The position numbers and the translations under genes were made by a program. Under the pieces are notes generated by a model. The model saw only the letters and a program-made list of their open reading frames with translations, was not told the origin of the DNA and did no database searches. DNA of 64,000 bases from Corynebacterium nuruki S6-4 (GTDB taxonomy: Bacteria; Actinomycetota; Actinomycetes; Mycobacteriales; Mycobacteriaceae), in contig NZ_CP042429.1 of NCBI RefSeq assembly GCF_007970465.1, forward strand, positions 868,001-932,000, given 5' to 3'. Below, piece by piece: positions 1-64,000 of this stretch. Position 1 is the first letter of the stretch, and every line of letters begins with the position of its first letter.

Positions 1-499
1 CGTCGTTGCGCCGGCGGGGCTCCACGAGCAGCGCGTAGACGAGGTAGACGATGACACCGGCGTTGATCGCCACATCGGCGACATTGAAGATCGCGAAATC
101 GCCGATCGAGATGAAGTCCACGACGTGGCCGTGCAGACCGCCGGGTTCCCGGAAAATCCGGTCGACGAGGTTTCCGCCGGCGCCGCCGCCGATGAGGCCC
201 ACCGCGGCGACGGTCCAGCCCGACCGCACCCGGAAGGCGAGGACGGCGCACAGCACGAGTGCGACGATCTGGATGACGGCGAAGACGACGGTGGCGTTCT
301 CCCCCATCGAGAACGCCGCGCCGGAGTTGCGGATGAGGTACAGCCGGGCGAAGTCCCCGAGCACCGGGTAGGCGGTCCGGGGGTCGAGGTTCTCCACGAC
401 GAGCCACTTGGTCAGCTGGTCGAGTGCCACGACGGCGACGATCAGCAGCAGGGCCCGGGGCCGGACGGCGGGCCGTGATGTTCGGTGCGGAGAAGTCAC
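1..499 (-). CDS. lspA: Lipoprotein signal peptidase (signal peptidase II), 3' end cut by window edge
   Basis: Membrane aspartic protease that removes the signal peptide from diacylglyceryl-modified prolipoproteins. The visible ~165 residues hold four hydrophobic segments and both catalytic-Asp regions: NLVDR, and FNVADV near the visible end. Only the cytoplasmic C-terminal tail is cut off. The start is taken as GTG at 499, because an ATG 13 bases upstream is in another frame and a -10 box (TAGGAT) sits 8 bases before the GTG with no Shine-Dalgarno sequence. It is divergent from the lipoprotein gene at 564, so the two promoters share about 65 bases. Family assignment is firm; the start is inferred. 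Confidence 0.93.
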   Translation of the reverse strand, partial: MTSPHRTSRPAVRPRALLLIVAVVALDQLTKWLVVENLDPRTAYPVLGDFARLYLIRNSGAAFSMGENATVVFAVIQIVALVLCAVLAFRVRSGWTVAAVGLIGGGAGGNLVDRIFREPGGLHGHVVDFISIGDFAIFNVADVAINAGVIVYLVYALLVEPRRRND

Positions 500-507
500 A
501 ACGACCC

Positions 508-513
508 ATCCTA
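508..513 (-). promoter_or_regulatory. -10 box of lspA (TAGGAT)
   Basis: TAGGAT on the minus strand ends 8 bases before the GTG of lspA, a spacing that fits a leaderless transcript. Confidence 0.5.
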
Positions 514-550
514 GACGGTGGGCCGGACCGGACGGTGTCCGCCACCTTGG

Positions 551-556
551 TACCCT
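551..556 (+). promoter_or_regulatory. -10 box of lipoprotein gene (TACCCT)
   Basis: TACCCT lies 7 bases before the GTG at 564. No ribosome binding site is present, so transcription probably begins at or next to the start codon. Confidence 0.45.
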
Positions 557-563
557 GTGCTGC

Positions 564-1607
564 GTGTACCGACTCATCTCCCGCGCCGCAACGGCGGTCA
601 CGCTGGTCACCGCCCTGGCTCTGGGGCTGGGTGCCTGCTCCTCCGGCGACGACTCGTCCCCGACCTCCTCCGATGTCCCCGTCGACGGGGTGTCCGTCGA
701 CCTCGTCGATCCCGGTGAGGGGCCCACCGAACCGCTCGTGTGGTTCAGCGACAGCGCCGAACAGAAGTCCACCTTCCGCGCCACCCAGGGCTGGGAACAG
801 CACACCGAGGGCGGTCAGGACGCCGCCGCAGCCCCCTCCACCACCGACTCCCCCGGCAGCGCCGACAGTGCCGACGGTGACGGGGGCGACGACGGCTCCA
901 CCGCCGCAACCACCACCGATTCCGGTTCAGGGTCCGGCACGGATCCGGCCGACGCCGCCGACATCCCCTACGACGAGGTGACGATGGCGGTGCCGCTCAC
1001 CGCATCGGCGAGCACCGACGGGGAGAACCTGAAGTCGACGGTCACCGCCGGCGTCCCCACCGGGTCGAACACGGACCTCAACGACGACATCGCCACGGCG
1101 GAGGGCTTCGTCATGTCCCAGCAGTACGGACAGGACGGCCGGATCTCCTCGCGCAGCTACACCGCCCCCGAGAAGACGACCGGCACCGCCCGGGCGAACA
1201 TCGAACCGTCCTTCACGCAGATGACCGACATCCCCCTGGTGTTCCCCACCGACCCGGTGGGCACCGGCGCCACCTGGACGGTCACCGGCCAGGTCGACGA
1301 CAACGGGACCGCGATGCAGCAGAAGGTCACCTACACGCTGACCACCCGCGACGGATCGCACGTCGAGCTGAAGATCGGTATCGAACGCACCCCCACCGTC
1401 CGTCACCTGCAGGGCACGGACCTGGACATCCTGTCGTCGTCCAGCGATTCGGGCGGCGCGCTGAGCCTGGACCTGCGGCGCCCGCTGCCGGTCTCCGGTG
1501 CGGTCGACACCGCGACGACGGTGACCTACGGCCAGCCGGATTCACCGGTCCGGGTGGTCCAGACCTACCGGTCGAAGTCGGTGTGGGAACCGGTCTCCGA
1601 CAACTGA
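564..1607 (+). CDS. Secreted lipoprotein of unknown function
   Basis: A 347-residue predicted lipoprotein. Residues 1-24 form a signal peptide ending in the lipobox LGAC, with Cys25 as the lipidation site. About 80 low-complexity Ser/Asp/Gly/Thr residues follow (roughly 90-135), then a beta-rich region of about 200 residues with regularly spaced hydrophobic strands, broadly like DUF6263-type actinobacterial lipoproteins (a loose resemblance only). An open frame extends upstream to 408, but GTG 564 is preferred because it starts the signal peptide and follows a -10 box. It converges on the MTB12-like lipoprotein gene with a 5-base gap. No enzymatic motif was recognised. Confidence 0.8.
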   Translation: MYRLISRAATAVTLVTALALGLGACSSGDDSSPTSSDVPVDGVSVDLVDPGEGPTEPLVWFSDSAEQKSTFRATQGWEQHTEGGQDAAAAPSTTDSPGSADSADGDGGDDGSTAATTTDSGSGSGTDPADAADIPYDEVTMAVPLTASASTDGENLKSTVTAGVPTGSNTDLNDDIATAEGFVMSQQYGQDGRISSRSYTAPEKTTGTARANIEPSFTQMTDIPLVFPTDPVGTGATWTVTGQVDDNGTAMQQKVTYTLTTRDGSHVELKIGIERTPTVRHLQGTDLDILSSSSDSGGALSLDLRRPLPVSGAVDTATTVTYGQPDSPVRVVQTYRSKSVWEPVSDN

Positions 1608-1612
1608 CCGGG

Positions 1613-2275
1613 TCAGGCTGCCGGAGCCTCTTCCGGAGCCGGCGCCGGGGCGTCCTCCGGGGCAGGTGCGGGGGCACCCTCGGGGGCCGGCGCGTCAGCC
1701 GGGGCCGGCGCATCCTCCGGCGCGGGGGCCGGGGCCGGGGCACCCTCGGGGGCGGGCGCGCCCTCCGGTGCGGGGGCCTTGTCGACGTCGGCGCACAGCG
1801 GCGGCACCTTGTCGGGCGCCACATTCTGGATCAGGGTGCAGGCCCAGGCGGTCGACAGCTTCCACTGGTCGCCCTCCTTGACGAACTCCACACCGTTGAC
1901 CGGCTGCGGCTCACGGTCCGGGACGATGAGGTTCATGGAGACCGAGACCGTGTCCGGCAGGACGCCGGGCAGCACCGGGTCGACGATCTGGAAGTCGGCG
2001 CCGGACTCCTTCTTGGACTCGGTCATGATGTCGAAGAGCTCGAGTGCCTGGTCACCGCCCTGGACCGTGTCAGCCTTCTGGTCGGAGGGGATGTTCGGGT
2101 CGACCGCGCGGTTGAGGATCTCCGACAGCTCCGCCGAGGTGGGCAGCGGGGCGGCCTGGGTGGTGGCCTCGGTCGTGGGGTTGTCGTCGCCCTTGTCGTC
2201 GTCCGATGAGCACGCCGCCAGGGACAGGCCCGCCCCCAGGGCGGTGACGGCGGCGAGGATCTTCAGGGATTTCAC
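1613..2275 (-). CDS. MTB12-like lipoprotein with C-terminal Pro-Ala repeat tail
   Basis: A 220-residue lipoprotein with lipobox LAAC (Cys22). The central ~120 residues resemble the low-molecular-weight antigen MTB12 domain of mycolata: a helical DPN...K...GG segment, beta strands, then a WKLS motif before the last helix. Function in this family is unknown. The last ~50 residues are an imperfect repeat of APAPEGAP/APAPEDAP units, a likely cell-wall-spanning or disordered tail. The GTG start at 2275 follows GAAGGAG at 10 bases; the frame is open further upstream but without a signal peptide. Confidence 0.82.
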   Translation of the reverse strand: MKSLKILAAVTALGAGLSLAACSSDDDKGDDNPTTEATTQAAPLPTSAELSEILNRAVDPNIPSDQKADTVQGGDQALELFDIMTESKKESGADFQIVDPVLPGVLPDTVSVSMNLIVPDREPQPVNGVEFVKEGDQWKLSTAWACTLIQNVAPDKVPPLCADVDKAPAPEGAPAPEGAPAPAPAPEDAPAPADAPAPEGAPAPAPEDAPAPAPEEAPAA

Positions 2276-2389
2276 GGTGCGGCTGCTCCTTCGTTCCTTG
2301 TGTGACAGGGTGCGGCATCGTGGCCGGGTCGGACAGACCCGGTGACACGTGTGACGCATGTGTCGGCGAGTGTACCGCCCGTCCGCGGG

Positions 2390-2395
2390 TATCCT
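2390..2395 (+). promoter_or_regulatory. -10 box of asparaginase gene (TATCCT)
   Basis: TATCCT lies 8 bases before the GTG at 2404 and no Shine-Dalgarno sequence is present, so the mRNA is probably leaderless. Confidence 0.5.
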
Positions 2396-2403
2396 GGTAA
2401 CCC

Positions 2404-3318
2404 GTGACCACGCGCCCCCGCCCCACCCGTCCTGCCACCGTCCTGGCCACCGGCGGGACGATCGCCTGCACCACCGGTGCCGACGGCGCCCGCACCCCGA
2501 CCCGGACCGTCGCCGACCTGCTGCAGAGCGCCGCACTGCCGGCCGCTGCGGTCCGGGACGCCCGGGACGTCCTCCACCTCGACTCCTCCACGATGACCCT
2601 CGACGACCTCGACAGTCTCCTCGCCGGCATCGCCGCGGCGGCGGCACGGGGACCGGTCATCCTCACCCACGGCACCGATTCGATGGAGGAGACCGCCATG
2701 GCCGTCGACCGTCTCATCGGCGGCCCGGTGGTGCTCACCGGGGCGCAGCGTCCCGCCGACGACGCCGCACCCGACGGACCCGGCAACCTGCGGGACGCCC
2801 TCACCGCCGCCGGCGAGGTGCACGCACCGGTGATCGTCATGGGCGGGGCGCGGGTCCCGGCCTACGGCGCTCGGAAAGTGGACACCGTGGCGGACCGGGC
2901 CTTCGCCAACCCCCTGCCGGACGGCGCCCCCGCCCCGCTGACCACGACGCCGGCCCCGCTGGCCGGGCTGCGGGTCGACATCGTCGCCGCCTACCAGGGC
3001 GGGGATGCGACCCTCGTCGACGCGGCGGTCGACGCGGGGGCCGAAGGCATCGTCGTCGCCGCCTTCGGCTCCGGCAACGTCGGCGTCCTGTCCCCCGGTG
3101 TCGAACGGGCACTGGACCGGGGCATCCCCGTCGTCATCTGCACCAGGGTCCCCGGCGGCCCGGTGGACCTGGTCTACGGCGGTCCCGGAGGCGGTGCCCG
3201 GCTGGCGCGCCGTGGCGTCCGCTCCGGTGGTCTGCTGAGCCCGGCGCAGGCCCGGATGAAGCTGCTCTGCGAGCTGGCCGTCACCAGGCGAGACTGTCCA
3301 GCGGGTCCGCGGGACTGA
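2404..3318 (+). CDS. ansA: L-asparaginase
   Basis: Hydrolyses L-asparagine to aspartate and ammonia. The protein has 304 residues, near the lower end for the family. Both catalytic signatures are visible: ATGGTIA with Thr19, and HGTDSMEET with Thr91/Asp92. No signal peptide is seen, so it is probably cytoplasmic. Its 3' end overlaps the 3' end of dinB by 38 bases, tail to tail. An AnsP-like asparagine permease lies about 3 kb away and asnB is at the window end, so asparagine turnover is well represented here. Confidence 0.93.
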   Translation: MTTRPRPTRPATVLATGGTIACTTGADGARTPTRTVADLLQSAALPAAAVRDARDVLHLDSSTMTLDDLDSLLAGIAAAAARGPVILTHGTDSMEETAMAVDRLIGGPVVLTGAQRPADDAAPDGPGNLRDALTAAGEVHAPVIVMGGARVPAYGARKVDTVADRAFANPLPDGAPAPLTTTPAPLAGLRVDIVAAYQGGDATLVDAAVDAGAEGIVVAAFGSGNVGVLSPGVERALDRGIPVVICTRVPGGPVDLVYGGPGGGARLARRGVRSGGLLSPAQARMKLLCELAVTRRDCPAGPRD

Positions 3319-4621
3319 GGTCCGGATCGTCGACGGCGAAGGTCCGGGTACGGCCCGGGCCGGTGGCGCGCGTCTCGAAGCGGATACTGACCACGCCCGA
3401 CCCGGTGCCCTGCACCCAGCCGTGGCCGTACTCCCGGTGACGGACGTCCTGGGTGGGGGTCCAGTGACCGGACGTGTCGGCCGGTGCGGGGTCGGGCGCG
3501 GCATCCGGGGCGGGAACGTGGTCCGGTTCCGGCGGGTCGCCGGGCACCGCGAGTTCGGGAAACAGGACGACCTGACGCTCGTCGGTGAGCCCGGACAGAC
3601 TCACCCCGACCAGCCGGACCGCCCCGGACTCCTCCGGATGCGGCACCACGGACCGGGCGGCCGCCGTGATCTCGTCGAGATCGTCGGTGGGGGCCGCCAG
3701 GGTGATCGACCGGGTGTGCGCCTGAAAATCGGAGGTCCGGGTCTTCACCGTCACCGTGCGCGCGGCCCGGCCGTCGGACTTCAGACGGCGGTGCGCGGCA
3801 GCCGCCGTCGCCGCGAGGACGGGCAGGACCCCCGCGGTCGTCGCGGCATCCACCTCGAGGGTGCGTTCGGCGGAGACCTGTTTGGCCCGCGCCCGCGGGG
3901 CGACGGGCCGGGGATCGTCACCGCGGGCGTAGGCCTGGGTCTGCAGGCCGACACTGCCGAGCAACGACCGGACATCCGCGTCATCCATGGCGGTGAACTG
4001 GCCGATGGTGACCACCCCGACCTCGGCGAGCCGGGCCCGGGCGACCGGACCGATCCCCCACAGATCACCGACCGGGCGGGGTCCGAAGACATCCCCGCGC
4101 TCCGCGCGGGAGACGACGGTCACGCCGTGGGGTTTCGCCAGGTCGGAGGCCATCTTGGCGTCCGATTTCCCGCCGGCGACGCCGACCGAGCAGGGCAGAC
4201 CGACCTCGCGGTCCACGGTGGCCTGCAGCTCCCGCGCCCAGGCTTCGGCCGTGTCGCGGTCGGCGCCCTGCAGGACCGCAGGCTCGGCGAAGCCCTCGTC
4301 CACGCTGAGCTTCTCGATGGTGCCGGCCTCGCGGGTGAGGATGTCGAAGACACGGGCGGACACGGTGGAGTAGACGATGAAGCGCGGCCGGACGACGACC
4401 GCCCGGCCGCGGCACAACCGCACCGCCTGACTCATGGGCATCGCCGAGCGTGCCCCGTAGACGCGGGATTCGTAGGAGGCACCGGCCACCACTCCCCGCC
4501 CCGACATTCCTCCGACCAGCACGGGACGGCCCTGCAGGGTCGGCCGGGTGAGCTGTTCGACCGAGGCGAAGAAGGCGTCCATGTCGACATGGACCACCCA
4601 TCGCTGCCCGGCACCTGTCAT
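3281..4621 (-). CDS. dinB: DNA polymerase IV (Y-family translesion polymerase)
   Basis: Error-prone lesion-bypass polymerase of 446 residues. The palm holds the metal-binding motif VDMDAFFASVE near the N-terminus and SVDEGF about 105 residues in; the usual family form of the latter is S(I/V/L)DEA(F/Y), and the Gly variant keeps both acidic residues. Helix-hairpin-helix and little-finger regions follow. The last ~80 residues (Pro/Ala/Asp-rich, then a WTPTQDVRH block) form a C-terminal extension. The ATG start at 4621 has TACGAT 8 bases upstream and no Shine-Dalgarno sequence. The open frame upstream of it is antisense to the DUF222 gene and is not coding. Confidence 0.93.
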   Translation of the reverse strand: MTGAGQRWVVHVDMDAFFASVEQLTRPTLQGRPVLVGGMSGRGVVAGASYESRVYGARSAMPMSQAVRLCRGRAVVVRPRFIVYSTVSARVFDILTREAGTIEKLSVDEGFAEPAVLQGADRDTAEAWARELQATVDREVGLPCSVGVAGGKSDAKMASDLAKPHGVTVVSRAERGDVFGPRPVGDLWGIGPVARARLAEVGVVTIGQFTAMDDADVRSLLGSVGLQTQAYARGDDPRPVAPRARAKQVSAERTLEVDAATTAGVLPVLAATAAAAHRRLKSDGRAARTVTVKTRTSDFQAHTRSITLAAPTDDLDEITAAARSVVPHPEESGAVRLVGVSLSGLTDERQVVLFPELAVPGDPPEPDHVPAPDAAPDPAPADTSGHWTPTQDVRHREYGHGWVQGTGSGVVSIRFETRATGPGRTRTFAVDDPDLSPADPLDSLAW

Positions 4622-4629
4622 GGTGGTCC

Positions 4630-4635
4630 ATCGTA
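4630..4635 (-). promoter_or_regulatory. -10 box of dinB (TACGAT)
   Basis: TACGAT on the minus strand sits 8 bases before the dinB ATG; probable leaderless transcript. Confidence 0.45.
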
Positions 4636-4670
4636 TTACGCGCGGGCGGGAGGGGTGGAACGGGACAGGG

Positions 4671-4682
4671 AAAACCGGTTTT
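4671..4682. promoter_or_regulatory. 12-base perfect palindrome AAAACCGGTTTT
   Basis: It lies in the divergent dinB / DUF222-HNH intergenic region, just upstream of the -10 box of the + strand gene and about 50 bases upstream of dinB. It could be an operator; no known regulator was matched. Confidence 0.3.
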
Positions 4683-4699
4683 AATTCGTTTCTGTGTTC

Positions 4700-4705
4700 T
4701 ATTAT
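4700..4705 (+). promoter_or_regulatory. -10 box of DUF222/HNH gene (TATTAT)
   Basis: TATTAT in an AT-rich stretch; transcription would start near 4712, giving a leader of about 70 bases before the ATG at 4784. Confidence 0.45.
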
Positions 4706-4783
4706 GTGAGGACGGGGACCGTCGCTGTCCGGTGGACGTGACAGAGTGATACCCGTCACACCGACAGCGGGGAGGAGACGGCC

Positions 4784-6073
4784 ATGGACACCACCGCCAT
4801 CGCGGACGCGGCGGCCGATGCGGCGACCGGCGATCTGGACGCGCTGCGCCGTCACCTCAACCAGGGGGACATGGCGATCATCGCCCACCTCACCACGCTC
4901 GACACCCGCACCCGTACTGCCGCGGCACTGGCCCTGCGGGGCCGGGGGCCGGCCGATGCACGCCGGTTCGCCCACGCCGCCGACCTGACGCTCCGCATCC
5001 CCGGGATCTACCTCGCCGTCGCGACAACCGGGCAGATCGCCGTCGACCACCTCGCACTGATCTGGTCCCGCATCAACCGGCAGCTCGTCCACGTCGTCGC
5101 CGACCGGGCCGACGAACTCCGGGGACTGCTCGACTCCGCCGTGGCGGAGCAGGTGACCCCGTGGCTCGAGGCCGCCTGCGCGCGGGGGCCGGTCGACCTC
5201 ACCGCACTGCAGGCCGCCGTGGACGCCGCCCTCATCGACGCCGCCCCCGCGCTGATCGCCGCCACGACCGACGCGGAACGCGACACGGCGGCACTGCACC
5301 GGCGCGGCACCGACTTCATCCTGACGACCGGGTCCGAGGTGACCAGCGGGACCGTCGACGCAGCCCTGGACAAGAAGGTGGACACCCGGCTCGCCGGTCT
5401 GCGCCGGGACCGCCGGGACGCGGTGGAGCGCGGCGAGGCCGACGGTCCCGGCGATTTCCCCGCCCTGCCGACCCGGGCGCAGCTCAAGGCCCAGGTCCTG
5501 CTGGAACTGCTCGGCGACGATCCGGAGACCATCCATGTGCGGGTCAGCCTGTACCGGGCCACCACCGACGGCATCCACGGCACCGGGGCCGGCTGGATCG
5601 CCGAGACCGGCTGGATCGACCCGGGAACCGCCGACAGACTCGAGTCGGCCGCAGAGACAGTACATAACGTCCCCACCGACCCGGAGGACCTCAAGCCGTC
5701 GAAGAGTTACCGGTTCCCGCTCATCCACCAGCTCCACATCGAGGCCAGGGACGGCACCTGCCGGTTCCCGGGATGCACCGAACCCGCGTCCCGCTGCGAG
5801 AAGGACCACATCGTCAACTCGCCGCACACCGACCCCGACAGTGACGGCCCGACACATGTGAGCAACGGGATGAGCCTGTGCCGTGCGCACCACCGGGAGA
5901 AGAGCGCCGGGCGCTGGCGGGCAGCCACCACGGACGGCGGGTACACGGTCCGCTGGACCTCCCCGGGAGGCCAGGAGTACACCACCCACGCCTCCGGGCC
6001 GATCGGACAACACCACCGGGAACGGATGACGGGGCAGGACGAGGAGGCCGGCAACGGCCCGGCCCCGCCGTGA
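4784..6073 (+). CDS. DUF222 / HNH endonuclease-domain protein (13E12 family)
   Basis: A 429-residue protein with an N-terminal mostly helical DUF222-like region and a C-terminal HNH domain at about residues 320-375. The HNH zinc-binding pattern is CRFPGC, then KDHI, then CRAHHR. Families of this kind (the mycobacterial 13E12 repeats) often occur in several copies per actinobacterial genome and may be nucleases; their biological role is unclear. The ATG follows GGGGAGGAG at 6 bases. A TATTAT -10 and a 12-base palindrome lie upstream. No mobile-element ends were found around it. Confidence 0.85.
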   Translation: MDTTAIADAAADAATGDLDALRRHLNQGDMAIIAHLTTLDTRTRTAAALALRGRGPADARRFAHAADLTLRIPGIYLAVATTGQIAVDHLALIWSRINRQLVHVVADRADELRGLLDSAVAEQVTPWLEAACARGPVDLTALQAAVDAALIDAAPALIAATTDAERDTAALHRRGTDFILTTGSEVTSGTVDAALDKKVDTRLAGLRRDRRDAVERGEADGPGDFPALPTRAQLKAQVLLELLGDDPETIHVRVSLYRATTDGIHGTGAGWIAETGWIDPGTADRLESAAETVHNVPTDPEDLKPSKSYRFPLIHQLHIEARDGTCRFPGCTEPASRCEKDHIVNSPHTDPDSDGPTHVSNGMSLCRAHHREKSAGRWRAATTDGGYTVRWTSPGGQEYTTHASGPIGQHHRERMTGQDEEAGNGPAPP

Positions 6074-6105
6074 CCCGCTCCCCCGATCACCGCGTCCGGC
6101 GTACC

Positions 6106-6143
6106 GGCACGCGGTCATCCGGCATGCGGTCATCCGGCATGCG
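6106..6143 (+). repeat. 15-base tandem repeat, about 2.5 copies
   Basis: GGCACGCGGTCATCC is followed directly by GGCATGCGGTCATCC and a partial third unit, GGCATGCG. It lies between the DUF222 gene and the ansP terminator. Confidence 0.6.
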
Positions 6144-6153
6144 ACAGAAAAGA

Positions 6154-6196
6154 CCGCACCCCGGTGCGCCGCTGACAGCGGAGCACCGGGGTGCGG
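6154..6196 (-). terminator. Rho-independent terminator of the permease gene
   Basis: A perfect 14-base inverted repeat (CCGCACCCCGGTGC at 6154-6167, complement at 6183-6196) with a 15-base loop. On the minus strand the stem is followed by TCTTTTCTG, a short T-rich tract. Confidence 0.85.
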
Positions 6197-6227
6197 GGAG
6201 ACCGGTCAGTCCGGGGCGGACAGTCGA

Positions 6228-7718
6228 CTACTCGGTCGGAAGGTTCGTGCCCGGATCCTCATTGCGCGGCACGTAGGTGTGCTCGACGTTGAGCTCGAAC
6301 TCCCGGCGACGGCGGATCACGCTCGGCTTCACCCACCGCCAGCTGAACCAGACGACGAGGATGATCGGGATGGAGATGATGATCGTCCACAGCCCGATCG
6401 AGTCACCGGACGCGACGAGGACCACCACGAGCAGCAGGAACGCGAGGGTCAGCCAGTTAGAGTACGGGGCCAGCGGCATCCGGAACGAGGGGCGTTCGAA
6501 CTCGCCGCGCTCGGCCTTCTTCTGCATCCTCATCTGCGCGACGATCATCGCACCCCAGGTGAGCACCAGCGTCACGGAGGTCATGTTCATCGCGATGTCG
6601 AAGGCCCGGCCGGGGGCGACGTAGTTGATGATCACGCCGATGACGACGACGAGGCTGGTCAGCACGATGCCGCCGAACGGGACGCCGCGTGAGTTCATCC
6701 GGCCCAGGGCCTGCGGTGCGGATCCGGCGTGCGCCATCGTGCGGATGACGCGGCCGGTCGAGTACAGGCCGGCGTTCAGCGACGACAGGGCGGCGGTGAT
6801 CACGATGAGGTTCATGACATCGCCCATGTGGGAGATACCGACCTTCGAGAACACCGTGACGAACGGGCTCTCGCCCTCATCGTATTCCGTGTAGGGCAGC
6901 AGCAGCGCCATGACGAGGACGGATCCGCAGTAGAGGACCAGGATGCGCCAGATGACGTTGTTGACGGCCCGGGGCATCTCCTTCTCGGCGTGCTGGGTCT
7001 CGCCGGCGGCCGTGGCGATGACCTCGATACCGAGGTAGGCGAAGAAGACACCCGAGGTGACGACCGCCAGCGGCACGACACCCTCCGGGAAGATGCCGCC
7101 GTTGTCGGTGATGTTCGACAGGCCGGGGATCTCGCCGCCGATCTCGTGTCCGGTGAAGATGAACCACAGGCCGGTGACGAGGAAGACGACGATCGCCGCG
7201 ACCTTGACGAAGCTGAACCAGAACTCCACTTCGCCGAACACGCCGACGCCGATCATGTTGAACAGCACCACGACGACCAGCGATATCAGCGCCAGCACCC
7301 ACTGCGGGACCGAATCGAAGATCCCCCAGAACTTGAGGTACAGGGCGACGGCGGTGGTGTCCGCGATGCCGGTGATGGCCCACTGCAGGAAGTAGTTCCA
7401 GCCCAGCAGGTAGGCGGCCCGCTCGCCGAGGAACTCGCGGGCGTAGGAGACCACACCGCCCGAGCTCGGCCGGTGCATGACCATTTCACCGATGGCGCGC
7501 AGGACGAGGAATCCGAAGAATCCGCAGACCGCGTAGGAGATGAACAGCGACGGACCGGCGTCATGCAGTCGGCCGCCGGCGCCGAGGAAGAGTCCGGTAC
7601 CGATGGCGGAGCCGATGGCCATCATCTGGATGTGCCGGTGTTTCAGGCCTTTCCGGTACCCTTCCTGGTCACCGGTGAGGAACGACGGTGAGCCGCCGGT
7701 TGTCTCTGGTTGTGTCAC
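6228..7718 (-). CDS. ansP: Amino-acid permease, probably L-asparagine permease (AnsP-like)
   Basis: APC-superfamily cytoplasmic-membrane transporter of 496 residues with about 12 membrane segments. Long stretches resemble enterobacterial AnsP: GSAIGTGLFLGAGGRL near the N-terminus, then HRPSSG, ITGIADTTA, GEVEFWFS and SSLNAGLYSTGR. The AnsP call rests on these remembered similarities; a GabP/CycA/AroP-like relative is possible. The GTG start at 7718 follows AGAGGA at 8 bases. Nearby asparaginase (2404) supports asparagine catabolism. An inverted repeat GGTGAA-N5-TTCACC lies 31 bases upstream of the start. Confidence 0.85.
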   Translation of the reverse strand: MTQPETTGGSPSFLTGDQEGYRKGLKHRHIQMMAIGSAIGTGLFLGAGGRLHDAGPSLFISYAVCGFFGFLVLRAIGEMVMHRPSSGGVVSYAREFLGERAAYLLGWNYFLQWAITGIADTTAVALYLKFWGIFDSVPQWVLALISLVVVVLFNMIGVGVFGEVEFWFSFVKVAAIVVFLVTGLWFIFTGHEIGGEIPGLSNITDNGGIFPEGVVPLAVVTSGVFFAYLGIEVIATAAGETQHAEKEMPRAVNNVIWRILVLYCGSVLVMALLLPYTEYDEGESPFVTVFSKVGISHMGDVMNLIVITAALSSLNAGLYSTGRVIRTMAHAGSAPQALGRMNSRGVPFGGIVLTSLVVVIGVIINYVAPGRAFDIAMNMTSVTLVLTWGAMIVAQMRMQKKAERGEFERPSFRMPLAPYSNWLTLAFLLLVVVLVASGDSIGLWTIIISIPIILVVWFSWRWVKPSVIRRRREFELNVEHTYVPRNEDPGTNLPTE

Positions 7719-7748
7719 GGTGGTTGTCCTCTTGTCTTGTCAACAGCC

Positions 7749-7765
7749 GGTGAAAGTCATTCACC
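7749..7765. promoter_or_regulatory. Inverted repeat GGTGAA-N5-TTCACC, possible ansP operator
   Basis: A perfect 6+6 palindrome about 30 bases upstream of the permease start codon, a position suited to a repressor. The regulator is unknown. Confidence 0.3.
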
Positions 7766-7783
7766 CGACTCCCCTGCCAGACA

Positions 7784-7828
7784 CCGCCGGGGCCGGGGCC
7801 GACAGATGTCAGGCCCCGGCCCCGGCGG
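7784..7828 (-). terminator. GC-rich hairpin, likely terminator of ileS
   Basis: A 17-base perfect stem (7784-7800 with 7812-7828) starts 64 bases past the ileS stop. No T-tract follows, so it is either a U-less actinobacterial terminator or an mRNA 3'-end stabiliser. Confidence 0.6.
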
Positions 7829-7891
7829 CAGCCCGTCGGAGGGAATGTGGTTGTGGTTGCTTTCCAGGTACAGACGTTACCGTCGTCACCG

Positions 7892-10800
7892 TCAGTCGGC
7901 GACAGCGACCCTCACAACATCGACGGAGCAGCCGTCGCCGGTGTCGTGGGCGAGATCCTCCCCCACGACGACGGAGTAGCTGGTGGCCAGCACCTCACCG
8001 GCGATCGTGGCGATGTGCTCGTCCGCCCACGCGCGCCGCTCGGCCGGCACCGACAGGGTCAGCACGATCCGGTCCGAGACATCGAAGTCCTCGGTCCGCC
8101 GGGCGTCCTGGATTCCGCGGATGCGGTCCGCGGCCCAGCCCTCCGCCTCGAGCTCCGGGGTGAGCGTCATGTCGAGTACGACGAGGCCCTCGGTCCCGGG
8201 GATCTCGGCGGTCTGATCGGGGTCGACGGCGACCAGCCGACGGGAGAATTCGCCGTCGACCAGGGCGATGCCGTCGGCGGTGACCGTCCCGGCCTCGTCC
8301 ACGGTGTAGTTGCCGGATTTCACGGCCTTGATGACCTTCTGGACGTCCCGGCCCAGCCGCGGCCCGGCGACCCGGGCGTTGACGACGACCTCGAAGCGTC
8401 CGACGGAGCTCACGTCATCGGTCAGGGCGACGTCCTTGACGTTGACCTCGTCCCGGATGATGTCGGCGAACTCCGCCAGGCGCCCCGAACCGGGCAGTGC
8501 GACGGTCAGCCGCTGCAGCGGCAGGCGGTTACGCAGCTTGTGGGCCTTACGCAGCGAGGACGCCGCGGAGCACACACTGCGCACCTCGTCCATCGTGGCG
8601 ACCAGGTCGGCGTCCGCCGGGAACTCGTCGGCGTCGGGCCAGTCGGTCAGGTGCACCGAGCGGCCACCGGTCAGGCCGCGCCAGATCACCTCGGTGGTCA
8701 TCGGCAGCAGCGGGGCGCTGATGCGGCACAGGGTCTCCAGCACCGTGTACAGGGTGTTGAAGGCGTCGGGGTGTTCCTCGTCCCCGGCCCAGAACCGGTC
8801 GCGGGACCGCCGCACGTACCAGTTGGTCAGGGCGTCGCAGAACTGCCGGATCTCATCGGTCGCCGCGGCGATGTCCGTGGCGTCCAGCGAGGTGGTCACC
8901 GCAGTGACCGTGTCGTGGAGCTTGGCGAGGATGTAGCGGTCCAGAACGTTCGTCGGCGCCTTGTCCCCCACGGCACGCTCCGCGGGCCTGTGCGCGTAGA
9001 GCCGCAGGAACGAGTAGGCGTTCCACATCGGCAGCATCGCCTGACGGACGCCCTCGCGGATGCCCTGTTCAGTGACGATGAGGTTGCCGCCACGCAGGAT
9101 CGGCGAACTCATGAGGAACCACCGCATGGCGTCCGAACCGTCGCGGTCGAAGACCTCGTTGACGTCGGGGTAGTTGCCCTTCGACTTGGACATCTTCAGG
9201 CCGTCGTCGCCGAGCACGATGCCGTGGGAGACGACCTTCTTGAACGCGGGACGGTCGAACAGTGCGGTGCCCAGGACGTGCAGCAGGTAGAACCAGCCGC
9301 GGGTCTGCCCGATGTACTCGACGATGAAGTCGGCGGGGCTGTGGCTGTCGAACCAGTCCTTGTTCTCGAACGGGTAGTGCACCTGGGCGAACGGCATCGA
9401 GCCCGAGTCGAACCAGACGTCGAGGACATCCGACACGCGCCGCATGGTGGACTTCCCTGTCGGGTCGTCCGGGTTGGGGCGGGTGAGTTCGTCGATGTAC
9501 GGCCGGTGCAGGTTGGTCGGCCGGACGCCGAAATCGGCCTCCAGTTCATCGAGGGACCCGTAGACGTCGATGCGCGGGTAGGCGTCATCGTCGGAGACCC
9601 ACACCGGGATCGGCGACCCGAAGTAGCGGGAGCGGGAGATGTTCCAGTCCCGGGCCCCCTCGAGCCACTTGCCGAACTGGCCGTCCCGGATGTGCTCGGG
9701 GATCCACTCGATCTGGTCGTGGTTGAGCTCGACCATCCGGTCGCGGAACTTCGTGACGGACACGAACCAGCTGGGCAGCGCCATGTAGATCAGCGGCTCG
9801 CCGGACCGCCAGGAGTGCGGGTAGGAGTGCTCGATCGTCTGGTCACGGACGATCCGGCCCTTCTCCTTGAGGTCGCGGATGATCTGGCGGTTCGCGTCGA
9901 AGACCAGCTGACCCTGGTAGTCGGGCACCAGCGAGGTGAACTTGCCGTCCATGTCGACGGGGATCACCACGTCGATGCCGGCGGCGTTGCAGGTGTTCAT
10001 GTCGTCCTCACCGAAGGCCGGGGCCTGGTGGACGATACCGGTGCCGTCCTCGGTGGTGACGTAGTCGGCGGCGAGGATGCGGAAGGCACCCTGCCCCGCG
10101 CGGTCGGCGAAGTAGTCGAAGGGGGGTGTGTAGGTCAGGCCGACGAGCTGCTCGCCGGTGAATTCACCGAGCACCTCGGCCTTCTCGCCGAGCTCCCTGG
10201 CATAGGCGCCCTGCAGGTCCTTGGCGAGGAGCACCTTCTGTCCGGCGACCGCTTCCGCTCCGTCGTCACCGACCCGCACGAGCACATAGGTCACCGTGGG
10301 GTTGACCGCCAGGGCCAGGTGCGAGGGCAGGGTCCACGGGGTGGTCGTCCACGCCAGCGGGGCGGCGTCCGCCAGTTCGGGGTGCGCGGCGAGCGTCTCG
10401 ACCGCCGCGGTGCCCGGGTAGGCGCCGGTCAGCGGGAAGGTGACGGTGACGGTCGGGTCCTGCCGCATCTTGTAGGAGTCGTCGAGCCGGGTCTCCTGGT
10501 TCGACAGCGGGGTGTGCTCGGCCCACGAGTACGGCAGCACACGGAAGCCCTGGTAGATCAGCCCCTTGTCGTAGAGCTGCTTGAAGGCCCAGATCACGGA
10601 CTCCATGTAGGTCAGGTCCATGGTCTTGTAGCCGTTGTCGAAGTCCACCCACCGGGCCTGACGGGTGACGTAGGCCTTCCACTCGTCGGTGTAGCGCAGC
10701 ACCGACTTCGCGCAGTAGTCGTTGAAGGCTGCCAGGCCCATGTCCTCGACCTGGCCCTTGTCCTTGATCCCGAGCTGCTTCTCCGCCTCGAGCTCAGCGG

Positions 10801-11101
10801 GCAGGCCGTGGGTGTCCCAGCCGAAGACGCGCGGGACGTGGTAGCCGCGCATCGTCTTGTAGCGCGGGACGATGTCCTTGACGTAGCCGGTCAGCAGGTG
10901 ACCGTAGTGCGGCAGGCCGTTGGCGAAGGGCGGGCCGTCGTAGAAGATGTAGTCGGGCGCGTCCTCACGGTTGGTGAGGGACGCCTGGAAGGTCTGGTCG
11001 TCCTCCCAGTACTTCAGGACGTTCTCCTCCATGTGGGGGAACGAGCTGGTGCCGTCCGTCATGTCGTGACGGGGGTAGGCGCCGCCGGCGGGGGTGGTCA
11101 T
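7892..11101 (-). CDS. ileS: Isoleucyl-tRNA synthetase
   Basis: Charges tRNA-Ile. The 1069-residue, class I enzyme has the HIGH-type motif PHYGHLLTG about 60 residues in, WDTHGLPAE, the editing (CP1) domain, and KMSKSKGN as the KMSKS loop. Length and motif spacing fit the longer actinobacterial/eukaryote-like IleRS type. The ATG start has GAGGAG at 6 bases. That Shine-Dalgarno sequence lies inside a hairpin of the upstream T-box leader, so translation should depend on uncharged tRNA-Ile. Confidence 0.98.
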
Positions 11102-11380
11102 CGCGGACTCCTCAGGGTCATCATCGTCTGGGTCCGCGGGGACGTGCCCACCCCGGCAGGTCCGCCGGTGGTGGGACGCGGTACCACCCCGCTTGGAGAT
11201 TCCCGCCGACCGCCGTCCGGGCGGGACTCCCGCTTCGTTGACGGCGTGACGTGCCGCATCCGCCCGGTTCTACTGGGGACCACGGTTCTCACCGGGTCCG
11301 GTTCTTCCGGAGACGCTCCCCGGTGATGGCCGGATCAGTGCGCGATGACCGGCCCACCGCGGCGGCGGTGGGCCGGGACC
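11102..11380 (-). promoter_or_regulatory. Translational T-box riboswitch, isoleucine-specific
   Basis: The leader of ileS holds the T-box core GGGGTGGTACCGCGTCCCAC (11171-11190, minus strand) with TGGT as the acceptor-end-binding bulge at 11183-11186. An ultrashort Stem I of CCGG-CCATCA-CCGG type carries the specifier ATC (Ile) at 11325-11327. A 7-base stem (11102-11108 with 11132-11138) encloses the Shine-Dalgarno sequence GAGGAG, forming a sequestrator directly before the ATG. No terminator hairpin with T-tract is present, so control should be translational, as known for actinobacterial ileS T-boxes. Confidence 0.9.
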
Positions 11381-11386
11381 GGGGAA

Positions 11387-11392
11387 AGTATA
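11387..11392 (-). promoter_or_regulatory. -10 box of ileS leader (TATACT)
   Basis: TATACT on the minus strand predicts a transcription start near 11380, just upstream of the T-box Stem I. Confidence 0.6.
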
Positions 11393-11398
11393 ACTCCC

Positions 11399-11557
11399 CT
11401 ACCGTCGCCTCAGGATGATGAGGTCGACGATGAACAGGATGATCCCCACCGCGGCCACCACGATGCAGATCCACGCCCACAGCATCGAGCCGGCCCACAG
11501 GGCCACGAGAAGCGCGATGAATCCGAGGAGGGCGAGGAGCAGCGAGACAGCGAGCAT
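11399..11557 (-). CDS. Small two-helix membrane protein (52 residues)
   Basis: A 52-residue, very hydrophobic protein with two membrane helices (about residues 3-22 and 26-47) and the positive tail LRRR. The ATG follows GGAGAAGG at 9 bases. It starts 16 bases after the wag31 stop, so it is probably the last gene of that transcript. No family was recognised; the good ribosome binding site, the membrane-protein composition and the tight coupling to wag31 support it as real. A role in pole or septum membrane biology would be a guess from position. Confidence 0.7.
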   Translation of the reverse strand: MLAVSLLLALLGFIALLVALWAGSMLWAWICIVVAAVGIILFIVDLIILRRR

Positions 11558-11573
11558 CGGCGGGGACCTTCTC

Positions 11574-12641
11574 CTACTTGTCGTCGAAGTCGACGTTGCC
11601 CTGCGGCGCAGCCGTGTTCCGGCTGTTGAGCTCGTCGAGCTGGGACTCGAGGAACGTCTTCAGGCGGGTCCGGTACTCGCGCTCGTAGGTGCGCAGCTCG
11701 TCGATGCGGCCCTCGAGGGCCGTCTGCTGCTTCTTGATCGTCGACATGATCTCGGTGTGCTTGCGCTCGGCGTCCTTCTCCAGGGCGTCGGCCTTCTCCT
11801 GGGCCTGGCGGACCTGGGCCTCGGACTGCGCGGTGGCGTCCGCGATCAGGGTGGCCGACTTCTGCTTCGCGTCGGCGACCATCTTCTCGGAGCTCTGCTT
11901 CGCCTCGGCGAGCTGCTTCTCGGAGGAGGACTTCGCCTCGGCGAGCTGGGTCTCGGAACGCTTCTTGGCGTCGGCCAGGGTGGCCTCGGCCGAGGAGTTC
12001 GCGTCCTTGACGATCCTGTCGGCCTCGGAGCGGGCGTCGCTCAGCATGGCCTGCGACTGGTCCTTCGCGTCACCGGTGAGGCGGTCGGCCATCTCCTGTG
12101 CCAGCGACAGCACGCGTGCGGCCTGCATGTGGGTCTCCGGCGTTGCGGTGCCGTCCGGTCCGGTGACCGGTGCGGCCGCCGCGGCGGCCTGCGGCTGGGC
12201 GGACGCCGCCGCGGCATCGGAGGATGCGGCGGCGCCGGACTTCCGGGCCTCGGCCGCGGACTTCTCTGCGGCGGTGGCGCGGGCCTCCGCAGCGGAGGTG
12301 GCCTTCTTGGCCTCGGCGAGTTCCTTCTCCAGGTCCGCGACGCGGGCCTTGGCGTCGGAGGCGGCCTTCTCGGCGTCCTTGAGCGCGGCCTTCGTCTTGT
12401 CGAGTTCCGCGCGGTCGACGGAGTCCGCGGAGCCCGTCGAGCCGGCGGCGGCAGCTGCGGCCGCCGGGGCGGCGGAACCGGCACCCTGCTCCCGCAGCTC
12501 GGTGTTCTCGTCCTGGAGCTCAGCGAGAGTGTCTTCGACGAGATCGAGGAACTGGTCTACCTCGTCCTCGTTGTAGCCACGCTTGCCGATCGGCGGCTTG
12601 CTGAAGGCCACGTTGTGAACGTCAGCGGGAGTCAACGGCAT
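11574..12641 (-). CDS. wag31: DivIVA-family polar growth protein Wag31
   Basis: Cytoskeletal coiled-coil protein that marks cell poles and recruits the elongation machinery in mycolata. It has 355 residues. The conserved DivIVA N-terminal domain (about residues 1-65) begins [18 protein letters not shown] Ser/Ala-rich linker follows, then a long Ala/Glu/Lys coiled coil from about residue 90 to 330. The central coiled coil is longer than in M. tuberculosis (about 260 residues), a common corynebacterial trait. The ATG has AAGGG at 8 bases. In mycobacteria the protein is regulated by PknA/PknB phosphorylation. Confidence 0.96.
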
Positions 12642-12853
12642 CGGTAGTTCCCTTCACAGTCGGATAATGTCTCGCCGGCTCTCGCCAGCGCATTGTCTTG
12701 GTCGATCGTAACAACTGACTGCAACAGTACAGGTTCACGGTCAACCTGATGTGCAATCTTTACGGCCTGTTATACCGCACCGAGTTTCCCACCGGCAACA
12801 ACAGACAGCTGGAACCGCAGTAATTATCATCCTTCACAGTGCCATCATCCCTG
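12642..12853 (-). other. wag31 upstream region, relatively AT-rich
   Basis: About 210 bases without a gene. On the minus strand TTGCCG, 18 bases and TATAAC (12779-12784) form a plausible sigma-A promoter for wag31, giving a leader of about 130 bases. The sequence CCTTCACAGT occurs near both ends of the region as a direct repeat of unknown meaning. Confidence 0.5.
12779..12784 (-). promoter_or_regulatory. -10 box for wag31 (TATAAC)
   Basis: TATAAC on the minus strand, paired with TTGCCG 18 bases upstream; likely an internal dcw-cluster promoter giving wag31 independent expression. Confidence 0.45.
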
Positions 12854-13153
12854 CTAGGCGGCGGCAATACCTGCGCTCTGCACAATTCCGGTGAGGATCG
12901 TCAGAATGAGGAAAAGCACCAGGACCGAGAGATCCAGGGCCACCCCACCCAACCGCAGCGGCGGGATCAGCCGCCGCAACGGCTTGATGGCGAAGTCGGT
13001 GAGGACGAACAGCGGTTCGGCGATCACGGCGAACCACCGGGGCGGGGTCCAACGGCGGGAGAAGGACTGGATCATCTCGATGATCACGCGCCCCAGCAGG
13101 ATGTACCAGTAGAGGCGCAGGACCAGGGCGACAGCGAACAGAGCAACGGCCAC
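12854..13153 (-). CDS. yggT: YggT-family membrane protein
   Basis: A 99-residue membrane protein with an N-terminal and a C-terminal hydrophobic region flanking a conserved basic loop ending KPLRRLIPP, typical of YggT. The family sits next to sepF in many Gram-positive dcw clusters; its function is poorly known, with suggested roles in division and osmotic adaptation. It begins 5 bases after the sepF stop. The GTG start at 13153 is the only start that keeps the first membrane segment. Confidence 0.88.
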   Translation of the reverse strand: MAVALFAVALVLRLYWYILLGRVIIEMIQSFSRRWTPPRWFAVIAEPLFVLTDFAIKPLRRLIPPLRLGGVALDLSVLVLFLILTILTGIVQSAGIAAA

Positions 13154-13158
13154 AGCGG

Positions 13159-13776
13159 CTACCGGTCCCCCGCCAGCTTGGCGTCCAGGTCATCCAGGTG
13201 TCCGCGGTCGAGTGTGACATCGGCCGGCACCAGGACGAAGCTGCGGAAACCACCCAGCTTCTTCAGGTCGCCGGCGAGTCCCTTGGCCAGGCCCGCCGAG
13301 AAATCGAGCACCCGGGTCGCCTCCGCCTTCTCCATACCGGAGAGCGAGAAAGCCACCACGTCGCCGGTGCGGAAGGCGTTCGCCAGGTTCCCCGCCTCCC
13401 GGAACTCGCTGATCTTCACGACCACGAACCGGGGTTCGACCGACGCCGGCGTCGCCGGCGTCGTGGCGGAGTACAGACCACTGCGGGGGTGGCGGTCCTC
13501 CCCCTCGTAGCGGGACGCCGCCTCCGGACGCCGGTACGCGTCCTCCGGCTCCCGGGCCGGCGCGCCGTAGCGGCTTGACGGGCGCGCCTCCCGGGTCTCG
13601 CGTGGCTCACGCACGGCGTGCGTGTCACGCGGATCCTCGGCCGGTTCCCGGTGGTCCCGGCGGCCCCTGTCGTCCCGGTCGTCATCGAACTCGTCGTAGT
13701 GGTACGGATCCTCGTAGCTGTCGACACTGCCCAGCCCGAAGAAGTCCTTCATTTTCCCGGTGATGCCTTCTGCCAT
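13159..13776 (-). CDS. sepF: Cell division protein SepF
   Basis: Membrane-associated FtsZ anchor that substitutes for FtsA in Actinobacteria. It has 205 residues: an N-terminal amphipathic segment (GITGKMKDFFGLG), a charged Asp/Arg linker of about 90 residues, and the C-terminal SepF beta-sandwich domain from about residue 115, including VVAFSLSGM. The ATG at 13776 is chosen because AAGGAG lies 10 bases upstream; a GTG three codons earlier is too close to that site. Confidence 0.95.
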   Translation of the reverse strand: MAEGITGKMKDFFGLGSVDSYEDPYHYDEFDDDRDDRGRRDHREPAEDPRDTHAVREPRETREARPSSRYGAPAREPEDAYRRPEAASRYEGEDRHPRSGLYSATTPATPASVEPRFVVVKISEFREAGNLANAFRTGDVVAFSLSGMEKAEATRVLDFSAGLAKGLAGDLKKLGGFRSFVLVPADVTLDRGHLDDLDAKLAGDR

Positions 13777-13781
13777 GGTCC

Positions 13782-13898
13782 TCACTCTCCTTCATCGTGG
13801 TGTTCTCGGTAGCCCGCGCGGTAGCCTTCTCCACCCTGGTACTGCTCTCCACGGTACCGGCCCGCCGTCTCCGGCGGCGACGGTGACACGCAGGGCAC
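13782..13898 (-). other. Possible 38-residue Tyr/Gly/Glu-rich small ORF or remnant
   Basis: The short gap between the laccase-domain gene and sepF has one open frame: GTG at 13898, stop overlapping the sepF ribosome binding region. The C-terminal half is rich in Tyr, Gly, Glu and Arg. No ribosome binding site was recognised. yggS normally occupies this position, so this is a spacer, a remnant or a tiny gene; I cannot decide which. Confidence 0.2.
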
Positions 13899-13922
13899 CA
13901 GTCAGCGTCTCGTCCGCCGGGG

Positions 13923-14702
13923 TCAGGGCATCCAGACCACGGCGGCCTGACGCCCGGTGGTGCCGTCGCGACGGTAGGAGAACAGGCTCTCCTCCGCCAG
14001 GGTGCTCCGCGGATCGGCGTCGATCATCGTCACACCGCGTTCCATGAGCTGGCGCAGCAGTCCGGCCCGGAGGTCGAGCCCGGTGGTCCCGGTCGACGTC
14101 CGCGTCCGCGACCCCGGCAGCCGCTCCTCGACGTCCCGCGCCATACTCTCCGGAATCTCGTAGTCGGTGCCCGCGATCGCCGCACCGAACAGGACATGGA
14201 CACGGGCGGGCACGGCTCCCAGCCGCTCCATCTCGTCGAGGGTGCGGGCGAGGATTCCGTTGCGGGCGCCGAGGCGTCCGGCATGCACGGCGGCGACGAC
14301 CCCGGCGTCCTCGTCCGAGAGCAGGACCGGCACGCAGTCGGCGGTGAGCACCACCAGTGCCGTCCCGCGAAGTGTGGTCACGAGGGCGTCGGTCACCGGC
14401 ACGGGGCCGCCGGCGAGTCCGTCGAGCAGCTCCTGCGTCACCTCCGTCACCGTCGGCGAATGCACCTGCTCCATGTACACCATCCGGTCCTCGGGCAGGC
14501 CGAGGAGACCGGCGAGCCGGGTCCGGTTCGCGGCGACCGCCGTCGGGTCGTCACCGACGTGGTCCCCCAGGTTGAATGACCCGTACGGGCCCTCGGAGAC
14601 GCCGCCGGACCGGTCGGTCACGACCTTCCGGACGCGGCGCTCAGCACCGTCGGCGGGACTCTCAGAAGAACGAGGGGAGGTCAAGGTCGTCCTCTCCGTC
14701 AT
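13923..14702 (-). CDS. pgeF: Laccase-domain protein (YfiH/PgeF family)
   Basis: Multicopper polyphenol-oxidase-like protein that commonly follows ftsZ; relatives act as purine nucleoside phosphorylases or peptidoglycan-editing factors. About 260 residues, with [19 protein letters not shown] and [11 protein letters not shown] carrying the family His/Cys/His ligand positions. The start is uncertain. ATG 14702 overlaps ftsZ by 41 bases and has no ribosome binding site. TTG 14684, six codons later, has GGAGAGG at 6 bases and may be the true start. Confidence 0.88.
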
Positions 14703-15924
14703 CGTCGCGGCGGTCCCGCTCCGGGCTGCTGAACAGGCCGGAGCTCTCGTTGCCGTTGCGGCGCTGCGCGAAGCTGGCCGGCACCTCGGCCTCACGGTTG
14801 TCGCGGTTGTCCCGGTTCTGCCGCTCACGGGGCTGCGGGGCGTCCGCGCCGTCGAAGATGCCCTGCTGCTGGCGCTCCTGACCACCCTGGTCGGCCTGCC
14901 GTTCCGGCCGCTGGGTCTCCGACGGTTCCGGTGCCCGGTGCTGGCCGGGACGCTGCGACTGGGCCGGGGTCACGTTCGGCGAATCGTCGAAGCCGGTGGC
15001 GATGACGGTCACCCGCACCTCGTCGCCGAGCTGTTCGTCGACGATGGTGCCGAAGATGATGTTGGCGTCGTCGTCGGCGAGTTCCTCGACGATCGAGGCG
15101 GCGTCGTTGACCTCGAACAGGCCGAGGTCGGAGCCGCCCGCGAAGGACAGCAGCACACCCTTGGCACCCTTCATCGTCGTCTCGAGCAGCGGTGAGTTGA
15201 TCGCCATCTCGGTGGCCTTGCGGGCGCGGTTCTCACCCCGGGCGAAACCGATGCCCATGAGCGCCGACCCGGCGTCCGTCATGACCGAGCGCACGTCGGC
15301 GAAGTCCACGTTGATCATGCCGGGGGTCGTGATGAGCTTGGTGATGCCTTCGACACCTGAGTGCAGGACCTCGTCGGCCTTGCGGAAGGCGTCCATGAGC
15401 TGGAGGTCCTCGTCACCCATCTTCAGCAGACTGTCATTGGGGATGACGATGAGCGTGTCACAGACGTCGCGGAGCTGTTCGATACCCTCGAGGGCCTGCC
15501 GGGTGCGGCGCTTGCCCTCGAACTGGAAGGGGCGGGTCACCACACCGACGGTCAGGGCACCCTGCTTCTTGGCGATCTGCGCGACGACCGGCGATGCGCC
15601 GGTACCGGTGCCGCCACCCTCACCACAGGTGACGAAGACCATGTCGGCACCCTCGAGCGCCTCCTCGATCTCCTCCTTGCCGTTCTCGGCCGCGCGACGG
15701 CCGACCTCCGGGTTCGCACCGGCTCCGAGCCCGCGGGTCTCCTCGCGGCCAATGTCGAGCTTCGTGTCCGCGTCGGTCATCAGCAGGGCCTGCGCGTCGG
15801 TGTTGATGGCGACGAACTCCACGCCCTGCAGGTTTGCCTCGATCATGCGGTTGACGGCGTTCACGCCGCCGCCGCCGACGCCGACCACCGTGATGTTGGC
15901 GAGGTGGTTGTCGTAGTCGCTCAT
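14662..15924 (-). CDS. ftsZ: Cell division GTPase FtsZ
   Basis: Tubulin-like GTPase forming the Z-ring; 420 residues. The GTP-binding signature [14 protein letters not shown], the N-terminal [15 protein letters not shown] and the catalytic T7 loop [11 protein letters not shown] are intact. A Gln/Arg/Glu-rich linker of about 85 residues precedes the conserved C-terminal peptide DDLDLPSFF, the docking site for SepF. The start at ATG 15924 gives the normal N-terminus ([15 protein letters not shown]). 127 bases separate it from ftsQ. Confidence 0.98.
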
Positions 15925-16051
15925 GGCCTGTGCTCTCACTTTCCTGTCTGCTGAATGCCCCGGATTTGTCTTGCTCATTGTGGTGGACACCGCCGGACTT
16001 TCCCGGAACATTTCCGGCGGCGTGTCGTATCCCTCAATGAAAGGTTTAGAG

Positions 16052-16732
16052 TTATTCTCGCACCGACGGGAGCCCGGGATTGGAGACATTCCACCGGGCT
16101 CCCTTTCTGGTCAGCACGACCCGTGTCGCCTCGGCCTTGTCCGCGGCACGGTCAGCGGAACCCCAGTACACTTCCCTGCCCTCCGGGAATTTCAGGAGGA
16201 CGTCGTTGGCGCCCTGGGCGTCCGCGCTCTCGACCTGATCGTACAGGCCCTGATCCAGCTGCCGGACGGCGGCGAGGGCGCCGGCGGCGGCGGACACCGC
16301 ACCCTGGTCGTCGGCACGCGCGGTGATCTTCTTCACCCCGTCGGGCGTCACACCGCGCAGGAACAGCCGGCCGTCCGCGTCGACGACGGCGGGGTCCCCA
16401 CCGTCGTCGAGGACGCCGACCGCCTCATGTTCGGTCACGTCGATGCGCACCGTCGACGGCCAGGACCGGGACACGGTCACGCTGTCGGTCCAGGGCAGCC
16501 GGGAGACCCCGGAGGCCGCGGCCGAGGTGTCCAGCCGGGCCAGGTTCTGGCCCTCCTGCACCCCGGAGGCGTCCCGGACCTCGTCGGCGGTGAGGTTGTG
16601 CGTCCCCTCGACCTCCACCGAGCGGACGTGCAGCAACGGGCTGACGTACACCACCAGGGCCGCGATGACCACCACGACCACCACGGCGACGGGGATGAGC
16701 CACCGGCGGCGTGTCCGACGTGTCCCGGCCAT
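16052..16732 (-). CDS. ftsQ: Cell division protein FtsQ
   Basis: Bitopic divisome protein of 226 residues: an Arg-rich cytoplasmic tail, one membrane helix (about residues 11-33), then a POTRA domain beginning [13 protein letters not shown] and an FtsQ beta domain. The ATG at 16732 is preferred because GGGGGAG, inside the murC end, lies 8 bases upstream; GTG 16741 is possible but has no spacing. The gene starts 5 bases after the murC stop. Confidence 0.93.
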
Positions 16733-16737
16733 CTCCC

Positions 16738-18207
16738 TCACTCCCCCAGCCGGTGCAGGATCTCGTCGGCGAGCATCGTCACGGTGCCGGCGCCGACCGT
16801 CAGCACGATGTCACCGGGCCGGACGATCTCCGCCACCCGGTCCGGCGCATCGGAGAACCGCGGCTCGAAGACGACCGGGGTGGTCATCTTCGAGGTGATG
16901 ATGCGCGAGTCGACCCCTTCCACCGGGTCCTCCCGCGCGCCGAAGATGTCGAGGACGACCACCGAGTCGGCCAGATCGAGGGCGGCGGCGAACTCCGTGG
17001 CGAAGTTGACGGTCCGTGAGTACAGGTGCGGCTGGAAGACCACGATGACCCGGCCGCCGCCGCGGGCGTCGACCTTGGCCCGGGCGGCGGAGAGCACGGC
17101 ACGGACCTCCGTGGGGTGGTGCGCGTAGTCGTCGTAGACCTCCACACCCCCGACCTCGCCGTGGAACTCGAAACGGCGGCGCACCCCCTCGAAGTCGCCG
17201 ATCCCGTCGGCGACGGACTGCGGGTCCGCGCCGACGAGCACGCCGGCGAGCAGTGACGCGGCGGCGTTGAGCACCATGTGGTGCCCCGGGGTGTGGACCG
17301 TCAGTTCGACGACCGGTGCGCCCGGGACGCCGTCGAGCCGTACCCGGGCCCGCGACCCGCCGTCCGGCAGCGCCGCCGATTCCAGGACCACGGCCCCGGC
17401 GGGCACCGACGGATGTGCGGCGAGCGCCGCCTCCGCCCCGTACCCGAACACCCGGACACCGTCGGCGAGCGGAAGCTCCCCGGCGGCGGCGCGTTCGGCG
17501 AGTTCGGCGGCGCCGTCGTCCTCCACACAGGCCACCAGGGCGCCGCCGTCCCTGATCCGGCCGGCGAACTCGCCGAAGACGGCGTGGTAGGCGGCCTCGG
17601 TGCCGTAGTAGTCCAGGTGGTCCGCCTCGATGTTCGTCACGACCGCCACGGTCGGCGAATAGGTGAGGAAGGAGCCGTCGGACTCGTCCGCCTCGGCGAC
17701 GAAGACGTCTCCGGTGCCGTTGTGGGCGTTCGTCCCGGCCCGGTTCAGCTGGCCGCCGATCGCGAACGACGGGTCCAGCCCGGCGGCCTGCAGTCCCACG
17801 ACCGCCATCGACGTCGTCGAGGTCTTGCCGTGTGTCCCGGAGATCAGCACCGCACGGGAGTCCGCCATGAGCAGCGCGAGCATGTCGGACCGCCGCAGCA
17901 CCGGGATTCCCCGTTCGCGGGCGGCGACGAGCTCCGGGTTGTCCTGCGGGATCGCGGCGAAGGAGGTCACCACGGCATCCGGTGCCCCTCCGGCCAGGTC
18001 CAGGTTCTCCGCGCGGTGGCCGACGCCGATGACGGCGCCGGCCGCGCGCAGCGCGAGCACGACCCGCGACTCCTTCATGTCCGAACCGCTGACCGCCACG
18101 CCCCGGTCCAGCAGGATCCGCGCGATGCCCGACATGCCGGCACCGCCGATCCCCACCATGTGGACCCGCTGGAGCCGGTCGGCCGACACTCCGTTGATCT
18201 CGTTCAT
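16738..18207 (-). CDS. murC: UDP-N-acetylmuramate--L-alanine ligase
   Basis: Adds L-alanine to UDP-MurNAc in the cytoplasm. The 489-residue Mur ligase has the nucleotide-binding [11 protein letters not shown], the ATP-binding GTHGKTSTT, the central EADESDGSF and a C-terminal DDYAHHPTE motif. Its ATG overlaps the murG stop by 4 bases (ATGA), with GGAG just upstream in murG, so the two are probably translationally coupled. Confidence 0.98.
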
Positions 18208-19343
18208 TTCTTCTCCGTCGCTTCCTCGATGACGATCTCCGCGATGCGCGCGGCCGCGTCCCGGTGCCCCGCCCGGGAGGCGGCGGCCCCGGCCTTCTCC
18301 AGCCGGTCGGCGTCCCGCAGCAGCGGGACGACCTCGCGGGCGACCCGGCGGGCGTCCAGTTCGGCGTCCGGCACGATCGACCCGCCGCCGGCCTCGACGA
18401 CCGGCCGGGCGTTGAGTTCCTGCTCCCCGTTGCCGTGCGGCAGCGGGACGTACACGGCCGGCAGTCCGCAGGCCGAGATCTCCGCCACCGTCATCGCACC
18501 GGACCGGCACAGCACCATGTCCGCGGCGGCGAGGGCCAGATCCATCCGGTCGATGTACGGTACCGCGACATACGCCGGGGCGCCGGGGGTCTGGGCGACC
18601 TCCACCGAGTTCTTCCGGCCGTAGGCGTGCAGGACGCCGATCCCGGCGTCCGCCAGGGTCGGCGCGGCACCGGCGACCGCGGCGTTGATCGACGCGGCGC
18701 CCTGGCTGCCGCCGGTGACGAGCAGCACCGGCGCGTCCTGGTCGAGGCCGAAGAAGTCACGGGCCTCCCGGCGCAGCCCGGCCCGGTCGAGGTCGAGCAG
18801 GCTCCGGCGGACCGGGATGCCGACCACCTCGGCCCCGGGCAGTCCGGAATCCGGGACGGCGGCGAGCGCGCGGCCGCCGAGTTTCACCCCGAGCCGGTTC
18901 GCCATGCCCGTGCGGGCATTGGCCTCGTGGACGACGACCGGGATCCCCGCGGACCTCGCCGCGAGATAGGCCGGGCCGGAGACGTAGCCGCCGAAGCCGA
19001 CGACGACGTCCGCGTCCAGACGACGCAGCGTCCGGCGCGTCTCCCACAGTGCCCGGACCAGACGGAACGGGAACGTCAGGAGATCCTTGTTCACCTTGCG
19101 GGGCACCGGGACCGGCGGGATGAGGGACAGGTCGAAACCACGCTCTGGCACCAGGCGTCCCTCGAGGCCGCGTTCAGTGCCCAGGGCGGTGATCCGGGCG
19201 TCCGGCCGGGCCGCCCGCAGCGCCTCACCGACGGCCAGTGCGGGTTCGATATGCCCGGCGGTCCCGCCGCCGGCGAGGACGATCGAAAGGGGTGCCGGGG
19301 TTGCCCGGGACGGGGTACTGGTCTCACTGGTCACAGTTGTCAC
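18204..19343 (-). CDS. murG: UDP-GlcNAc:undecaprenyl-PP-MurNAc-pentapeptide GlcNAc transferase
   Basis: GT28 glycosyltransferase making lipid II on the inner membrane face. It has 379 residues with the N-terminal glycine loop [36 protein letters not shown] and the C-terminal UDP-GlcNAc-binding region [11 protein letters not shown]. The GTG start overlaps the ftsW stop (GTGA). A second in-frame GTG four codons later has better spacing from GGAG and is an alternative. Confidence 0.98.
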
Positions 19344-20809
19344 TGTCTCCTGGTGCGGTTGGTCGAACGGTAGGGGGAATGGGACGGCGAGCGCGGTGGA
19401 CTGTCACCGCGGGCCGTGCGGTCGGGACCGTCGGGACGACGGGCACGGTCCGGCCGGCGGGTGACCGGCTCCCCGTACCGGCGGGCCCGGGGCCGGGCCT
19501 GGGCGCGCTGCTCGCCACCGGCGGTGTACGGACGGGGTTCCGGCAGCAGCATGATCCGGTCCAGCCACGGCCGGCCCTCGTGCTGCATCGACGAGATGGC
19601 GGCCGGCTCGTGCCGGGCACAGTTCATCAGCAGCCCCAGCGACGCCAGGGTGATGATCGCCGAGGTACCGCCCGACGAGATCAGCGGCAGCTGCACACCG
19701 GTGACCGGCAGCAGCCCGATGACGTAGCCCATGTTGAACATCGCCTGGAAGACGATACCGACGGTGAGCGTGGCCGCCATGAGGCGCAGGAAGGGGTCCG
19801 TCTGCCGGACCGCGGTCCGGATCCCGAACCAGCCGAGGAACGCGAACAGCACGATCACCAGTCCGGCGCCGATCCAGCCGAGTTCCTCGCCGATGATCGC
19901 GAAGACGAAGTCGTTGGTGGCCTCCGGCAGATAGGACCACTTCGCCCGGGACTGGCCGAGGCCCTCCCCGGTGAGCCCGCCGGAGGCGAGTGACAGGATG
20001 CCCTGCTTGGCCTGGTAGGCGTCGCCCTGGGAGTTGGCCTCACTGAAGCTCAGGGTCACGGCGTCCACCCAGGTGCTGAACCGCGCCCCACGGAAACTGT
20101 GCGTCAGGGTGAAGACGGCACCGATGACGGCACCGACCACGGCGCCGCCGACCAGGACCCGGGAGGACGCCCCGCCGAAGTACAGCATCGCGAAGACCAC
20201 CAGGCCGACCGACAGCATCATGCCGAGGTCGTTCTGGCCGAGGACGAGAGCGAGGATGAACACCGCGACGCACAGGAACGGCCCCATCCCGCGGAAGAAG
20301 GTCCGCTCCCGCCGCGCATGGACGGCCACCGAGGCCGAGCCCCAGACGGCGAGCGCCATCTTGCCGATCTCGGAGGGCTGGATGCCCACCGAACCGAGCC
20401 GGATCCACGACTTCGACCCGACCTCCGTGCCGCCGGTGCCGAACGGGGTGAGCACGAGCAGCAGGAGCGCGATCGCCAGGCCGAGCAGCCACGGCGAGTA
20501 GTCACGGATCTTCGTCGGACGCATCCGCAGCGCGATCCACATGGCGAACAGCCCGATGACCACCAGGACGGCCTGCTTGACGAAGGAGCTGAACACGCTG
20601 CCGCCGCCCTCGACCGAGGTCACCATCGACGACGACAGGGCCATCACCAGGCCGATCACCACCAGGGCGGCGGTGACGGTCATCAGCACCCGGTAGTCGA
20701 GCTGGGGCGTGTCGAGGAACCGCCGGGCCTTGCCCTGCAGGCCGACCCAGGGGGACGCCTCGGCACCCCGGGCGGGCCGTCCGGTCCGGCTGTCCGTGCG
20801 GTTGCTCAC
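19340..20809 (-). CDS. ftsW: Septal peptidoglycan polymerase FtsW (SEDS family)
   Basis: Membrane glycosyltransferase polymerising lipid II at the septum together with FtsI. 489 residues with about 10 membrane helices. SEDS hallmarks include SWIRLG, FQPSEIGK-type [16 protein letters not shown], and [12 protein letters not shown] near the end. A long Arg/Pro-rich cytoplasmic tail of about 85 residues follows. The GTG at 20809 has AGAGAGG at 8 bases; the frame continues far upstream but only as antisense to murD. Confidence 0.96.
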
Positions 20810-20814
20810 GTCGG

Positions 20815-22317
20815 CTACCTCTCTCCCCGTGGTTCGGTCTGCGGTTGGGTCCCTGATCCGGTCGCGAAGCGGGCGAAAAGGTCTCCACGCTGGGACATTC
20901 CAGCGTACATGTCGAGCGAGGCGGCGGCGGGAGCCAGCACGACCGTGTCGCCGGGGCCGGCGGCGCCGCGGGCGGCCTCGACCACCTCGCGCATCGCCAC
21001 GGTCGGATCCGTCTCGTCGATGACCGTGACCGGCAGGTCCGGGGCCGCGGCGGCGAGTGCGTCGGCCAGGATCCCCCGGTCGACGCCCAGCAGGACCGCG
21101 GCGCGCAACGTCGGCGCCACCTCCGCGACCAGATCGGCCACGGCGGCGCCCTTCAGCTGTCCGCCGGCGACCCAGACCACGTGACCGAGGCCGCGCAGTG
21201 CGGCGGACGCCGCATGCGGGTTGGTCGCCTTCGAGTTGTCGATCCAGGTCACCCCGTCGACGTCGGCGACGACCTGTCCCCGGTGCGCGGCGACGTGGAA
21301 GGACGCCAGTCCCCGTCCGACGGCACCGGCGGCCACGCCGGCGGCGCGGGCCAGTGCGGCGGCCGCGGTCGCGTCGGCGACACCGGCGGGTCCGGCCGGG
21401 GACAGCCCGGTGGCCGCCGCGAGGTCGGTGAGGTCGCCGGAGGTCGTGTCGAGTTCGACGATCCGTCCGTCGCGGACGCCGGTCACGGTGGTCAGCCCCG
21501 GCACGGCCGCACCGGCCGCACCGGCCGCACCGGCCGCACCGGCAGGGTCGCCGAGGGTGAAGCCACGCCGCTCCCCGGTGACGACGCCCTCGCGGGCCGC
21601 CTGGGCGAGCACCGCCGGGTCGTCGAGCGCCAGTACGGCGACCGTCCCGGTCAGTGCCCGCGCCTTGTCCGCGGCATAGTTCGCGAAGGATCCGTGCCAG
21701 TCGAGGTGGTCGTCGGCCAGGTTGAGTACGCAGCCGGCGTCCGGGGCAAAGTCCGGGGCCCAGTGCAGCTGGAAACTCGAGACCTCCGCGGCGAGCACGT
21801 CGGTGTGCGGTTCGCTGAGCAGTGCCTCGCCGGGCGGCGTCCCGATGTTCCCGACTGCCTCGGCGGCCCGTCCGTCGGCCACGAGGATGCTGTGGAGCAT
21901 GCCCGTCGCCGTGGTCTTGCCGTTGGTCCCGGTGACCGCGAGCCAGGTCCGCGGCGCGCCGAACAGGCCCGCCCGGTCGGCGAGCCACGCGGCCTCGATG
22001 TCGCCGATGACCGGCACCCCGGCCTGTGCGGCCGCGACGAGCAGTGCCGAGTCAGGCCGCCAGCCCGGCGAGGTCACGACGATGTCGGTCTCCCCGAGCA
22101 TCCCGGTCGCGGTGGCCACATCGACCGGCCGGCAGCCGGTCTCCGTGGCCAGCGCCCCGCGTGCGGTGGCGTTGTCGTCGGCGACGGTGACGGTCGACGG
22201 CAGCCCGGCGAGCATCCGTGCCACACCGCGGCCGGCCACGCCGGCCCCGGCGATCAGGACCCTGCCGTGGTCGAGGTGGTCGACGAGCGTGCGGTCAGCT
22301 GCGTGTGTCGTGTCCAT
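20815..22317 (-). CDS. murD: UDP-N-acetylmuramoylalanine--D-glutamate ligase
   Basis: Adds D-glutamate to UDP-MurNAc-L-Ala. It has 500 residues: an N-terminal Rossmann fold (VLIAGAGVAGRG), the ATP-binding GTNGKTTATGM, NLADDHLDWHG, and WIDNSKATN in the C-terminal domain. A Gly-Ala-Ala repeat from 9-base tandem repeats near 21510-21545 is an insertion between domains, probably disordered. Length is slightly above the usual ~450. It starts 15 bases after the mraY stop. Confidence 0.96.
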   Translation of the reverse strand: MDTTHAADRTLVDHLDHGRVLIAGAGVAGRGVARMLAGLPSTVTVADDNATARGALATETGCRPVDVATATGMLGETDIVVTSPGWRPDSALLVAAAQAGVPVIGDIEAAWLADRAGLFGAPRTWLAVTGTNGKTTATGMLHSILVADGRAAEAVGNIGTPPGEALLSEPHTDVLAAEVSSFQLHWAPDFAPDAGCVLNLADDHLDWHGSFANYAADKARALTGTVAVLALDDPAVLAQAAREGVVTGERRGFTLGDPAGAAGAAGAAGAAVPGLTTVTGVRDGRIVELDTTSGDLTDLAAATGLSPAGPAGVADATAAAALARAAGVAAGAVGRGLASFHVAAHRGQVVADVDGVTWIDNSKATNPHAASAALRGLGHVVWVAGGQLKGAAVADLVAEVAPTLRAAVLLGVDRGILADALAAAAPDLPVTVIDETDPTVAMREVVEAARGAAGPGDTVVLAPAAASLDMYAGMSQRGDLFARFATGSGTQPQTEPRGER

Positions 22318-22332
22318 GTGTTCCCGGTCCTC

Positions 22333-23436
22333 CTAGAATGACGCCGAGCCGAGCCAGTCACTGTAGAACAGTGCCACCCCCGCCATCGCGAAGATCGCGG
22401 AGAGCAGCCAGAACCGGATGACGACCGTCGTCTCCGCCCAGCCGCCGGCCTCGAAGTGGTGGTGGAAGGGGGCCATGCGGAACACCCGGCGTCCGGTGGT
22501 CTTGAAGAACAGCACCTGGATGACCACGCTGGCGGCCTCCATGACGAACAGGAAGCCGACGAGGACCATGAGCAGCTCGGTGCGCGAGGCGACGGAGAGG
22601 CCGGCGACGAGGCCACCGAGGGCCAGGGAGCCGGTGTCGCCCATGAAGATCTTCGCCGGGGCGGCGTTCCACCACAGGAATCCGAGGCAGCCGCCGAGGC
22701 CCGCCGCGGCGAGCATCGCCAGGTCCAGCGGGTCGCGCACCGCGTAGCAGGACGCGGTCGGGTCCGAGCCGCAGGAGTTGCGGAACTGCCAGAACGTCAG
22801 CACGACGTAGGACGCCAGCACGATGCCGGTCACCCCGGCGGCCAGGCCGTCGAGACCGTCCGTGAGGTTCACCGCGTTCGACCAGGCGGAGATCACCAGG
22901 TAGATGAAGATGAGGAAGATGACGGTCCCGATGACCACCCCGCCGATCCTGAGGTCGAAGGAGTCGATGTCACGGAGGAACGACAGCTTCGACGAGGCCG
23001 GGGTGAGGCCCTGGTCGTCGGGGAACTTCAGCACGAGGATGCCGAAGACGACGGCGGTGACGAGCTGGCCGGCGAGCTTCGCCTTGGCGTTCAGCCCGAG
23101 GTTCCGGCCCATGACCAGCTTGATGTAGTCGTCGGCGAAACCGAGTCCGCCGAGGGCGAGGGTCAGTCCGAGGACGATCCACCCGGAGGCGCCGGGTCCG
23201 GTGCCGTCGGAGGTCACCAGCCCGACGACGACGGCGGCGAGGTAGCCCACGACGAGGGCGAGGAGGATCGCCAGGCCACCCATGGTCGGGGTGCCGCGCT
23301 TACGCAGGTGCGACTTCGGGCCCTCTTCGCGGATCTCCTGGCCGAGTCCCTCCGCGGAGAACCGTTTGATGAGGTACGGGGTGAAAAAGATCGCGACGAG
23401 GAACGACACGACCCCGGCGGTGATGATCTGCAGCAT
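22333..23436 (-). CDS. mraY: Phospho-N-acetylmuramoyl-pentapeptide transferase
   Basis: Integral membrane enzyme making lipid I. 367 residues with about 10 membrane helices; catalytic regions [31 protein letters not shown] and HHHFEAGGW are intact. It begins 3 bases after the murF stop, with GGAG inside the murF end. Confidence 0.98.
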
Positions 23437-23439
23437 TGT

Positions 23440-24938
23440 CTACTTAGTCTCCTTGTCGTGGAGGCCGTCGGCGACCCGCCACAGACCGTCAGAATAGGAC
23501 GCCTTGACCAGCACGACGTCCCCGGGGTGCAGAACCGTGGCGAGATGTGCGACCGCCGCGTCAGTGTCCGCGGCACGGTACACCGTCACGCCTTCCGCCC
23601 GGGCGGCGTCGGCCAGGGCGTCGAGCTCGGCACCCTCGCCGACGACGACCGCCTCGCCCACCCCGCGGGTGGACAGGTAGTGCCCCAGTGCGGTGTGCTC
23701 GGCGACCGTCCCCTCCCCCAGTTCGGCCATCCGGCCGAGGACCGCCACGGCCTCCGCGCCGGTGCGTCCGGTGGCGGTGTAGGCCAGCGCGTCCACCCCG
23801 GCCCGCATCGAGTCGGGGTTGGCGTTGTAGGAGTCGTTGATGACCGTCACCCCGTCGGCCCGGGTGCGGACGTCCATCCTGTTCGCGGACGCCGCGACAT
23901 GCCCGTCGAGGGCTGCGGCGATCTGTGCCGCGTCGAGACCGCACTCCATACCGACAGCGGCGGCGGCCAGGGCGTTGCCGACATTGTGGATGCCGAAGAC
24001 GCCCAGGTGGATCTCCACCGGCTCCCCGGCGGGGTGGTGCAGCCGGAACGAGGGCCGGGCGACATCGTCGAGCCGGATGTCGGTGGCCACGTACTCGATG
24101 CCCCGGTCCAGGGCGTCCGCCGCCGAGGAGAACCGGACGATCCGGGCGGTGGTCCGCCCGGCCATCGTCATGACCAGGTCGTCGTCGGCGTTGAGCACGG
24201 CGATACCGCCGTCGGCCGCCGCGGGCAGTGCCTCGACCAGTTCACCCTTCGCCTGCGCGATCGCCTCCCGCGAGCCGAACTCGCCGAGGTGGGCGGTACC
24301 CACGTTGAGTTCCACCCCGATCCGGGGCGGCGCGATCCGCGCGAGATGGGCGATGTGGCCCTGTCCGCGGGCGGACATCTCCGCGACCAGGAAGCGGGTG
24401 GTCCGTCCCGCCTTCAGGGCGGTGTACGGGTGCCCGATCTCGTTGTTGAAGCTGCCGGGCGGGGCGACGGTCTCGCCGGCGCGGTTGAGCACCGCGCCGA
24501 TGAGGTCCTTTGTCGAGGTCTTGCCGGCCGATCCGGTCACTCCGACGACGGTGAGTCCGTCCTCGGCGGTGAGCACGTCGGTGTTGTACCGGGCGAGTCG
24601 GCCGAGTGCGGTGAGCACCCGTTCGCCGTCGCCGTCCGGGTCGTGTTCGAGGTAGGAGGCGTTGCGCTGTTCGCCCGGCGTGGATTCCACCGGCGGGCAG
24701 AGCAGGGCCGGGACACCGACCCGGTGGCCGACGAGAGCCAGGGCCGCACCGTCGGCGAGGGCGCCGGGGACGAAGTCGTGACCGTCGACGCGGGCGCCCG
24801 GCAGCGCCAGGTAGACCCCGCCGGGGACGATCCGGCGGGAGTCGAATTCCACGGGCCCGGTGACCGGTGTCGCGGGATCCGCCCCGTCGACGAGGGTCCC
24901 GCCGGTGACCTCGGCGATCTGTGCCGCCGTCATCTCGA

Positions 24939-24942
<4 letters not shown>
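23440..24942 (-). CDS. murF: UDP-N-acetylmuramoyl-tripeptide--D-alanyl-D-alanine ligase
   Basis: Adds D-Ala-D-Ala to UDP-MurNAc-tripeptide. 500 residues with GSAGKTSTKDLI as the ATP loop, NVGTAHLGEFGSRE, and NDSYNANPDSM in the substrate/ATP region. The ATG overlaps the murE stop by 4 bases (ATGA). Confidence 0.97.
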
Positions 24943-26617
<1,675 letters not shown>

Positions 26618-26621
<4 letters not shown>

Positions 26622-28531
26622 TGTGCCTCCAGAGTCATTCGGGGTGCCGCCTCCGGTGACAGCGGCACGTTGTAGTGGTCGAGCAGCCACGACATGACGT
26701 CGTGGAACAGGGGTGCGGCGGACTGGCCACCGGTGCCGTCCGTGCTGCGCTCCGGATTGTCGAGCATGATGCCGACGACGTACCGGGGGTCATCGGCCGG
26801 GGCCATGCCCGCATAGGTTATCCAGTACGCCGAGTTCGAGTAGGCACCGGTGTCCGGGTCGATCTGCTGGGCGGTGCCCGTCTTACCGGAGGTCTGGTAG
26901 CCCTCGATCGCGGCGGCGGGTGCCGTGCCCTGCTGGACGCCGGTCGGATCATCCTGGTTGATTCCGCGGAACATGTCCACCACCGTCCGGGCGGTCTGCG
27001 GGGAGACCACCTCGGTGGTGGCCGGCTCCGGCTGCGGGATGTCCGTCCCGTCCGCGGTCGTCACCTTGTCGATCAGGGTCGGCTGCACCCGGACGCCGCT
27101 GTTGGCCATGGCCTGGTAGATGCCCGTCATCTGGACGAGGTTCATCGACATGCCCTGCCCGATGGGCAGGTTCGCGAACGTCCCGCCCGACCACTGGTTG
27201 AGGTCGGGGACGTAGCCGGAGGTCTCCCCCGGCAGGCCGAGGTCGAGCGACTGCCCGATACCGAACTTCTTCAGGTACTTGTCGTAGCTGTCCTGACCGA
27301 CCCGGTCGGCCAGCATGAGCGTCCCGACGTTCGAGGACTTCGAGAACACGCCGGTGGTCGTGTACGGCACGGTGCCGTGTTCCCACGCATCCTTCACCGT
27401 CACACCGGACATCTCGATCTGGCCGGGGACCTGCAGCACCTCGTCCGGGGTCGTCTTCCCTTCCTGGATCGCCGCGGCGGCGGTCATCACCTTCGCCACG
27501 GAGCCGGGCTCGTAGGCGGCCTCCACTGTCCGGTTGCCGAACTCCTTGCCCTGGTCCAGCTGCTTGTCCAGGTCACCCTGGGGGTTGATGGTGTCCGAGG
27601 TCGCCATCGCGCGGATCTTTCCGGTCTTCGCGTCCATCACCACGACCGAGGCGGAATCCGCCCCGGATTTCTCCTTGGCCTGCTGGGTGGCCTGCTGGAC
27701 GTACGTCTGGGCGTCGACATCCAGGGTCAGGTGGTAGGTGTCGCCGTTGACCGACGGATGCTCGTCCCGGGTCGACCCCGGCACCACGTTGCCCGACCCG
27801 CCGATGTCCACGGTCCGGGAGCCGTCGATGCCCTGCAGTTTCGCGTCCTGCGACAGCTCCAGGCCGAACTGGCCCTCGTTGTCCCGGCTGATCTTGCCGA
27901 TGACGTTGGCCGCCACCGCCCCGTTGGGGTACTGCCGGACGTCCTGCCGCTCCGCGGTGATCTCCGGGAACTTCTTGGCGACCGCCTCCGCCTTGTCGGG
28001 GTCGACGTCACGGACGAGGACCTCGTAGGTCGAGTCGGAGGTGAGCTTGCGCCGCAGGTCCTCCGGGTTGATCTGTGCACCGTCACCGAGCATGCCCGGC
28101 ACCTCACGGATGATCTGTTCGAGGCGTTCGGTCGGTTCCGCGACATCGTCGGGATCCAGCTCGTGACGCTCCTCCATCCAGGGCAGCAGGTTCTTCGGGT
28201 GGACCGACAGTGCCCGCGCATCCATCGTGTAGGCGAGCTCCCGGCCGTCGTCGTCGACGATCGCGCCCCGTTTCGCCGGGTCCGCCAGCACCGCGGTGCG
28301 CTGCTGGGACGCCTCCGCCGACAGGGACGGACCCTCGATGACCTGGAGCTGCACGAGCCGGGCGACGAGGACCACCGTGCAGACGATGACCACGACGATC
28401 ACCGCCGAGCCGCGCCAGCTGAACCGGCCGGCCGAGGGGTCGACCTGGAGCCAGCTGTTCATCGACCGGTCGGGCTCCGACGTCCGCTGGGAGGGACGCG
28501 TGGGGCGGTACCGGTCCCGGTCCGAAGGCAC
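26618..28531 (-). CDS. ftsI: Septal transpeptidase FtsI (class B penicillin-binding protein)
   Basis: Cross-links septal peptidoglycan as the partner of FtsW. 637 residues: a short cytoplasmic tail, a membrane anchor (about residues 42-60), the class B pedestal domain starting PAKRGAIVDDDG, and the transpeptidase domain with active-site SVAK (Ser344), SSN and KTGTAQ. The GTG start follows GGGAG at 7 bases. The intergenic region upstream carries five GTnAC half-sites at 11-base period, a probable operator of the cell-envelope regulator MtrA. Confidence 0.97.
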
Positions 28532-28626
28532 AGTGCGGCTCCCTTCTGGAGGTGGACGGGGTACGGGTTCCTATTGTGGACGCCGACGGCACCCGGAGGC
28601 CTGATTGCCCGGGGCGTGTCGGATCA

Positions 28627-28675
28627 GTCACGGATCAGTCACGGATCAGTGACAGGCCGGTGACAGGTGAGTGAC
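28627..28675 (-). promoter_or_regulatory. Five GTnAC half-sites at exact 11-base period upstream of ftsI (MtrA-like array)
   Basis: On the given strand GTCAC, GTCAC, GTGAC, GTGAC and GTGAC start at 28627, 28638, 28649, 28660 and 28671, each separated by 6 bases, with a degenerate GTAC at 28682. Half-sites on the same helix face fit a response regulator binding cooperatively as tandem dimers. It lies about 95-145 bases upstream of ftsI. The same half-site spacing is found upstream of both NlpC/P60 genes. Confidence 0.6.
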
Positions 28676-28678
28676 AGG

Positions 28679-29410
28679 TCAGTACGGCAGCTGCCCGTTT
28701 CCTGCCGGGGCCGCCTGGGCCGCCGGGGCCGCCGGCGCTGCGGGAGAAGCCGGAGCAGCAGCGTCCGGCTGGGGCGCGGCCGGAGCGGCATCGGTCGGGG
28801 CGGAGGGCACCAGGCCCGGGACCTGTCCGGTCCGTCGCGGGTCACTGGTCGGACCACTGCGGGTGACATCACCGTTGACGTCGGTGACGTCCCTGTTCTT
28901 GTCGGCGTCCGGGGCACGCTTTTCGTCGACGCGGTTGCCGTCGGCGTCGAGGACGCCGGTCTGCCCCGGCACGACCATCCCCAGCCGGGCGGCCTCGGCC
29001 GCGAGGTGCTGGGTCGACCCCGCCTCCTTGACGTCCCGGTTGAGGGTCTCGATCTGGTCCGACAGGGTGTCGCTGGTCCCCTCCGCCTCGGCGAGCTGGA
29101 AGGACTGCTCGGTCGTCTTGCCCGACAGGTACATCGTCACCGCCACGCCGACAGCCACCACGACACAGATCAGTGCGAAAGTCTTGAGCAGCATCCGGTT
29201 TCCGCGTCCGGCGGTCGCCACCCGGCGGCCTCGGACGGTGGTCACCTGGAGAGATCCGGGACGGCGCAGTGCGCTGCGGTGGACCCGGCCCGCCCGGCCC
29301 GCCCGGTCGACACCCTCGCGCGTCGCACCGGTTCCGGTGCGGGGACGCCTCGTCCCGGTCGTCGTCCGCCGGTCGGTGACGCTGCCGGTCGTCGTCGTAG
29401 CCGTCGTCAT
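28679..29410 (-). CDS. ftsL: Cell division protein FtsL
   Basis: Small bitopic divisome scaffold. 243 residues: a Thr/Arg-rich cytoplasmic tail (1-72), one membrane helix (about 74-95), a short leucine-zipper-like coiled coil (about 100-145), then an Ala/Pro-rich tail. Sequence conservation is weak in this family; position between rsmH and ftsI, topology and the GLMVVPGQ-like RLGMVVPGQ block support the call. The ATG follows GAGAGG at 7 bases. Confidence 0.9.
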   Translation of the reverse strand: MTTATTTTGSVTDRRTTTGTRRPRTGTGATREGVDRAGRAGRVHRSALRRPGSLQVTTVRGRRVATAGRGNRMLLKTFALICVVVAVGVAVTMYLSGKTTEQSFQLAEAEGTSDTLSDQIETLNRDVKEAGSTQHLAAEAARLGMVVPGQTGVLDADGNRVDEKRAPDADKNRDVTDVNGDVTRSGPTSDPRRTGQVPGLVPSAPTDAAPAAPQPDAAAPASPAAPAAPAAQAAPAGNGQLPY

Positions 29411-29450
29411 GGGGCAACCTCTCTGTCGGTATCAGTCTCGGTCGGTGTCG

Positions 29451-29480
29451 GTCAGGGTCGGTCAGGGTCGGTCAGGGTCG
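29451..29480. repeat. 10-base tandem repeat, three copies
   Basis: GTCAGGGTCG is repeated three times without interruption in the 74-base gap between rsmH and ftsL, with degenerate flanking units. It could be slippage product or an operator with helical periodicity. Confidence 0.55.
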
Positions 29481-29484
29481 GTGG

Positions 29485-30519
29485 TCAGTTGTCGAGGATG
29501 CGGCGGACCGCGCGGACCCGGACCGGTGCCGCCCGGGGGTTCCGGGCGATCTCTTCATCGTCGGCGGTCTCCGCGCCCCGGGTGATGAGCTCGAAGTGGG
29601 CCGCAGTCCCCGGGAGATCCACGGGGAGCCCGGGTGGGGTGCGGTTCGCCGTCAGTCCGGCGAGCGCCTTCTTGACGATGCGGTCCTCCAGAGACTGGTA
29701 GGACATGAACACCGCCACCCCGCCGCGCCGCAGCCGGTCGGCCGCCGCGGGGACGGCCGCGGCGAGCGAATCCAGTTCGCCGTTCACCTCGACCCGCAGG
29801 GCCTGGAACGTCCGCTTCGCCGGATGCCCGCCGGTGCGGCGGGTGGCCGCCGGGATGGTCCGGTAGAGCAGGTCGACGAGACGGCCGGACCCGGTGAACG
29901 GTTCCTTCTCCCGTTCCCGCAGGACAGCAGAGGCGATCTTGCCGGCGAACCGCTCATCGCCGTAGGTCTTCAGGATCCGGGCCAGATCACCGTGCGAATA
30001 GGTGTTGAGGATGTCCGCCGCCGTCAGGGGCGCCGACGGGTCCATCCGCATGTCGAGCGGCGCATCCTGGGCGTAGGCGAAGCCGCGGTCCGGCTGGTCG
30101 AGCTGCATGGAGGACACCCCGAGGTCGAACAGGAACCCCGAGATCCCCGCGGTGGGGGTGTCCGACGGGATCCGTCCCTGTTCCGCCAGATCGTCGAGCG
30201 CCTCGCCGAGATCATCGAACCGGGTCCGGTAGGCGACGAACCGGTCCCCGAAACGGGCCAGGCGGTCCTCCGCCTGGGCGATGGCGTTGGGGTCGCGGTC
30301 CAGACCGACCACCACGGCGTCCGGGAACGTCTCGAGAAAAACCTCGGTGTGGCCGCCCGCACCGAGCGTGGCGTCCACGATGACCGGTGTCCTCGGTGCG
30401 TCGGCGGCCGTGACGCCGACCCCCACCAGCTCGACCATACGGTCGCGCATCACCGGGACGTGTCCGAACTCGCCGGAGACCCGGTGCGGGCGGGCGTCTC
30501 GCCCGGGGTTGTCGGTCAT
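29485..30519 (-). CDS. rsmH: 16S rRNA (cytosine1402-N4)-methyltransferase RsmH (MraW)
   Basis: SAM-dependent methyltransferase acting on the small subunit rRNA. 344 residues with HVPVM near the start, [11 protein letters not shown] as the SAM-binding glycine motif, [17 protein letters not shown], and [11 protein letters not shown]. It is the second gene of the dcw cluster; 215 bases without a gene separate it from mraZ. Confidence 0.97.
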
Positions 30520-30734
30520 GGTCCGGTCCTTTCACTGTCGTCGGTGGCTGGCTGGGAGCTGTCTGGATGGATGGCGGGGTGGCTGTGCGGGGTGTGTCCG
30601 GCCGAGTGGTGGAGGGACTGTGCACGGGGCCTCACCTGCACGGGTCCGTTTGACATCGGGGAAGTACATCAAACAGGTCGTCCGCGCAGATGAGGGCCGG
30701 CGCACGGTCCCCGTCCCGCAGAAGGTCGCACGTG

Positions 30735-31166
30735 TCACAACAGGTCGGCGATGTCCTCGGAATCTCCCTCGGCGAAGTCGTCCTCGTACTCCTCCTGGTA
30801 CCGGGACCACGCCTCGGCGTCCCAGATCTCCATGAAGTCGACGGATCCGATGACCACACACTCCCGCTCCAGCCCCGCGTAGCTGCGGTGCGCGGGAGAG
30901 AGTGTGATCCGCCCCTGCTTGTCGAGTTCCTGCTCGTCGGCGCTGGCCGCCAGCCGTCGGACATACGCCCTGGCCTTCGGGTTGGAGCGGGAGACTTTGG
31001 CCGCATTCCGTGCCCTGACCTGGAACTCCGCCCGCGGATGGACGGCGAGACTGTGGTCCTGGCCGTTCACGACGACCAGACCGTCCGCCAGCTCCTCCCG
31101 GAACTTCGCGGGCAGGGTGAGGCGACCCTTGTCATCGAGCTTCGGGGTGAAGGTACCGAAGAACAT
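30735..31166 (-). CDS. mraZ: Transcriptional regulator MraZ
   Basis: AbrB-fold regulator at the head of the dcw cluster that binds TGGGN repeats upstream of its own gene. 143 residues with two SpoVT/AbrB-like repeats: [16 protein letters not shown] and [15 protein letters not shown]. The ATG at 31166 follows AAGGAG at 8 bases. Four matching DNA repeats lie 88-120 bases upstream, so autoregulation is expected. Confidence 0.97.
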
Positions 31167-31253
31167 GTCGACGGCTCCTTCCTCCCGCTGCTCCTGCCGT
31201 GTCGTGTCTCTCTGTGGAATTGTCCCGGAACCACCACTCGCGCTCCGTTGCGC

Positions 31254-31286
31254 CCCACCATACCCCACTTTCCCCCACTCATCCCA
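31254..31286 (-). promoter_or_regulatory. MraZ operator: four TGGG repeats
   Basis: CCCA on the + strand (TGGG on the coding strand of mraZ) occurs at 31254, 31264, 31274 and 31283, with 10, 10 and 9 base spacing. This is the known MraZ-binding arrangement of TGGGN separated by 5 bases. Confidence 0.85.
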
Positions 31287-31372
31287 GCGATATTTCCGCC
31301 CGGACGCCGACCGACACTGTCGAAGGCACAACAATATCCCGATAACCAGCAACTATGACAGAACCATGTGAG

Positions 31373-31386
31373 TGGGGAAACGTGGG
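31373..31386 (+). promoter_or_regulatory. MraZ-like box pair on the + strand
   Basis: TGGGGAAACGTGGG: two TGGG at 10-base spacing, oriented towards the permease gene. Confidence 0.4.
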
Positions 31387-31539
31387 ACACCCGGTGCGTC
31401 GCCCGATTCTTCCGCCGCCCGGCCCGGCAAGCGGCACCGGGCAGAATCTCCGTCGCCGCAGGTCACCGCACCCCTCCCCGACCACCGCGCCCGACCGCTC
31501 CGCACGACACCCGTCATTCCAGCCCTGCCGGGAACGGAG

Positions 31540-31553
31540 TGGAGGAAAGTGGG
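31540..31553 (+). promoter_or_regulatory. MraZ-like box pair (TGGAGGAAAGTGGG)
   Basis: It matches the central part of the mraZ operator (TGGGGGAAAGTGGG) in 13 of 14 bases, but in the opposite orientation and towards the permease. Confidence 0.4.
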
Positions 31554-31717
31554 AGATCCGCGGCCGCGGCCCGGGCACACCCGTCATCGCCCGCCGCGGA
31601 TCGGCCTGATCTGCTGTGACGCGCATCACCGCGGTCACAGCCACCCACATTCTGAAGATCCGCGCAGAGAACCGCTGCAGGACCACTCAGGTTCGGATAC
31701 AGTGCCTTACGTTGACT

Positions 31718-31740
31718 GGCCGGACAGCCCGTGTCCGGCC
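31718..31740 (+). other. Hairpin in the permease leader
   Basis: GGCCGGACA and TGTCCGGCC form a 9-base stem with a 5-base loop, followed by GAGAAGGAGG. It may shape the 5' leader of the permease mRNA. Confidence 0.35.
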
Positions 31741-31752
31741 CGGGAGAAGGAG

Positions 31753-31839
31753 GTGCCGCGGAACCACCACGCGCACGATTCCGGCGGACACGCAGGTCCG
31801 CATACGACGACACAGAGAGTGAGCTCTCGTGAACACTGA
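31753..31839 (+). other. Possible His-rich leader ORF overlapping the permease start
   Basis: GTG at 31753 opens 28 codons rich in His (N-H-H-A-H, then further His) and ends in a TGA that overlaps the permease GTG by 11 bases. GGGAG lies 6 bases upstream. This could couple translation to the permease, whose own ribosome binding site is weak; chance is also possible. Confidence 0.2.
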
Positions 31840-33385
31840 CACACCTTCACAACCCGCACATCCGACATCCGGGGCGGGGAAGAACGGACCACCGGCCGGG
31901 GACGGAAACCCCCGGCTCACCATCGGCCACGTCAATGTGGTCTCACCGAAGAGAATCCGGCCCGCGATCAAGGGGACAGCGGTCGGAAACTTCATGGAAT
32001 GGTACGACTTCGGTATCTACGGCTACCTGACGGTCACCATGACCTCCGTCTTCACCGACGGACTTCCCGAACAGTGGCAGCTGCTGGCCGTCATGTTCGG
32101 TTTCGCGGTCAGCTACCTCGTCCGCCCGATCGGCGGCATGGTGCTCGGACCACTGGGGGACAAGATCGGCCGACAGAAGATCCTCTACGTCACGATGGCG
32201 ATGATGGCCCTGTCGACCGCCCTGATCGGCCTGCTGCCCACGGCGGCAGCCGTCGGCGGCTGGGCACTGGTCCTGCTGTACCTGCTCAAGCTCATCCAGG
32301 GCTTCTCCACCGGCGGCGAATACGCCGGTGCGACAACCTACATCGCCGAATTCTCCTCCGACAAGCGTCGCGGCTTCTTCGGCTCCTTCCTCGACATGGG
32401 CTCCTACATCGGCTTCGCCGCCGGTGCCACGGTGGTCGCCGTGACCACCTGGATCCTCGAGGCCGCCGTCGGGCCGGACGCCATGGCCGACTTCGGCTGG
32501 CGCATCCCGTTCCTCACGGCCATCCCGCTGGGGATCATCGCCGTCTACCTGCGGACCCGGATCCCGGAGACCCCCGCGTTCGAGGACAACATCGACAACG
32601 AGACCGAGCAGACCGTCAAGGACCCGGACGACCCCTACGCGCGACTCTCGCTGCTCGGCGTCATCCGGCACCACTGGCGTGCCCTGCTCATCGGCTTCGC
32701 CATCGTCGCCGCGACGAACACCGCCGGCTACGCGTTGACCAGCTACATGCCGGTCTACCTCGAGGAACAGATCGGAATGCACTCGGCCTCCGCGGCCGCG
32801 GTGACCGCCCCGATCCTCGTCGTGATGTCGCTCCTGCTGCCGCTGGTCGGTGGCTGGAGCGACCGGGTGGGACGCAAGCCCGTCTACATCGCCGCGGTCG
32901 TCTCGACCCTGGTCCTGCTGGTCCCGGCGTTCCTCATCATGAACACCGGCTCGCTCCCGGCGGTCATCATCGCCCTCGCGATGGTCGCCGTGCCGACCGG
33001 GCTCTACGTGGCACTGTCGGCCTCCGCACTGCCGGCCCTGTTCCCGACCGCGTCGCGGTACAGCGGGATGGGTCTGTCCTACAATTTCGCGGTCTCGATC
33101 TTCGGTGGCACCACGCCGCTGGTCACCCAGTTCCTGCTGCAGCAGACCAACCTGAACATCGTTCCGGCGCTGTACATCATGGTGTTCGCGGTCATCGCCG
33201 GCGTCGCGCTGCTGTTCATGACGGAATCCTCCCGTCGTCCGCTGCCGGGATCCTTCCCGACGGTCGAGTCCGACGAGGAGGCCGAAGCACTGATCCGGCG
33301 CCATGAGGAAGACCCCTTCTTCGACACGGTCGGTATGCCGTTCACCGAGGAGGAGAAGAAGGAGGCCCTCGCCACCGCACGGTGA
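31829..33385 (+). CDS. MFS metabolite/proton symporter, ProP-like
   Basis: Major facilitator permease of 518 residues with about 12 membrane helices after a ~40-residue polar N-terminus. Motifs AVGNFMEWYDFGIYG, GPLGDKIGRQK and IQGFSTGGEYAGA are those of the ProP/ShiA/KgtP branch, which imports osmolytes, dicarboxylates or shikimate-like acids; the substrate cannot be set from sequence. An in-frame TGA 9 bases upstream prevents an earlier start. Its insertion between mraZ and the DUF3040 gene breaks the order seen in M. tuberculosis. Confidence 0.88.
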   Translation: MNTDTPSQPAHPTSGAGKNGPPAGDGNPRLTIGHVNVVSPKRIRPAIKGTAVGNFMEWYDFGIYGYLTVTMTSVFTDGLPEQWQLLAVMFGFAVSYLVRPIGGMVLGPLGDKIGRQKILYVTMAMMALSTALIGLLPTAAAVGGWALVLLYLLKLIQGFSTGGEYAGATTYIAEFSSDKRRGFFGSFLDMGSYIGFAAGATVVAVTTWILEAAVGPDAMADFGWRIPFLTAIPLGIIAVYLRTRIPETPAFEDNIDNETEQTVKDPDDPYARLSLLGVIRHHWRALLIGFAIVAATNTAGYALTSYMPVYLEEQIGMHSASAAAVTAPILVVMSLLLPLVGGWSDRVGRKPVYIAAVVSTLVLLVPAFLIMNTGSLPAVIIALAMVAVPTGLYVALSASALPALFPTASRYSGMGLSYNFAVSIFGGTTPLVTQFLLQQTNLNIVPALYIMVFAVIAGVALLFMTESSRRPLPGSFPTVESDEEAEALIRRHEEDPFFDTVGMPFTEEEKKEALATAR

Positions 33386-33424
33386 CGGGGAATCCTGCCG
33401 CACCGACGGCGACCCTCCCCTGCC

Positions 33425-33505
33425 AAGGTGGGCCCCGGTCGCTCCGGGTCAGTCATCCGGAACCGTTGTTCCGGGTCTGACCGGACAGCCCGGGCCCACC
33501 TTTTT
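33425..33505 (+). terminator. Terminator of the permease gene
   Basis: Outer arms AAGGTGGGCCC (33425-33435) and GGGCCCACCTT (33492-33502) pair perfectly, with nested inner stems (GGTCAG/CTGACC and CCGGAAC/GTTCCGG) and a T-run at 33501-33505. Confidence 0.85.
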
Positions 33506-33551
33506 CCGGTTCCGCCGGAGCCCCGCCGGACTCGGCCTCCGGACTCGGCCT

Positions 33552-33612
33552 CCGGGTGTGCGTCGGCAGGGTGGATTTTCCCTGCCGGGCCACCCTGCCG
33601 ACGCACACCCGG
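33552..33612. repeat. 23-base perfect inverted repeat with 15-base loop
   Basis: Arms at 33552-33574 and 33590-33612 are exact complements; the loop is 33575-33589. No T-tract follows on either side. It lies between the two terminators of convergent genes and directly next to REP-like copy A. Confidence 0.75.
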
Positions 33613-33618
33613 CACCGG

Positions 33619-33681
33619 TTGACCCGGTTCCGCCGTTTCCGGGGGACTGGAACATCCGAATCGGGTCAGCTCGGTACACCG
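33619..33681 (+). repeat. REP-like palindromic repeat, copy A
   Basis: Begins TTGACCCGGTTCCGCC and ends AATCGGGTCAGCTCGG plus TACACC. The ends are inverted repeats of each other (TTGACCCGgTT versus AAtCGGGTCAg). It shares two nearly identical blocks of 29 and 27 bases with the copy at 54258. Confidence 0.7.
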
Positions 33682-33747
33682 ACGTCGTGGCGACGGATGA
33701 CACCGGCACCGACGCACCCCCGCGCCGCCCGCCCCGGTACGCAAAAA

Positions 33748-33775
33748 GGGTCACAGGGCGGCTGCCCTGTGACCC
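33748..33775 (-). terminator. Terminator of the DUF3040 gene
   Basis: A 12-base perfect stem (GGGTCACAGGGC and complement) with a 4-base loop; AAAAA before it gives a T-run on the minus strand. Confidence 0.9.
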
Positions 33776-33797
33776 CACCGCGGTCAACGACCGTCGC

Positions 33798-34184
33798 TCA
33801 CTCGAAGCGGCGGCGGAAGCTGTCCTCCATCCGGGAGGCGAGGCCGCCTGACGCGTCCTTTCCCCGACCGGCCGTGGCGTTCCCGGTCCCGTTCCTCTTC
33901 CGGCGCGACGCTGAACCGCCCGACCGGAAGGCCAGCATGCCGCCGGCGAACATGACGAGGAAGCCGACGACCCCCAGCAGGACGAACCAGAGGCTCGTCT
34001 GCGAGAGCACCATTCCGGCGATCAGGATGCACAGACCCAGCAGCAGGACACCGATGGACCTGATGTTGAAGGACACGCCCTCGTTACCGACCTTGGCGGT
34101 ACGGTCCGCCAGGCCCGGATCGTCCGCGATCAGCGCCTGCTCGATCTCCTCCAGCATGCGACGTTCCTGCTCTGACAGGGCCAC
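33798..34184 (-). CDS. DUF3040 membrane protein
   Basis: A 128-residue actinobacterial DUF3040 protein: MALSEQERRMLEEIEQAL at the N-terminus, two membrane helices (about residues 45-65 and 68-88) and a basic C-terminal tail. Function is unknown; the gene is a neighbour of the dcw cluster in mycolata (Rv2169c-like). GTG 34184 is chosen because GGGGAGG lies 6 bases upstream; the ATG two codons earlier abuts that site. Confidence 0.85.
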   Translation of the reverse strand: MALSEQERRMLEEIEQALIADDPGLADRTAKVGNEGVSFNIRSIGVLLLGLCILIAGMVLSQTSLWFVLLGVVGFLVMFAGGMLAFRSGGSASRRKRNGTGNATAGRGKDASGGLASRMEDSFRRRFE

Positions 34185-34329
34185 GATCATCCTCCCCGTG
34201 GGGTCTCGGTTGGGTGGGTAACTTGCTCACCCTGTACAACGTCCGACGTCTCGTTTTCGTTCCCGGACCTGTCACGGGAGCTGCGGATGTCGTCTCCCGT
34301 TCATCCTACCCCAGCAACCGGAGAACCCC

Positions 34330-34794
34330 TCATGCCGCGTCTTCGCCGAGATAACCGGTACGGATCCTCACGGCATCGACAAAATCACAGGCCCGTGCGT
34401 AGATCCGGTCCGCCGCCTCCGGCGCAAGTCCGTGCTCGAGTCCCATCTCGACCCGGGCGACGTACCGTGCCTGTTCATCGAACTCGGCGGCCCACTCCGA
34501 CATATCCGGGGACAACGTCCGCAACCGCACCCAGGCACTGCCGGACGGGAGCCGGCGGCGCTTCTTGCGCGCGGTCTGGATGACCGCCCCGGCCGCCCGC
34601 AACGCCGCACGGTACGCCCAGGTGATCCGGTCCTCGGGACGGTCCTCACTCCGGCTGCGCTCGAGCAGTCGCTCCGCCTCCTCGACGAATGCCGCCGGCG
34701 ACGCCGATCCCTCCCGCGACCGGAGCCGTGCGACATTGCCCGCCGCGGCGTACCGCGCCGCCCCGTTCCGGCCTGCTGCCCTGTCCTGTGCCAT
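34330..34794 (-). CDS. SAV_6107-family HEPN-domain protein
   Basis: A mainly helical protein of 154 residues matching the actinobacterial SAV_6107 HEPN family: [14 protein letters not shown], then a basic stretch and WVRLRTLSPDMSEWA. HEPN folds often bind or cut RNA, but this family keeps no clear R-x4-6-H catalytic motif that I could see, and its role is unknown. ATG 34794 follows AAGGAG at 8 bases; the frame is open 45 bases further upstream. Confidence 0.8.
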   Translation of the reverse strand: MAQDRAAGRNGAARYAAAGNVARLRSREGSASPAAFVEEAERLLERSRSEDRPEDRITWAYRAALRAAGAVIQTARKKRRRLPSGSAWVRLRTLSPDMSEWAAEFDEQARYVARVEMGLEHGLAPEAADRIYARACDFVDAVRIRTGYLGEDAA

Positions 34795-34872
34795 GTCACC
34801 TGCTCCTTCCGGTTCTGACCCGGACACTACGACCGCCACCGGACACCGGCCGCACCTCCGACCGGTTTAATA

Positions 34873-34884
34873 GAACATGCGTTC
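34873..34884. promoter_or_regulatory. Candidate LexA (SOS) box GAACATGCGTTC
   Basis: GAAC-N4-GTTC within TAGAACATGCGTTCTG, the core of actinobacterial/Bacillus SOS boxes. It overlaps a TTTAAT -10-like box and lies about 55 bases upstream of the preferred GNAT start. Confidence 0.45.
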
Positions 34885-34936
34885 TGTCGTGTGGAATACC
34901 GCCCCACCAGAGGTCGACCTTTGGCACGATGGAACT

Positions 34937-35542
34937 GTGCAGAACACCATCAGCGTCACAGCCGTCACCCCGCGGGACTTCCTCTTCCGGATCGACGACC
35001 TCGTCGACCTCCACCTCACCGCGATGGGCTATGACCGGGCGGCGTTCCATCAACGTCGCCTGCTGTGGAGTTCCAATGCCAGGAACCGCGGCTTCACCGG
35101 CGTCGTCGCCCTGGAACACCCCGACGGCACCACCCCGGACCCGGCGGACCCGTCCCAGCGGGTGGTCGGCGTCGCCTACGGCTTCCCCGGTTTCCGGACC
35201 TCCTGGTGGTACCGCGAGGTCCACCGCGGCCTCCGCGGCAGCGGGTTGGACGCCGGACAGGCCGGCGCCGTCCTCGCCGACTACGACGAGGTCTCCGAGG
35301 TCCATGTCCTCCCCGAGTTCCAGGGCCACCGCATCGGGCACCGCATGCTCGCGCAACTGCTTCCCCGGCTGACCTCGGCCACGGCCATGCTGTCGACTCC
35401 GGAGGTCCCCGACGAAGGTAACGCGGCCTGGGGACTCTACCGGGCACTGGGATTCCGCGACGTACTGCGGAACTTCCGCTTCACCTCGGACGACCGCCCC
35501 TTCGGCATCCTCGCCCGCCCCCGAGGGGACGTCCCGGACTGA
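34937..35542 (+). CDS. GNAT-family N-acetyltransferase
   Basis: A 201-residue GNAT protein; the acetyl-CoA binding strand-loop-helix is seen as VLPEFQGHRIGHRMLAQL at about residues 120-137, and AAWGLYRALGFRDVLRNF matches the usual C-terminal end. The M. tuberculosis gene in this position is the GNAT Rv2170. GTG 34937 gives a normal family N-terminus; ATG 34877, 20 codons upstream, is an alternative leaderless start overlapping a LexA-like box. Substrate unknown. Confidence 0.82.
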   Translation: MQNTISVTAVTPRDFLFRIDDLVDLHLTAMGYDRAAFHQRRLLWSSNARNRGFTGVVALEHPDGTTPDPADPSQRVVGVAYGFPGFRTSWWYREVHRGLRGSGLDAGQAGAVLADYDEVSEVHVLPEFQGHRIGHRMLAQLLPRLTSATAMLSTPEVPDEGNAAWGLYRALGFRDVLRNFRFTSDDRPFGILARPRGDVPD

Positions 35543-35592
35543 GCCGGGACCGCTACCGGGCCCTGCCGGGCCCTATCGGGCACTGCCGGGCT

Positions 35593-36573
35593 CTACCGGA
35601 CCATGTCCTGGCCGAGCTCCGGCCCCCACGCCGGTGCCATACCGAGGTTGTGGAGCACCTCCTGGGTGGCCCGGACGTTGTTCATCGTCACGAAGTGGAT
35701 ACCCGGCACCCCCTCCGCGATGAGCCGCTCGGCCATCGCTGAGGTGACCTCGATCCCCGCCCGGCGGACCGCCGCAGCGTTCTTCTCGCCGTCACCCGCG
35801 GCGGCGGTGAGCAGCGGCTCCACGACCGAGGACGGCAGCGTCCCCCCGGAGAGCTCCTGCTGACGTTCCAGAGAGCGCAGCGAGGTGATCGGCATGAGTT
35901 CGGCGATGATCGGCTTCGCACCGTGCACCGGATCGGCGGCGGCCAGCCGGTCACGCAGCCGCAGGTAGGAATCCACGTCGAAGAAGATCTGGGTGATCGA
36001 GTACGCCGCCCCGGCGCGCAGCTTGTCGATCGTGTAGCGGGTGTCGTCCTCGAGGGAGGCGGCGTGCGGGTGGCCCTCGGGGAAGGACGCGATACCGATC
36101 TCGAACTGCTCGCACTCCGGCATCGAGCGGACCAGTTCGATCAGCTCGACCGCATGGCTGAGCCCACCGGGTTCGGCGGTCCACTCACCGTTGATGTCGC
36201 CGGGCGGGTCCCCGCGCAGCGCCAGCAGGTTGGTCAGCCCCAGCGACGCGAACTCGCGCAGGATCCCCCGGAGTTCCTCCTCGGTGTGCTGGACCAGGGT
36301 GAGGTGCAGCAGGGTGGTGAGCGGCTTCGTGGCGAGCCGGGCGGCGACCCGCTCGGTGCGGGTCCTGCTGGATCCGCCCGCCCCGTAGGTCACGGACACG
36401 AAACTGGCCCCCAGGTCGTGGTAGGCCTCGGCGGCGTTCCACAGCCGCTGCTCGGCCGCATCGTCCCGGGGCGGCATGAACTCGACGGAGAACGGCACAC
36501 GCCCCGGAGTACCCCACTTCAGGGTGTCGGTGACGGGGACCTGCATGCTGGGGGCGCCGGGAACAGAAGTCAT
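35593..36573 (-). CDS. metF: 5,10-methylenetetrahydrofolate reductase
   Basis: FAD enzyme supplying 5-methyl-tetrahydrofolate for methionine synthesis. 326 residues in a TIM-barrel pattern: FSVEFMPPRDDAAE with the catalytic Glu, VSVTYGAGGS, LLALRGDPPGD, and AYSITQIFFD. The ATG at 36573 has TAGGAT 8 bases upstream and no Shine-Dalgarno sequence; the longer open frame runs into the divergent gene. In the M. tuberculosis order this position is Rv2172c. Confidence 0.93.
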   Translation of the reverse strand: MTSVPGAPSMQVPVTDTLKWGTPGRVPFSVEFMPPRDDAAEQRLWNAAEAYHDLGASFVSVTYGAGGSSRTRTERVAARLATKPLTTLLHLTLVQHTEEELRGILREFASLGLTNLLALRGDPPGDINGEWTAEPGGLSHAVELIELVRSMPECEQFEIGIASFPEGHPHAASLEDDTRYTIDKLRAGAAYSITQIFFDVDSYLRLRDRLAAADPVHGAKPIIAELMPITSLRSLERQQELSGGTLPSSVVEPLLTAAAGDGEKNAAAVRRAGIEVTSAMAERLIAEGVPGIHFVTMNNVRATQEVLHNLGMAPAWGPELGQDMVR

Positions 36574-36581
36574 ACCGTGGA

Positions 36582-36587
36582 ATCCTA
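36582..36587 (-). promoter_or_regulatory. -10 box of metF (TAGGAT)
   Basis: TAGGAT ends 8 bases before the metF ATG on the minus strand; probable leaderless transcript. Confidence 0.5.
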
Positions 36588-36618
36588 ACCTGTCCTCCTC
36601 ACCGCCGGAGTGTCCCCC

Positions 36619-36624
36619 TACTAT
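36619..36624 (+). promoter_or_regulatory. -10 box of polyprenyl synthase gene (TACTAT)
   Basis: TACTAT predicts a transcription start near 36631 and a leader of about 34 bases. It lies back to back with the metF -10 box. Confidence 0.45.
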
Positions 36625-36664
36625 GGAGGCGATTCCCCGTCCCCGCCACCGGAAAGTGACCCCG

Positions 36665-37780
36665 ATGCCAGAGAGCCTCCAGCTCAGTCCGCTGTCCGCC
36701 GTCCCCACCGAGGTGGACGCCGCCCTCGGCACGTTCTTCCGCGACCGTCACGCCGACTACGACGCGATCGACCCGGTCGTCGCCGACGGGATCGACGCCC
36801 TCGAGGAGTTCGTCACCGGCGGCGGCAAGCGGCTGCGGCCGGTCTTCACGTGGGCGGGCCTGCGCGCGGTGGTCGAATCCGGACGTGGCACCGGACTGCC
36901 GGGCACACCGGATCAGCTCATGACCGCCGCAGCCTCACTGGAGTTCATCCAGGCGTGCGCCCTCATCCACGACGACATCATCGACCACTCGGACACCCGC
37001 CGCGGCCACCCCACCACCCACCGGCGGTTCGCCGCCCGCCACCGTGCGGCCGGCTGGCCCGGTTCCGCCGAGGACTACGGCGAGAGCCTCGCCATCCTCG
37101 TCGGGGACCTCGCCTTCGCGTGGGCCGACGACATGCTGGCGGACGCCGGTCTCGACAGTGCCGCCCTGCAGCGTGCCCGGGAGCCCTGGCGGGCGATGCG
37201 CACCGAGGTCATCGGCGGACAGATGCTCGACATCGCCCTGGAGAACAGTCCCCTCGACGCCGCGCCGGATCCGGAGGCCGCATTGAAGGTCAACCGGTAC
37301 AAGACGGCCGCCTACACCGTCGAGCGGCCCCTCCACCTCGGCGCCGCACTCGTCGGTGCGGACGCCGCGACCGTCGACCTGCTGCGCACCGCCGGCCGCG
37401 ACATCGGACTGGCCTTCCAGCTCGAGGACGACTACCTGGGCGTCTTCGGGGATCCGGCGGTCACCGGCAAGGCCGCCGGCGACGACCTGCGGTCAGGTAA
37501 GCGCACGTTCCTGCTCGCCGGGGCGCTCGCCGCCGCCGACCGGGATGATCCGGCCGCGGCACGACGGCTGCGCGGCGGTGTCGGCACCGTCACCACCGAC
37601 GCGGAGGTGGATGCCCTGCGGGACATCATCCTGACCTCCGGAGCGGTCGACCAGACCACCGACCTGGTCCGCACCCTCACCGACCGTGCGGTGGCCCTGC
37701 TGCGCGGCACCTTCGCCGGCACCCCCGTCCTCGACGAACTCATCGCCGTCGCCGAGAAGCTCACCGACCGCAGGAGCTGA
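36665..37780 (+). CDS. idsA: Polyprenyl (geranylgeranyl) diphosphate synthase
   Basis: trans-Isoprenyl diphosphate synthase of 371 residues. GGGKRLRP binds isopentenyl diphosphate; the first Asp-rich motif HDDIIDHSD (Asp103 region) and the second, LEDDYLGVFGD, bind magnesium and allylic diphosphate. Product chain length (C15-C25) cannot be read reliably. The stop is 1 base before mptA, which needs polyprenyl-phosphate mannose, so the pair forms an operon like Rv2173-Rv2174. The ATG has GGAAAG upstream. Confidence 0.93.
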   Translation: MPESLQLSPLSAVPTEVDAALGTFFRDRHADYDAIDPVVADGIDALEEFVTGGGKRLRPVFTWAGLRAVVESGRGTGLPGTPDQLMTAAASLEFIQACALIHDDIIDHSDTRRGHPTTHRRFAARHRAAGWPGSAEDYGESLAILVGDLAFAWADDMLADAGLDSAALQRAREPWRAMRTEVIGGQMLDIALENSPLDAAPDPEAALKVNRYKTAAYTVERPLHLGAALVGADAATVDLLRTAGRDIGLAFQLEDDYLGVFGDPAVTGKAAGDDLRSGKRTFLLAGALAAADRDDPAAARRLRGGVGTVTTDAEVDALRDIILTSGAVDQTTDLVRTLTDRAVALLRGTFAGTPVLDELIAVAEKLTDRRS

Positions 37781-37781
37781 C

Positions 37782-39548
37782 ATGACCGACGCCACTGTGT
37801 CCGACCCGCCCCACACCGGGTCTCCGGACGCCGCCGGGGCGCCGACCGGCGTCCCGTTCCGGCGCGCCGCCCGCCGTCTCCGCGACATGCCCCGGCGACG
37901 CGCCGTCGGCTGGGGACTCGCCGGCACGCTGGTCATGGCCCTGTGCTCCCATGCGGTCGGTGCCACCCGGTCACGAGGCGGCGTCCTGCAGTCACTCGGG
38001 ATGACCAATCTGTCGTTCGGTCACATCGCCGGTATCCTCGAGGTCGTCCTCTGGATCGCGATCCTGGCGTTCATCGTCTCCTGGGCCGTCGTCGGCGGCC
38101 GGATCCTGCGGCGTGGTGAGCGGCTGGGCCGCGGCACCCTCGCCGCCTGGACACTCCCCTTCCTCATCGCGGGGCCGCTGATGAGCCGGGACGTCTATTC
38201 CTATCTCATGCAGGGCCAGCTTACCCGCGACGGTTTCAACCCCTACGACGTCGGCGCCTCCGCCGATCCGGGGCGGTTGTTCTACGAGGTGAGCCCGGAC
38301 TGGCGGAACACCACCACCCCCTACGGCCCGCTGCACCTGTGGCTCGGCGAGGGGATCACGCGCATCAGCGGGGAGAACATCACCGTCGGCGTGTTCCTCT
38401 ACAAACTCCTGTCGCTGGCCTCGTTCGCGGTGATGGTGTGGGCCGTCGCCCGGCTGGCCCGGGCGCTCGGGGCGAACCCCGATGTCGCCGTCTGGCTCGG
38501 CGTCGCCAACCCCGTGGTCGTCATCCACCTCGTCGCCGGGATGCACAACGAGGGCACCATGATGGCGCTCGTGCTGTGCGGGCTGCTCGCCGTCGTCCGG
38601 CTGCCGCTGATCCGCGGGGCAGTCGCCGGGAGCATCCTCATCGGTCTCGGGGTGGCGCTCAAGGCCACGGCCTTCATCGCCCTGCCGTTCCTGGTGTGGA
38701 TCATCGTCGCGCGCTGGTGCGGCGGTAACCGGGCCAGCGGTGGCACGGCACTGGCCGACGCGACGGAGACCCTGCGGCGCCGTCCGTTCCGCACCCTGGT
38801 CCGGGACGCCTGGACCTTCTCCACCCGCAGGTTCCTCACCCTGGTCGTCGCCGGCGTCGGATCCCTGGCCGTGTCCCTGGCGACGGTCGCGGCCGTGACC
38901 TGGGCCAGCGGTCTGAGCTGGGGATGGATCGGCGAGATCAGCGGCAACAACAAGGTCATCAACCCGCTGTCCCTGCCCTCGACCCTGGCGGGCGTCCTGG
39001 ACCGTCCGGTGGGCGTGTTCTCCGAGGACCTCCACTTCAACAACATCCTCGACGTGCTGCGGCCGGTGTCGGTGGCGGTCATGGTGCTGGTCATGGTCAC
39101 CGCCTGGCTGCTGTGGCGCCGGTCGGCCCGGGACGCCATGGTCGGCGCCACCGTCGCCTACGCCGCCACCTGTGTCTTCAACTCCGTCGTCTTCCCCTGG
39201 TACTACAGCTCCCCCCTGGCGCTGCTCGGACTGTGGCTGCGGGACCCGCGCGGTGTGTTCACCGTCGCCTGGCTGTCGATGATCGCCGCCTTCACCTTCG
39301 GCGGCGGCGGCAACAACCGGCTCTACAACATCCCCTGGGTCATCGGCGTGGGACTGCTCATGTGGTGGATCGGCCGGAGCTGCTTCGCCGCAGGCTTCCG
39401 GACGCTGCCCGCCGGGGCCGCGCTGCCGACCGGCTCGACAGGCCCGACCAGCTCAGCCGGCTCAGCCGATGGCGAGGGCCTGGGCGCGGCGCATGACCTC
39501 ACGGGCGAGGTGCCCGTGGAGGGCGTCGACGGGGCGTCCCGGCAGTGA
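37782..39548 (+). CDS. mptA: alpha-1,6-mannopyranosyltransferase MptA
   Basis: Polytopic GT-C enzyme that extends the alpha-1,6 mannan core of lipomannan using polyprenyl-phosphate mannose on the outer membrane face. 588 residues with about 13 hydrophobic segments; the acidic GT-C-type loop is PLMSRDVYSYLMQGQL. The assignment to MptA rather than MptB rests on position after idsA and before the Rv2175c and pknL homologues. The ATG follows AGGAG at 6 bases. The last 29 codons are antisense to the end of the downstream gene, an unusual overlap. Confidence 0.88.
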   Translation: MTDATVSDPPHTGSPDAAGAPTGVPFRRAARRLRDMPRRRAVGWGLAGTLVMALCSHAVGATRSRGGVLQSLGMTNLSFGHIAGILEVVLWIAILAFIVSWAVVGGRILRRGERLGRGTLAAWTLPFLIAGPLMSRDVYSYLMQGQLTRDGFNPYDVGASADPGRLFYEVSPDWRNTTTPYGPLHLWLGEGITRISGENITVGVFLYKLLSLASFAVMVWAVARLARALGANPDVAVWLGVANPVVVIHLVAGMHNEGTMMALVLCGLLAVVRLPLIRGAVAGSILIGLGVALKATAFIALPFLVWIIVARWCGGNRASGGTALADATETLRRRPFRTLVRDAWTFSTRRFLTLVVAGVGSLAVSLATVAAVTWASGLSWGWIGEISGNNKVINPLSLPSTLAGVLDRPVGVFSEDLHFNNILDVLRPVSVAVMVLVMVTAWLLWRRSARDAMVGATVAYAATCVFNSVVFPWYYSSPLALLGLWLRDPRGVFTVAWLSMIAAFTFGGGGNNRLYNIPWVIGVGLLMWWIGRSCFAAGFRTLPAGAALPTGSTGPTSSAGSADGEGLGAAHDLTGEVPVEGVDGASRQ

Positions 39549-39869
39549 CTCGTCCTCGGTGAAGAGGTAGTCGAGGATCTCGTCATCCCGCCAGCCGCCG
39601 TCGGCGAGCAGGGCGATCACGCCCGGGACGAACCGGTTGATCTCACCGTGCCGCGCATCGCCGCCGAGGAAGCGGGCGGGGATGCGGCGCACGCCGTCCT
39701 GTTCGACGGCGATGAGGCGGTGCTGGTTGAGGTCGTCGAAGACCCGGGTCACCTGGACGCCGAGGCGTTCTGCCACGTCAGGGACGGTGAGGGTCTCTTC
39801 GCCGGCGGGGAGCCCGGACCGGTCCCCGGGGCCGCTGGTGCTGGTGTTGCTGTCGTTGTCGGTACTCAC
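39462..39869 (-). CDS. Rv2175c-family winged-helix DNA-binding protein
   Basis: A 135-residue protein: a Ser/Thr-rich N-terminus, a MerR/winged-helix-like segment (LTVPDVAERLGVQVTRVFDD at about residues 31-50), and the C-terminal Rv2175c domain from about residue 75. In M. tuberculosis the homologue is phosphorylated by PknL, whose gene is divergent and adjacent there as here. The GTG start has TAAGGT 7 bases upstream and no Shine-Dalgarno sequence. Its 3' end overlaps mptA by 87 bases. Confidence 0.88.
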   Translation of the reverse strand: MSTDNDSNTSTSGPGDRSGLPAGEETLTVPDVAERLGVQVTRVFDDLNQHRLIAVEQDGVRRIPARFLGGDARHGEINRFVPGVIALLADGGWRDDEILDYLFTEDESLPGRPVDALHGHLAREVMRRAQALAIG

Positions 39870-39876
39870 GGCTTCA

Positions 39877-39882
39877 ACCTTA
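39877..39882 (-). promoter_or_regulatory. -10 box of the Rv2175c-type gene (TAAGGT)
   Basis: It ends 7 bases before the GTG at 39869; probable leaderless transcript. It lies 14 bases from the pknL -10 box, back to back. Confidence 0.5.
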
Positions 39883-39896
39883 TCCCGTCCTCCCCG

Positions 39897-39902
39897 TATA
39901 AT
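39897..39902 (+). promoter_or_regulatory. -10 box of pknL (TATAAT)
   Basis: Full consensus TATAAT; transcription would start near 39909, giving a leader of about 70 bases with AGGAGG at 39963. Confidence 0.6.
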
Positions 39903-39981
39903 CGCCCGGTACCCTCGGGGACGGGGACAACACCGACGAACACCGACCGGACAGAGAATCACAGGAGGCGAGGCGGCTACC

Positions 39982-42213
39982 GTGGCACCGCATCTTCAGG
40001 CAGGGGACCTCATCGACGGCAGGTACCGTGTCGGGGCGACCATCGCCCGGGGCGGAATGTCGACCGTGTACCACTGCGTGGACACCCGGCTGGACCGCGA
40101 CATCGCCGCCAAGGTGATGGACCCCTCCCTGGCCGCCGACCCGGCGTCCCGGACCCGTTTCGAGCGGGAGGCGCGCGCCGTCGCCCAGCTCAACCACCCC
40201 TGCCTGGTCAACGTCTTCGACCAGGGGGTGGACCACCGTCCGACCGGGGACACGGTGTTCCTCATCATGGAACTGGTCCCCGGCGGCACCCTCCGGGAAC
40301 TGCTGCGGGAACGCGGCGCCATGCCCCCGTACGCCGCCCTGGCGGTCATGGCCCCGGTCCTCGAGGCGCTCGCCCTCGCCCACGAGCACGGCATGGTGCA
40401 CCGGGACGTCAAACCGGACAATGTCCTCATCCGGGAGGACCACCAGGTCAAACTCGCGGACTTCGGCCTGGTGCGCGCCGCCCACCGGCACCGCCGCACC
40501 GACGGTGGCCCCGTCCTCGGCACCGCCGCCTACCTCTCCCCCGAGCAGATCCGCGACGGCGCCGCCGGCCCCACCAGCGACGTCTACTCCGCCGGGATCC
40601 TGCTGTTCGAACTGCTCACCGGGGCTCCACCGTTCCGCGGCGCCACACCCGACGAGACCGCCCGGATGCGGCTGGACGCCGAGGTCCCCCCGCCGTCGTC
40701 ACGGATCGCCGGAGTCCCCCCGGAACTCGATGAACTCGTCCATCGCGCAACCGCCCAGGATCCGGCGGACCGGTACGCCGACGGCGCGGAGTTCCTCGCC
40801 GCGGTGACCGAGACGCGGCGGACGCTCCGGCTGCCGGACTTCGCCGTCCCCGCACCGCGACTCTCCGCGGTCGGGCGGGCTCTCGCCGGGTCCGAGTTCG
40901 GCGACCGGCTCAGCTGGGACGACGACGCGATGTCGACCAGCTTCGTGGCCCCGGTACCGGAGACCACCGTCGTCGACCGGCAGCAGGCCGCCCACACCGC
41001 GCGGACCCGCTACCAGGAACAGCCGCCGGTTCCCCCGCAGCAGCAGGTACCCGCGGCACCCGCCCCGGCTCCTGTGCCCCGGGCGGGCGGTACCGGCGGC
41101 CCCGGCGGTGGTGTTCCGGCACCGCCGCTGACGAACCGGCGTCCCCTCGTCACCGTCATCTGGTCGGTGGTCGTCGTCGCCCTGGTCGCCGTCGTCGCCC
41201 TCGGCGCCTGGTGGCTGACCTCCGGCCGCTACGGCGAGATCCCCCAGGTCCTGGGCCGCGACGTCACCTCCGCCCGGTCCGCCGTCGAAGACGCCGGGTT
41301 CACCGCCACCGTCAACGAGGTCTGGTCCGACGACCAGCCGCAGCAGGCCGTCGCGGGGACCGACCCCGACGGCGGCTCCCGGGTGGTCCGCGGCAGTGAC
41401 GTCGCCGTCCTCGTCTCCCGCGGCAGGCCCACCGTCCCGCAGCCCGGCCAGGCGGACACCCTCTCCGCCTACCAGGCCAAGCTCACCGACCGGACGCTCA
41501 CCTGGCATGTCGGCGATGACGTCTGGTCGGACTCCGTGCCTGTCGGCGTCGTCGCCGAGACCGACCCGGCACCCGGCAACGCGGTCGCCACGGGCACGAC
41601 GGTGACCCTGCACGTCAGCAAGGGCGCCCGGCCCGTCACCCTTCCGGACGTCACCGGCCAGTCCGAGGACCGGGCCCGCAGCACGCTCGAGGCCGCGGGT
41701 GTGAAGGTCGACGGCATCGACCGACGCTTCGACGACCGGACCGACGGCGGGGACGCCGTGGGCACCTCCCCCGCCGCCGGGGCCGAGGTACCGTCCGGGT
41801 CGGCGGTGCGGCTCATCATCTCCTCGGCCATCGAGGTCCCCGACGTCACCGGGAAGTCCGAGTCGAAGGCGCAGGACGCCCTGCGCAAGGCCGGTCTCAA
41901 CCCGGTCATCGGGGAGGGGACGGACGCTGAGAGCAAGGTCGGTGCCGGCGACATAGCCACCCAGGAGCCGGCGGCGGGGACCCGGGTCGATCCGTCGCAG
42001 TCCACGACCGTGACGCTGCATCCCTCGACGGTCTCCCAGGTGCCGCTGGTCATCGGCAGCACCGTCAAGGAGGCGAAGAAGGCGCTGACGGACGCAGGGT
42101 ACAAGGTCAAGGTGACCGGCAAGTCCAGCTCCGGTGCCCGGGTCGTCACCCAGTCCCCCGGTCCGCTGACCAGGAAGTCGAAGGGGACGACGGTCGAGAT
42201 CCGCGGGATCTGA
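39982..42213 (+). CDS. pknL: Serine/threonine protein kinase PknL with five PASTA domains
   Basis: Membrane receptor kinase of 743 residues. Kinase domain about residues 15-280: ARGGMSTVY glycine loop, Lys44, HRDVKPDN (Asp142) and DFG (Asp160). A Pro/Ala-rich linker leads to one membrane helix (about 391-413), followed outside by five PASTA repeats to the C-terminus, which bind peptidoglycan or lipid II fragments in related kinases. M. tuberculosis PknL lacks PASTA repeats. The GTG start follows AGGAGG (13 bases) and GAGGCGG (5 bases). Confidence 0.95.
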   Translation: MAPHLQAGDLIDGRYRVGATIARGGMSTVYHCVDTRLDRDIAAKVMDPSLAADPASRTRFEREARAVAQLNHPCLVNVFDQGVDHRPTGDTVFLIMELVPGGTLRELLRERGAMPPYAALAVMAPVLEALALAHEHGMVHRDVKPDNVLIREDHQVKLADFGLVRAAHRHRRTDGGPVLGTAAYLSPEQIRDGAAGPTSDVYSAGILLFELLTGAPPFRGATPDETARMRLDAEVPPPSSRIAGVPPELDELVHRATAQDPADRYADGAEFLAAVTETRRTLRLPDFAVPAPRLSAVGRALAGSEFGDRLSWDDDAMSTSFVAPVPETTVVDRQQAAHTARTRYQEQPPVPPQQQVPAAPAPAPVPRAGGTGGPGGGVPAPPLTNRRPLVTVIWSVVVVALVAVVALGAWWLTSGRYGEIPQVLGRDVTSARSAVEDAGFTATVNEVWSDDQPQQAVAGTDPDGGSRVVRGSDVAVLVSRGRPTVPQPGQADTLSAYQAKLTDRTLTWHVGDDVWSDSVPVGVVAETDPAPGNAVATGTTVTLHVSKGARPVTLPDVTGQSEDRARSTLEAAGVKVDGIDRRFDDRTDGGDAVGTSPAAGAEVPSGSAVRLIISSAIEVPDVTGKSESKAQDALRKAGLNPVIGEGTDAESKVGAGDIATQEPAAGTRVDPSQSTTVTLHPSTVSQVPLVIGSTVKEAKKALTDAGYKVKVTGKSSSGARVVTQSPGPLTRKSKGTTVEIRGI

Positions 42214-42251
42214 CCGGGTAGCCGGGTGACCGGCAACTCCCCCCCCGTCCC

Positions 42252-42349
42252 GCGGTTTTTCACACCTGTCGACCGGAAGCAGCCGACTCCGCAGCGCTCT
42301 GACCTGCATGTCTCATGAAATGGGACACGGGCGAGGTGTGAAAAACCGC
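42252..42349. repeat. 16-base perfect inverted repeat, 66-base loop, at the pknL/aroG junction
   Basis: GCGGTTTTTCACACCT (42252-42267) is the exact complement of 42334-42349. The right arm overlaps the base of the aroG terminator, so the two structures compete. Confidence 0.7.
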
Positions 42350-42376
42350 CCCGGCACGCTCATCGTGCCGGGGCGG
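42346..42376 (-). terminator. Terminator of aroG
   Basis: A 13-base perfect stem (CCGCCCCGGCACG and complement) with loop CTCAT; on the minus strand it is followed by a TTTTT run. Confidence 0.9.
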
Positions 42377-42403
42377 TCTCCGTGGGGAACTACCAGGACT
42401 CCC

Positions 42404-44363
<1,960 letters not shown>

Positions 44364-44371
44364 GACCCGAC

Positions 44372-44377
44372 AGTCTA
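44372..44377 (-). promoter_or_regulatory. -10 box of the RNase AS gene (TAGACT)
   Basis: TAGACT ends 8 bases before ATG 44363; leaderless pattern. Confidence 0.45.
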
Positions 44378-46669
44378 GTCGTCCCGGTGACCCGTCAGGT
44401 CGTCCTGTCCGTACATCTGACGCTCCAGTTCCCCGGCCAGCATCCCGGAGTACACGGTGGTGAGATGGTCGTCATCCCGGTACACCAGCACGTTGCCGAC
44501 CACCCCGGGGCACCGTTGCGCCGTACACAGGGCATCGGTGAGGTCGATGTTCGTGGCCCGCAGTCCGGACGCCGGCCCGAAGGCCGCCAGCGCGGGATTC
44601 TGCGGCGCCAGCGTCTGTGCCCGGGCCGTGCCGCAGTCCTTGCCGGGGTCGGACTGCCGGTAGAAACCGTCGGCGACGCACAGCCGGGGGTCGATCTCGT
44701 TACCGTCGGAGTCCCGGATCCACGGAGTGTCCCGGACACTCCAGGTGTGGATCCCGGCCGCCGAGAAACTGCGGACCACGTCGACATAGCCCTGGGGCAC
44801 GACATCCGGTCCCTCACCGGTGTCGGTCGTCGGCCGGGTGGTCGTCATGAACACCCCGTCGGTGGGCGGGTTGTCGAGGATGTACCGGCGGACGTTCTGG
44901 TCCCACTCGATACACTCCGGGTAGTCGTGGCCGTCCCATTTCATCTGGTCGGACGGGCCGAGCACGCAGCCCAGTTTGAGGATCGGCACGATCCGCAGGT
45001 GACGGTCCCGGCCGACGGCGTCCAGGGCGGGCAGCAGCTGCTCCGAGTGGGAGCCGCCCACGAGGTAGATGGTCCGCTTCGCCGCCGTATCACCGTAGGC
45101 GCAGGACTGGGCCGACGCGTTGAAGTCACGGGTACGGATCACGTCCGTGTCCTCGTAGCGTCCGACACAGCCGTCGGCCTGGGTCGCCGGCTGGGCGTCG
45201 CCCTCGAAGGACGGGTTGGGTCGGATCTCGACCCGGGTCGGCAACGGGACCTGCCGCAGCAGCGCGTCCGGTCCCGGATACCGTCCCGGGTCGATCGGCT
45301 GGGCCAGCAGTTCCGCCCGGCGGTGGTCGTCGGCCCGGCTCGCGGCAGGACCACTGGCCAGCACCAGTCCGGTGACGACGACCATGACGACCACGGCCAC
45401 GGCGGGAACCACCCCGGCCCGCCGGTACCCCGACTGCAGGGCTGCCCACACATACGCCGGCGAGGTCAGCACCCGGGACCGGGCGGGCTTCCCGCGCTGC
45501 CGCAGCGGCGTCTCGATGTACCGTTCGGTCAGCCACGCCAGGCCCAGGGAGCCGACGATCACCGTGACACCCACGACGAGTCCGCCGACCATCCCGAGGC
45601 TCGCGGTGACACCGGAGGATCCGGCGACCTGGCCCCGGATGGTGCCCGAGTTGACGGTCCACAGGTACGTCGCCAGCACCAGCAGCGGCCAGTGCCACAG
45701 GTACAGGCTGTAGGAGATCCGCCCGAGCGTCTGGAACGGCCGGGACTGCAGCAGCCGGGTCACCCCGCGCCCGACCGCGGGATCACCCTCGGCGGCATCG
45801 CCGGCCACCGGATTCCCGGACAGGACGACAAGCGCGGCACCGGCCAACGGCACGAGGGTCCAGGGCCCGGGGAACTCCGCGGCCCCGTCGAGCAGGAGGC
45901 CGGTGCACACGATGAACAGCACACCCGCCACCCCGGCGGCCACCCGCAGCCGCTCGAGGGCCGCGGGCAGGGCCTTACCGAGCACCAGGATCCCGAAGAG
46001 TCCGCCGAGGCCGATCTCCCAGAACCGGCTGAGCGGGGAATAGTAGTTCCAGCTCTGGTCCACCTGGTGCAGCGCGACCGCGTAGCAGAAGCTGGCCACC
46101 GTCCCCGCCGCCAGCAGCCAGTACAGCAGGAGGGACGCCACCCGCTGGCGGCGTCCGGTCAGCACCGCGACCACGACGACCGCGACGAGTGAGGCGACGT
46201 AGATCTGCAGCTGCACGGACATCGACCAGATGTGCTGGAACACGCTCACGGAGCTGCTGATCGACGCGTACGCGGCCCCCACCTCGGCGAGGTGGATGTT
46301 CTGCCGGTAGAGCAGGGACGCCGCGGCGTCCTCCCCGACCCCGACCCACCGGGCCGCCGGGTAGGCGAGCAGGGCGATCGCCAGGGACACCGCAACCACC
46401 GTGACCAGCGCCGGGTAGAGCCGGCGGAAGATCCGCAGCACCGACTGCACCAGCGTGAGTCCGTGCCGGTTCAGCGCGTTGCGGATCTGCGGGCCGAAGA
46501 AGAACACGCCGCCGAGGAACAGGAACACGTCCACGCCCGAGGAGACCCGCCCGACGAAGACGTGGAAGACCACCACGAGCGCGATGGCCAGGCCCCGCAG
46601 CCCGTCGACGTCCCGGCGGTGCCCGCCCCGGCGGCTCCGGGCGGCAGGAGGCGTGTCTGTGTCTGTCAT
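44375..46669 (-). CDS. Acyltransferase-3 / SGNH membrane O-acyltransferase
   Basis: A 764-residue OafA/YrhL-type protein. The N-terminal ~400 residues form the acyltransferase-3 membrane domain with about 10 helices (DVDGLRGLAIALVVVFH, SYSLYLWHWPLLV). After a further helix (about 450) comes an extracellular SGNH-like domain starting near residue 550 with VGGSHSEQL, carrying the nucleophile Ser. Such enzymes acetylate surface sugars or envelope lipids; the acceptor here is unknown, but mptC and PIM genes are neighbours. ATG 46669 has TAAGAT 10 bases upstream. Confidence 0.88.
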   Translation of the reverse strand: MTDTDTPPAARSRRGGHRRDVDGLRGLAIALVVVFHVFVGRVSSGVDVFLFLGGVFFFGPQIRNALNRHGLTLVQSVLRIFRRLYPALVTVVAVSLAIALLAYPAARWVGVGEDAAASLLYRQNIHLAEVGAAYASISSSVSVFQHIWSMSVQLQIYVASLVAVVVVAVLTGRRQRVASLLLYWLLAAGTVASFCYAVALHQVDQSWNYYSPLSRFWEIGLGGLFGILVLGKALPAALERLRVAAGVAGVLFIVCTGLLLDGAAEFPGPWTLVPLAGAALVVLSGNPVAGDAAEGDPAVGRGVTRLLQSRPFQTLGRISYSLYLWHWPLLVLATYLWTVNSGTIRGQVAGSSGVTASLGMVGGLVVGVTVIVGSLGLAWLTERYIETPLRQRGKPARSRVLTSPAYVWAALQSGYRRAGVVPAVAVVVMVVVTGLVLASGPAASRADDHRRAELLAQPIDPGRYPGPDALLRQVPLPTRVEIRPNPSFEGDAQPATQADGCVGRYEDTDVIRTRDFNASAQSCAYGDTAAKRTIYLVGGSHSEQLLPALDAVGRDRHLRIVPILKLGCVLGPSDQMKWDGHDYPECIEWDQNVRRYILDNPPTDGVFMTTTRPTTDTGEGPDVVPQGYVDVVRSFSAAGIHTWSVRDTPWIRDSDGNEIDPRLCVADGFYRQSDPGKDCGTARAQTLAPQNPALAAFGPASGLRATNIDLTDALCTAQRCPGVVGNVLVYRDDDHLTTVYSGMLAGELERQMYGQDDLTGHRDD

Positions 46670-46761
46670 GGTGGGGACGATCTTATCGTGGCCGTCGACC
46701 GCATCCCCGGCAAAGGGCGACCTTTCCTCAGGGTTGTCCCCGGGCCGTGCACCGGCTGTAA

Positions 46762-46767
46762 TACGCT
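46762..46767 (+). promoter_or_regulatory. -10 box of mptC (TACGCT)
   Basis: TACGCT 7 bases before GTG 46775; leaderless pattern, divergent from the acyltransferase gene. Confidence 0.4.
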
Positions 46768-46774
46768 GGCCTCC

Positions 46775-48007
46775 GTGGAACACACTCCCCCCGGGCGCCG
46801 GAGCGCCCGCCCCGTCATCGTCGCCGGCGCCGTCGTTCTGGTCATCGCGACCGTCTGTGCCGTCCTCCGGTTCTTCGTCAACACCGGCGGTGTGGTCTAC
46901 CACATCGACTTCGACGTCTACCGGGCCGGCGGCCGGGCGGTCCTCGACAGCATCCCGCTCTACGAGGGCAGCTTCGCCGTCGGCGGGATCACGCTCCCGT
47001 TCACCTATCCCCCGCTGTCGGCACTCGCCTTCGTCCCGACCGCGGTGCTGCCCACCGATGTCGGGGCCGTGCTGTTCAACCTCGTCAGCCTCGCCGCACT
47101 CGCGGCGACCGTCGCCGTCGTCCTGCAGGCGGCGGCCCGTGAGGCCGGCCGGACGCTGTCCCGCCGCACCCTGTGGGCGGTCTCCTGTGCCGTGGTCCCG
47201 CTGGCGGTCTGGCTGTGGCCGGTGAACTCGACCCTCGGCTACGGGCAGATCAACGTCGTGCTCATGCTGCTCGTCGTCGCCGATCTCCTGCTGCCGCGGA
47301 CCCCGTGGCCGCGCGGCATGCTCATCGGCCTCGCCGCCGCGCTGAAGCTCACCCCCGCGGTCTTCGGCCTGATGTTCCTGCTGCGCCGGCAGTGGCGTGA
47401 GGCCGCCACCTCGGTCGTCTCCGGCGTGGCGTTCTCCGCCCTGGCGTGGCTGATCCTGCCGGGCGACTCGCACCGGTACTGGACCGAGACCATCAGCGAC
47501 CCGACCCGCATCGGCGGTCTGGCCTACTCCGCCAACCAGTCCTGGCGCGGCGTGGCCGCCCGGTTCACCGACGGCCCCGGCCAGGAACACCTCTGGCTCG
47601 TCCTCGCCGTCGTCACCGCGGTGGCGGTCATCGTGGTGATGCTGCGTCAGCTCGCGGTCGGCGCGGTCGCGGCGGCGGTGTGCACCAACAGCCTGCTCGG
47701 GCTGCTGGCCTCACCGGTGTCCTGGGCGCACCACTGGGTGTGGGTGCTCCCCATGCTCGTGATCCTCGGGGCCGCCTGGTGGTGGGGACGCCGTCCCGGC
47801 GCCCTCGCACTCTTCACGGTGATCCTGCTGCTGTCGACGGTCCTGGTATTCCACGTCTGGTACCCCTCCAAGGACAATGTGGAACTCGACTGGTCGCTGA
47901 TCATGAAGGTGACCGGCGCGGAGTTCGTCGTCCTCGGCGTGATCTGGCTGGTGGCGGGGGCCGTGGCCCCCGCCCTCGCCCGCGCAGGTTCGTCTCAGAG
48001 ACGGTAG
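46775..48007 (+). CDS. mptC: alpha-1,2-mannosyltransferase (GT87), MptC-like
   Basis: GT-C membrane mannosyltransferase of 410 residues adding alpha-1,2 mannose branches to the lipomannan backbone. GT87 features: IDFDVYRAGGRAVLDSIPLYEG with the catalytic acidic loop after the first membrane helix, PFTYPPLSAL, and AHHWVWVLP late in the protein; about 9-10 membrane segments. It matches Rv2181 by position and family. The GTG start at 46775 follows TACGCT at 7 bases. The 3' end overlaps plsC by 13 bases. Confidence 0.9.
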   Translation: MEHTPPGRRSARPVIVAGAVVLVIATVCAVLRFFVNTGGVVYHIDFDVYRAGGRAVLDSIPLYEGSFAVGGITLPFTYPPLSALAFVPTAVLPTDVGAVLFNLVSLAALAATVAVVLQAAAREAGRTLSRRTLWAVSCAVVPLAVWLWPVNSTLGYGQINVVLMLLVVADLLLPRTPWPRGMLIGLAAALKLTPAVFGLMFLLRRQWREAATSVVSGVAFSALAWLILPGDSHRYWTETISDPTRIGGLAYSANQSWRGVAARFTDGPGQEHLWLVLAVVTAVAVIVVMLRQLAVGAVAAAVCTNSLLGLLASPVSWAHHWVWVLPMLVILGAAWWWGRRPGALALFTVILLLSTVLVFHVWYPSKDNVELDWSLIMKVTGAEFVVLGVIWLVAGAVAPALARAGSSQRR

Positions 48008-48774
48008 CGCAGGAACCGCGGCCGCGGCTTCTCGCCGAGCACGAGCCCCGTCCCCGGTTCCGCCCCTGCCGGGTACCCCTCCCCGGCCTCGAGCGACTTC
48101 TTGACGTCGGCGGCGTACACGTCCTCGACGTACTCCTGCCCCGACAACGCCGCGAGTGCGCGCATCGTGTGGTCGGTCAGTGCCCGCGCCTGCGCGTGGG
48201 AGTCCCCGGCACCGGCGAAATCGGCCGGGTCGATCGGGTCACCGACGACGACGCCCACCCGGTAGGGACGCAGCAGCCAGGAGCCGGCGACATTCGCCTT
48301 CTGCGTGTCGATCATCGCGACCGGGTAGACGGGCACACCGGATTCCAGGGCCATCCGGGCCATGCCGGTCTTCCCCCGGTACAGCCGACCGTCCGGTGAC
48401 CGCGTCCCCTCCGGGTACATGCCCAGCGGATCACCCTTGGCGAGCACGCCGAGGGCGGTGTGCAGGGCGGCGTCCTGCTGCGACTTGTCCTGGCGGTCGA
48501 TGGGCACCTGCCCGACCGAGGAGAAGAACCACTTCTGGATCCCGCCGGCGAACCCGGGGGTGGTGAAGTACTCCTTCTTGGCCAGGAAGGTCAGCTGCCG
48601 CTTCGCCAGCAGCGGGAAATACAGCGAGTCCATCACCGACAGGTGGTTCGAGGCCAGGATGACCGGGCCGCTGGACGGGATCTTCTCCAACCCCCTCTGG
48701 TACGGCCGGTTGTACAGCCACAGCCACGGTCCGATCACGACATTCTTCAACCACCAGTAGGTGCGGTTACGCAC
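47995..48774 (-). CDS. plsC: 1-acylglycerol-3-phosphate acyltransferase (PlsC family)
   Basis: Acylates lysophosphatidic acid in phospholipid synthesis, or a related glycolipid acceptor. 259 residues with the catalytic SNHLSVMDSL (H-x4-D) about 50 residues in and YPEGTRS for phosphate binding. GTG 48774 is selected because GGGAG lies 6 bases upstream; it overlaps the end of the ROK gene by 8 bases. It is the Rv2182c equivalent. Confidence 0.92.
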   Translation of the reverse strand: MRNRTYWWLKNVVIGPWLWLYNRPYQRGLEKIPSSGPVILASNHLSVMDSLYFPLLAKRQLTFLAKKEYFTTPGFAGGIQKWFFSSVGQVPIDRQDKSQQDAALHTALGVLAKGDPLGMYPEGTRSPDGRLYRGKTGMARMALESGVPVYPVAMIDTQKANVAGSWLLRPYRVGVVVGDPIDPADFAGAGDSHAQARALTDHTMRALAALSGQEYVEDVYAADVKKSLEAGEGYPAGAEPGTGLVLGEKPRPRFLRYRL

Positions 48775-49768
48775 GCGGAACTCCCTTTCTCTCGTCAGCA
48801 CCGCTCCGCACCGTCCCTGCGGCGAGAAGCGCCACGCCGATCATACCGGCGTCCGCCCCGAGGACCCCCGTCGCCACCCGCGCGAGCGGCCGGTGCCCGG
48901 CGCCGACGACCTCCCCCGCCATCTCCTCGACGGCACGGTCGAGGAAGAGGTCGGCGTCCCGGCTCACACCGCCGCCGACGACGATGAGCTCCGGGTCGAG
49001 GATCTCCTGCACGCTGGCGAGACCACGGCCGAGCCACACCGCAAAATCGTCGATGACCTCCTCCGCCAGCGGGTCACCCCGGCGTGCCAGGCGCACGACG
49101 TGCCGGCCGGTGATCTCCTCGGGGGCGGAGTGGTAGTGCTCGGCCAGGGCACTGTCCGGGTGCCGGCCGGTGGCGATGAACTCCCGTGCAGTCAGCTCCA
49201 GGGCACTGCCGGAGCAGTAGCGCTCCAGGCAGCCGCGTTTCCCGCAGGGGCAGGCCCGGCCGCCGCGGACGACGGTGAGGTGCCCGAATTCCGGGGCGGT
49301 GCCGAAGGAGCCGCGGTAGATCGTCCCGTCAGTGATGAGTGCCCCGCCGATGCCGGTGCCCACCGCGAAGTACACCCAGGTGTCGGCGTTGCGCCCCGGG
49401 CCGAGGAGCTGCTCGCCCCAGGCCGCGGCGTTCGCGTCATGTTCGAGCACGACCGGCAGTCCCAGGCGCCGGGTGAGCCGGTCCCGGATCTCGATGTCCC
49501 GCCACGGCAGGTGCGGCGCGAAACGGACCCGGGACTGGTCGGCGGTGATGAAGGCGGCGACGGCCAGGCCGACCGCCGACACCTCGTTGCGCACCCGCAG
49601 CAGGGTCACGACGTGGTCGATGGCGGTCTCCAGGGCCGCCACCGAACTCGGTGTGGGGAGCTGTTCGATGTCGAGGATCTCGCCGGCCGGGCTCACCACC
49701 GCTGCCCGGAGGTTCGTCCCCCCGATATCGATGCCGATCGTGGCAGCCGTGGATTCCATCTCCGACAT
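48767..49768 (-). CDS. glk: ROK-family glucokinase
   Basis: Sugar kinase of 333 residues phosphorylating glucose with ATP. GIDIGGTNLRAAVV is the phosphate loop, HDANAAAWGE holds the catalytic Asp, and GHLTV followed by CPCGKRGCLE is the ROK zinc site. The C. glutamicum glucokinase gene lies in the same neighbourhood, supporting the call; N-acetyl sugars remain possible. GGAGG is 4 bases before the ATG; a second ATG three codons later is an alternative. Confidence 0.88.
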   Translation of the reverse strand: MSEMESTAATIGIDIGGTNLRAAVVSPAGEILDIEQLPTPSSVAALETAIDHVVTLLRVRNEVSAVGLAVAAFITADQSRVRFAPHLPWRDIEIRDRLTRRLGLPVVLEHDANAAAWGEQLLGPGRNADTWVYFAVGTGIGGALITDGTIYRGSFGTAPEFGHLTVVRGGRACPCGKRGCLERYCSGSALELTAREFIATGRHPDSALAEHYHSAPEEITGRHVVRLARRGDPLAEEVIDDFAVWLGRGLASVQEILDPELIVVGGGVSRDADLFLDRAVEEMAGEVVGAGHRPLARVATGVLGADAGMIGVALLAAGTVRSGADERKGVPRA

Positions 49769-49807
49769 CTCTCCTCCGTCAACTGTGTAACCAGACCAGC
49801 GTATCGG

Positions 49808-50992
49808 TCAGCCGCGCCAGTTCCAACTGTGGTGCGGCGGCCGCCGACCGTCCCCGGCGAGCACCGACTCGAGCTCCGCCCCGAGGATGTGCCAGTTCCA
49901 GGCGTGTTCGGCGTACTCGCGCCCCGCTGCCGCATAGGACGCCGCCCGGGCCGGGTCGTCGAGCAGGTCCGCCACACAGCCCGCGACGGCGGAGACGTCG
50001 GTGCCGTCGACGACATCGCCGGTCACCCCGTCCCGGACGGTCTCCGGGGCACCGCCGCCGTCGCCCGCCACGGTCGGTACACCGCAGGCCTGCGATTCGA
50101 GGAAGACGATGCCCAGCCCCTCCACCGAGAAGCCGCCGGCCTGCGTACGGACCGGCATGGCGAACACGTCACCCGCGCAGTACGCGGCGACCAGGTCGTC
50201 CGCATCGACCGGCCCGGCGACCGTCACCCGGTCGGTGACCCCGAGATCGGCGGCGCGCGTCCGGAGATGGCCCGCGTAGTCGCCGGGACCGACGATCAGC
50301 AGATGGGCGTCCGGGATACGGCGCAGCAGCTCCGGCATCGCCTCGACGAGCGTGTCCTGGCCTTTGCGGGGCACCACGCGGGAGACGCACACCACCACCC
50401 GCCGGTCGGCAATGCCGTACCGCTGCCGGAGGCGCTCACGGCCCGCCGGGTCCGGCCGGAACCGGGTCGCGTCCACTCCCCCGGGCATCGGTTCCCACGC
50501 CACGGTCGGCCCGAAGGCGGCCATGAACCGGCCGCGGGCGTAGCGGGACACGAACGTCAGGCAGTCGACGTTGCGGCCGATGTGCCGCAGGACGCTGCGT
50601 CCGCCCGGCACCATCGACCAGCCGACCTCGTGGCCGTGGGTGGATCCGATGATGCGGCGGGCACCGGCGCGACGGGCCGCCCCCGCCATCAGCGCCATCG
50701 GGGTGGACGAGCCGAACCACACCGTGTCGATGTCGTTGTCGCGGATGAGCCGGGCCATCCGCCGGGCGGTCGCCGGGGTGGGGAGCATGATCCGCCGGGG
50801 CCACCGCACCACCCGGTACGGCACGGCGGCGTCATAGGCGCGGGCGGCCGCGGCGTCCTGCGTCGAAGCGAAGACGGTCAGCCGACCGGGGTCGCGGCGC
50901 TCCAGCTCCGCGCAGTAGTCGCGCAGGTAGCTCTGGATGCCGCCAAAGGTCGGGGGAAAGTCGTTGGTGACCAGCAGGACGCGGTTGCCCAT
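49808..50992 (-). CDS. pimB: GDP-mannose-dependent phosphatidylinositol monomannoside mannosyltransferase PimB'
   Basis: GT4 glycosyltransferase of 394 residues adding the second mannose to the PIM anchor on the cytoplasmic membrane face. TNDFPPTFGGIQSY gives the acceptor loop; VSRVVPRKGQDTL and EGLGIVFLESQACGVPTVAG are the donor-binding parts, with the E-x7-E motif. It matches Rv2188c and corynebacterial PimB' by order. No good ribosome binding site precedes the ATG, which lies 20 bases after the upstream stop. Confidence 0.92.
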   Translation of the reverse strand: MGNRVLLVTNDFPPTFGGIQSYLRDYCAELERRDPGRLTVFASTQDAAAARAYDAAVPYRVVRWPRRIMLPTPATARRMARLIRDNDIDTVWFGSSTPMALMAGAARRAGARRIIGSTHGHEVGWSMVPGGRSVLRHIGRNVDCLTFVSRYARGRFMAAFGPTVAWEPMPGGVDATRFRPDPAGRERLRQRYGIADRRVVVCVSRVVPRKGQDTLVEAMPELLRRIPDAHLLIVGPGDYAGHLRTRAADLGVTDRVTVAGPVDADDLVAAYCAGDVFAMPVRTQAGGFSVEGLGIVFLESQACGVPTVAGDGGGAPETVRDGVTGDVVDGTDVSAVAGCVADLLDDPARAASYAAAGREYAEHAWNWHILGAELESVLAGDGRRPPHHSWNWRG

Positions 50993-51011
50993 GGTGGGAG
51001 CGCGACCGGAC

Positions 51012-52145
51012 TCAGTAGCGCGCGGCGCCGGCGAAGGGCATGCTGTCGACGCCGACGACCTGCACCGGGATGCCGTAGTCGGAGGCGTGGACGACCTTGC
51101 CGTCGCCGATGTACATGCCGACGTGGGTGACGCCAGAGTAGTAGCCGACGATGTCGCCCGGCTGCAGCTCATCACGGCTCACCGGGGTGCCGCCGGAGAC
51201 CTGGGCCTGCGAGGTCCGCGGGATGGACTTGCCCATCTGCTGGTAGGCCCAGTACATCAGTCCGGAGCAGTCGAAGGCGTCCGGGCCGACGGCGCCCCAC
51301 GAGTAGGGTGCTCCGAGTTTGCTCATCGCCGCGCCGACGACGCCACCGCCGATCGCGGACGCCGCGCCGGCCAGGTCGGGGAGCTTCCCGAGGAATTCAT
51401 CGACGTCGACGTCGATGGGGCCGTTACGGTCGACCCACCGCTGCTTCTGGTCGGGGCTCAGGCCGTCGACCGCGGTGGTGATCTCGTTCTTCAGGCCGTC
51501 GAGCTGCGCATTGCGGTCGTCGAGACCCTTCTGCTTCGCGGCGAGGTCGGCGACCTGGAAGTCGGCGGTCGCCTTCGACCGCAGCGCGAGCGACTGCGCG
51601 TCGGCGGCGTCCTGCAGCTGGCTCCGCAGCGCCTCGACCTTCGAGGTGCGGTCGTCGTTGATCGCCGTGACGTAGGCACGCCGGTCGATCGCGTCCTGCG
51701 GGTCCGCGGCGCCGGCCACCGCGGTGACCCGGTCGACGGTCGCACCCCGGTACATCGCCTGCGACAGTTCACTCACCGGGATCCGCGCCTCATCGGCGGC
51801 GGCCCGGGCACGGTCCGCACGACCCTTGTTGGCGTCGACGGCCTTGTTGGCCTCGTCGAGGCGGGCCTTCGCGTCCTCGATCGCCGCGTTGTTCTCCACG
51901 ATCCGGTCGCTGGTCTCCTGCGCCTGCCGGGAGACCTCCTGCAGCCGGTCGAACAGACCGTCCGCGTCCCCGGGCAGTGGCGCAGCGTTCACCGGGTCCG
52001 CGGGGTCAGCCGGGGCTCCCGCGCCCTGCGGGGCAGGATCGGCGACGGCCACACCGCTGCCGACGACAGCGAGGCCGAGACCGATCCCGGCTCCGGCGAC
52101 GACACGACGGGAACGACGCTGAGGGGGGAGAGAATGACGTGACAC
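51012..52145 (-). CDS. NlpC/P60 peptidoglycan endopeptidase (RipC/RipA-like) with coiled coil
   Basis: A secreted hydrolase of 377 residues that cuts peptidoglycan stem peptides during cell separation. Signal peptide with twin Arg/Arg-rich n-region (about 1-36, ending VAVADP), a long coiled coil (about 50-220), and a C-terminal NlpC/P60 domain with DCSGLMYWAY (Cys), THVGMYIGDG (His) and the last polar residue after VVHA. GTG 52145 has GAGG at 9 bases; the frame is open upstream to 52229. A GTGAC-N6-GTAAC pair lies at 52234-52249. Confidence 0.9.
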   Translation of the reverse strand: MSRHSLPPQRRSRRVVAGAGIGLGLAVVGSGVAVADPAPQGAGAPADPADPVNAAPLPGDADGLFDRLQEVSRQAQETSDRIVENNAAIEDAKARLDEANKAVDANKGRADRARAAADEARIPVSELSQAMYRGATVDRVTAVAGAADPQDAIDRRAYVTAINDDRTSKVEALRSQLQDAADAQSLALRSKATADFQVADLAAKQKGLDDRNAQLDGLKNEITTAVDGLSPDQKQRWVDRNGPIDVDVDEFLGKLPDLAGAASAIGGGVVGAAMSKLGAPYSWGAVGPDAFDCSGLMYWAYQQMGKSIPRTSQAQVSGGTPVSRDELQPGDIVGYYSGVTHVGMYIGDGKVVHASDYGIPVQVVGVDSMPFAGAARY

Positions 52146-52233
52146 AGGAAAGTTCCTCTTCAATGTGGTGGACATGAGGTGAGACGGAGAACTGTGGGCG
52201 GCGATGCCGTCACACATATATTGCCACAACAGC

Positions 52234-52249
52234 GTGACCGAAATGTAAC
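52234..52249. promoter_or_regulatory. GTGAC-N6-GTAAC direct repeat (MtrA-like) upstream of the coiled-coil NlpC/P60 gene
   Basis: Two half-sites at 11-base period, spacer CGAAAT, 89 bases upstream of GTG 52145. Confidence 0.5.
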
Positions 52250-52288
52250 CATACGGACATCCGTGTCGGTGCCCCCCGGGACGCCGAA

Positions 52289-52315
52289 GACCGGCGCCCC
52301 GTCGGGACGCCGGTC
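52289..52315 (-). terminator. Hairpin after the short NlpC/P60 gene
   Basis: GACCGGCG and CGCCGGTC form an 8-base stem with an 11-base loop, 30 bases past the stop on the minus strand; no T-tract. Confidence 0.45.
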
Positions 52316-52344
52316 AGAGGTCGTTCAGCCGGTCACGGCAGTGG

Positions 52345-52938
52345 CTAGAAGCGCACCGCGTTGTTGATCGGCATGTAGTCGAGATCGTTGATCTGGACCG
52401 GCTCACCCTCGTTCAGGGCGTGGACGATCTTGTGGTCGCCGATGTAGATGCCGACGTGCGAGGCACCGGCGTAGTAGGACACGATGTCACCGGGCTGCAG
52501 GGCGTCCAGGGAGACCGGGGTGCCGCTGTACGCCTGGGCGTCGGAGGTCCGCGGGATGGACTTGCCGAGCTGGCTGTAGGCCCAGGAGGTCAGGCCGGAG
52601 CAGTCGAAGGCGTCCGGGCCGGTGGCGCCCCAGACGTAGGGCGCGCCCTGCTTGGACAGCGCCTTGTCGGCGATCTGCTGGCCGACCGAGGACGGGGCGG
52701 CGGGCAGGTTGGCCTGCGATGCGACATCGCCGGCGACGGCGTTGACGTCGACACCGGTGTAGTCGCCGGCGGCGGCGATCAGCTCGTCGGGCACCTCCGC
52801 GGAGAAGTCCGTGCCCGGAACCTGAACCGTGGCGGCCTGCGCGGTAGCGGGCAGGGCCACGACGGCGCCCACGCCCACCGCGGCGACAACCACGGCGTTC
52901 CGGCGTGAGTGGTCCTTCGTCAGACTGTGCTTACCCAT
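52345..52938 (-). CDS. nlpC: Short NlpC/P60 family cell-wall hydrolase
   Basis: A secreted hydrolase of 197 residues, probably a D,L-endopeptidase. Signal peptide at residues 1-35 (cleavage near AQA-A), a short linker, and a C-terminal NlpC/P60 domain with catalytic DCSGLTSWAY (Cys) and SHVGIYIGDH (His). It corresponds to corynebacterial NlpC, which is known to be controlled by the MtrAB system. The ATG follows GAAAGGC at 9 bases. The upstream region carries three 11-base-periodic half-sites and further candidate sites. Confidence 0.92.
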   Translation of the reverse strand: MGKHSLTKDHSRRNAVVVAAVGVGAVVALPATAQAATVQVPGTDFSAEVPDELIAAAGDYTGVDVNAVAGDVASQANLPAAPSSVGQQIADKALSKQGAPYVWGATGPDAFDCSGLTSWAYSQLGKSIPRTSDAQAYSGTPVSLDALQPGDIVSYYAGASHVGIYIGDHKIVHALNEGEPVQINDLDYMPINNAVRF

Positions 52939-52994
52939 GAAGATAATGCCTTTCGTGATCGTTGGCGGAGCGCGTATCTCGTTCGCTCCTCAAG

Positions 52995-53021
52995 GTCACG
53001 AGAAGATTACGAAATGGTCAC
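52995..53021 (-). promoter_or_regulatory. Triple GTnAC-type repeat upstream of nlpC (MtrA-like)
   Basis: GTCAC (52995), ATTAC (53006) and GTCAC (53017) are separated by 6 bases each, giving an exact 11-base period, 57-83 bases upstream of the nlpC ATG. Confidence 0.55.
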
Positions 53022-53067
53022 GCTTCGTGTCCAGTCCTGCCGCAAGATTTTTGCGGACCAGTCCCCG

Positions 53068-53089
53068 TTACCGAACCGTTATCGAACCG
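53068..53089. repeat. 11-base direct repeat GTTAC/TCGAACC
   Basis: GTTACCGAACC is followed directly by GTTATCGAACC. The 11-base period matches the neighbouring array. Confidence 0.5.
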
Positions 53090-53142
53090 CAGCACGACTA
53101 CCCCGCCGCGCGTCAGACAACCTCCCCGTTTCACAAAAACCG

Positions 53143-53156
53143 CTGCTGCGCAGCAG
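53143..53156. repeat. 14-base perfect palindrome CTGCTGCGCAGCAG
   Basis: It lies about 205 bases upstream of nlpC; role unknown. Confidence 0.5.
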
Positions 53157-53225
53157 TTTAGCCGGGCCGGTACGGCCGATGCTGCACAGCCTGCACGCTC
53201 CGCCGACGGCAGGCGGATATTTCTA

Positions 53226-53241
53226 TGTGAGTTACATCACA
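53226..53241. promoter_or_regulatory. GlxR/CRP-type binding site TGTGAGTTACATCACA
   Basis: A perfect match to TGTGA-N2-TA-N2-TCACA, the consensus of the corynebacterial cAMP-responsive regulator GlxR. It lies 288 bases upstream of nlpC and 149 bases upstream of the exonuclease gene. Confidence 0.75.
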
Positions 53242-53375
53242 CCGTGGCAGCCGACCGCCCGGCGGTTCCCGCGCGCCCCTTCAGTCACGACCGTAACACA
53301 GCGTCGACCCGTCACCGACGCCCCGCGCCGCCGGTCCCCGCCACCCTCCCGGGCCGTCCTGTCCGGTCGCCCCGC

Positions 53376-53381
53376 TAGAAT
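53376..53381 (+). promoter_or_regulatory. -10 box of exonuclease gene (TAGAAT)
   Basis: TAGAAT 8 bases before GTG 53390, no Shine-Dalgarno sequence; leaderless pattern. Confidence 0.5.
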
Positions 53382-53389
53382 CCGGGACT

Positions 53390-53968
53390 GTGGACCACAG
53401 CTCACCGGAGGACCTCCCCGCGGCACTGCACGACGCGGTCGCCGACTGTGTCGTCATCGACTGCGAGACGACCGGCCTCCACCCCGCCGACGACCGCATC
53501 ATCGAGGTCGCCGCCGTCGCCGTACGGTACGGCCGTGTCGTCGACTCCTTCCACTCCCGCGTCAACCCCGGACAACCACTGCCGCAGATCATCACCGAGC
53601 TCACCGGGCTCCGGGACGATGACCTGGCCACCGCACCGGCGGCCGCCGACATCCTTGTCCCGCTCAGCGACTTCCTCGACGGTCACACGGTCGTCGGGCA
53701 CAACATCGCCTTCGACCTCTCCTTCCTGGCCTCCGAGAGCGCCCGGACCCGCGCGGTGACGTTCCGCACGCCGCCGCATCTCTGCACCGCCGACAGTGCC
53801 CGGACCCTCATCCCCCGCAGCGAGGTCGGACGCTACCGGCTCACGACCCTCGCCGACCGGCTCGATCTCCCCCACCGGCCGTCCCACCGGGCCGCCGGCG
53901 ATGTCCTGGCGACGCTGGACCTGCTCAACCATCTCGACGGTCTGGCCCACCATACCCCGCGTCCCTGA
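53390..53968 (+). CDS. DEDDh 3'-5' exonuclease (DnaQ-like)
   Basis: A stand-alone DnaQ/RNase T-superfamily exonuclease of 192 residues. ExoI motif VIDCETTGL (about residues 22-30), ExoII GHNIAFDLSFL, and ExoIII HRAAGDVLAT are intact. It could proofread, repair or process RNA; it is not the Pol III epsilon subunit by length alone. GTG 53390 is preceded by TAGAAT at 8 bases. Confidence 0.88.
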   Translation: MDHSSPEDLPAALHDAVADCVVIDCETTGLHPADDRIIEVAAVAVRYGRVVDSFHSRVNPGQPLPQIITELTGLRDDDLATAPAAADILVPLSDFLDGHTVVGHNIAFDLSFLASESARTRAVTFRTPPHLCTADSARTLIPRSEVGRYRLTTLADRLDLPHRPSHRAAGDVLATLDLLNHLDGLAHHTPRP

Positions 53969-54257
53969 GCCCGAACGCGTCAGGAACCGCCGTGCCTCCC
54001 TGTGACGACAGAACGAGACGACAGGCCGTCTCCCCCGGCCCGTGTCGGACGGACGGAAAGTCCGGCACAGAGCTGCACCTGGAATCTCTCCGTCGACGTC
54101 ACCGCCGGCCGGACCGGGGCCACGTCCCGGCGGCGTCGTGGCCGTGGCGCGATGTCCCCGAGTCTGCGCCGACGATTCGCCGTGACCGTGGCGACGGACT
54201 GCCGGACTGTCGGCGCATCCCCCGGACGCTCCGCCGGACGCCCCGGGTTGACCCGAG

Positions 54258-54322
54258 TTGACCCGGTTCCGCCGTTTCCGGGGGACAGAACGAGCGTCCG
54301 AATCGGGTCAGCTCGGTACACC
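54258..54322 (+). repeat. REP-like palindromic repeat, copy B
   Basis: Identical to copy A (33619) over its first 29 bases and over a 27-base block at the other end; only 7-10 central bases differ. A second TTGACCC occurs 10 bases before it. Confidence 0.75.
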
Positions 54323-54394
54323 GTCGACATGTCGCACGCATTGCGACCGTTGACCCGGCCACGGCGTCCGGTCCGACAGCGCACCTGTTCGGCC

Positions 54395-54445
54395 GGCAGG
54401 CCAAAACCACGCCGGAGACGGTGGTGAACGACGTTTTGGCCTGCC
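54395..54445. repeat. 13-base inverted repeat between REP-like copies B and C
   Basis: GGCAGGCCAAAAC (54395-54407) pairs with GTTTTGGCCTGCC (54433-54445); the loop is 25 bases. Confidence 0.7.
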
Positions 54446-54507
54446 ATGCCGACGGGTGCGCTGCCACCGGTCGGCCGGTCATCGCGAGGACGTCGTGATG
54501 TCCCGAG

Positions 54508-54571
54508 TTGACCCGGATCGGTCAGTTCCGTCGGACCGGAAACGCAGAATCGGGTCAGCTCAGAACAACGC
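54508..54571 (-). repeat. REP-like palindromic repeat, copy C (inverted, diverged)
   Basis: Read on the minus strand it aligns with A and B: GCTGACCCGATTC, then CGTTTCCGG, GGAAC, and CGGGTCAACTCGG. It forms an inverted pair with copy B. Confidence 0.6.
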
Positions 54572-54652
54572 CGGCCGGGTCGGCAGGTGACACGCCGGCA
54601 AAAGACACGCATATTGACCATGAACGCGGCGTCGTCCCGGCCGCGTCCATGA

Positions 54653-54699
54653 CGGAACCCCCGGTCTCCCGTCGCTGTGACGGGAAACCGGGGGTTCCG
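54653..54699 (-). terminator. Terminator of the qcrB transcript
   Basis: A 13-base outer stem (CGGAACCCCCGGT and complement) with an inner 7-base stem (TCCCGTC/GACGGGA), starting 37 bases past the qcrB stop. Confidence 0.75.
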
Positions 54700-54735
54700 G
54701 GGAGGCTGGGCCCGAGAGGGGCTCAGGGGCGCGGA

Positions 54736-56382
54736 CTACGGGTTCGCGTGACCCTTGTCCTCGAGAGCCTTGCGGTTCGCCTCGTTGAGGTTGCGGAGCA
54801 TCTCGATCTTCTCGTGCTCGTTCTCCTCCTCGATGCGCTCGACCTGCTCGACGATCTCCTCGGGATCCGGGGAGAACAGGCTGCCGCGGCCGGGCTGGCC
54901 GGCGAAGCCGAGCTGGTTCATCTTCTTCGGCACCTGGGCACCCGCGTACTCGAGCGGGATCTGGTGACCGTGCTCGTCGACCGGGCCGATCGGCTGGTGG
55001 ACCTCGATGAAGCCGCCGTTCGGGAGCTGGCGGATCGTGCCGGTCTCGATGCCGTGCTCCAGGACCTCACGGTCGGAGCGCTGCAGACCGACGCAGATGC
55101 GGTAGGTCACGAAGTAGGCGATCGGCGGGGCCAGCAGGAACCCGATGCGTCCGATCCAGGTCATGGCGTTCAGCGAGATCTGGAAGTGCAGGGCGAACAG
55201 GTCGTTACCACCGGAGACCGTCAGGACCAGGTAAGCCACCAGGGCCATCACACCGAGCGAGGTACGCACCGGCACGTCGCGGGGACGCTGCAGCAGGTTG
55301 TGGTGCGCGTTGTCCTTCGTGAAGTGCTGCTCGATGAACGGGTAGGCGAACAGCAGGACCACGAGCAGACCCAGCAGCAGAGCCACCCAGAACACACCCG
55401 GGATGGTGTAGTTGCCGAGGTAGAGCTCCCAGGCCGGCATGATGCGCGCCGCGCCGTCCGTCCAGAGCATGTAGATGTCAGGCTGCGAACCGGCGGAGAC
55501 CTGCGACGGGTTGTACGGGCCCAGGTTCCAGATCGCGTTGATCTGGAACACACCGGCCAGCAGGGCGATGAAGCCGAAGGTGATCAGACCGAAGGACGCC
55601 GAGTGCACGGCGAACACCGGGAGAATACGGGCACCGACGACGTTGCGCTCGGTACGGCCCGGTCCGGGGAACTGGGTGTGCTTCTGGTACCAGACCAGCG
55701 CGAGGTGCGCCGCGATGAGGGCCAGCAGGATCGCCGGGATCAGCAGGACGTGGACGATGTACAGGCGCGGGATGATGATGTCGCCCGGGAAGTCGCCGGC
55801 GAACATGATCCAGTGCAGCCAGGTACCGATGATCGGCAGACCGACGATGATCGCGGACATGATGCGCAGGCCCACGCCGGAGAGCAGGTCGTCCGGGAGG
55901 GAGTAGCCCATGAAGCCCTCGGCCACGGACAGCAGCAGCAGGACGCAGCCGATGATCCAGTTGGCCTCGCGGGGCTTACGGAACGCACCGGTGAAGAAGA
56001 TGCGCAGCATGTGCACCATGATCGACACGGCGAACAGCAGCGCCGCCCAGTGGTGGATCTGGCGGATGAACAGACCACCGCGCACCTCGAAGGAGATGTT
56101 CAGTGCGGTCTCGTAGGCCTTCGACATTTCCACACCGTTGAGCGGTGCGTAGGCGCCGTCGTAGATGACGGTCGACATCGAGGGGTCGAAGAAGAGCGTC
56201 AGGTAGACACCCGACAGCAGCAGGATGATGAAGGCGTACAGCGCGATCTCACCGAGCATGAAGGACCAGTGGCTCGGGAAGACCTTGTTGATCTGCTTCC
56301 GGATGCCGCCCGCCATCGTGTAGCGCTCATCCATGTTGTTCCCCATCTCAGCGAGACGGGAAGGTTTAGTGGTCGTTGTCAT
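54736..56382 (-). CDS. qcrB: Cytochrome bc1 complex cytochrome b subunit
   Basis: Membrane core of the menaquinol:cytochrome c reductase. 548 residues; heme-ligand His pairs lie in [12 protein letters not shown] and later WLHW/VHVLLIP, and the PDDLLS-like loop is present near QP. About 8-9 membrane helices precede a charged C-terminal extension of ~130 residues typical of actinobacterial QcrB, ending in a Glu/Arg-rich coiled coil. The ATG overlaps the qcrA stop by 4 bases. Confidence 0.97.
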
Positions 56383-57587
56383 GACTGACGCTCCCAGAAT
56401 GCCGGGCCGACGGGCTCGATGAAGTTACCCTTCGCGTACAGGTAACCGTCCTTGTCGACGTTGATGGGCAGCTCGGGCAGGGCCCGGGCCGCAGGACCGA
56501 AGACCGGCTTGCCCCAGTGAAGTGCATCGAACTGCGACTGGTGGCAGGGGCACAGGATCCGGTTGGTCTGCTGCTCGTAGAGGGACGTCGGGCAGCCAAT
56601 GTGGGTGCAGATCTTCGAGTAGGCGTAGTAGTCGCCGTAGTGGAAGTCCTCCTGGCCCTCACGCTGGACCGCCTTCATGGCGTCGCCGTGACGGAGACGG
56701 ATGAGCATGACCGCGTTACGGGGGCCGTGGACGGACTCCATGTGCTCCTCGTAGACGTCCTTGTTCTTGTCGTACCCGGCACCGTCGTTCACCATCTCCT
56801 CGGTGAGGGGGAAGACGGTCTCCATCGCACCGGCGTCGAGATCCTCCGGACGCACGCGCACCAGTCGGGTGACACCCTCGGTGCTGTACTTGCCGTCCTT
56901 CTCCTCGGCGATACCGCCGGTGTCGCGGCCGAGGTAGACCTTCTCGTCGTGCTCGGTGAGCGTCCAGCCGGTGGTCCACAGCGTGCCGTCGCCCTGGATG
57001 CCCATTTTCTTGGTGGGCTTCCACGGGTTCTTCACGATGCCGCCGAGCGGCAGGATGATCGACAGTCCGGCCAGAGCGGCACCGCCGCCGGCCAGACCCA
57101 TGATCACCTTGCGACGACCGAGGGTGGAGGTCTTCCACGCGTCGTTCAGCAGGGCGGTGATCGTCTTGCGGTCGACCTCGGCGGACGGACCGTCGTGACG
57201 GGTCTGGACCGAGATCTCCTCGGGGACGAATTTCTTGGAGTAGTCGACCGCGCCGATGCCCAGGAACAGGATCGACAGGCCGGCCGTCACGCCCAGCAGC
57301 GGCGTGTACAGCGTGTAGGTCCAGAGGCCGTCCTCGGCGAGGTGCTTGTACTGCCACGGCCAGAACAGGTAGATCAGCACGAAGGCGATCCCCATGATCA
57401 CGGACAGGGCGAACCAGAGGCCGACCTTGCGGGCGGCCCGCTTCTCGGCGGGGTCGTTCTCGACCGGGAAGCGTTCCTTGCGGTACGCCACCGTGACGCC
57501 GTCGAGCTCGGTACCCAGGCGGGCGAGCTCGTCGTCGCTCATCGCCTTGAGCTCTTCCTCGGTGTAACTGCTCTTGATCTCACTCAT
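56379..57587 (-). CDS. qcrA: Cytochrome bc1 complex Rieske iron-sulfur subunit
   Basis: 402 residues. The actinobacterial form has three N-terminal membrane helices (about residues 55-75, 90-115 and 160-185), then the Rieske fold with CTHIGC and CPCHQSQF binding the 2Fe-2S cluster via two Cys and two His. The ATG at 57587 overlaps the qcrC stop (ATGA). Confidence 0.97.
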
Positions 57588-58504
57588 GACCGGGTTCCAA
57601 TCCACATGGCCGCGCCGATGAGCACGACGATCCCGACGATCCACATCAGCATGCCCTCGGTGACCGGGCCGATCCCGCCGAGACCGTAGCCGCCCTGCGA
57701 CGGGGTCTCCTTGGCGGACTTGATGTACGCGATGATGTCCTTCTTCTCGTCAGCGGAGAGCTGGCGGTCGGAGAACTTCGGCATGTTCTGGGGGCCGGTG
57801 AGCATGGCCTGGTAGATCTCCTGCTCATTGGCGTTGTCCAGCGTCGGCGCGTACTTACCGCCGGACAGCGCGCCACCACGGCCGGTGAAGTTGTGGCAGG
57901 AGGCGCAGTTCAGGCGGAACAGGTCGGAACCGCGGGAGACATCCTGCGGGTCGATCTCGCCGTTGTCGTTGTGCGAGCCGCGCAGCGAGTCCATGGCGAT
58001 GTTGCCGTCCGAGTCCTTCACGATGCCCGGGCCGCCACCGTTGGCGTTGACGTAGGCCGCCAGCGCCAGCGTCTGCTGCTCGTTGAAACGCGCGTCCTTG
58101 CGGGAGGCCTGCGCCTCGTTGCGCTTCATCGGCATACGGCCGGAGTGCACCTGGAAGTACACGGCACCTTCACCGACGCCGACCAGCGACGGACCGCGGT
58201 CCTGCACACCCTGCAGGTTGGCACCGTGGCAGGTGATGCAGGCGACCTCGTAGATGTCCTTGCCCTGGTTGACCATCGAGGCCGCGTCCAGGTCGGCGGT
58301 GGCCGTCTGCGCGTCCGGGGTGACCGCCTGGGCGACCAGGCCGGCACCGGTCAGGCCGAGCCCGAGCGCAACGGCTCCGACCACGACACGGCGTCCCTTA
58401 CGCTTCAAACGCCGCTTCCTGCGGGTTGTGGATGCCTCGGTTGAGGCGGCCGCGGATACGCCGGTCACCGGCTCCTCCGGGCTCATGGGGTTGTTGGTAT
58501 CCAT
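57584..58504 (-). CDS. qcrC: Cytochrome bc1 complex diheme cytochrome c subunit
   Basis: 306 residues, anchored by N- and C-terminal membrane helices. Two CxxCH heme sites are visible: CITCHG (about residue 93) and CASCHN (about residue 198). The diheme form replaces soluble cytochrome c and links bc1 directly to the aa3 oxidase in actinobacteria. It lies 71 bases after ctaE and heads the tightly overlapping qcrCAB genes. Confidence 0.97.
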
Positions 58505-58575
58505 CTTGTCCCTTTAATTCGTCATGTGGAATGCGATGGGCTGACAGCCGACCGTCACGTGTCGGCCGGTTCGGC

Positions 58576-59187
58576 CTACTGGATGAAGTAAATGGTGATC
58601 CACAGGCCGATCCACACCACGTCGACGAAGTGCCAGTAGTACGACACGACGACGGCGGCGGTGGCCTGGGCCGGAGTGAACTTGGACTTCACCGTGCGCA
58701 GCAGCACCACGACGAACGCCAGGACACCGGCGATGACGTGGGCGCCGTGGAAGCCGGTGGTGATGAAGAACACCGACCCGTAGACGCTGCCTCCGATGGT
58801 CGTCCCCTCGTGCACGAGGCTGACGTACTCGTACGCCTGGCCGACGATGAAGATCGTGCCCAGCACGATCGTCAGCGTGTACCACTTCCGCAGGCCGAAC
58901 ACGTCACCCCGCTCGGCGGCGAAGACGCCCCACTGGGCGGTGAAGGACGACGACACCAGGATGACGGTGATCAACAGCGCCCACGGCACGTTGAGGTGCG
59001 TCGGGTGCGTCGGCCAGTCACCCCCGGAGTTCGCCTTCGACACGAAGTACATCGCGAACAGACCCGCGAAGAACATCAATTCCTGGGACAGGAACACAAT
59101 CGTCCCGACGCTGACCATGTTCGGTCGGTTCAGCGTCACGGCACGTTGTGGTGCTGCCATACCTTGGTTTCCAACTGCGCTCGTCAC
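58576..59187 (-). CDS. ctaE: Cytochrome c oxidase subunit III
   Basis: aa3-type oxidase subunit of 203 residues with five membrane helices; conserved [20 protein letters not shown] at the start, [10 protein letters not shown] and [10 protein letters not shown]. The GTG at 59187 gives the usual corynebacterial N-terminus and has CATACT 7 bases upstream with no Shine-Dalgarno sequence; ATG 59160 is less likely. It is first in the ctaE-qcrCAB operon. Confidence 0.96.
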
Positions 59188-59194
59188 GCGTACA

Positions 59195-59200
59195 AGTATG
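59195..59200 (-). promoter_or_regulatory. -10 box of ctaE (CATACT)
   Basis: CATACT on the minus strand 7 bases before GTG 59187; likely leaderless. Confidence 0.4.
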
Positions 59201-59548
59201 GCTGGTCGACGCCCGGTAGTCGATTCCGACCCCCCTGAAAATGCCGTTTATCTGTAAAACCGCAGGTCGTGGCTCCAGATTCCCTGGCAATTCACCACAA
59301 ACGGGGTTAGACGGGAACTATCCGGCCCTCCCGGCCGACGCACCGACATTACCGCTGGTAGTGCCCCGATTAGGCCGGACCCCCGACCGACCCGGCCCGA
59401 CTTCGGCACCCCCGTACGGGGCTACCGTCGTCGCGACTACTGCATACACATCCTACAGGGCGTCCCCGGCCCGCAGAGAACTCCCGGCAGGCCCGCAGCC
59501 CGCACACCCCTCCCCCGCCCACGGTCCGGCGGGTTCCGGTCCACGGAC

Positions 59549-59554
59549 TAGACT
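59549..59554 (+). promoter_or_regulatory. -10 box of trpD (TAGACT)
   Basis: TAGACT predicts a start near 59562 and a ~29-base leader that holds the GGAGG ribosome binding site. Confidence 0.45.
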
Positions 59555-59590
59555 GGACCGGTCACAGTAACCCCTGGAGGAAAGGCCACC

Positions 59591-60688
59591 ATGGCAACGT
59601 CCGACGTTCACCCCGACCACGTCCCACCACTCGGTCAGGACAAGCTCCCCGCCAGCTATTTCACCTGGCCGGGCGTCCTCGACCGGATGGCACGGCACGA
59701 GGAACTGAGTGAGTCCCAGGTCGCATGGGCCATGGAACAGATCATGCGGGGCGACGCCACCGACGCCCAGGTCGCCGCGTTCGCCTACGGAATCCGCGTC
59801 AAGGGCATCACCGCCGCCGAGCTCTCCTCCGCAGCGAGCACCATGACCTCCTTCGCCACCCCGGTCGACTTCTCCGACATCCCGGCGGCCGTCGACATCG
59901 TCGGCACCGGCGGCGACGGCCACCACACCGTCAACGTCTCGACCATGGCGTCCTTCGTCGTCGCGGCGACCGGGACGACCGTCGTCAAGCACGGCAACCG
60001 GGCGGCGTCCTCGCTGTGCGGCGGTGCCGACGTCCTCGAGGCTCTCGGTTACGACATCGAGCGCTCCCCGGAGACCATCCACGCCGACGCGCTGGAGACC
60101 GGCTTCGCGTTCATGTTCGCCAAGACCTACCACCCCGCCATGCGCTTCGCCGGCCCGGTCCGCTCCCAGCTCGGTGTCCCGACCCTGTTCAACATGCTCG
60201 GACCGATGACGAACCCCGCCGCGCCCCGCTACGGGCTCATCGGCTGCGCGTTCCGCGACATGATGCCCATCATGGCCGGGGCATTCGCCCACCAGGGCAT
60301 CCGCGCCCTCATCGTCCGTGGCCTCGACGGGATGGACGAGATCAGCGTCTGCGCCCCCACCGAGGTCGTCTCCGTCGACTCCGAGGGCAGGACCGGCGAG
60401 TACACGCTGAATCCGCGGTCGTTCGGTCTCGACATCTACGACGACGACGCCCTGCGTGGCGGCGACCCGCAGTTCAACGCCGATATCGCCCGTCGCCTGC
60501 TGCACGGCGAACTGGAGGGCGCCGTCAAGGACGCCGTCCTGATCAACGCCGCAAGTGCGCTGGCGGCGGTGCACGGCTGGGAGGACTCGGACCTCCACTC
60601 CGTCATCGCCGAGCAGCTGGACATCGCCCGGGACACGCTGGAGTCCGGTCGCGCCCTGGAACACGCCGAGAAGATCCTCGCCCGCTGA
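59591..60688 (+). CDS. trpD: Anthranilate phosphoribosyltransferase
   Basis: Transfers phosphoribose to anthranilate in tryptophan synthesis. 365 residues; VGTGGDGHHTVNVST is the PRPP-binding glycine loop and KHGNRAASSLCGGADVLEALG the anthranilate/metal region. It stands alone beside ctaE, as Rv2192c does in M. tuberculosis, away from other trp genes. GGAGG lies 10 bases before the ATG. In genomes with a second copy in a trp operon this one may be a paralogue. Confidence 0.93.
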   Translation: MATSDVHPDHVPPLGQDKLPASYFTWPGVLDRMARHEELSESQVAWAMEQIMRGDATDAQVAAFAYGIRVKGITAAELSSAASTMTSFATPVDFSDIPAAVDIVGTGGDGHHTVNVSTMASFVVAATGTTVVKHGNRAASSLCGGADVLEALGYDIERSPETIHADALETGFAFMFAKTYHPAMRFAGPVRSQLGVPTLFNMLGPMTNPAAPRYGLIGCAFRDMMPIMAGAFAHQGIRALIVRGLDGMDEISVCAPTEVVSVDSEGRTGEYTLNPRSFGLDIYDDDALRGGDPQFNADIARRLLHGELEGAVKDAVLINAASALAAVHGWEDSDLHSVIAEQLDIARDTLESGRALEHAEKILAR

Positions 60689-60770
60689 CCCGCTCCCCCG
60701 TGCCGGCGTGACGTGGGCCCGTCGGTCAGAGCGGCCACGTCCCACCGCCATCACCGCCCCCGGTGACCGT

Positions 60771-60787
60771 CCCCCGGTCCCCGGGGG
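60771..60787 (+). terminator. Short hairpin after trpD
   Basis: CCCCCGG-TCC-CCGGGGG, a perfect 7-base stem 82 bases past the stop, no T-tract. Confidence 0.4.
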
Positions 60788-60852
60788 CGTCCCCATGTCC
60801 GGAACAGTGCCCGGCACATGCGCCCCCCCAACTGACGCCGGACATGCGGAAG

Positions 60853-60891
60853 CCCCGCGGAGCCCACCGAGGAAGATGGTGGGACGCGGGG
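60853..60891 (-). terminator. Hairpin after ctaF
   Basis: Interrupted stem: CCCCGCG/CGCGGGG and CCCACC/GGTGGG with a small bulge, starting 15 bases past the ctaF stop; no T-tract. Confidence 0.55.
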
Positions 60892-60905
60892 TGGAACGGA
60901 AGCTG

Positions 60906-61337
60906 TTACTCCTTCTCCGGCGGGAGACCGTACTGGAGGTTGAGCATGATCGTCGACCAGACGAGCATGACCGCGCCCAGCAGGATCAGCCAGATGTGGA
61001 AGAAGGAGATTCCGTAGCCCATGAGCATGATGGCGAAGGCCATCAGGAAGGGCCAGCCGGAGCTCGCCGAGAAGAAGCCGAGCACACCGGCACCGTCCTC
61101 GATCTCGGCCTCCTCCCAGTCCTTCGGCTCGATGTCCGTCTTCGAGCTGGTCAGGTGGAAGTACACACCCAGGAACAGCGCCAGCAGGGTGGCCAGCACC
61201 ATGCCGGTACCACCGGCCCACTCGATGCCCTTCCCGGTCGAGCTGTCGCTGAGCTGCGACGTCGCGACAAAGTACAGCACCGTCATGATGAGCATGAACG
61301 TCGCGAGCGCGTACATGATCTTCGCTGTCTGCTTCAT
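60906..61337 (-). CDS. ctaF: Cytochrome c oxidase subunit IV (actinobacterial)
   Basis: Small accessory subunit of the aa3 oxidase, 143 residues with four membrane helices and a conserved polar loop KDWEEAEIEDGAG. It follows ctaC by 29 bases; GAGAGAAC-type purine-rich sequence precedes the ATG. Confidence 0.95.
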   Translation of the reverse strand: MKQTAKIMYALATFMLIMTVLYFVATSQLSDSSTGKGIEWAGGTGMVLATLLALFLGVYFHLTSSKTDIEPKDWEEAEIEDGAGVLGFFSASSGWPFLMAFAIMLMGYGISFFHIWLILLGAVMLVWSTIMLNLQYGLPPEKE

Positions 61338-61366
61338 TGTTCTCTCCTCGTCCTCGCCGGGTCCGC

Positions 61367-62475
61367 TTAGGCCGCGCTCGGCGCGATGTAGTTCTCGCCG
61401 TCGACACCACGGGTGGCGTCACGACCCGGCAGGAACGGGCGGGTGCTGGTGGCGTAGGGATCCTGGCCGATGGACTTCAGCGCGTCGGCGTTGGACGCCT
61501 GCGGGTTCTTCTCACGGAAGTCCAGGTAGGCCTTGAAGTCCTCCGGCGAGACCGCCCGGACCTCGAAGTTCATCATGGCGTGGTAGGTACCGCACATCTC
61601 AGCACAGCGACCGACGAATGCGCCTTGCTTCTCGATCTGCTCGATCTGGAAGTTCGGCACCTGGCCGTTGGCGTCCGGGTGCGGCATGACGTCGCGCTTG
61701 AACAGGAACTCCGGCACCCAGAAGGAGTGGACGACGTCCGAGGACGCGAGGTTGAACTCGATCGGCGTACCGGTCGGCAGCACGAGCACCGGAACCTCCT
61801 CGGAGGTACCGACGGTCTCGATCTTGTTGTACCGCAGGTAGTCGAAGTTCTCCTTCGACTTGCCGTGGATCGGTCCGACAGCCTCGCCCTCTTCGGTGCG
61901 GTCGGTCGGCTGACCCATGACGTCGGCGTCCGCCTTCTTCTGCGCGTCCGCACCTTCGTAGGTCTTGCCGTCGGCGGTCAGGGAGTCGGCGACCTCGTTG
62001 TAGCCGAACTTCCAGTTCCACTGGTAGGCGGTGACGTCGACCTTGACCTTCGGGTCCTTGTTCAACGCGGTGGCCTGGTCCTGCGCCTGCACGTTGAAGA
62101 AGAACAGGCCCATGACGATGAGCACCGGGATGACGGTCAGCGTCAGCTCGAGGTTGACGTTGTAGGCCGTCTGGCGCGGGAACTCGCCCTTGCCCGCCTT
62201 CTTGGCGCGCTTGGCACTGTCCCGGAACATCACGAAGAGCAGCAGTGCCCACATGATGATGCCGATGATCCAGGCCACGACCCAGGTCCACACCCAGAAG
62301 TTGCCCATGGACTTGGACTCCGGGGTGATGCCGTCGGGCCAGCCCATGCGCAGGGCATGGAAGAATCCGTTGTCGGGCGGGTTGACGTCACAGCGACCAG
62401 GGCCGTGGCGCCGAGTCCCAGCGCACCGACCAATCCCAGCTTGCGGGCCATACCGTGAACTTTTCGCTGTTCCAC
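61367..62475 (-). CDS. ctaC: Cytochrome c oxidase subunit II, with an apparent frameshift in the signal peptide
   Basis: CuA-containing subunit of the aa3 oxidase. The long frame gives two membrane helices and a CuA domain with CAEMCGTYHAMM ligands, but its own N-terminus before Cys-Asp-Val-Asn-Pro-Pro lacks a signal peptide. The correct lipoprotein signal (MEQRKVHGMARKLGLV, then LGLGATALVA) starts at GTG 62475 in another frame, with GAGGAAGG at 9 bases. Adding one base near 62393-62394 joins them and yields the lipobox LVA-C. Either a sequence error or a real frameshift. Confidence 0.9.
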
Positions 62476-62884
62476 GCGAGTATGCCTTCCTCAATCACAC
62501 GTCGTGTTCACCGGAACGGTCCCGGGACATCGACTGCAGAGGACGACCCGGAGGTTCCGTATCAGGTAATGACAATAGTCCATCGGGTGGACGCGTCCAC
62601 CATCATCCCGGCCGTGGCGGCGGCGCATGGACCCTATTCGGGGTTGCCGCCGACGCCAGGACCGGACAGACGGGCACGCCACCTGCGACGGGGCACCACC
62701 CCCGGCCCCACCCGTGCGATTCCCCGGCCCCGGCCCATGACCCGCCCCACGTTCCACTCCACGCCTCACCGTCAGGCGCGCCGGTACCCGTCCTGCGCGC
62801 TACTCCCCTAGTATTCTCTAGGTCCGTATGCGGTCGACTCCCCCCGACCGCCCGCCCACCTATTGGAGATGACCCCTACAGCCT
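62476..62884. other. ctaC / asnB divergent intergenic region (409 bases)
   Basis: It holds an 11-base palindrome ACACGTCGTGT (62497-62507) close to the ctaC start and the asnB promoter. Otherwise GC-rich without credible genes. Confidence 0.45.
62809..62814 (+). promoter_or_regulatory. -10 box of asnB (TAGTAT), inside a CCTAG/CTAGG palindrome
   Basis: TAGTAT within CCTAGTATTCTCTAGG. A start near 62821 gives a ~64-base leader. Confidence 0.45.
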
Positions 62885-64000
62885 ATGTGTGGACTTCTTG
62901 GAATCCTCACCGCCCTCGGTGACGCATCGCGGTTCGCCGACCCCGTCGCCGCCGCCCTGCCCTGCATGCGGCACCGCGGCCCCGACGACTCCGGCACCTG
63001 GCACGACGACGACGTCGTCTTCGGCTTCAACCGGCTGTCCATCATCGACCTGGAGCACTCGCACCAGCCGCTGCAGTGGGGCCCCGCCGGTCAGCCCGAC
63101 CGATACGCGCTGACGTTCAACGGTGAGATCTACAACTACGTCGAACTCCGCGAGGAACTGCAGGCGCAGGGGTACGAGTTCGCCACCGGCGGAGACTCGG
63201 AGACCATCGTCGTCGGCTACCACCACTGGGGCGCCGACGTCGTCAACCACCTGCGCGGCATGTTCGCCTTCGCGGTGTGGGACACGGTCGACCGCAAGGT
63301 GTTCCTCGCCCGGGACCCCTTCGGCATCAAGCCGATGTTCTACGCCACCACCGACGCCGGCACCGTCTTCGGCAGCGAGAAGAAGTGCATCCTCGCCATG
63401 GCGGACGCCATCGGTCTCGACAAGAGCCTTGACGACCGTGCGATCGTCCACTACACGGACCTTCAGTACGTGCCGGAGCCCGAGACCCTGCACCGCGGCA
63501 TCCGCCGCCTCGAGTCCGGCTGCCACGCGACCCTGACCCCCGGTGGCGAGGTCAACGCGGTCCGCTACTTCACCCCGGACTTCACCCCGGTGCCGGTCCC
63601 GGCCGGTGGCGAGGACGCCCTGTTCCACCGGATCGCGGACGCCATGGAAGACTCGGTCGCCAAGCACATGCGCGCCGACGTGACCGTCGGGTCGTTCCTC
63701 TCCGGCGGCATCGACTCGACCGCCATCGCCGCACTCGCCAAGCGCCACAACCCCGACCTGGTCACCTTCACCACCGGGTTCGAGCGCGAGGGCTACTCCG
63801 AGGTCGACGTCGCCGCCGAGTCCGCCGAGGCCATCGGCGTCGAGCACGTCGTCAAGGTGGTCTCCCCCGAGGAGTTCGCCGCCGCCGTCCCCAAGATCAT
63901 CTGGTACCTCGACGACCCGGTGGCCGACCCGGCCCTGGTCCCGCTGTACTTCGTCGCCGCGGCCGCCCGCGAACGCGTCAAGGTCGTCCTGTCCGGTGAG
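62885..64000 (+). CDS. asnB: Asparagine synthetase (glutamine-hydrolysing), LtsA-type, cut by window end
   Basis: Makes asparagine from aspartate with glutamine as nitrogen donor. The visible 372 residues hold the N-terminal class II glutaminase domain (Cys2 nucleophile in MCGLLGIL, RHRGPDD, NGEIYNY) and the start of the synthetase domain with the PPi loop SGGIDST. In C. glutamicum the gene here is ltsA, needed for lysozyme and temperature resistance, with a proposed cell-wall amidation role. No close ribosome binding site is visible; GGAG lies 16 bases upstream. Confidence 0.95.
   Translation, partial: MCGLLGILTALGDASRFADPVAAALPCMRHRGPDDSGTWHDDDVVFGFNRLSIIDLEHSHQPLQWGPAGQPDRYALTFNGEIYNYVELREELQAQGYEFATGGDSETIVVGYHHWGADVVNHLRGMFAFAVWDTVDRKVFLARDPFGIKPMFYATTDAGTVFGSEKKCILAMADAIGLDKSLDDRAIVHYTDLQYVPEPETLHRGIRRLESGCHATLTPGGEVNAVRYFTPDFTPVPVPAGGEDALFHRIADAMEDSVAKHMRADVTVGSFLSGGIDSTAIAALAKRHNPDLVTFTTGFEREGYSEVDVAAESAEAIGVEHVVKVVSPEEFAAAVPKIIWYLDDPVADPALVPLYFVAAAARERVKVVLSGE

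Follow-up and report, generated by a model that had tools for sequence, protein, structure and literature searches.

We analysed 64,000 nucleotides of Corynebacterium nuruki S6-4 DNA (the window) and describe here the 147-base gap between ftsL and ftsI, both encoded on the negative strand. The ORF of ftsL (28679..29410, 243 amino acids) matched the NCBIfam model FtsL_Actino with 81 bits (cut-off 55) and ended in a TGA at 28679-28681; that of ftsI (26618..28531, 637 amino acids, GTG start) encoded a penicillin-binding transpeptidase with domains PF00905 and PF03717. Read on the ftsI strand, six units of 11 bases filled exactly the interval from the ftsL stop codon to the sequence GACAC, which was followed by GCC. 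Unit 1, TGACCTGTCAC (28671..28681), includes the TGA of ftsL. Unit 2, TCACCTGTCAC (28660..28670), unit 3, CGGCCTGTCAC (28649..28659), and unit 4, TGATCCGTGAC (28638..28648), come next; unit 5 (28627..28637) repeats unit 4 exactly, and unit 6, TGATCCGACAC (28616..28626), the presumed ancestral unit, has a conserved GACAC box as its 3' end.

This box, GACACGCC (28613..28620, negative strand) with the WhiA-like core GACAC, is conserved upstream of ftsI in relatives: [AG]ACACGC was present at 24 of the 30 nearest loci, the studied genome counted among them, and the longer form [AG]ACACGCC in 22 of 90 gaps, all 22 within the 30 nearest loci. In the 330-base stretch that precedes the ftsL stop, the longer form occurred in 6 of 90. 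The block G[AG]ACAAT lay 40-44 bases after [AG]ACACGCC in 16 of the 22 loci and at 10 bases in two; it was absent in that form from four, own included, the window having CCACAAT at a distance of 41 from the GACAC box (counted by hand). Judged by this spacing in relatives, ACAATA (28572..28577, negative strand) is the putative -10 element of ftsI, and the GACAC box together with the ACAAT block looks like the ftsI promoter core; a promoter scan gave no promoter-like match for ftsI. Closer to the gene, AGAAGGGAG (28539..28547, negative strand) is from its sequence the likely ribosome-binding site.

Two further features of the region were observed. In the window (28572-28620) and at loci L061-L086, the GACACGCC box was followed by an inverted repeat (GCCGGG..CCCGGC in many) and then by ACAAT at a nearly fixed distance, and the WhiA-like box of this conserved block possibly overlaps a terminator. 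The rsmH-ftsL gap contained a second short tandem array (29438-29482), TCGGTCAGGG repeated about 4.5 times with a 10-base period and with no GTNAC in the unit, which points to an expansion of short repeats in gaps of this kind.

Phasing of the repeat units

On the positive strand, the five units nearest to ftsL presented GTNAC cores: GTCAC at 28627 and 28638, and GTGAC at 28649, 28660 and 28671. A preliminary description of this DNA had noted their exact 11-base steps within the ftsL-ftsI gap, and both motif counts and repeat finders bore this out, the latter recovering the same tandem array as the core search. All five upstream copies keep GT.AC, and columns 1, 2, 4, 5 and 7 of the 11 are invariant. 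As GTSAC reads alike on both strands, the core alone does not reveal on which of them the direct repeat runs. The same description had counted a degenerate GTAC at 28682 as a sixth half-site; this is really the C-terminal Tyr codon of FtsL plus the stop, an LPY-stop end found also at loci L061, L062, L064, L073 and L075. The true sixth in-phase unit lies at the opposite end of the array, where GTGTC (28616-28620) reads GACAC on the ftsI strand.

The array was the sole chain of at least three GTNAC at 11-base spacing within the 64 kb and is, as previously stated, confined to the gap. When the window was simulated 200 times with an order-1 Markov model and all periods from 6 to 40 were allowed, the longest GTNAC chain had three members in 26 runs and two in 174, versus five in the array; since this null ignores tandem duplication, the likely origin of the array, the result rules out only a coincidence of scattered sites, not duplication.

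Origin of the array

From a genus search spanning 242 genomes, own among them, the ftsL-ftsI gap was compared in 90 (own included): the 30 nearest loci and 60 further ones. The nearest relative in the list had an FtsI identity of 71%. Among named sequences the one close match to FtsI came from C. falsenii (62%), and L086, a locus of a same-genus genome, carries upstream of ftsI the same letters as the C. falsenii record. The longest open frame served to locate the gap, which for L188 and L238 came to more than 500 bases and may be wrong. Genome G203 was left out: it is the closest relative by the homologue of L106 (92%; see below), but its contig ends inside ftsL before the gap. In this genome the contig (L280:1-30) opens within a 12-base repeat that contains GTCAC and apparently codes for the C-terminal part of FtsL.

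None of the 89 relatives examined had two or more GTNAC at 11 bases in the gap, versus five in the studied genome, and this absence is a result that the preliminary description had itself named as speaking against its proposal. Two GTNAC in the gap were found at 12 bases in L197 and L200 and at 13 bases in L238, L241 and L243. In L063 and L065 the ftsL stop was directly followed by a single copy, TGATCCGACACGC, the counterpart of unit 6, and in L073 by TGATCCGGCAC. Because two relatives keep one copy right at the ftsL stop, the array most likely grew in this lineage by tandem duplication of the 11-base segment from the ftsL stop to GACAC, an origin that the comparison supports well. In the simplest history, the unit would have been duplicated in tandem, with GACAC changing to GTGAC and then to GTCAC.

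Such duplication alone accounts for the phasing and for much of the core conservation. Polymerase slippage within this short non-coding gap could have generated the copies of the ftsL-stop/GACAC segment, leaving an array with no function of its own, an explanation that we consider on balance unlikely and by no means negligible. It agrees with the identity of units 4 and 5, with the two subtypes formed by the units, as after recent duplication, with the short tandem array of the neighbouring rsmH-ftsL gap, and with the lack of the array in all 89 relatives examined. Against it, the three differences within subtypes all fall in columns 1-3 and none in the other eight, for which the chance is about (3/11)^3 = 0.02 on a post hoc count, and GTnAC is common to all five copies at the very period that response regulators use.

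Genome-wide distribution of the 11-base triple

The whole genome was searched for three GTNAC at 11 bases with at most one mismatch, with the reversed pattern as control. There were 16 forward places versus 6 for the reversed pattern; four of the 16 belonged to the array and 12 were separate loci, two of them coding (L095 and L097). Peptidoglycan hydrolase genes lay downstream of the triple at five of these 12 loci: an Rpf1-type gene (L090), an RpfB-type gene (L100), a GH25 gene (L094) and two NlpC/P60 genes within the window. The sites at L094 and at 52223 overlap the longest mechanical ORF, and there the later start was taken. At five other loci no hydrolase gene started at the site: L093 neighboured a VTT-domain gene, L098 a permease gene and L099 a DUF4259 gene, the L101 site was on the 3' side of an M23 peptidase gene, and that of L096 sits behind a pitA-like gene.

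The 11-base triple was enriched upstream of peptidoglycan hydrolase genes, a class with known MtrA targets and of the cell-wall kind whose enrichment would, according to the preliminary description, support its proposal: 5 of 12 loci versus 0 of 22 control loci with 10- or 12-base spacing (Fisher p 0.003, a guide only, as the classes were set after the neighbours had been seen and 9 of the 14 controls at 12 bases were coding). As controls served every distinct locus with 10-base spacing (8 of 8) and 14 of the 30 with 12-base spacing; their genes were found by a GC3 rule, and some neighbours were scanned with Pfam, the rest being judged from translations. Two of them weaken the contrast: L174 (10 bases) adjoins a gene of PF00756, a family that we take to include mycolyltransferases, and L186 (12 bases) lies about 510 bases from a BacA gene. 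The 10-base spacing gave 9 forward places versus 8 reversed. The 12-base spacing gave 36 versus 17, many of them in coding sequence and probably four-codon repeats, so that it is not a clean control.

MtrA and its published sites

MtrA is encoded in this genome at L103, whose product matched the NCBIfam equivalog with 364.5 bits (cut-off 300) and the solved M. tuberculosis MtrA structure 2gwr with an E value of 1.4e-101. The OmpR-type C-terminal domain had six matches in the genome. L102 bears the GlnR N-terminal domain (PF21695), and GlnR sites also have an 11-base period.

Published MtrA sites take the form of direct repeats that recur every 11 bases (PMC6265350, PMC3353115), composed of 9-base repeats with 2 bases between them in M. 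tuberculosis (PMC6265350) and of 8-base repeats with 3 between in C. glutamicum (PMC3353115). The M. tuberculosis MtrA regulon includes ftsI by ChIP-seq, and a gain-of-function MtrA raises ftsI expression (PMC6265350). In C. glutamicum the targets given are nlpC, mepA, mepB and rpf2 (PMC3353115), and a search of one review of that species found no mention of ftsI. The motif given for Dietzia MtrA from CUT&Tag is TCG-rich, not GTnAC. The background of the preliminary description, i.e., that MtrA binds direct repeats and controls cell-wall genes, agrees with the sites in these passages.

With the MtrA operators of M. tuberculosis, C. glutamicum and Streptomyces, as these passages describe them, the array shares directly repeated GTnAC-like half-sites and an 11-base period; the targets of those operators include cell-wall genes, in M. 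tuberculosis also ftsI. It differs in having five half-sites, where the published consensus has two and the best MtrA-type cases of its own genome have three or four (nlpC, and rpf1 with steps of 11, 11 and 10). Its linkers are unlike those of the conserved rpfB and nlpC sites, and none of the 89 relatives examined shares it.

Scores against conserved MtrA-type promoters

The yardstick was a set of three half-sites, GTGACcatttcGTAATcttctcGTGAC (52995..53021, negative strand), the presumed MtrA operator upstream of the NlpC/P60 gene 52345-52938. A near-match triple (52223..52249, negative strand) lies upstream of the second NlpC/P60 gene, which is listed as 51012-52229 from a TTG and has a likely ATG start about 50 bases further in. 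The stretch 52993-53084 is a single nlpC promoter with two separate MtrA-type elements, the three half-sites and an ATAAC/GTAAC pair, and holds the best matrix scores of the window (see below).

For conservation, 81 genomes were searched with each of the rpfB and nlpC proteins and 30 loci were kept for each, own included. The two patterns, written after viewing the sequences, each recurred in 26 of the 29 relatives' loci; the nlpC pattern ended in a GAGAC half-site, not GTGAC, in 20 of its 26 loci. The rpfB promoter (L100 and relatives L109-L137) carries, as a GTTACCGTATYGTKAY-like repeat, a strong MtrA-type site.

A matrix made from the relatives (64 sites, 43 distinct: 26 rpfB, 26 nlpC and 12 second nlpC pairs) ranked the best pair of the array (28636, positive strand) seventh of 127,962 positions, with 10.1 bits. 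The six positions above it were all in the promoters of the two nlpC genes, one of these orthologous to training sites. The next background match came close, with 9.4 bits, and the better MtrA-type sites reached 13.5-26, i.e., 24.5, 16.6 and 13.5 at nlpC and, as best scores in the 5-kb loci, 26.0 at the M23 gene, 25.5 at rpfB, 18.4 at the GH25 gene, 15.7 at rpf1 and 15.1 at the DUF4259 gene; at rpf1 and the M23 gene the best match differs from the triple itself. The matrix is not very specific, L191-L194 and L211 scoring 12-14 upstream of ftsI with no GTNAC pair.

A candidate operator upstream of ftsI

We tentatively read the array as a multi-half-site operator of an OmpR-type response regulator, with MtrA as the best candidate, that would have arisen by tandem duplication and would raise ftsI transcription; taken as a whole, we place this reading slightly short of an even chance. 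The five upstream copies carry GTnAC where unit 6 has GACAC and follow each other at about one turn of DNA; relative to the putative transcription start of ftsI they would lie at roughly -55 to -115, and MtrA would act by binding the tandem half-sites on one face of the helix. An operator function is plausible. The sequence alone does not decide which regulator would use it, and MtrA is our best guess. It leads because the middle base of GTnAC is free, because of the genes near which the pattern occurs across the genome, and because a link between MtrA and ftsI is known.

The preliminary description had likewise proposed a multi-dimer MtrA operator on ftsI. The presence of MtrA, the 11-base repeat form and the enrichment at hydrolase genes uphold this in part; the relatives without the array, the odd linkers, the low pair score and the match to PhoR (see below) count against it, as does the fact that duplication by itself would give the phasing. 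A bolder version, in which slippage from the ftsL stop and a WhiA-type box would have given birth to a phased operator, GACAC turning into GTnAC and adding a second regulator to ftsI, and in which the number of copies might act as a rheostat that differs between strains, appears to us distinctly unlikely.

If the MtrA reading is true, the locus offers a readable case of a regulatory array arising beside an essential division gene: relatives still have the single-copy form, and the two ends of the array are marked by a stop codon and a conserved promoter box. The control of ftsI by MtrA that is known from M. tuberculosis would then extend to one Corynebacterium, having arisen there independently. 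A neutral array would be a short tandem repeat of the ordinary sort, and because that outcome keeps considerable likelihood we rate the importance of the finding as moderate.

Instead of MtrA, the corynebacterial phosphate response regulator PhoR might bind the array and tie ftsI to phosphate supply, an idea to which we give little credence. C. glutamicum PhoR prefers CCTGTGAA-3-CCTGTGAA (PMC3353115), an 8-base repeat with a 3-base linker, and three array units read CCTGTCAC with 3-base linkers, matching this consensus at 12 of 16 positions (MtrA consensus, 10 of 16); the other two, units 4 and 5, have no ACAG core. A likely PhoR, L106, is encoded in the genome, the name coming from PhoR-like repeats upstream of L106 and of its homologues in relatives, and the protein scores above no family cut-off. 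A PhoR matrix was built from presumed phoR promoters, chosen by eye in 20 of 29 relatives; at the level of pairs it gave the array 4.5 bits and rank 45, versus rank 7 for MtrA. With the half-site model from these promoters, no other place in the window scored as high as the array, either at five copies (14.3) or at three (13.0). With that for MtrA the array was best at five copies (11.3) and second to nlpC at three, the two models differing in length and their scores not being on one scale. The literature passages on these regulators assign no phosphate role to ftsI.

Very improbably, the array multiplies a WhiA-type box, to be used by WhiA and the WhiB homologue WhcD. The WhiA motif of Streptomyces is GACAC, and in C. 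glutamicum WhcD acts with WhiA on the ftsZ promoter (PMC6282962, PMC3781837); unit 6 ends in GACAC, a sequence that the nearest relatives have also kept upstream of ftsI, but the five upstream copies are all GTSAC. That the array acts as RNA, through an attenuator hairpin from GUCAC:GUGAC pairing, is hardly credible, and we rejected a structured leader: GTCAC is complementary to GTGAC and the array alone folded somewhat better than shuffles (z -1.70, 12 of 200 as good), but the whole gap folded no better than shuffles (z 0.07), no Rfam family matched in 20000-40000 and no terminator-like site was found.

Two other loci stood out. At L101:3415 a score of 26 falls just upstream of the M23 peptidase gene, which from this sequence match is likely a further MtrA target. 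At L099:2408-2502, MtrA-type sites lie upstream of the DUF4259 gene, a few kb before mtrA (L103), and possibly serve in feedback on mtrA.
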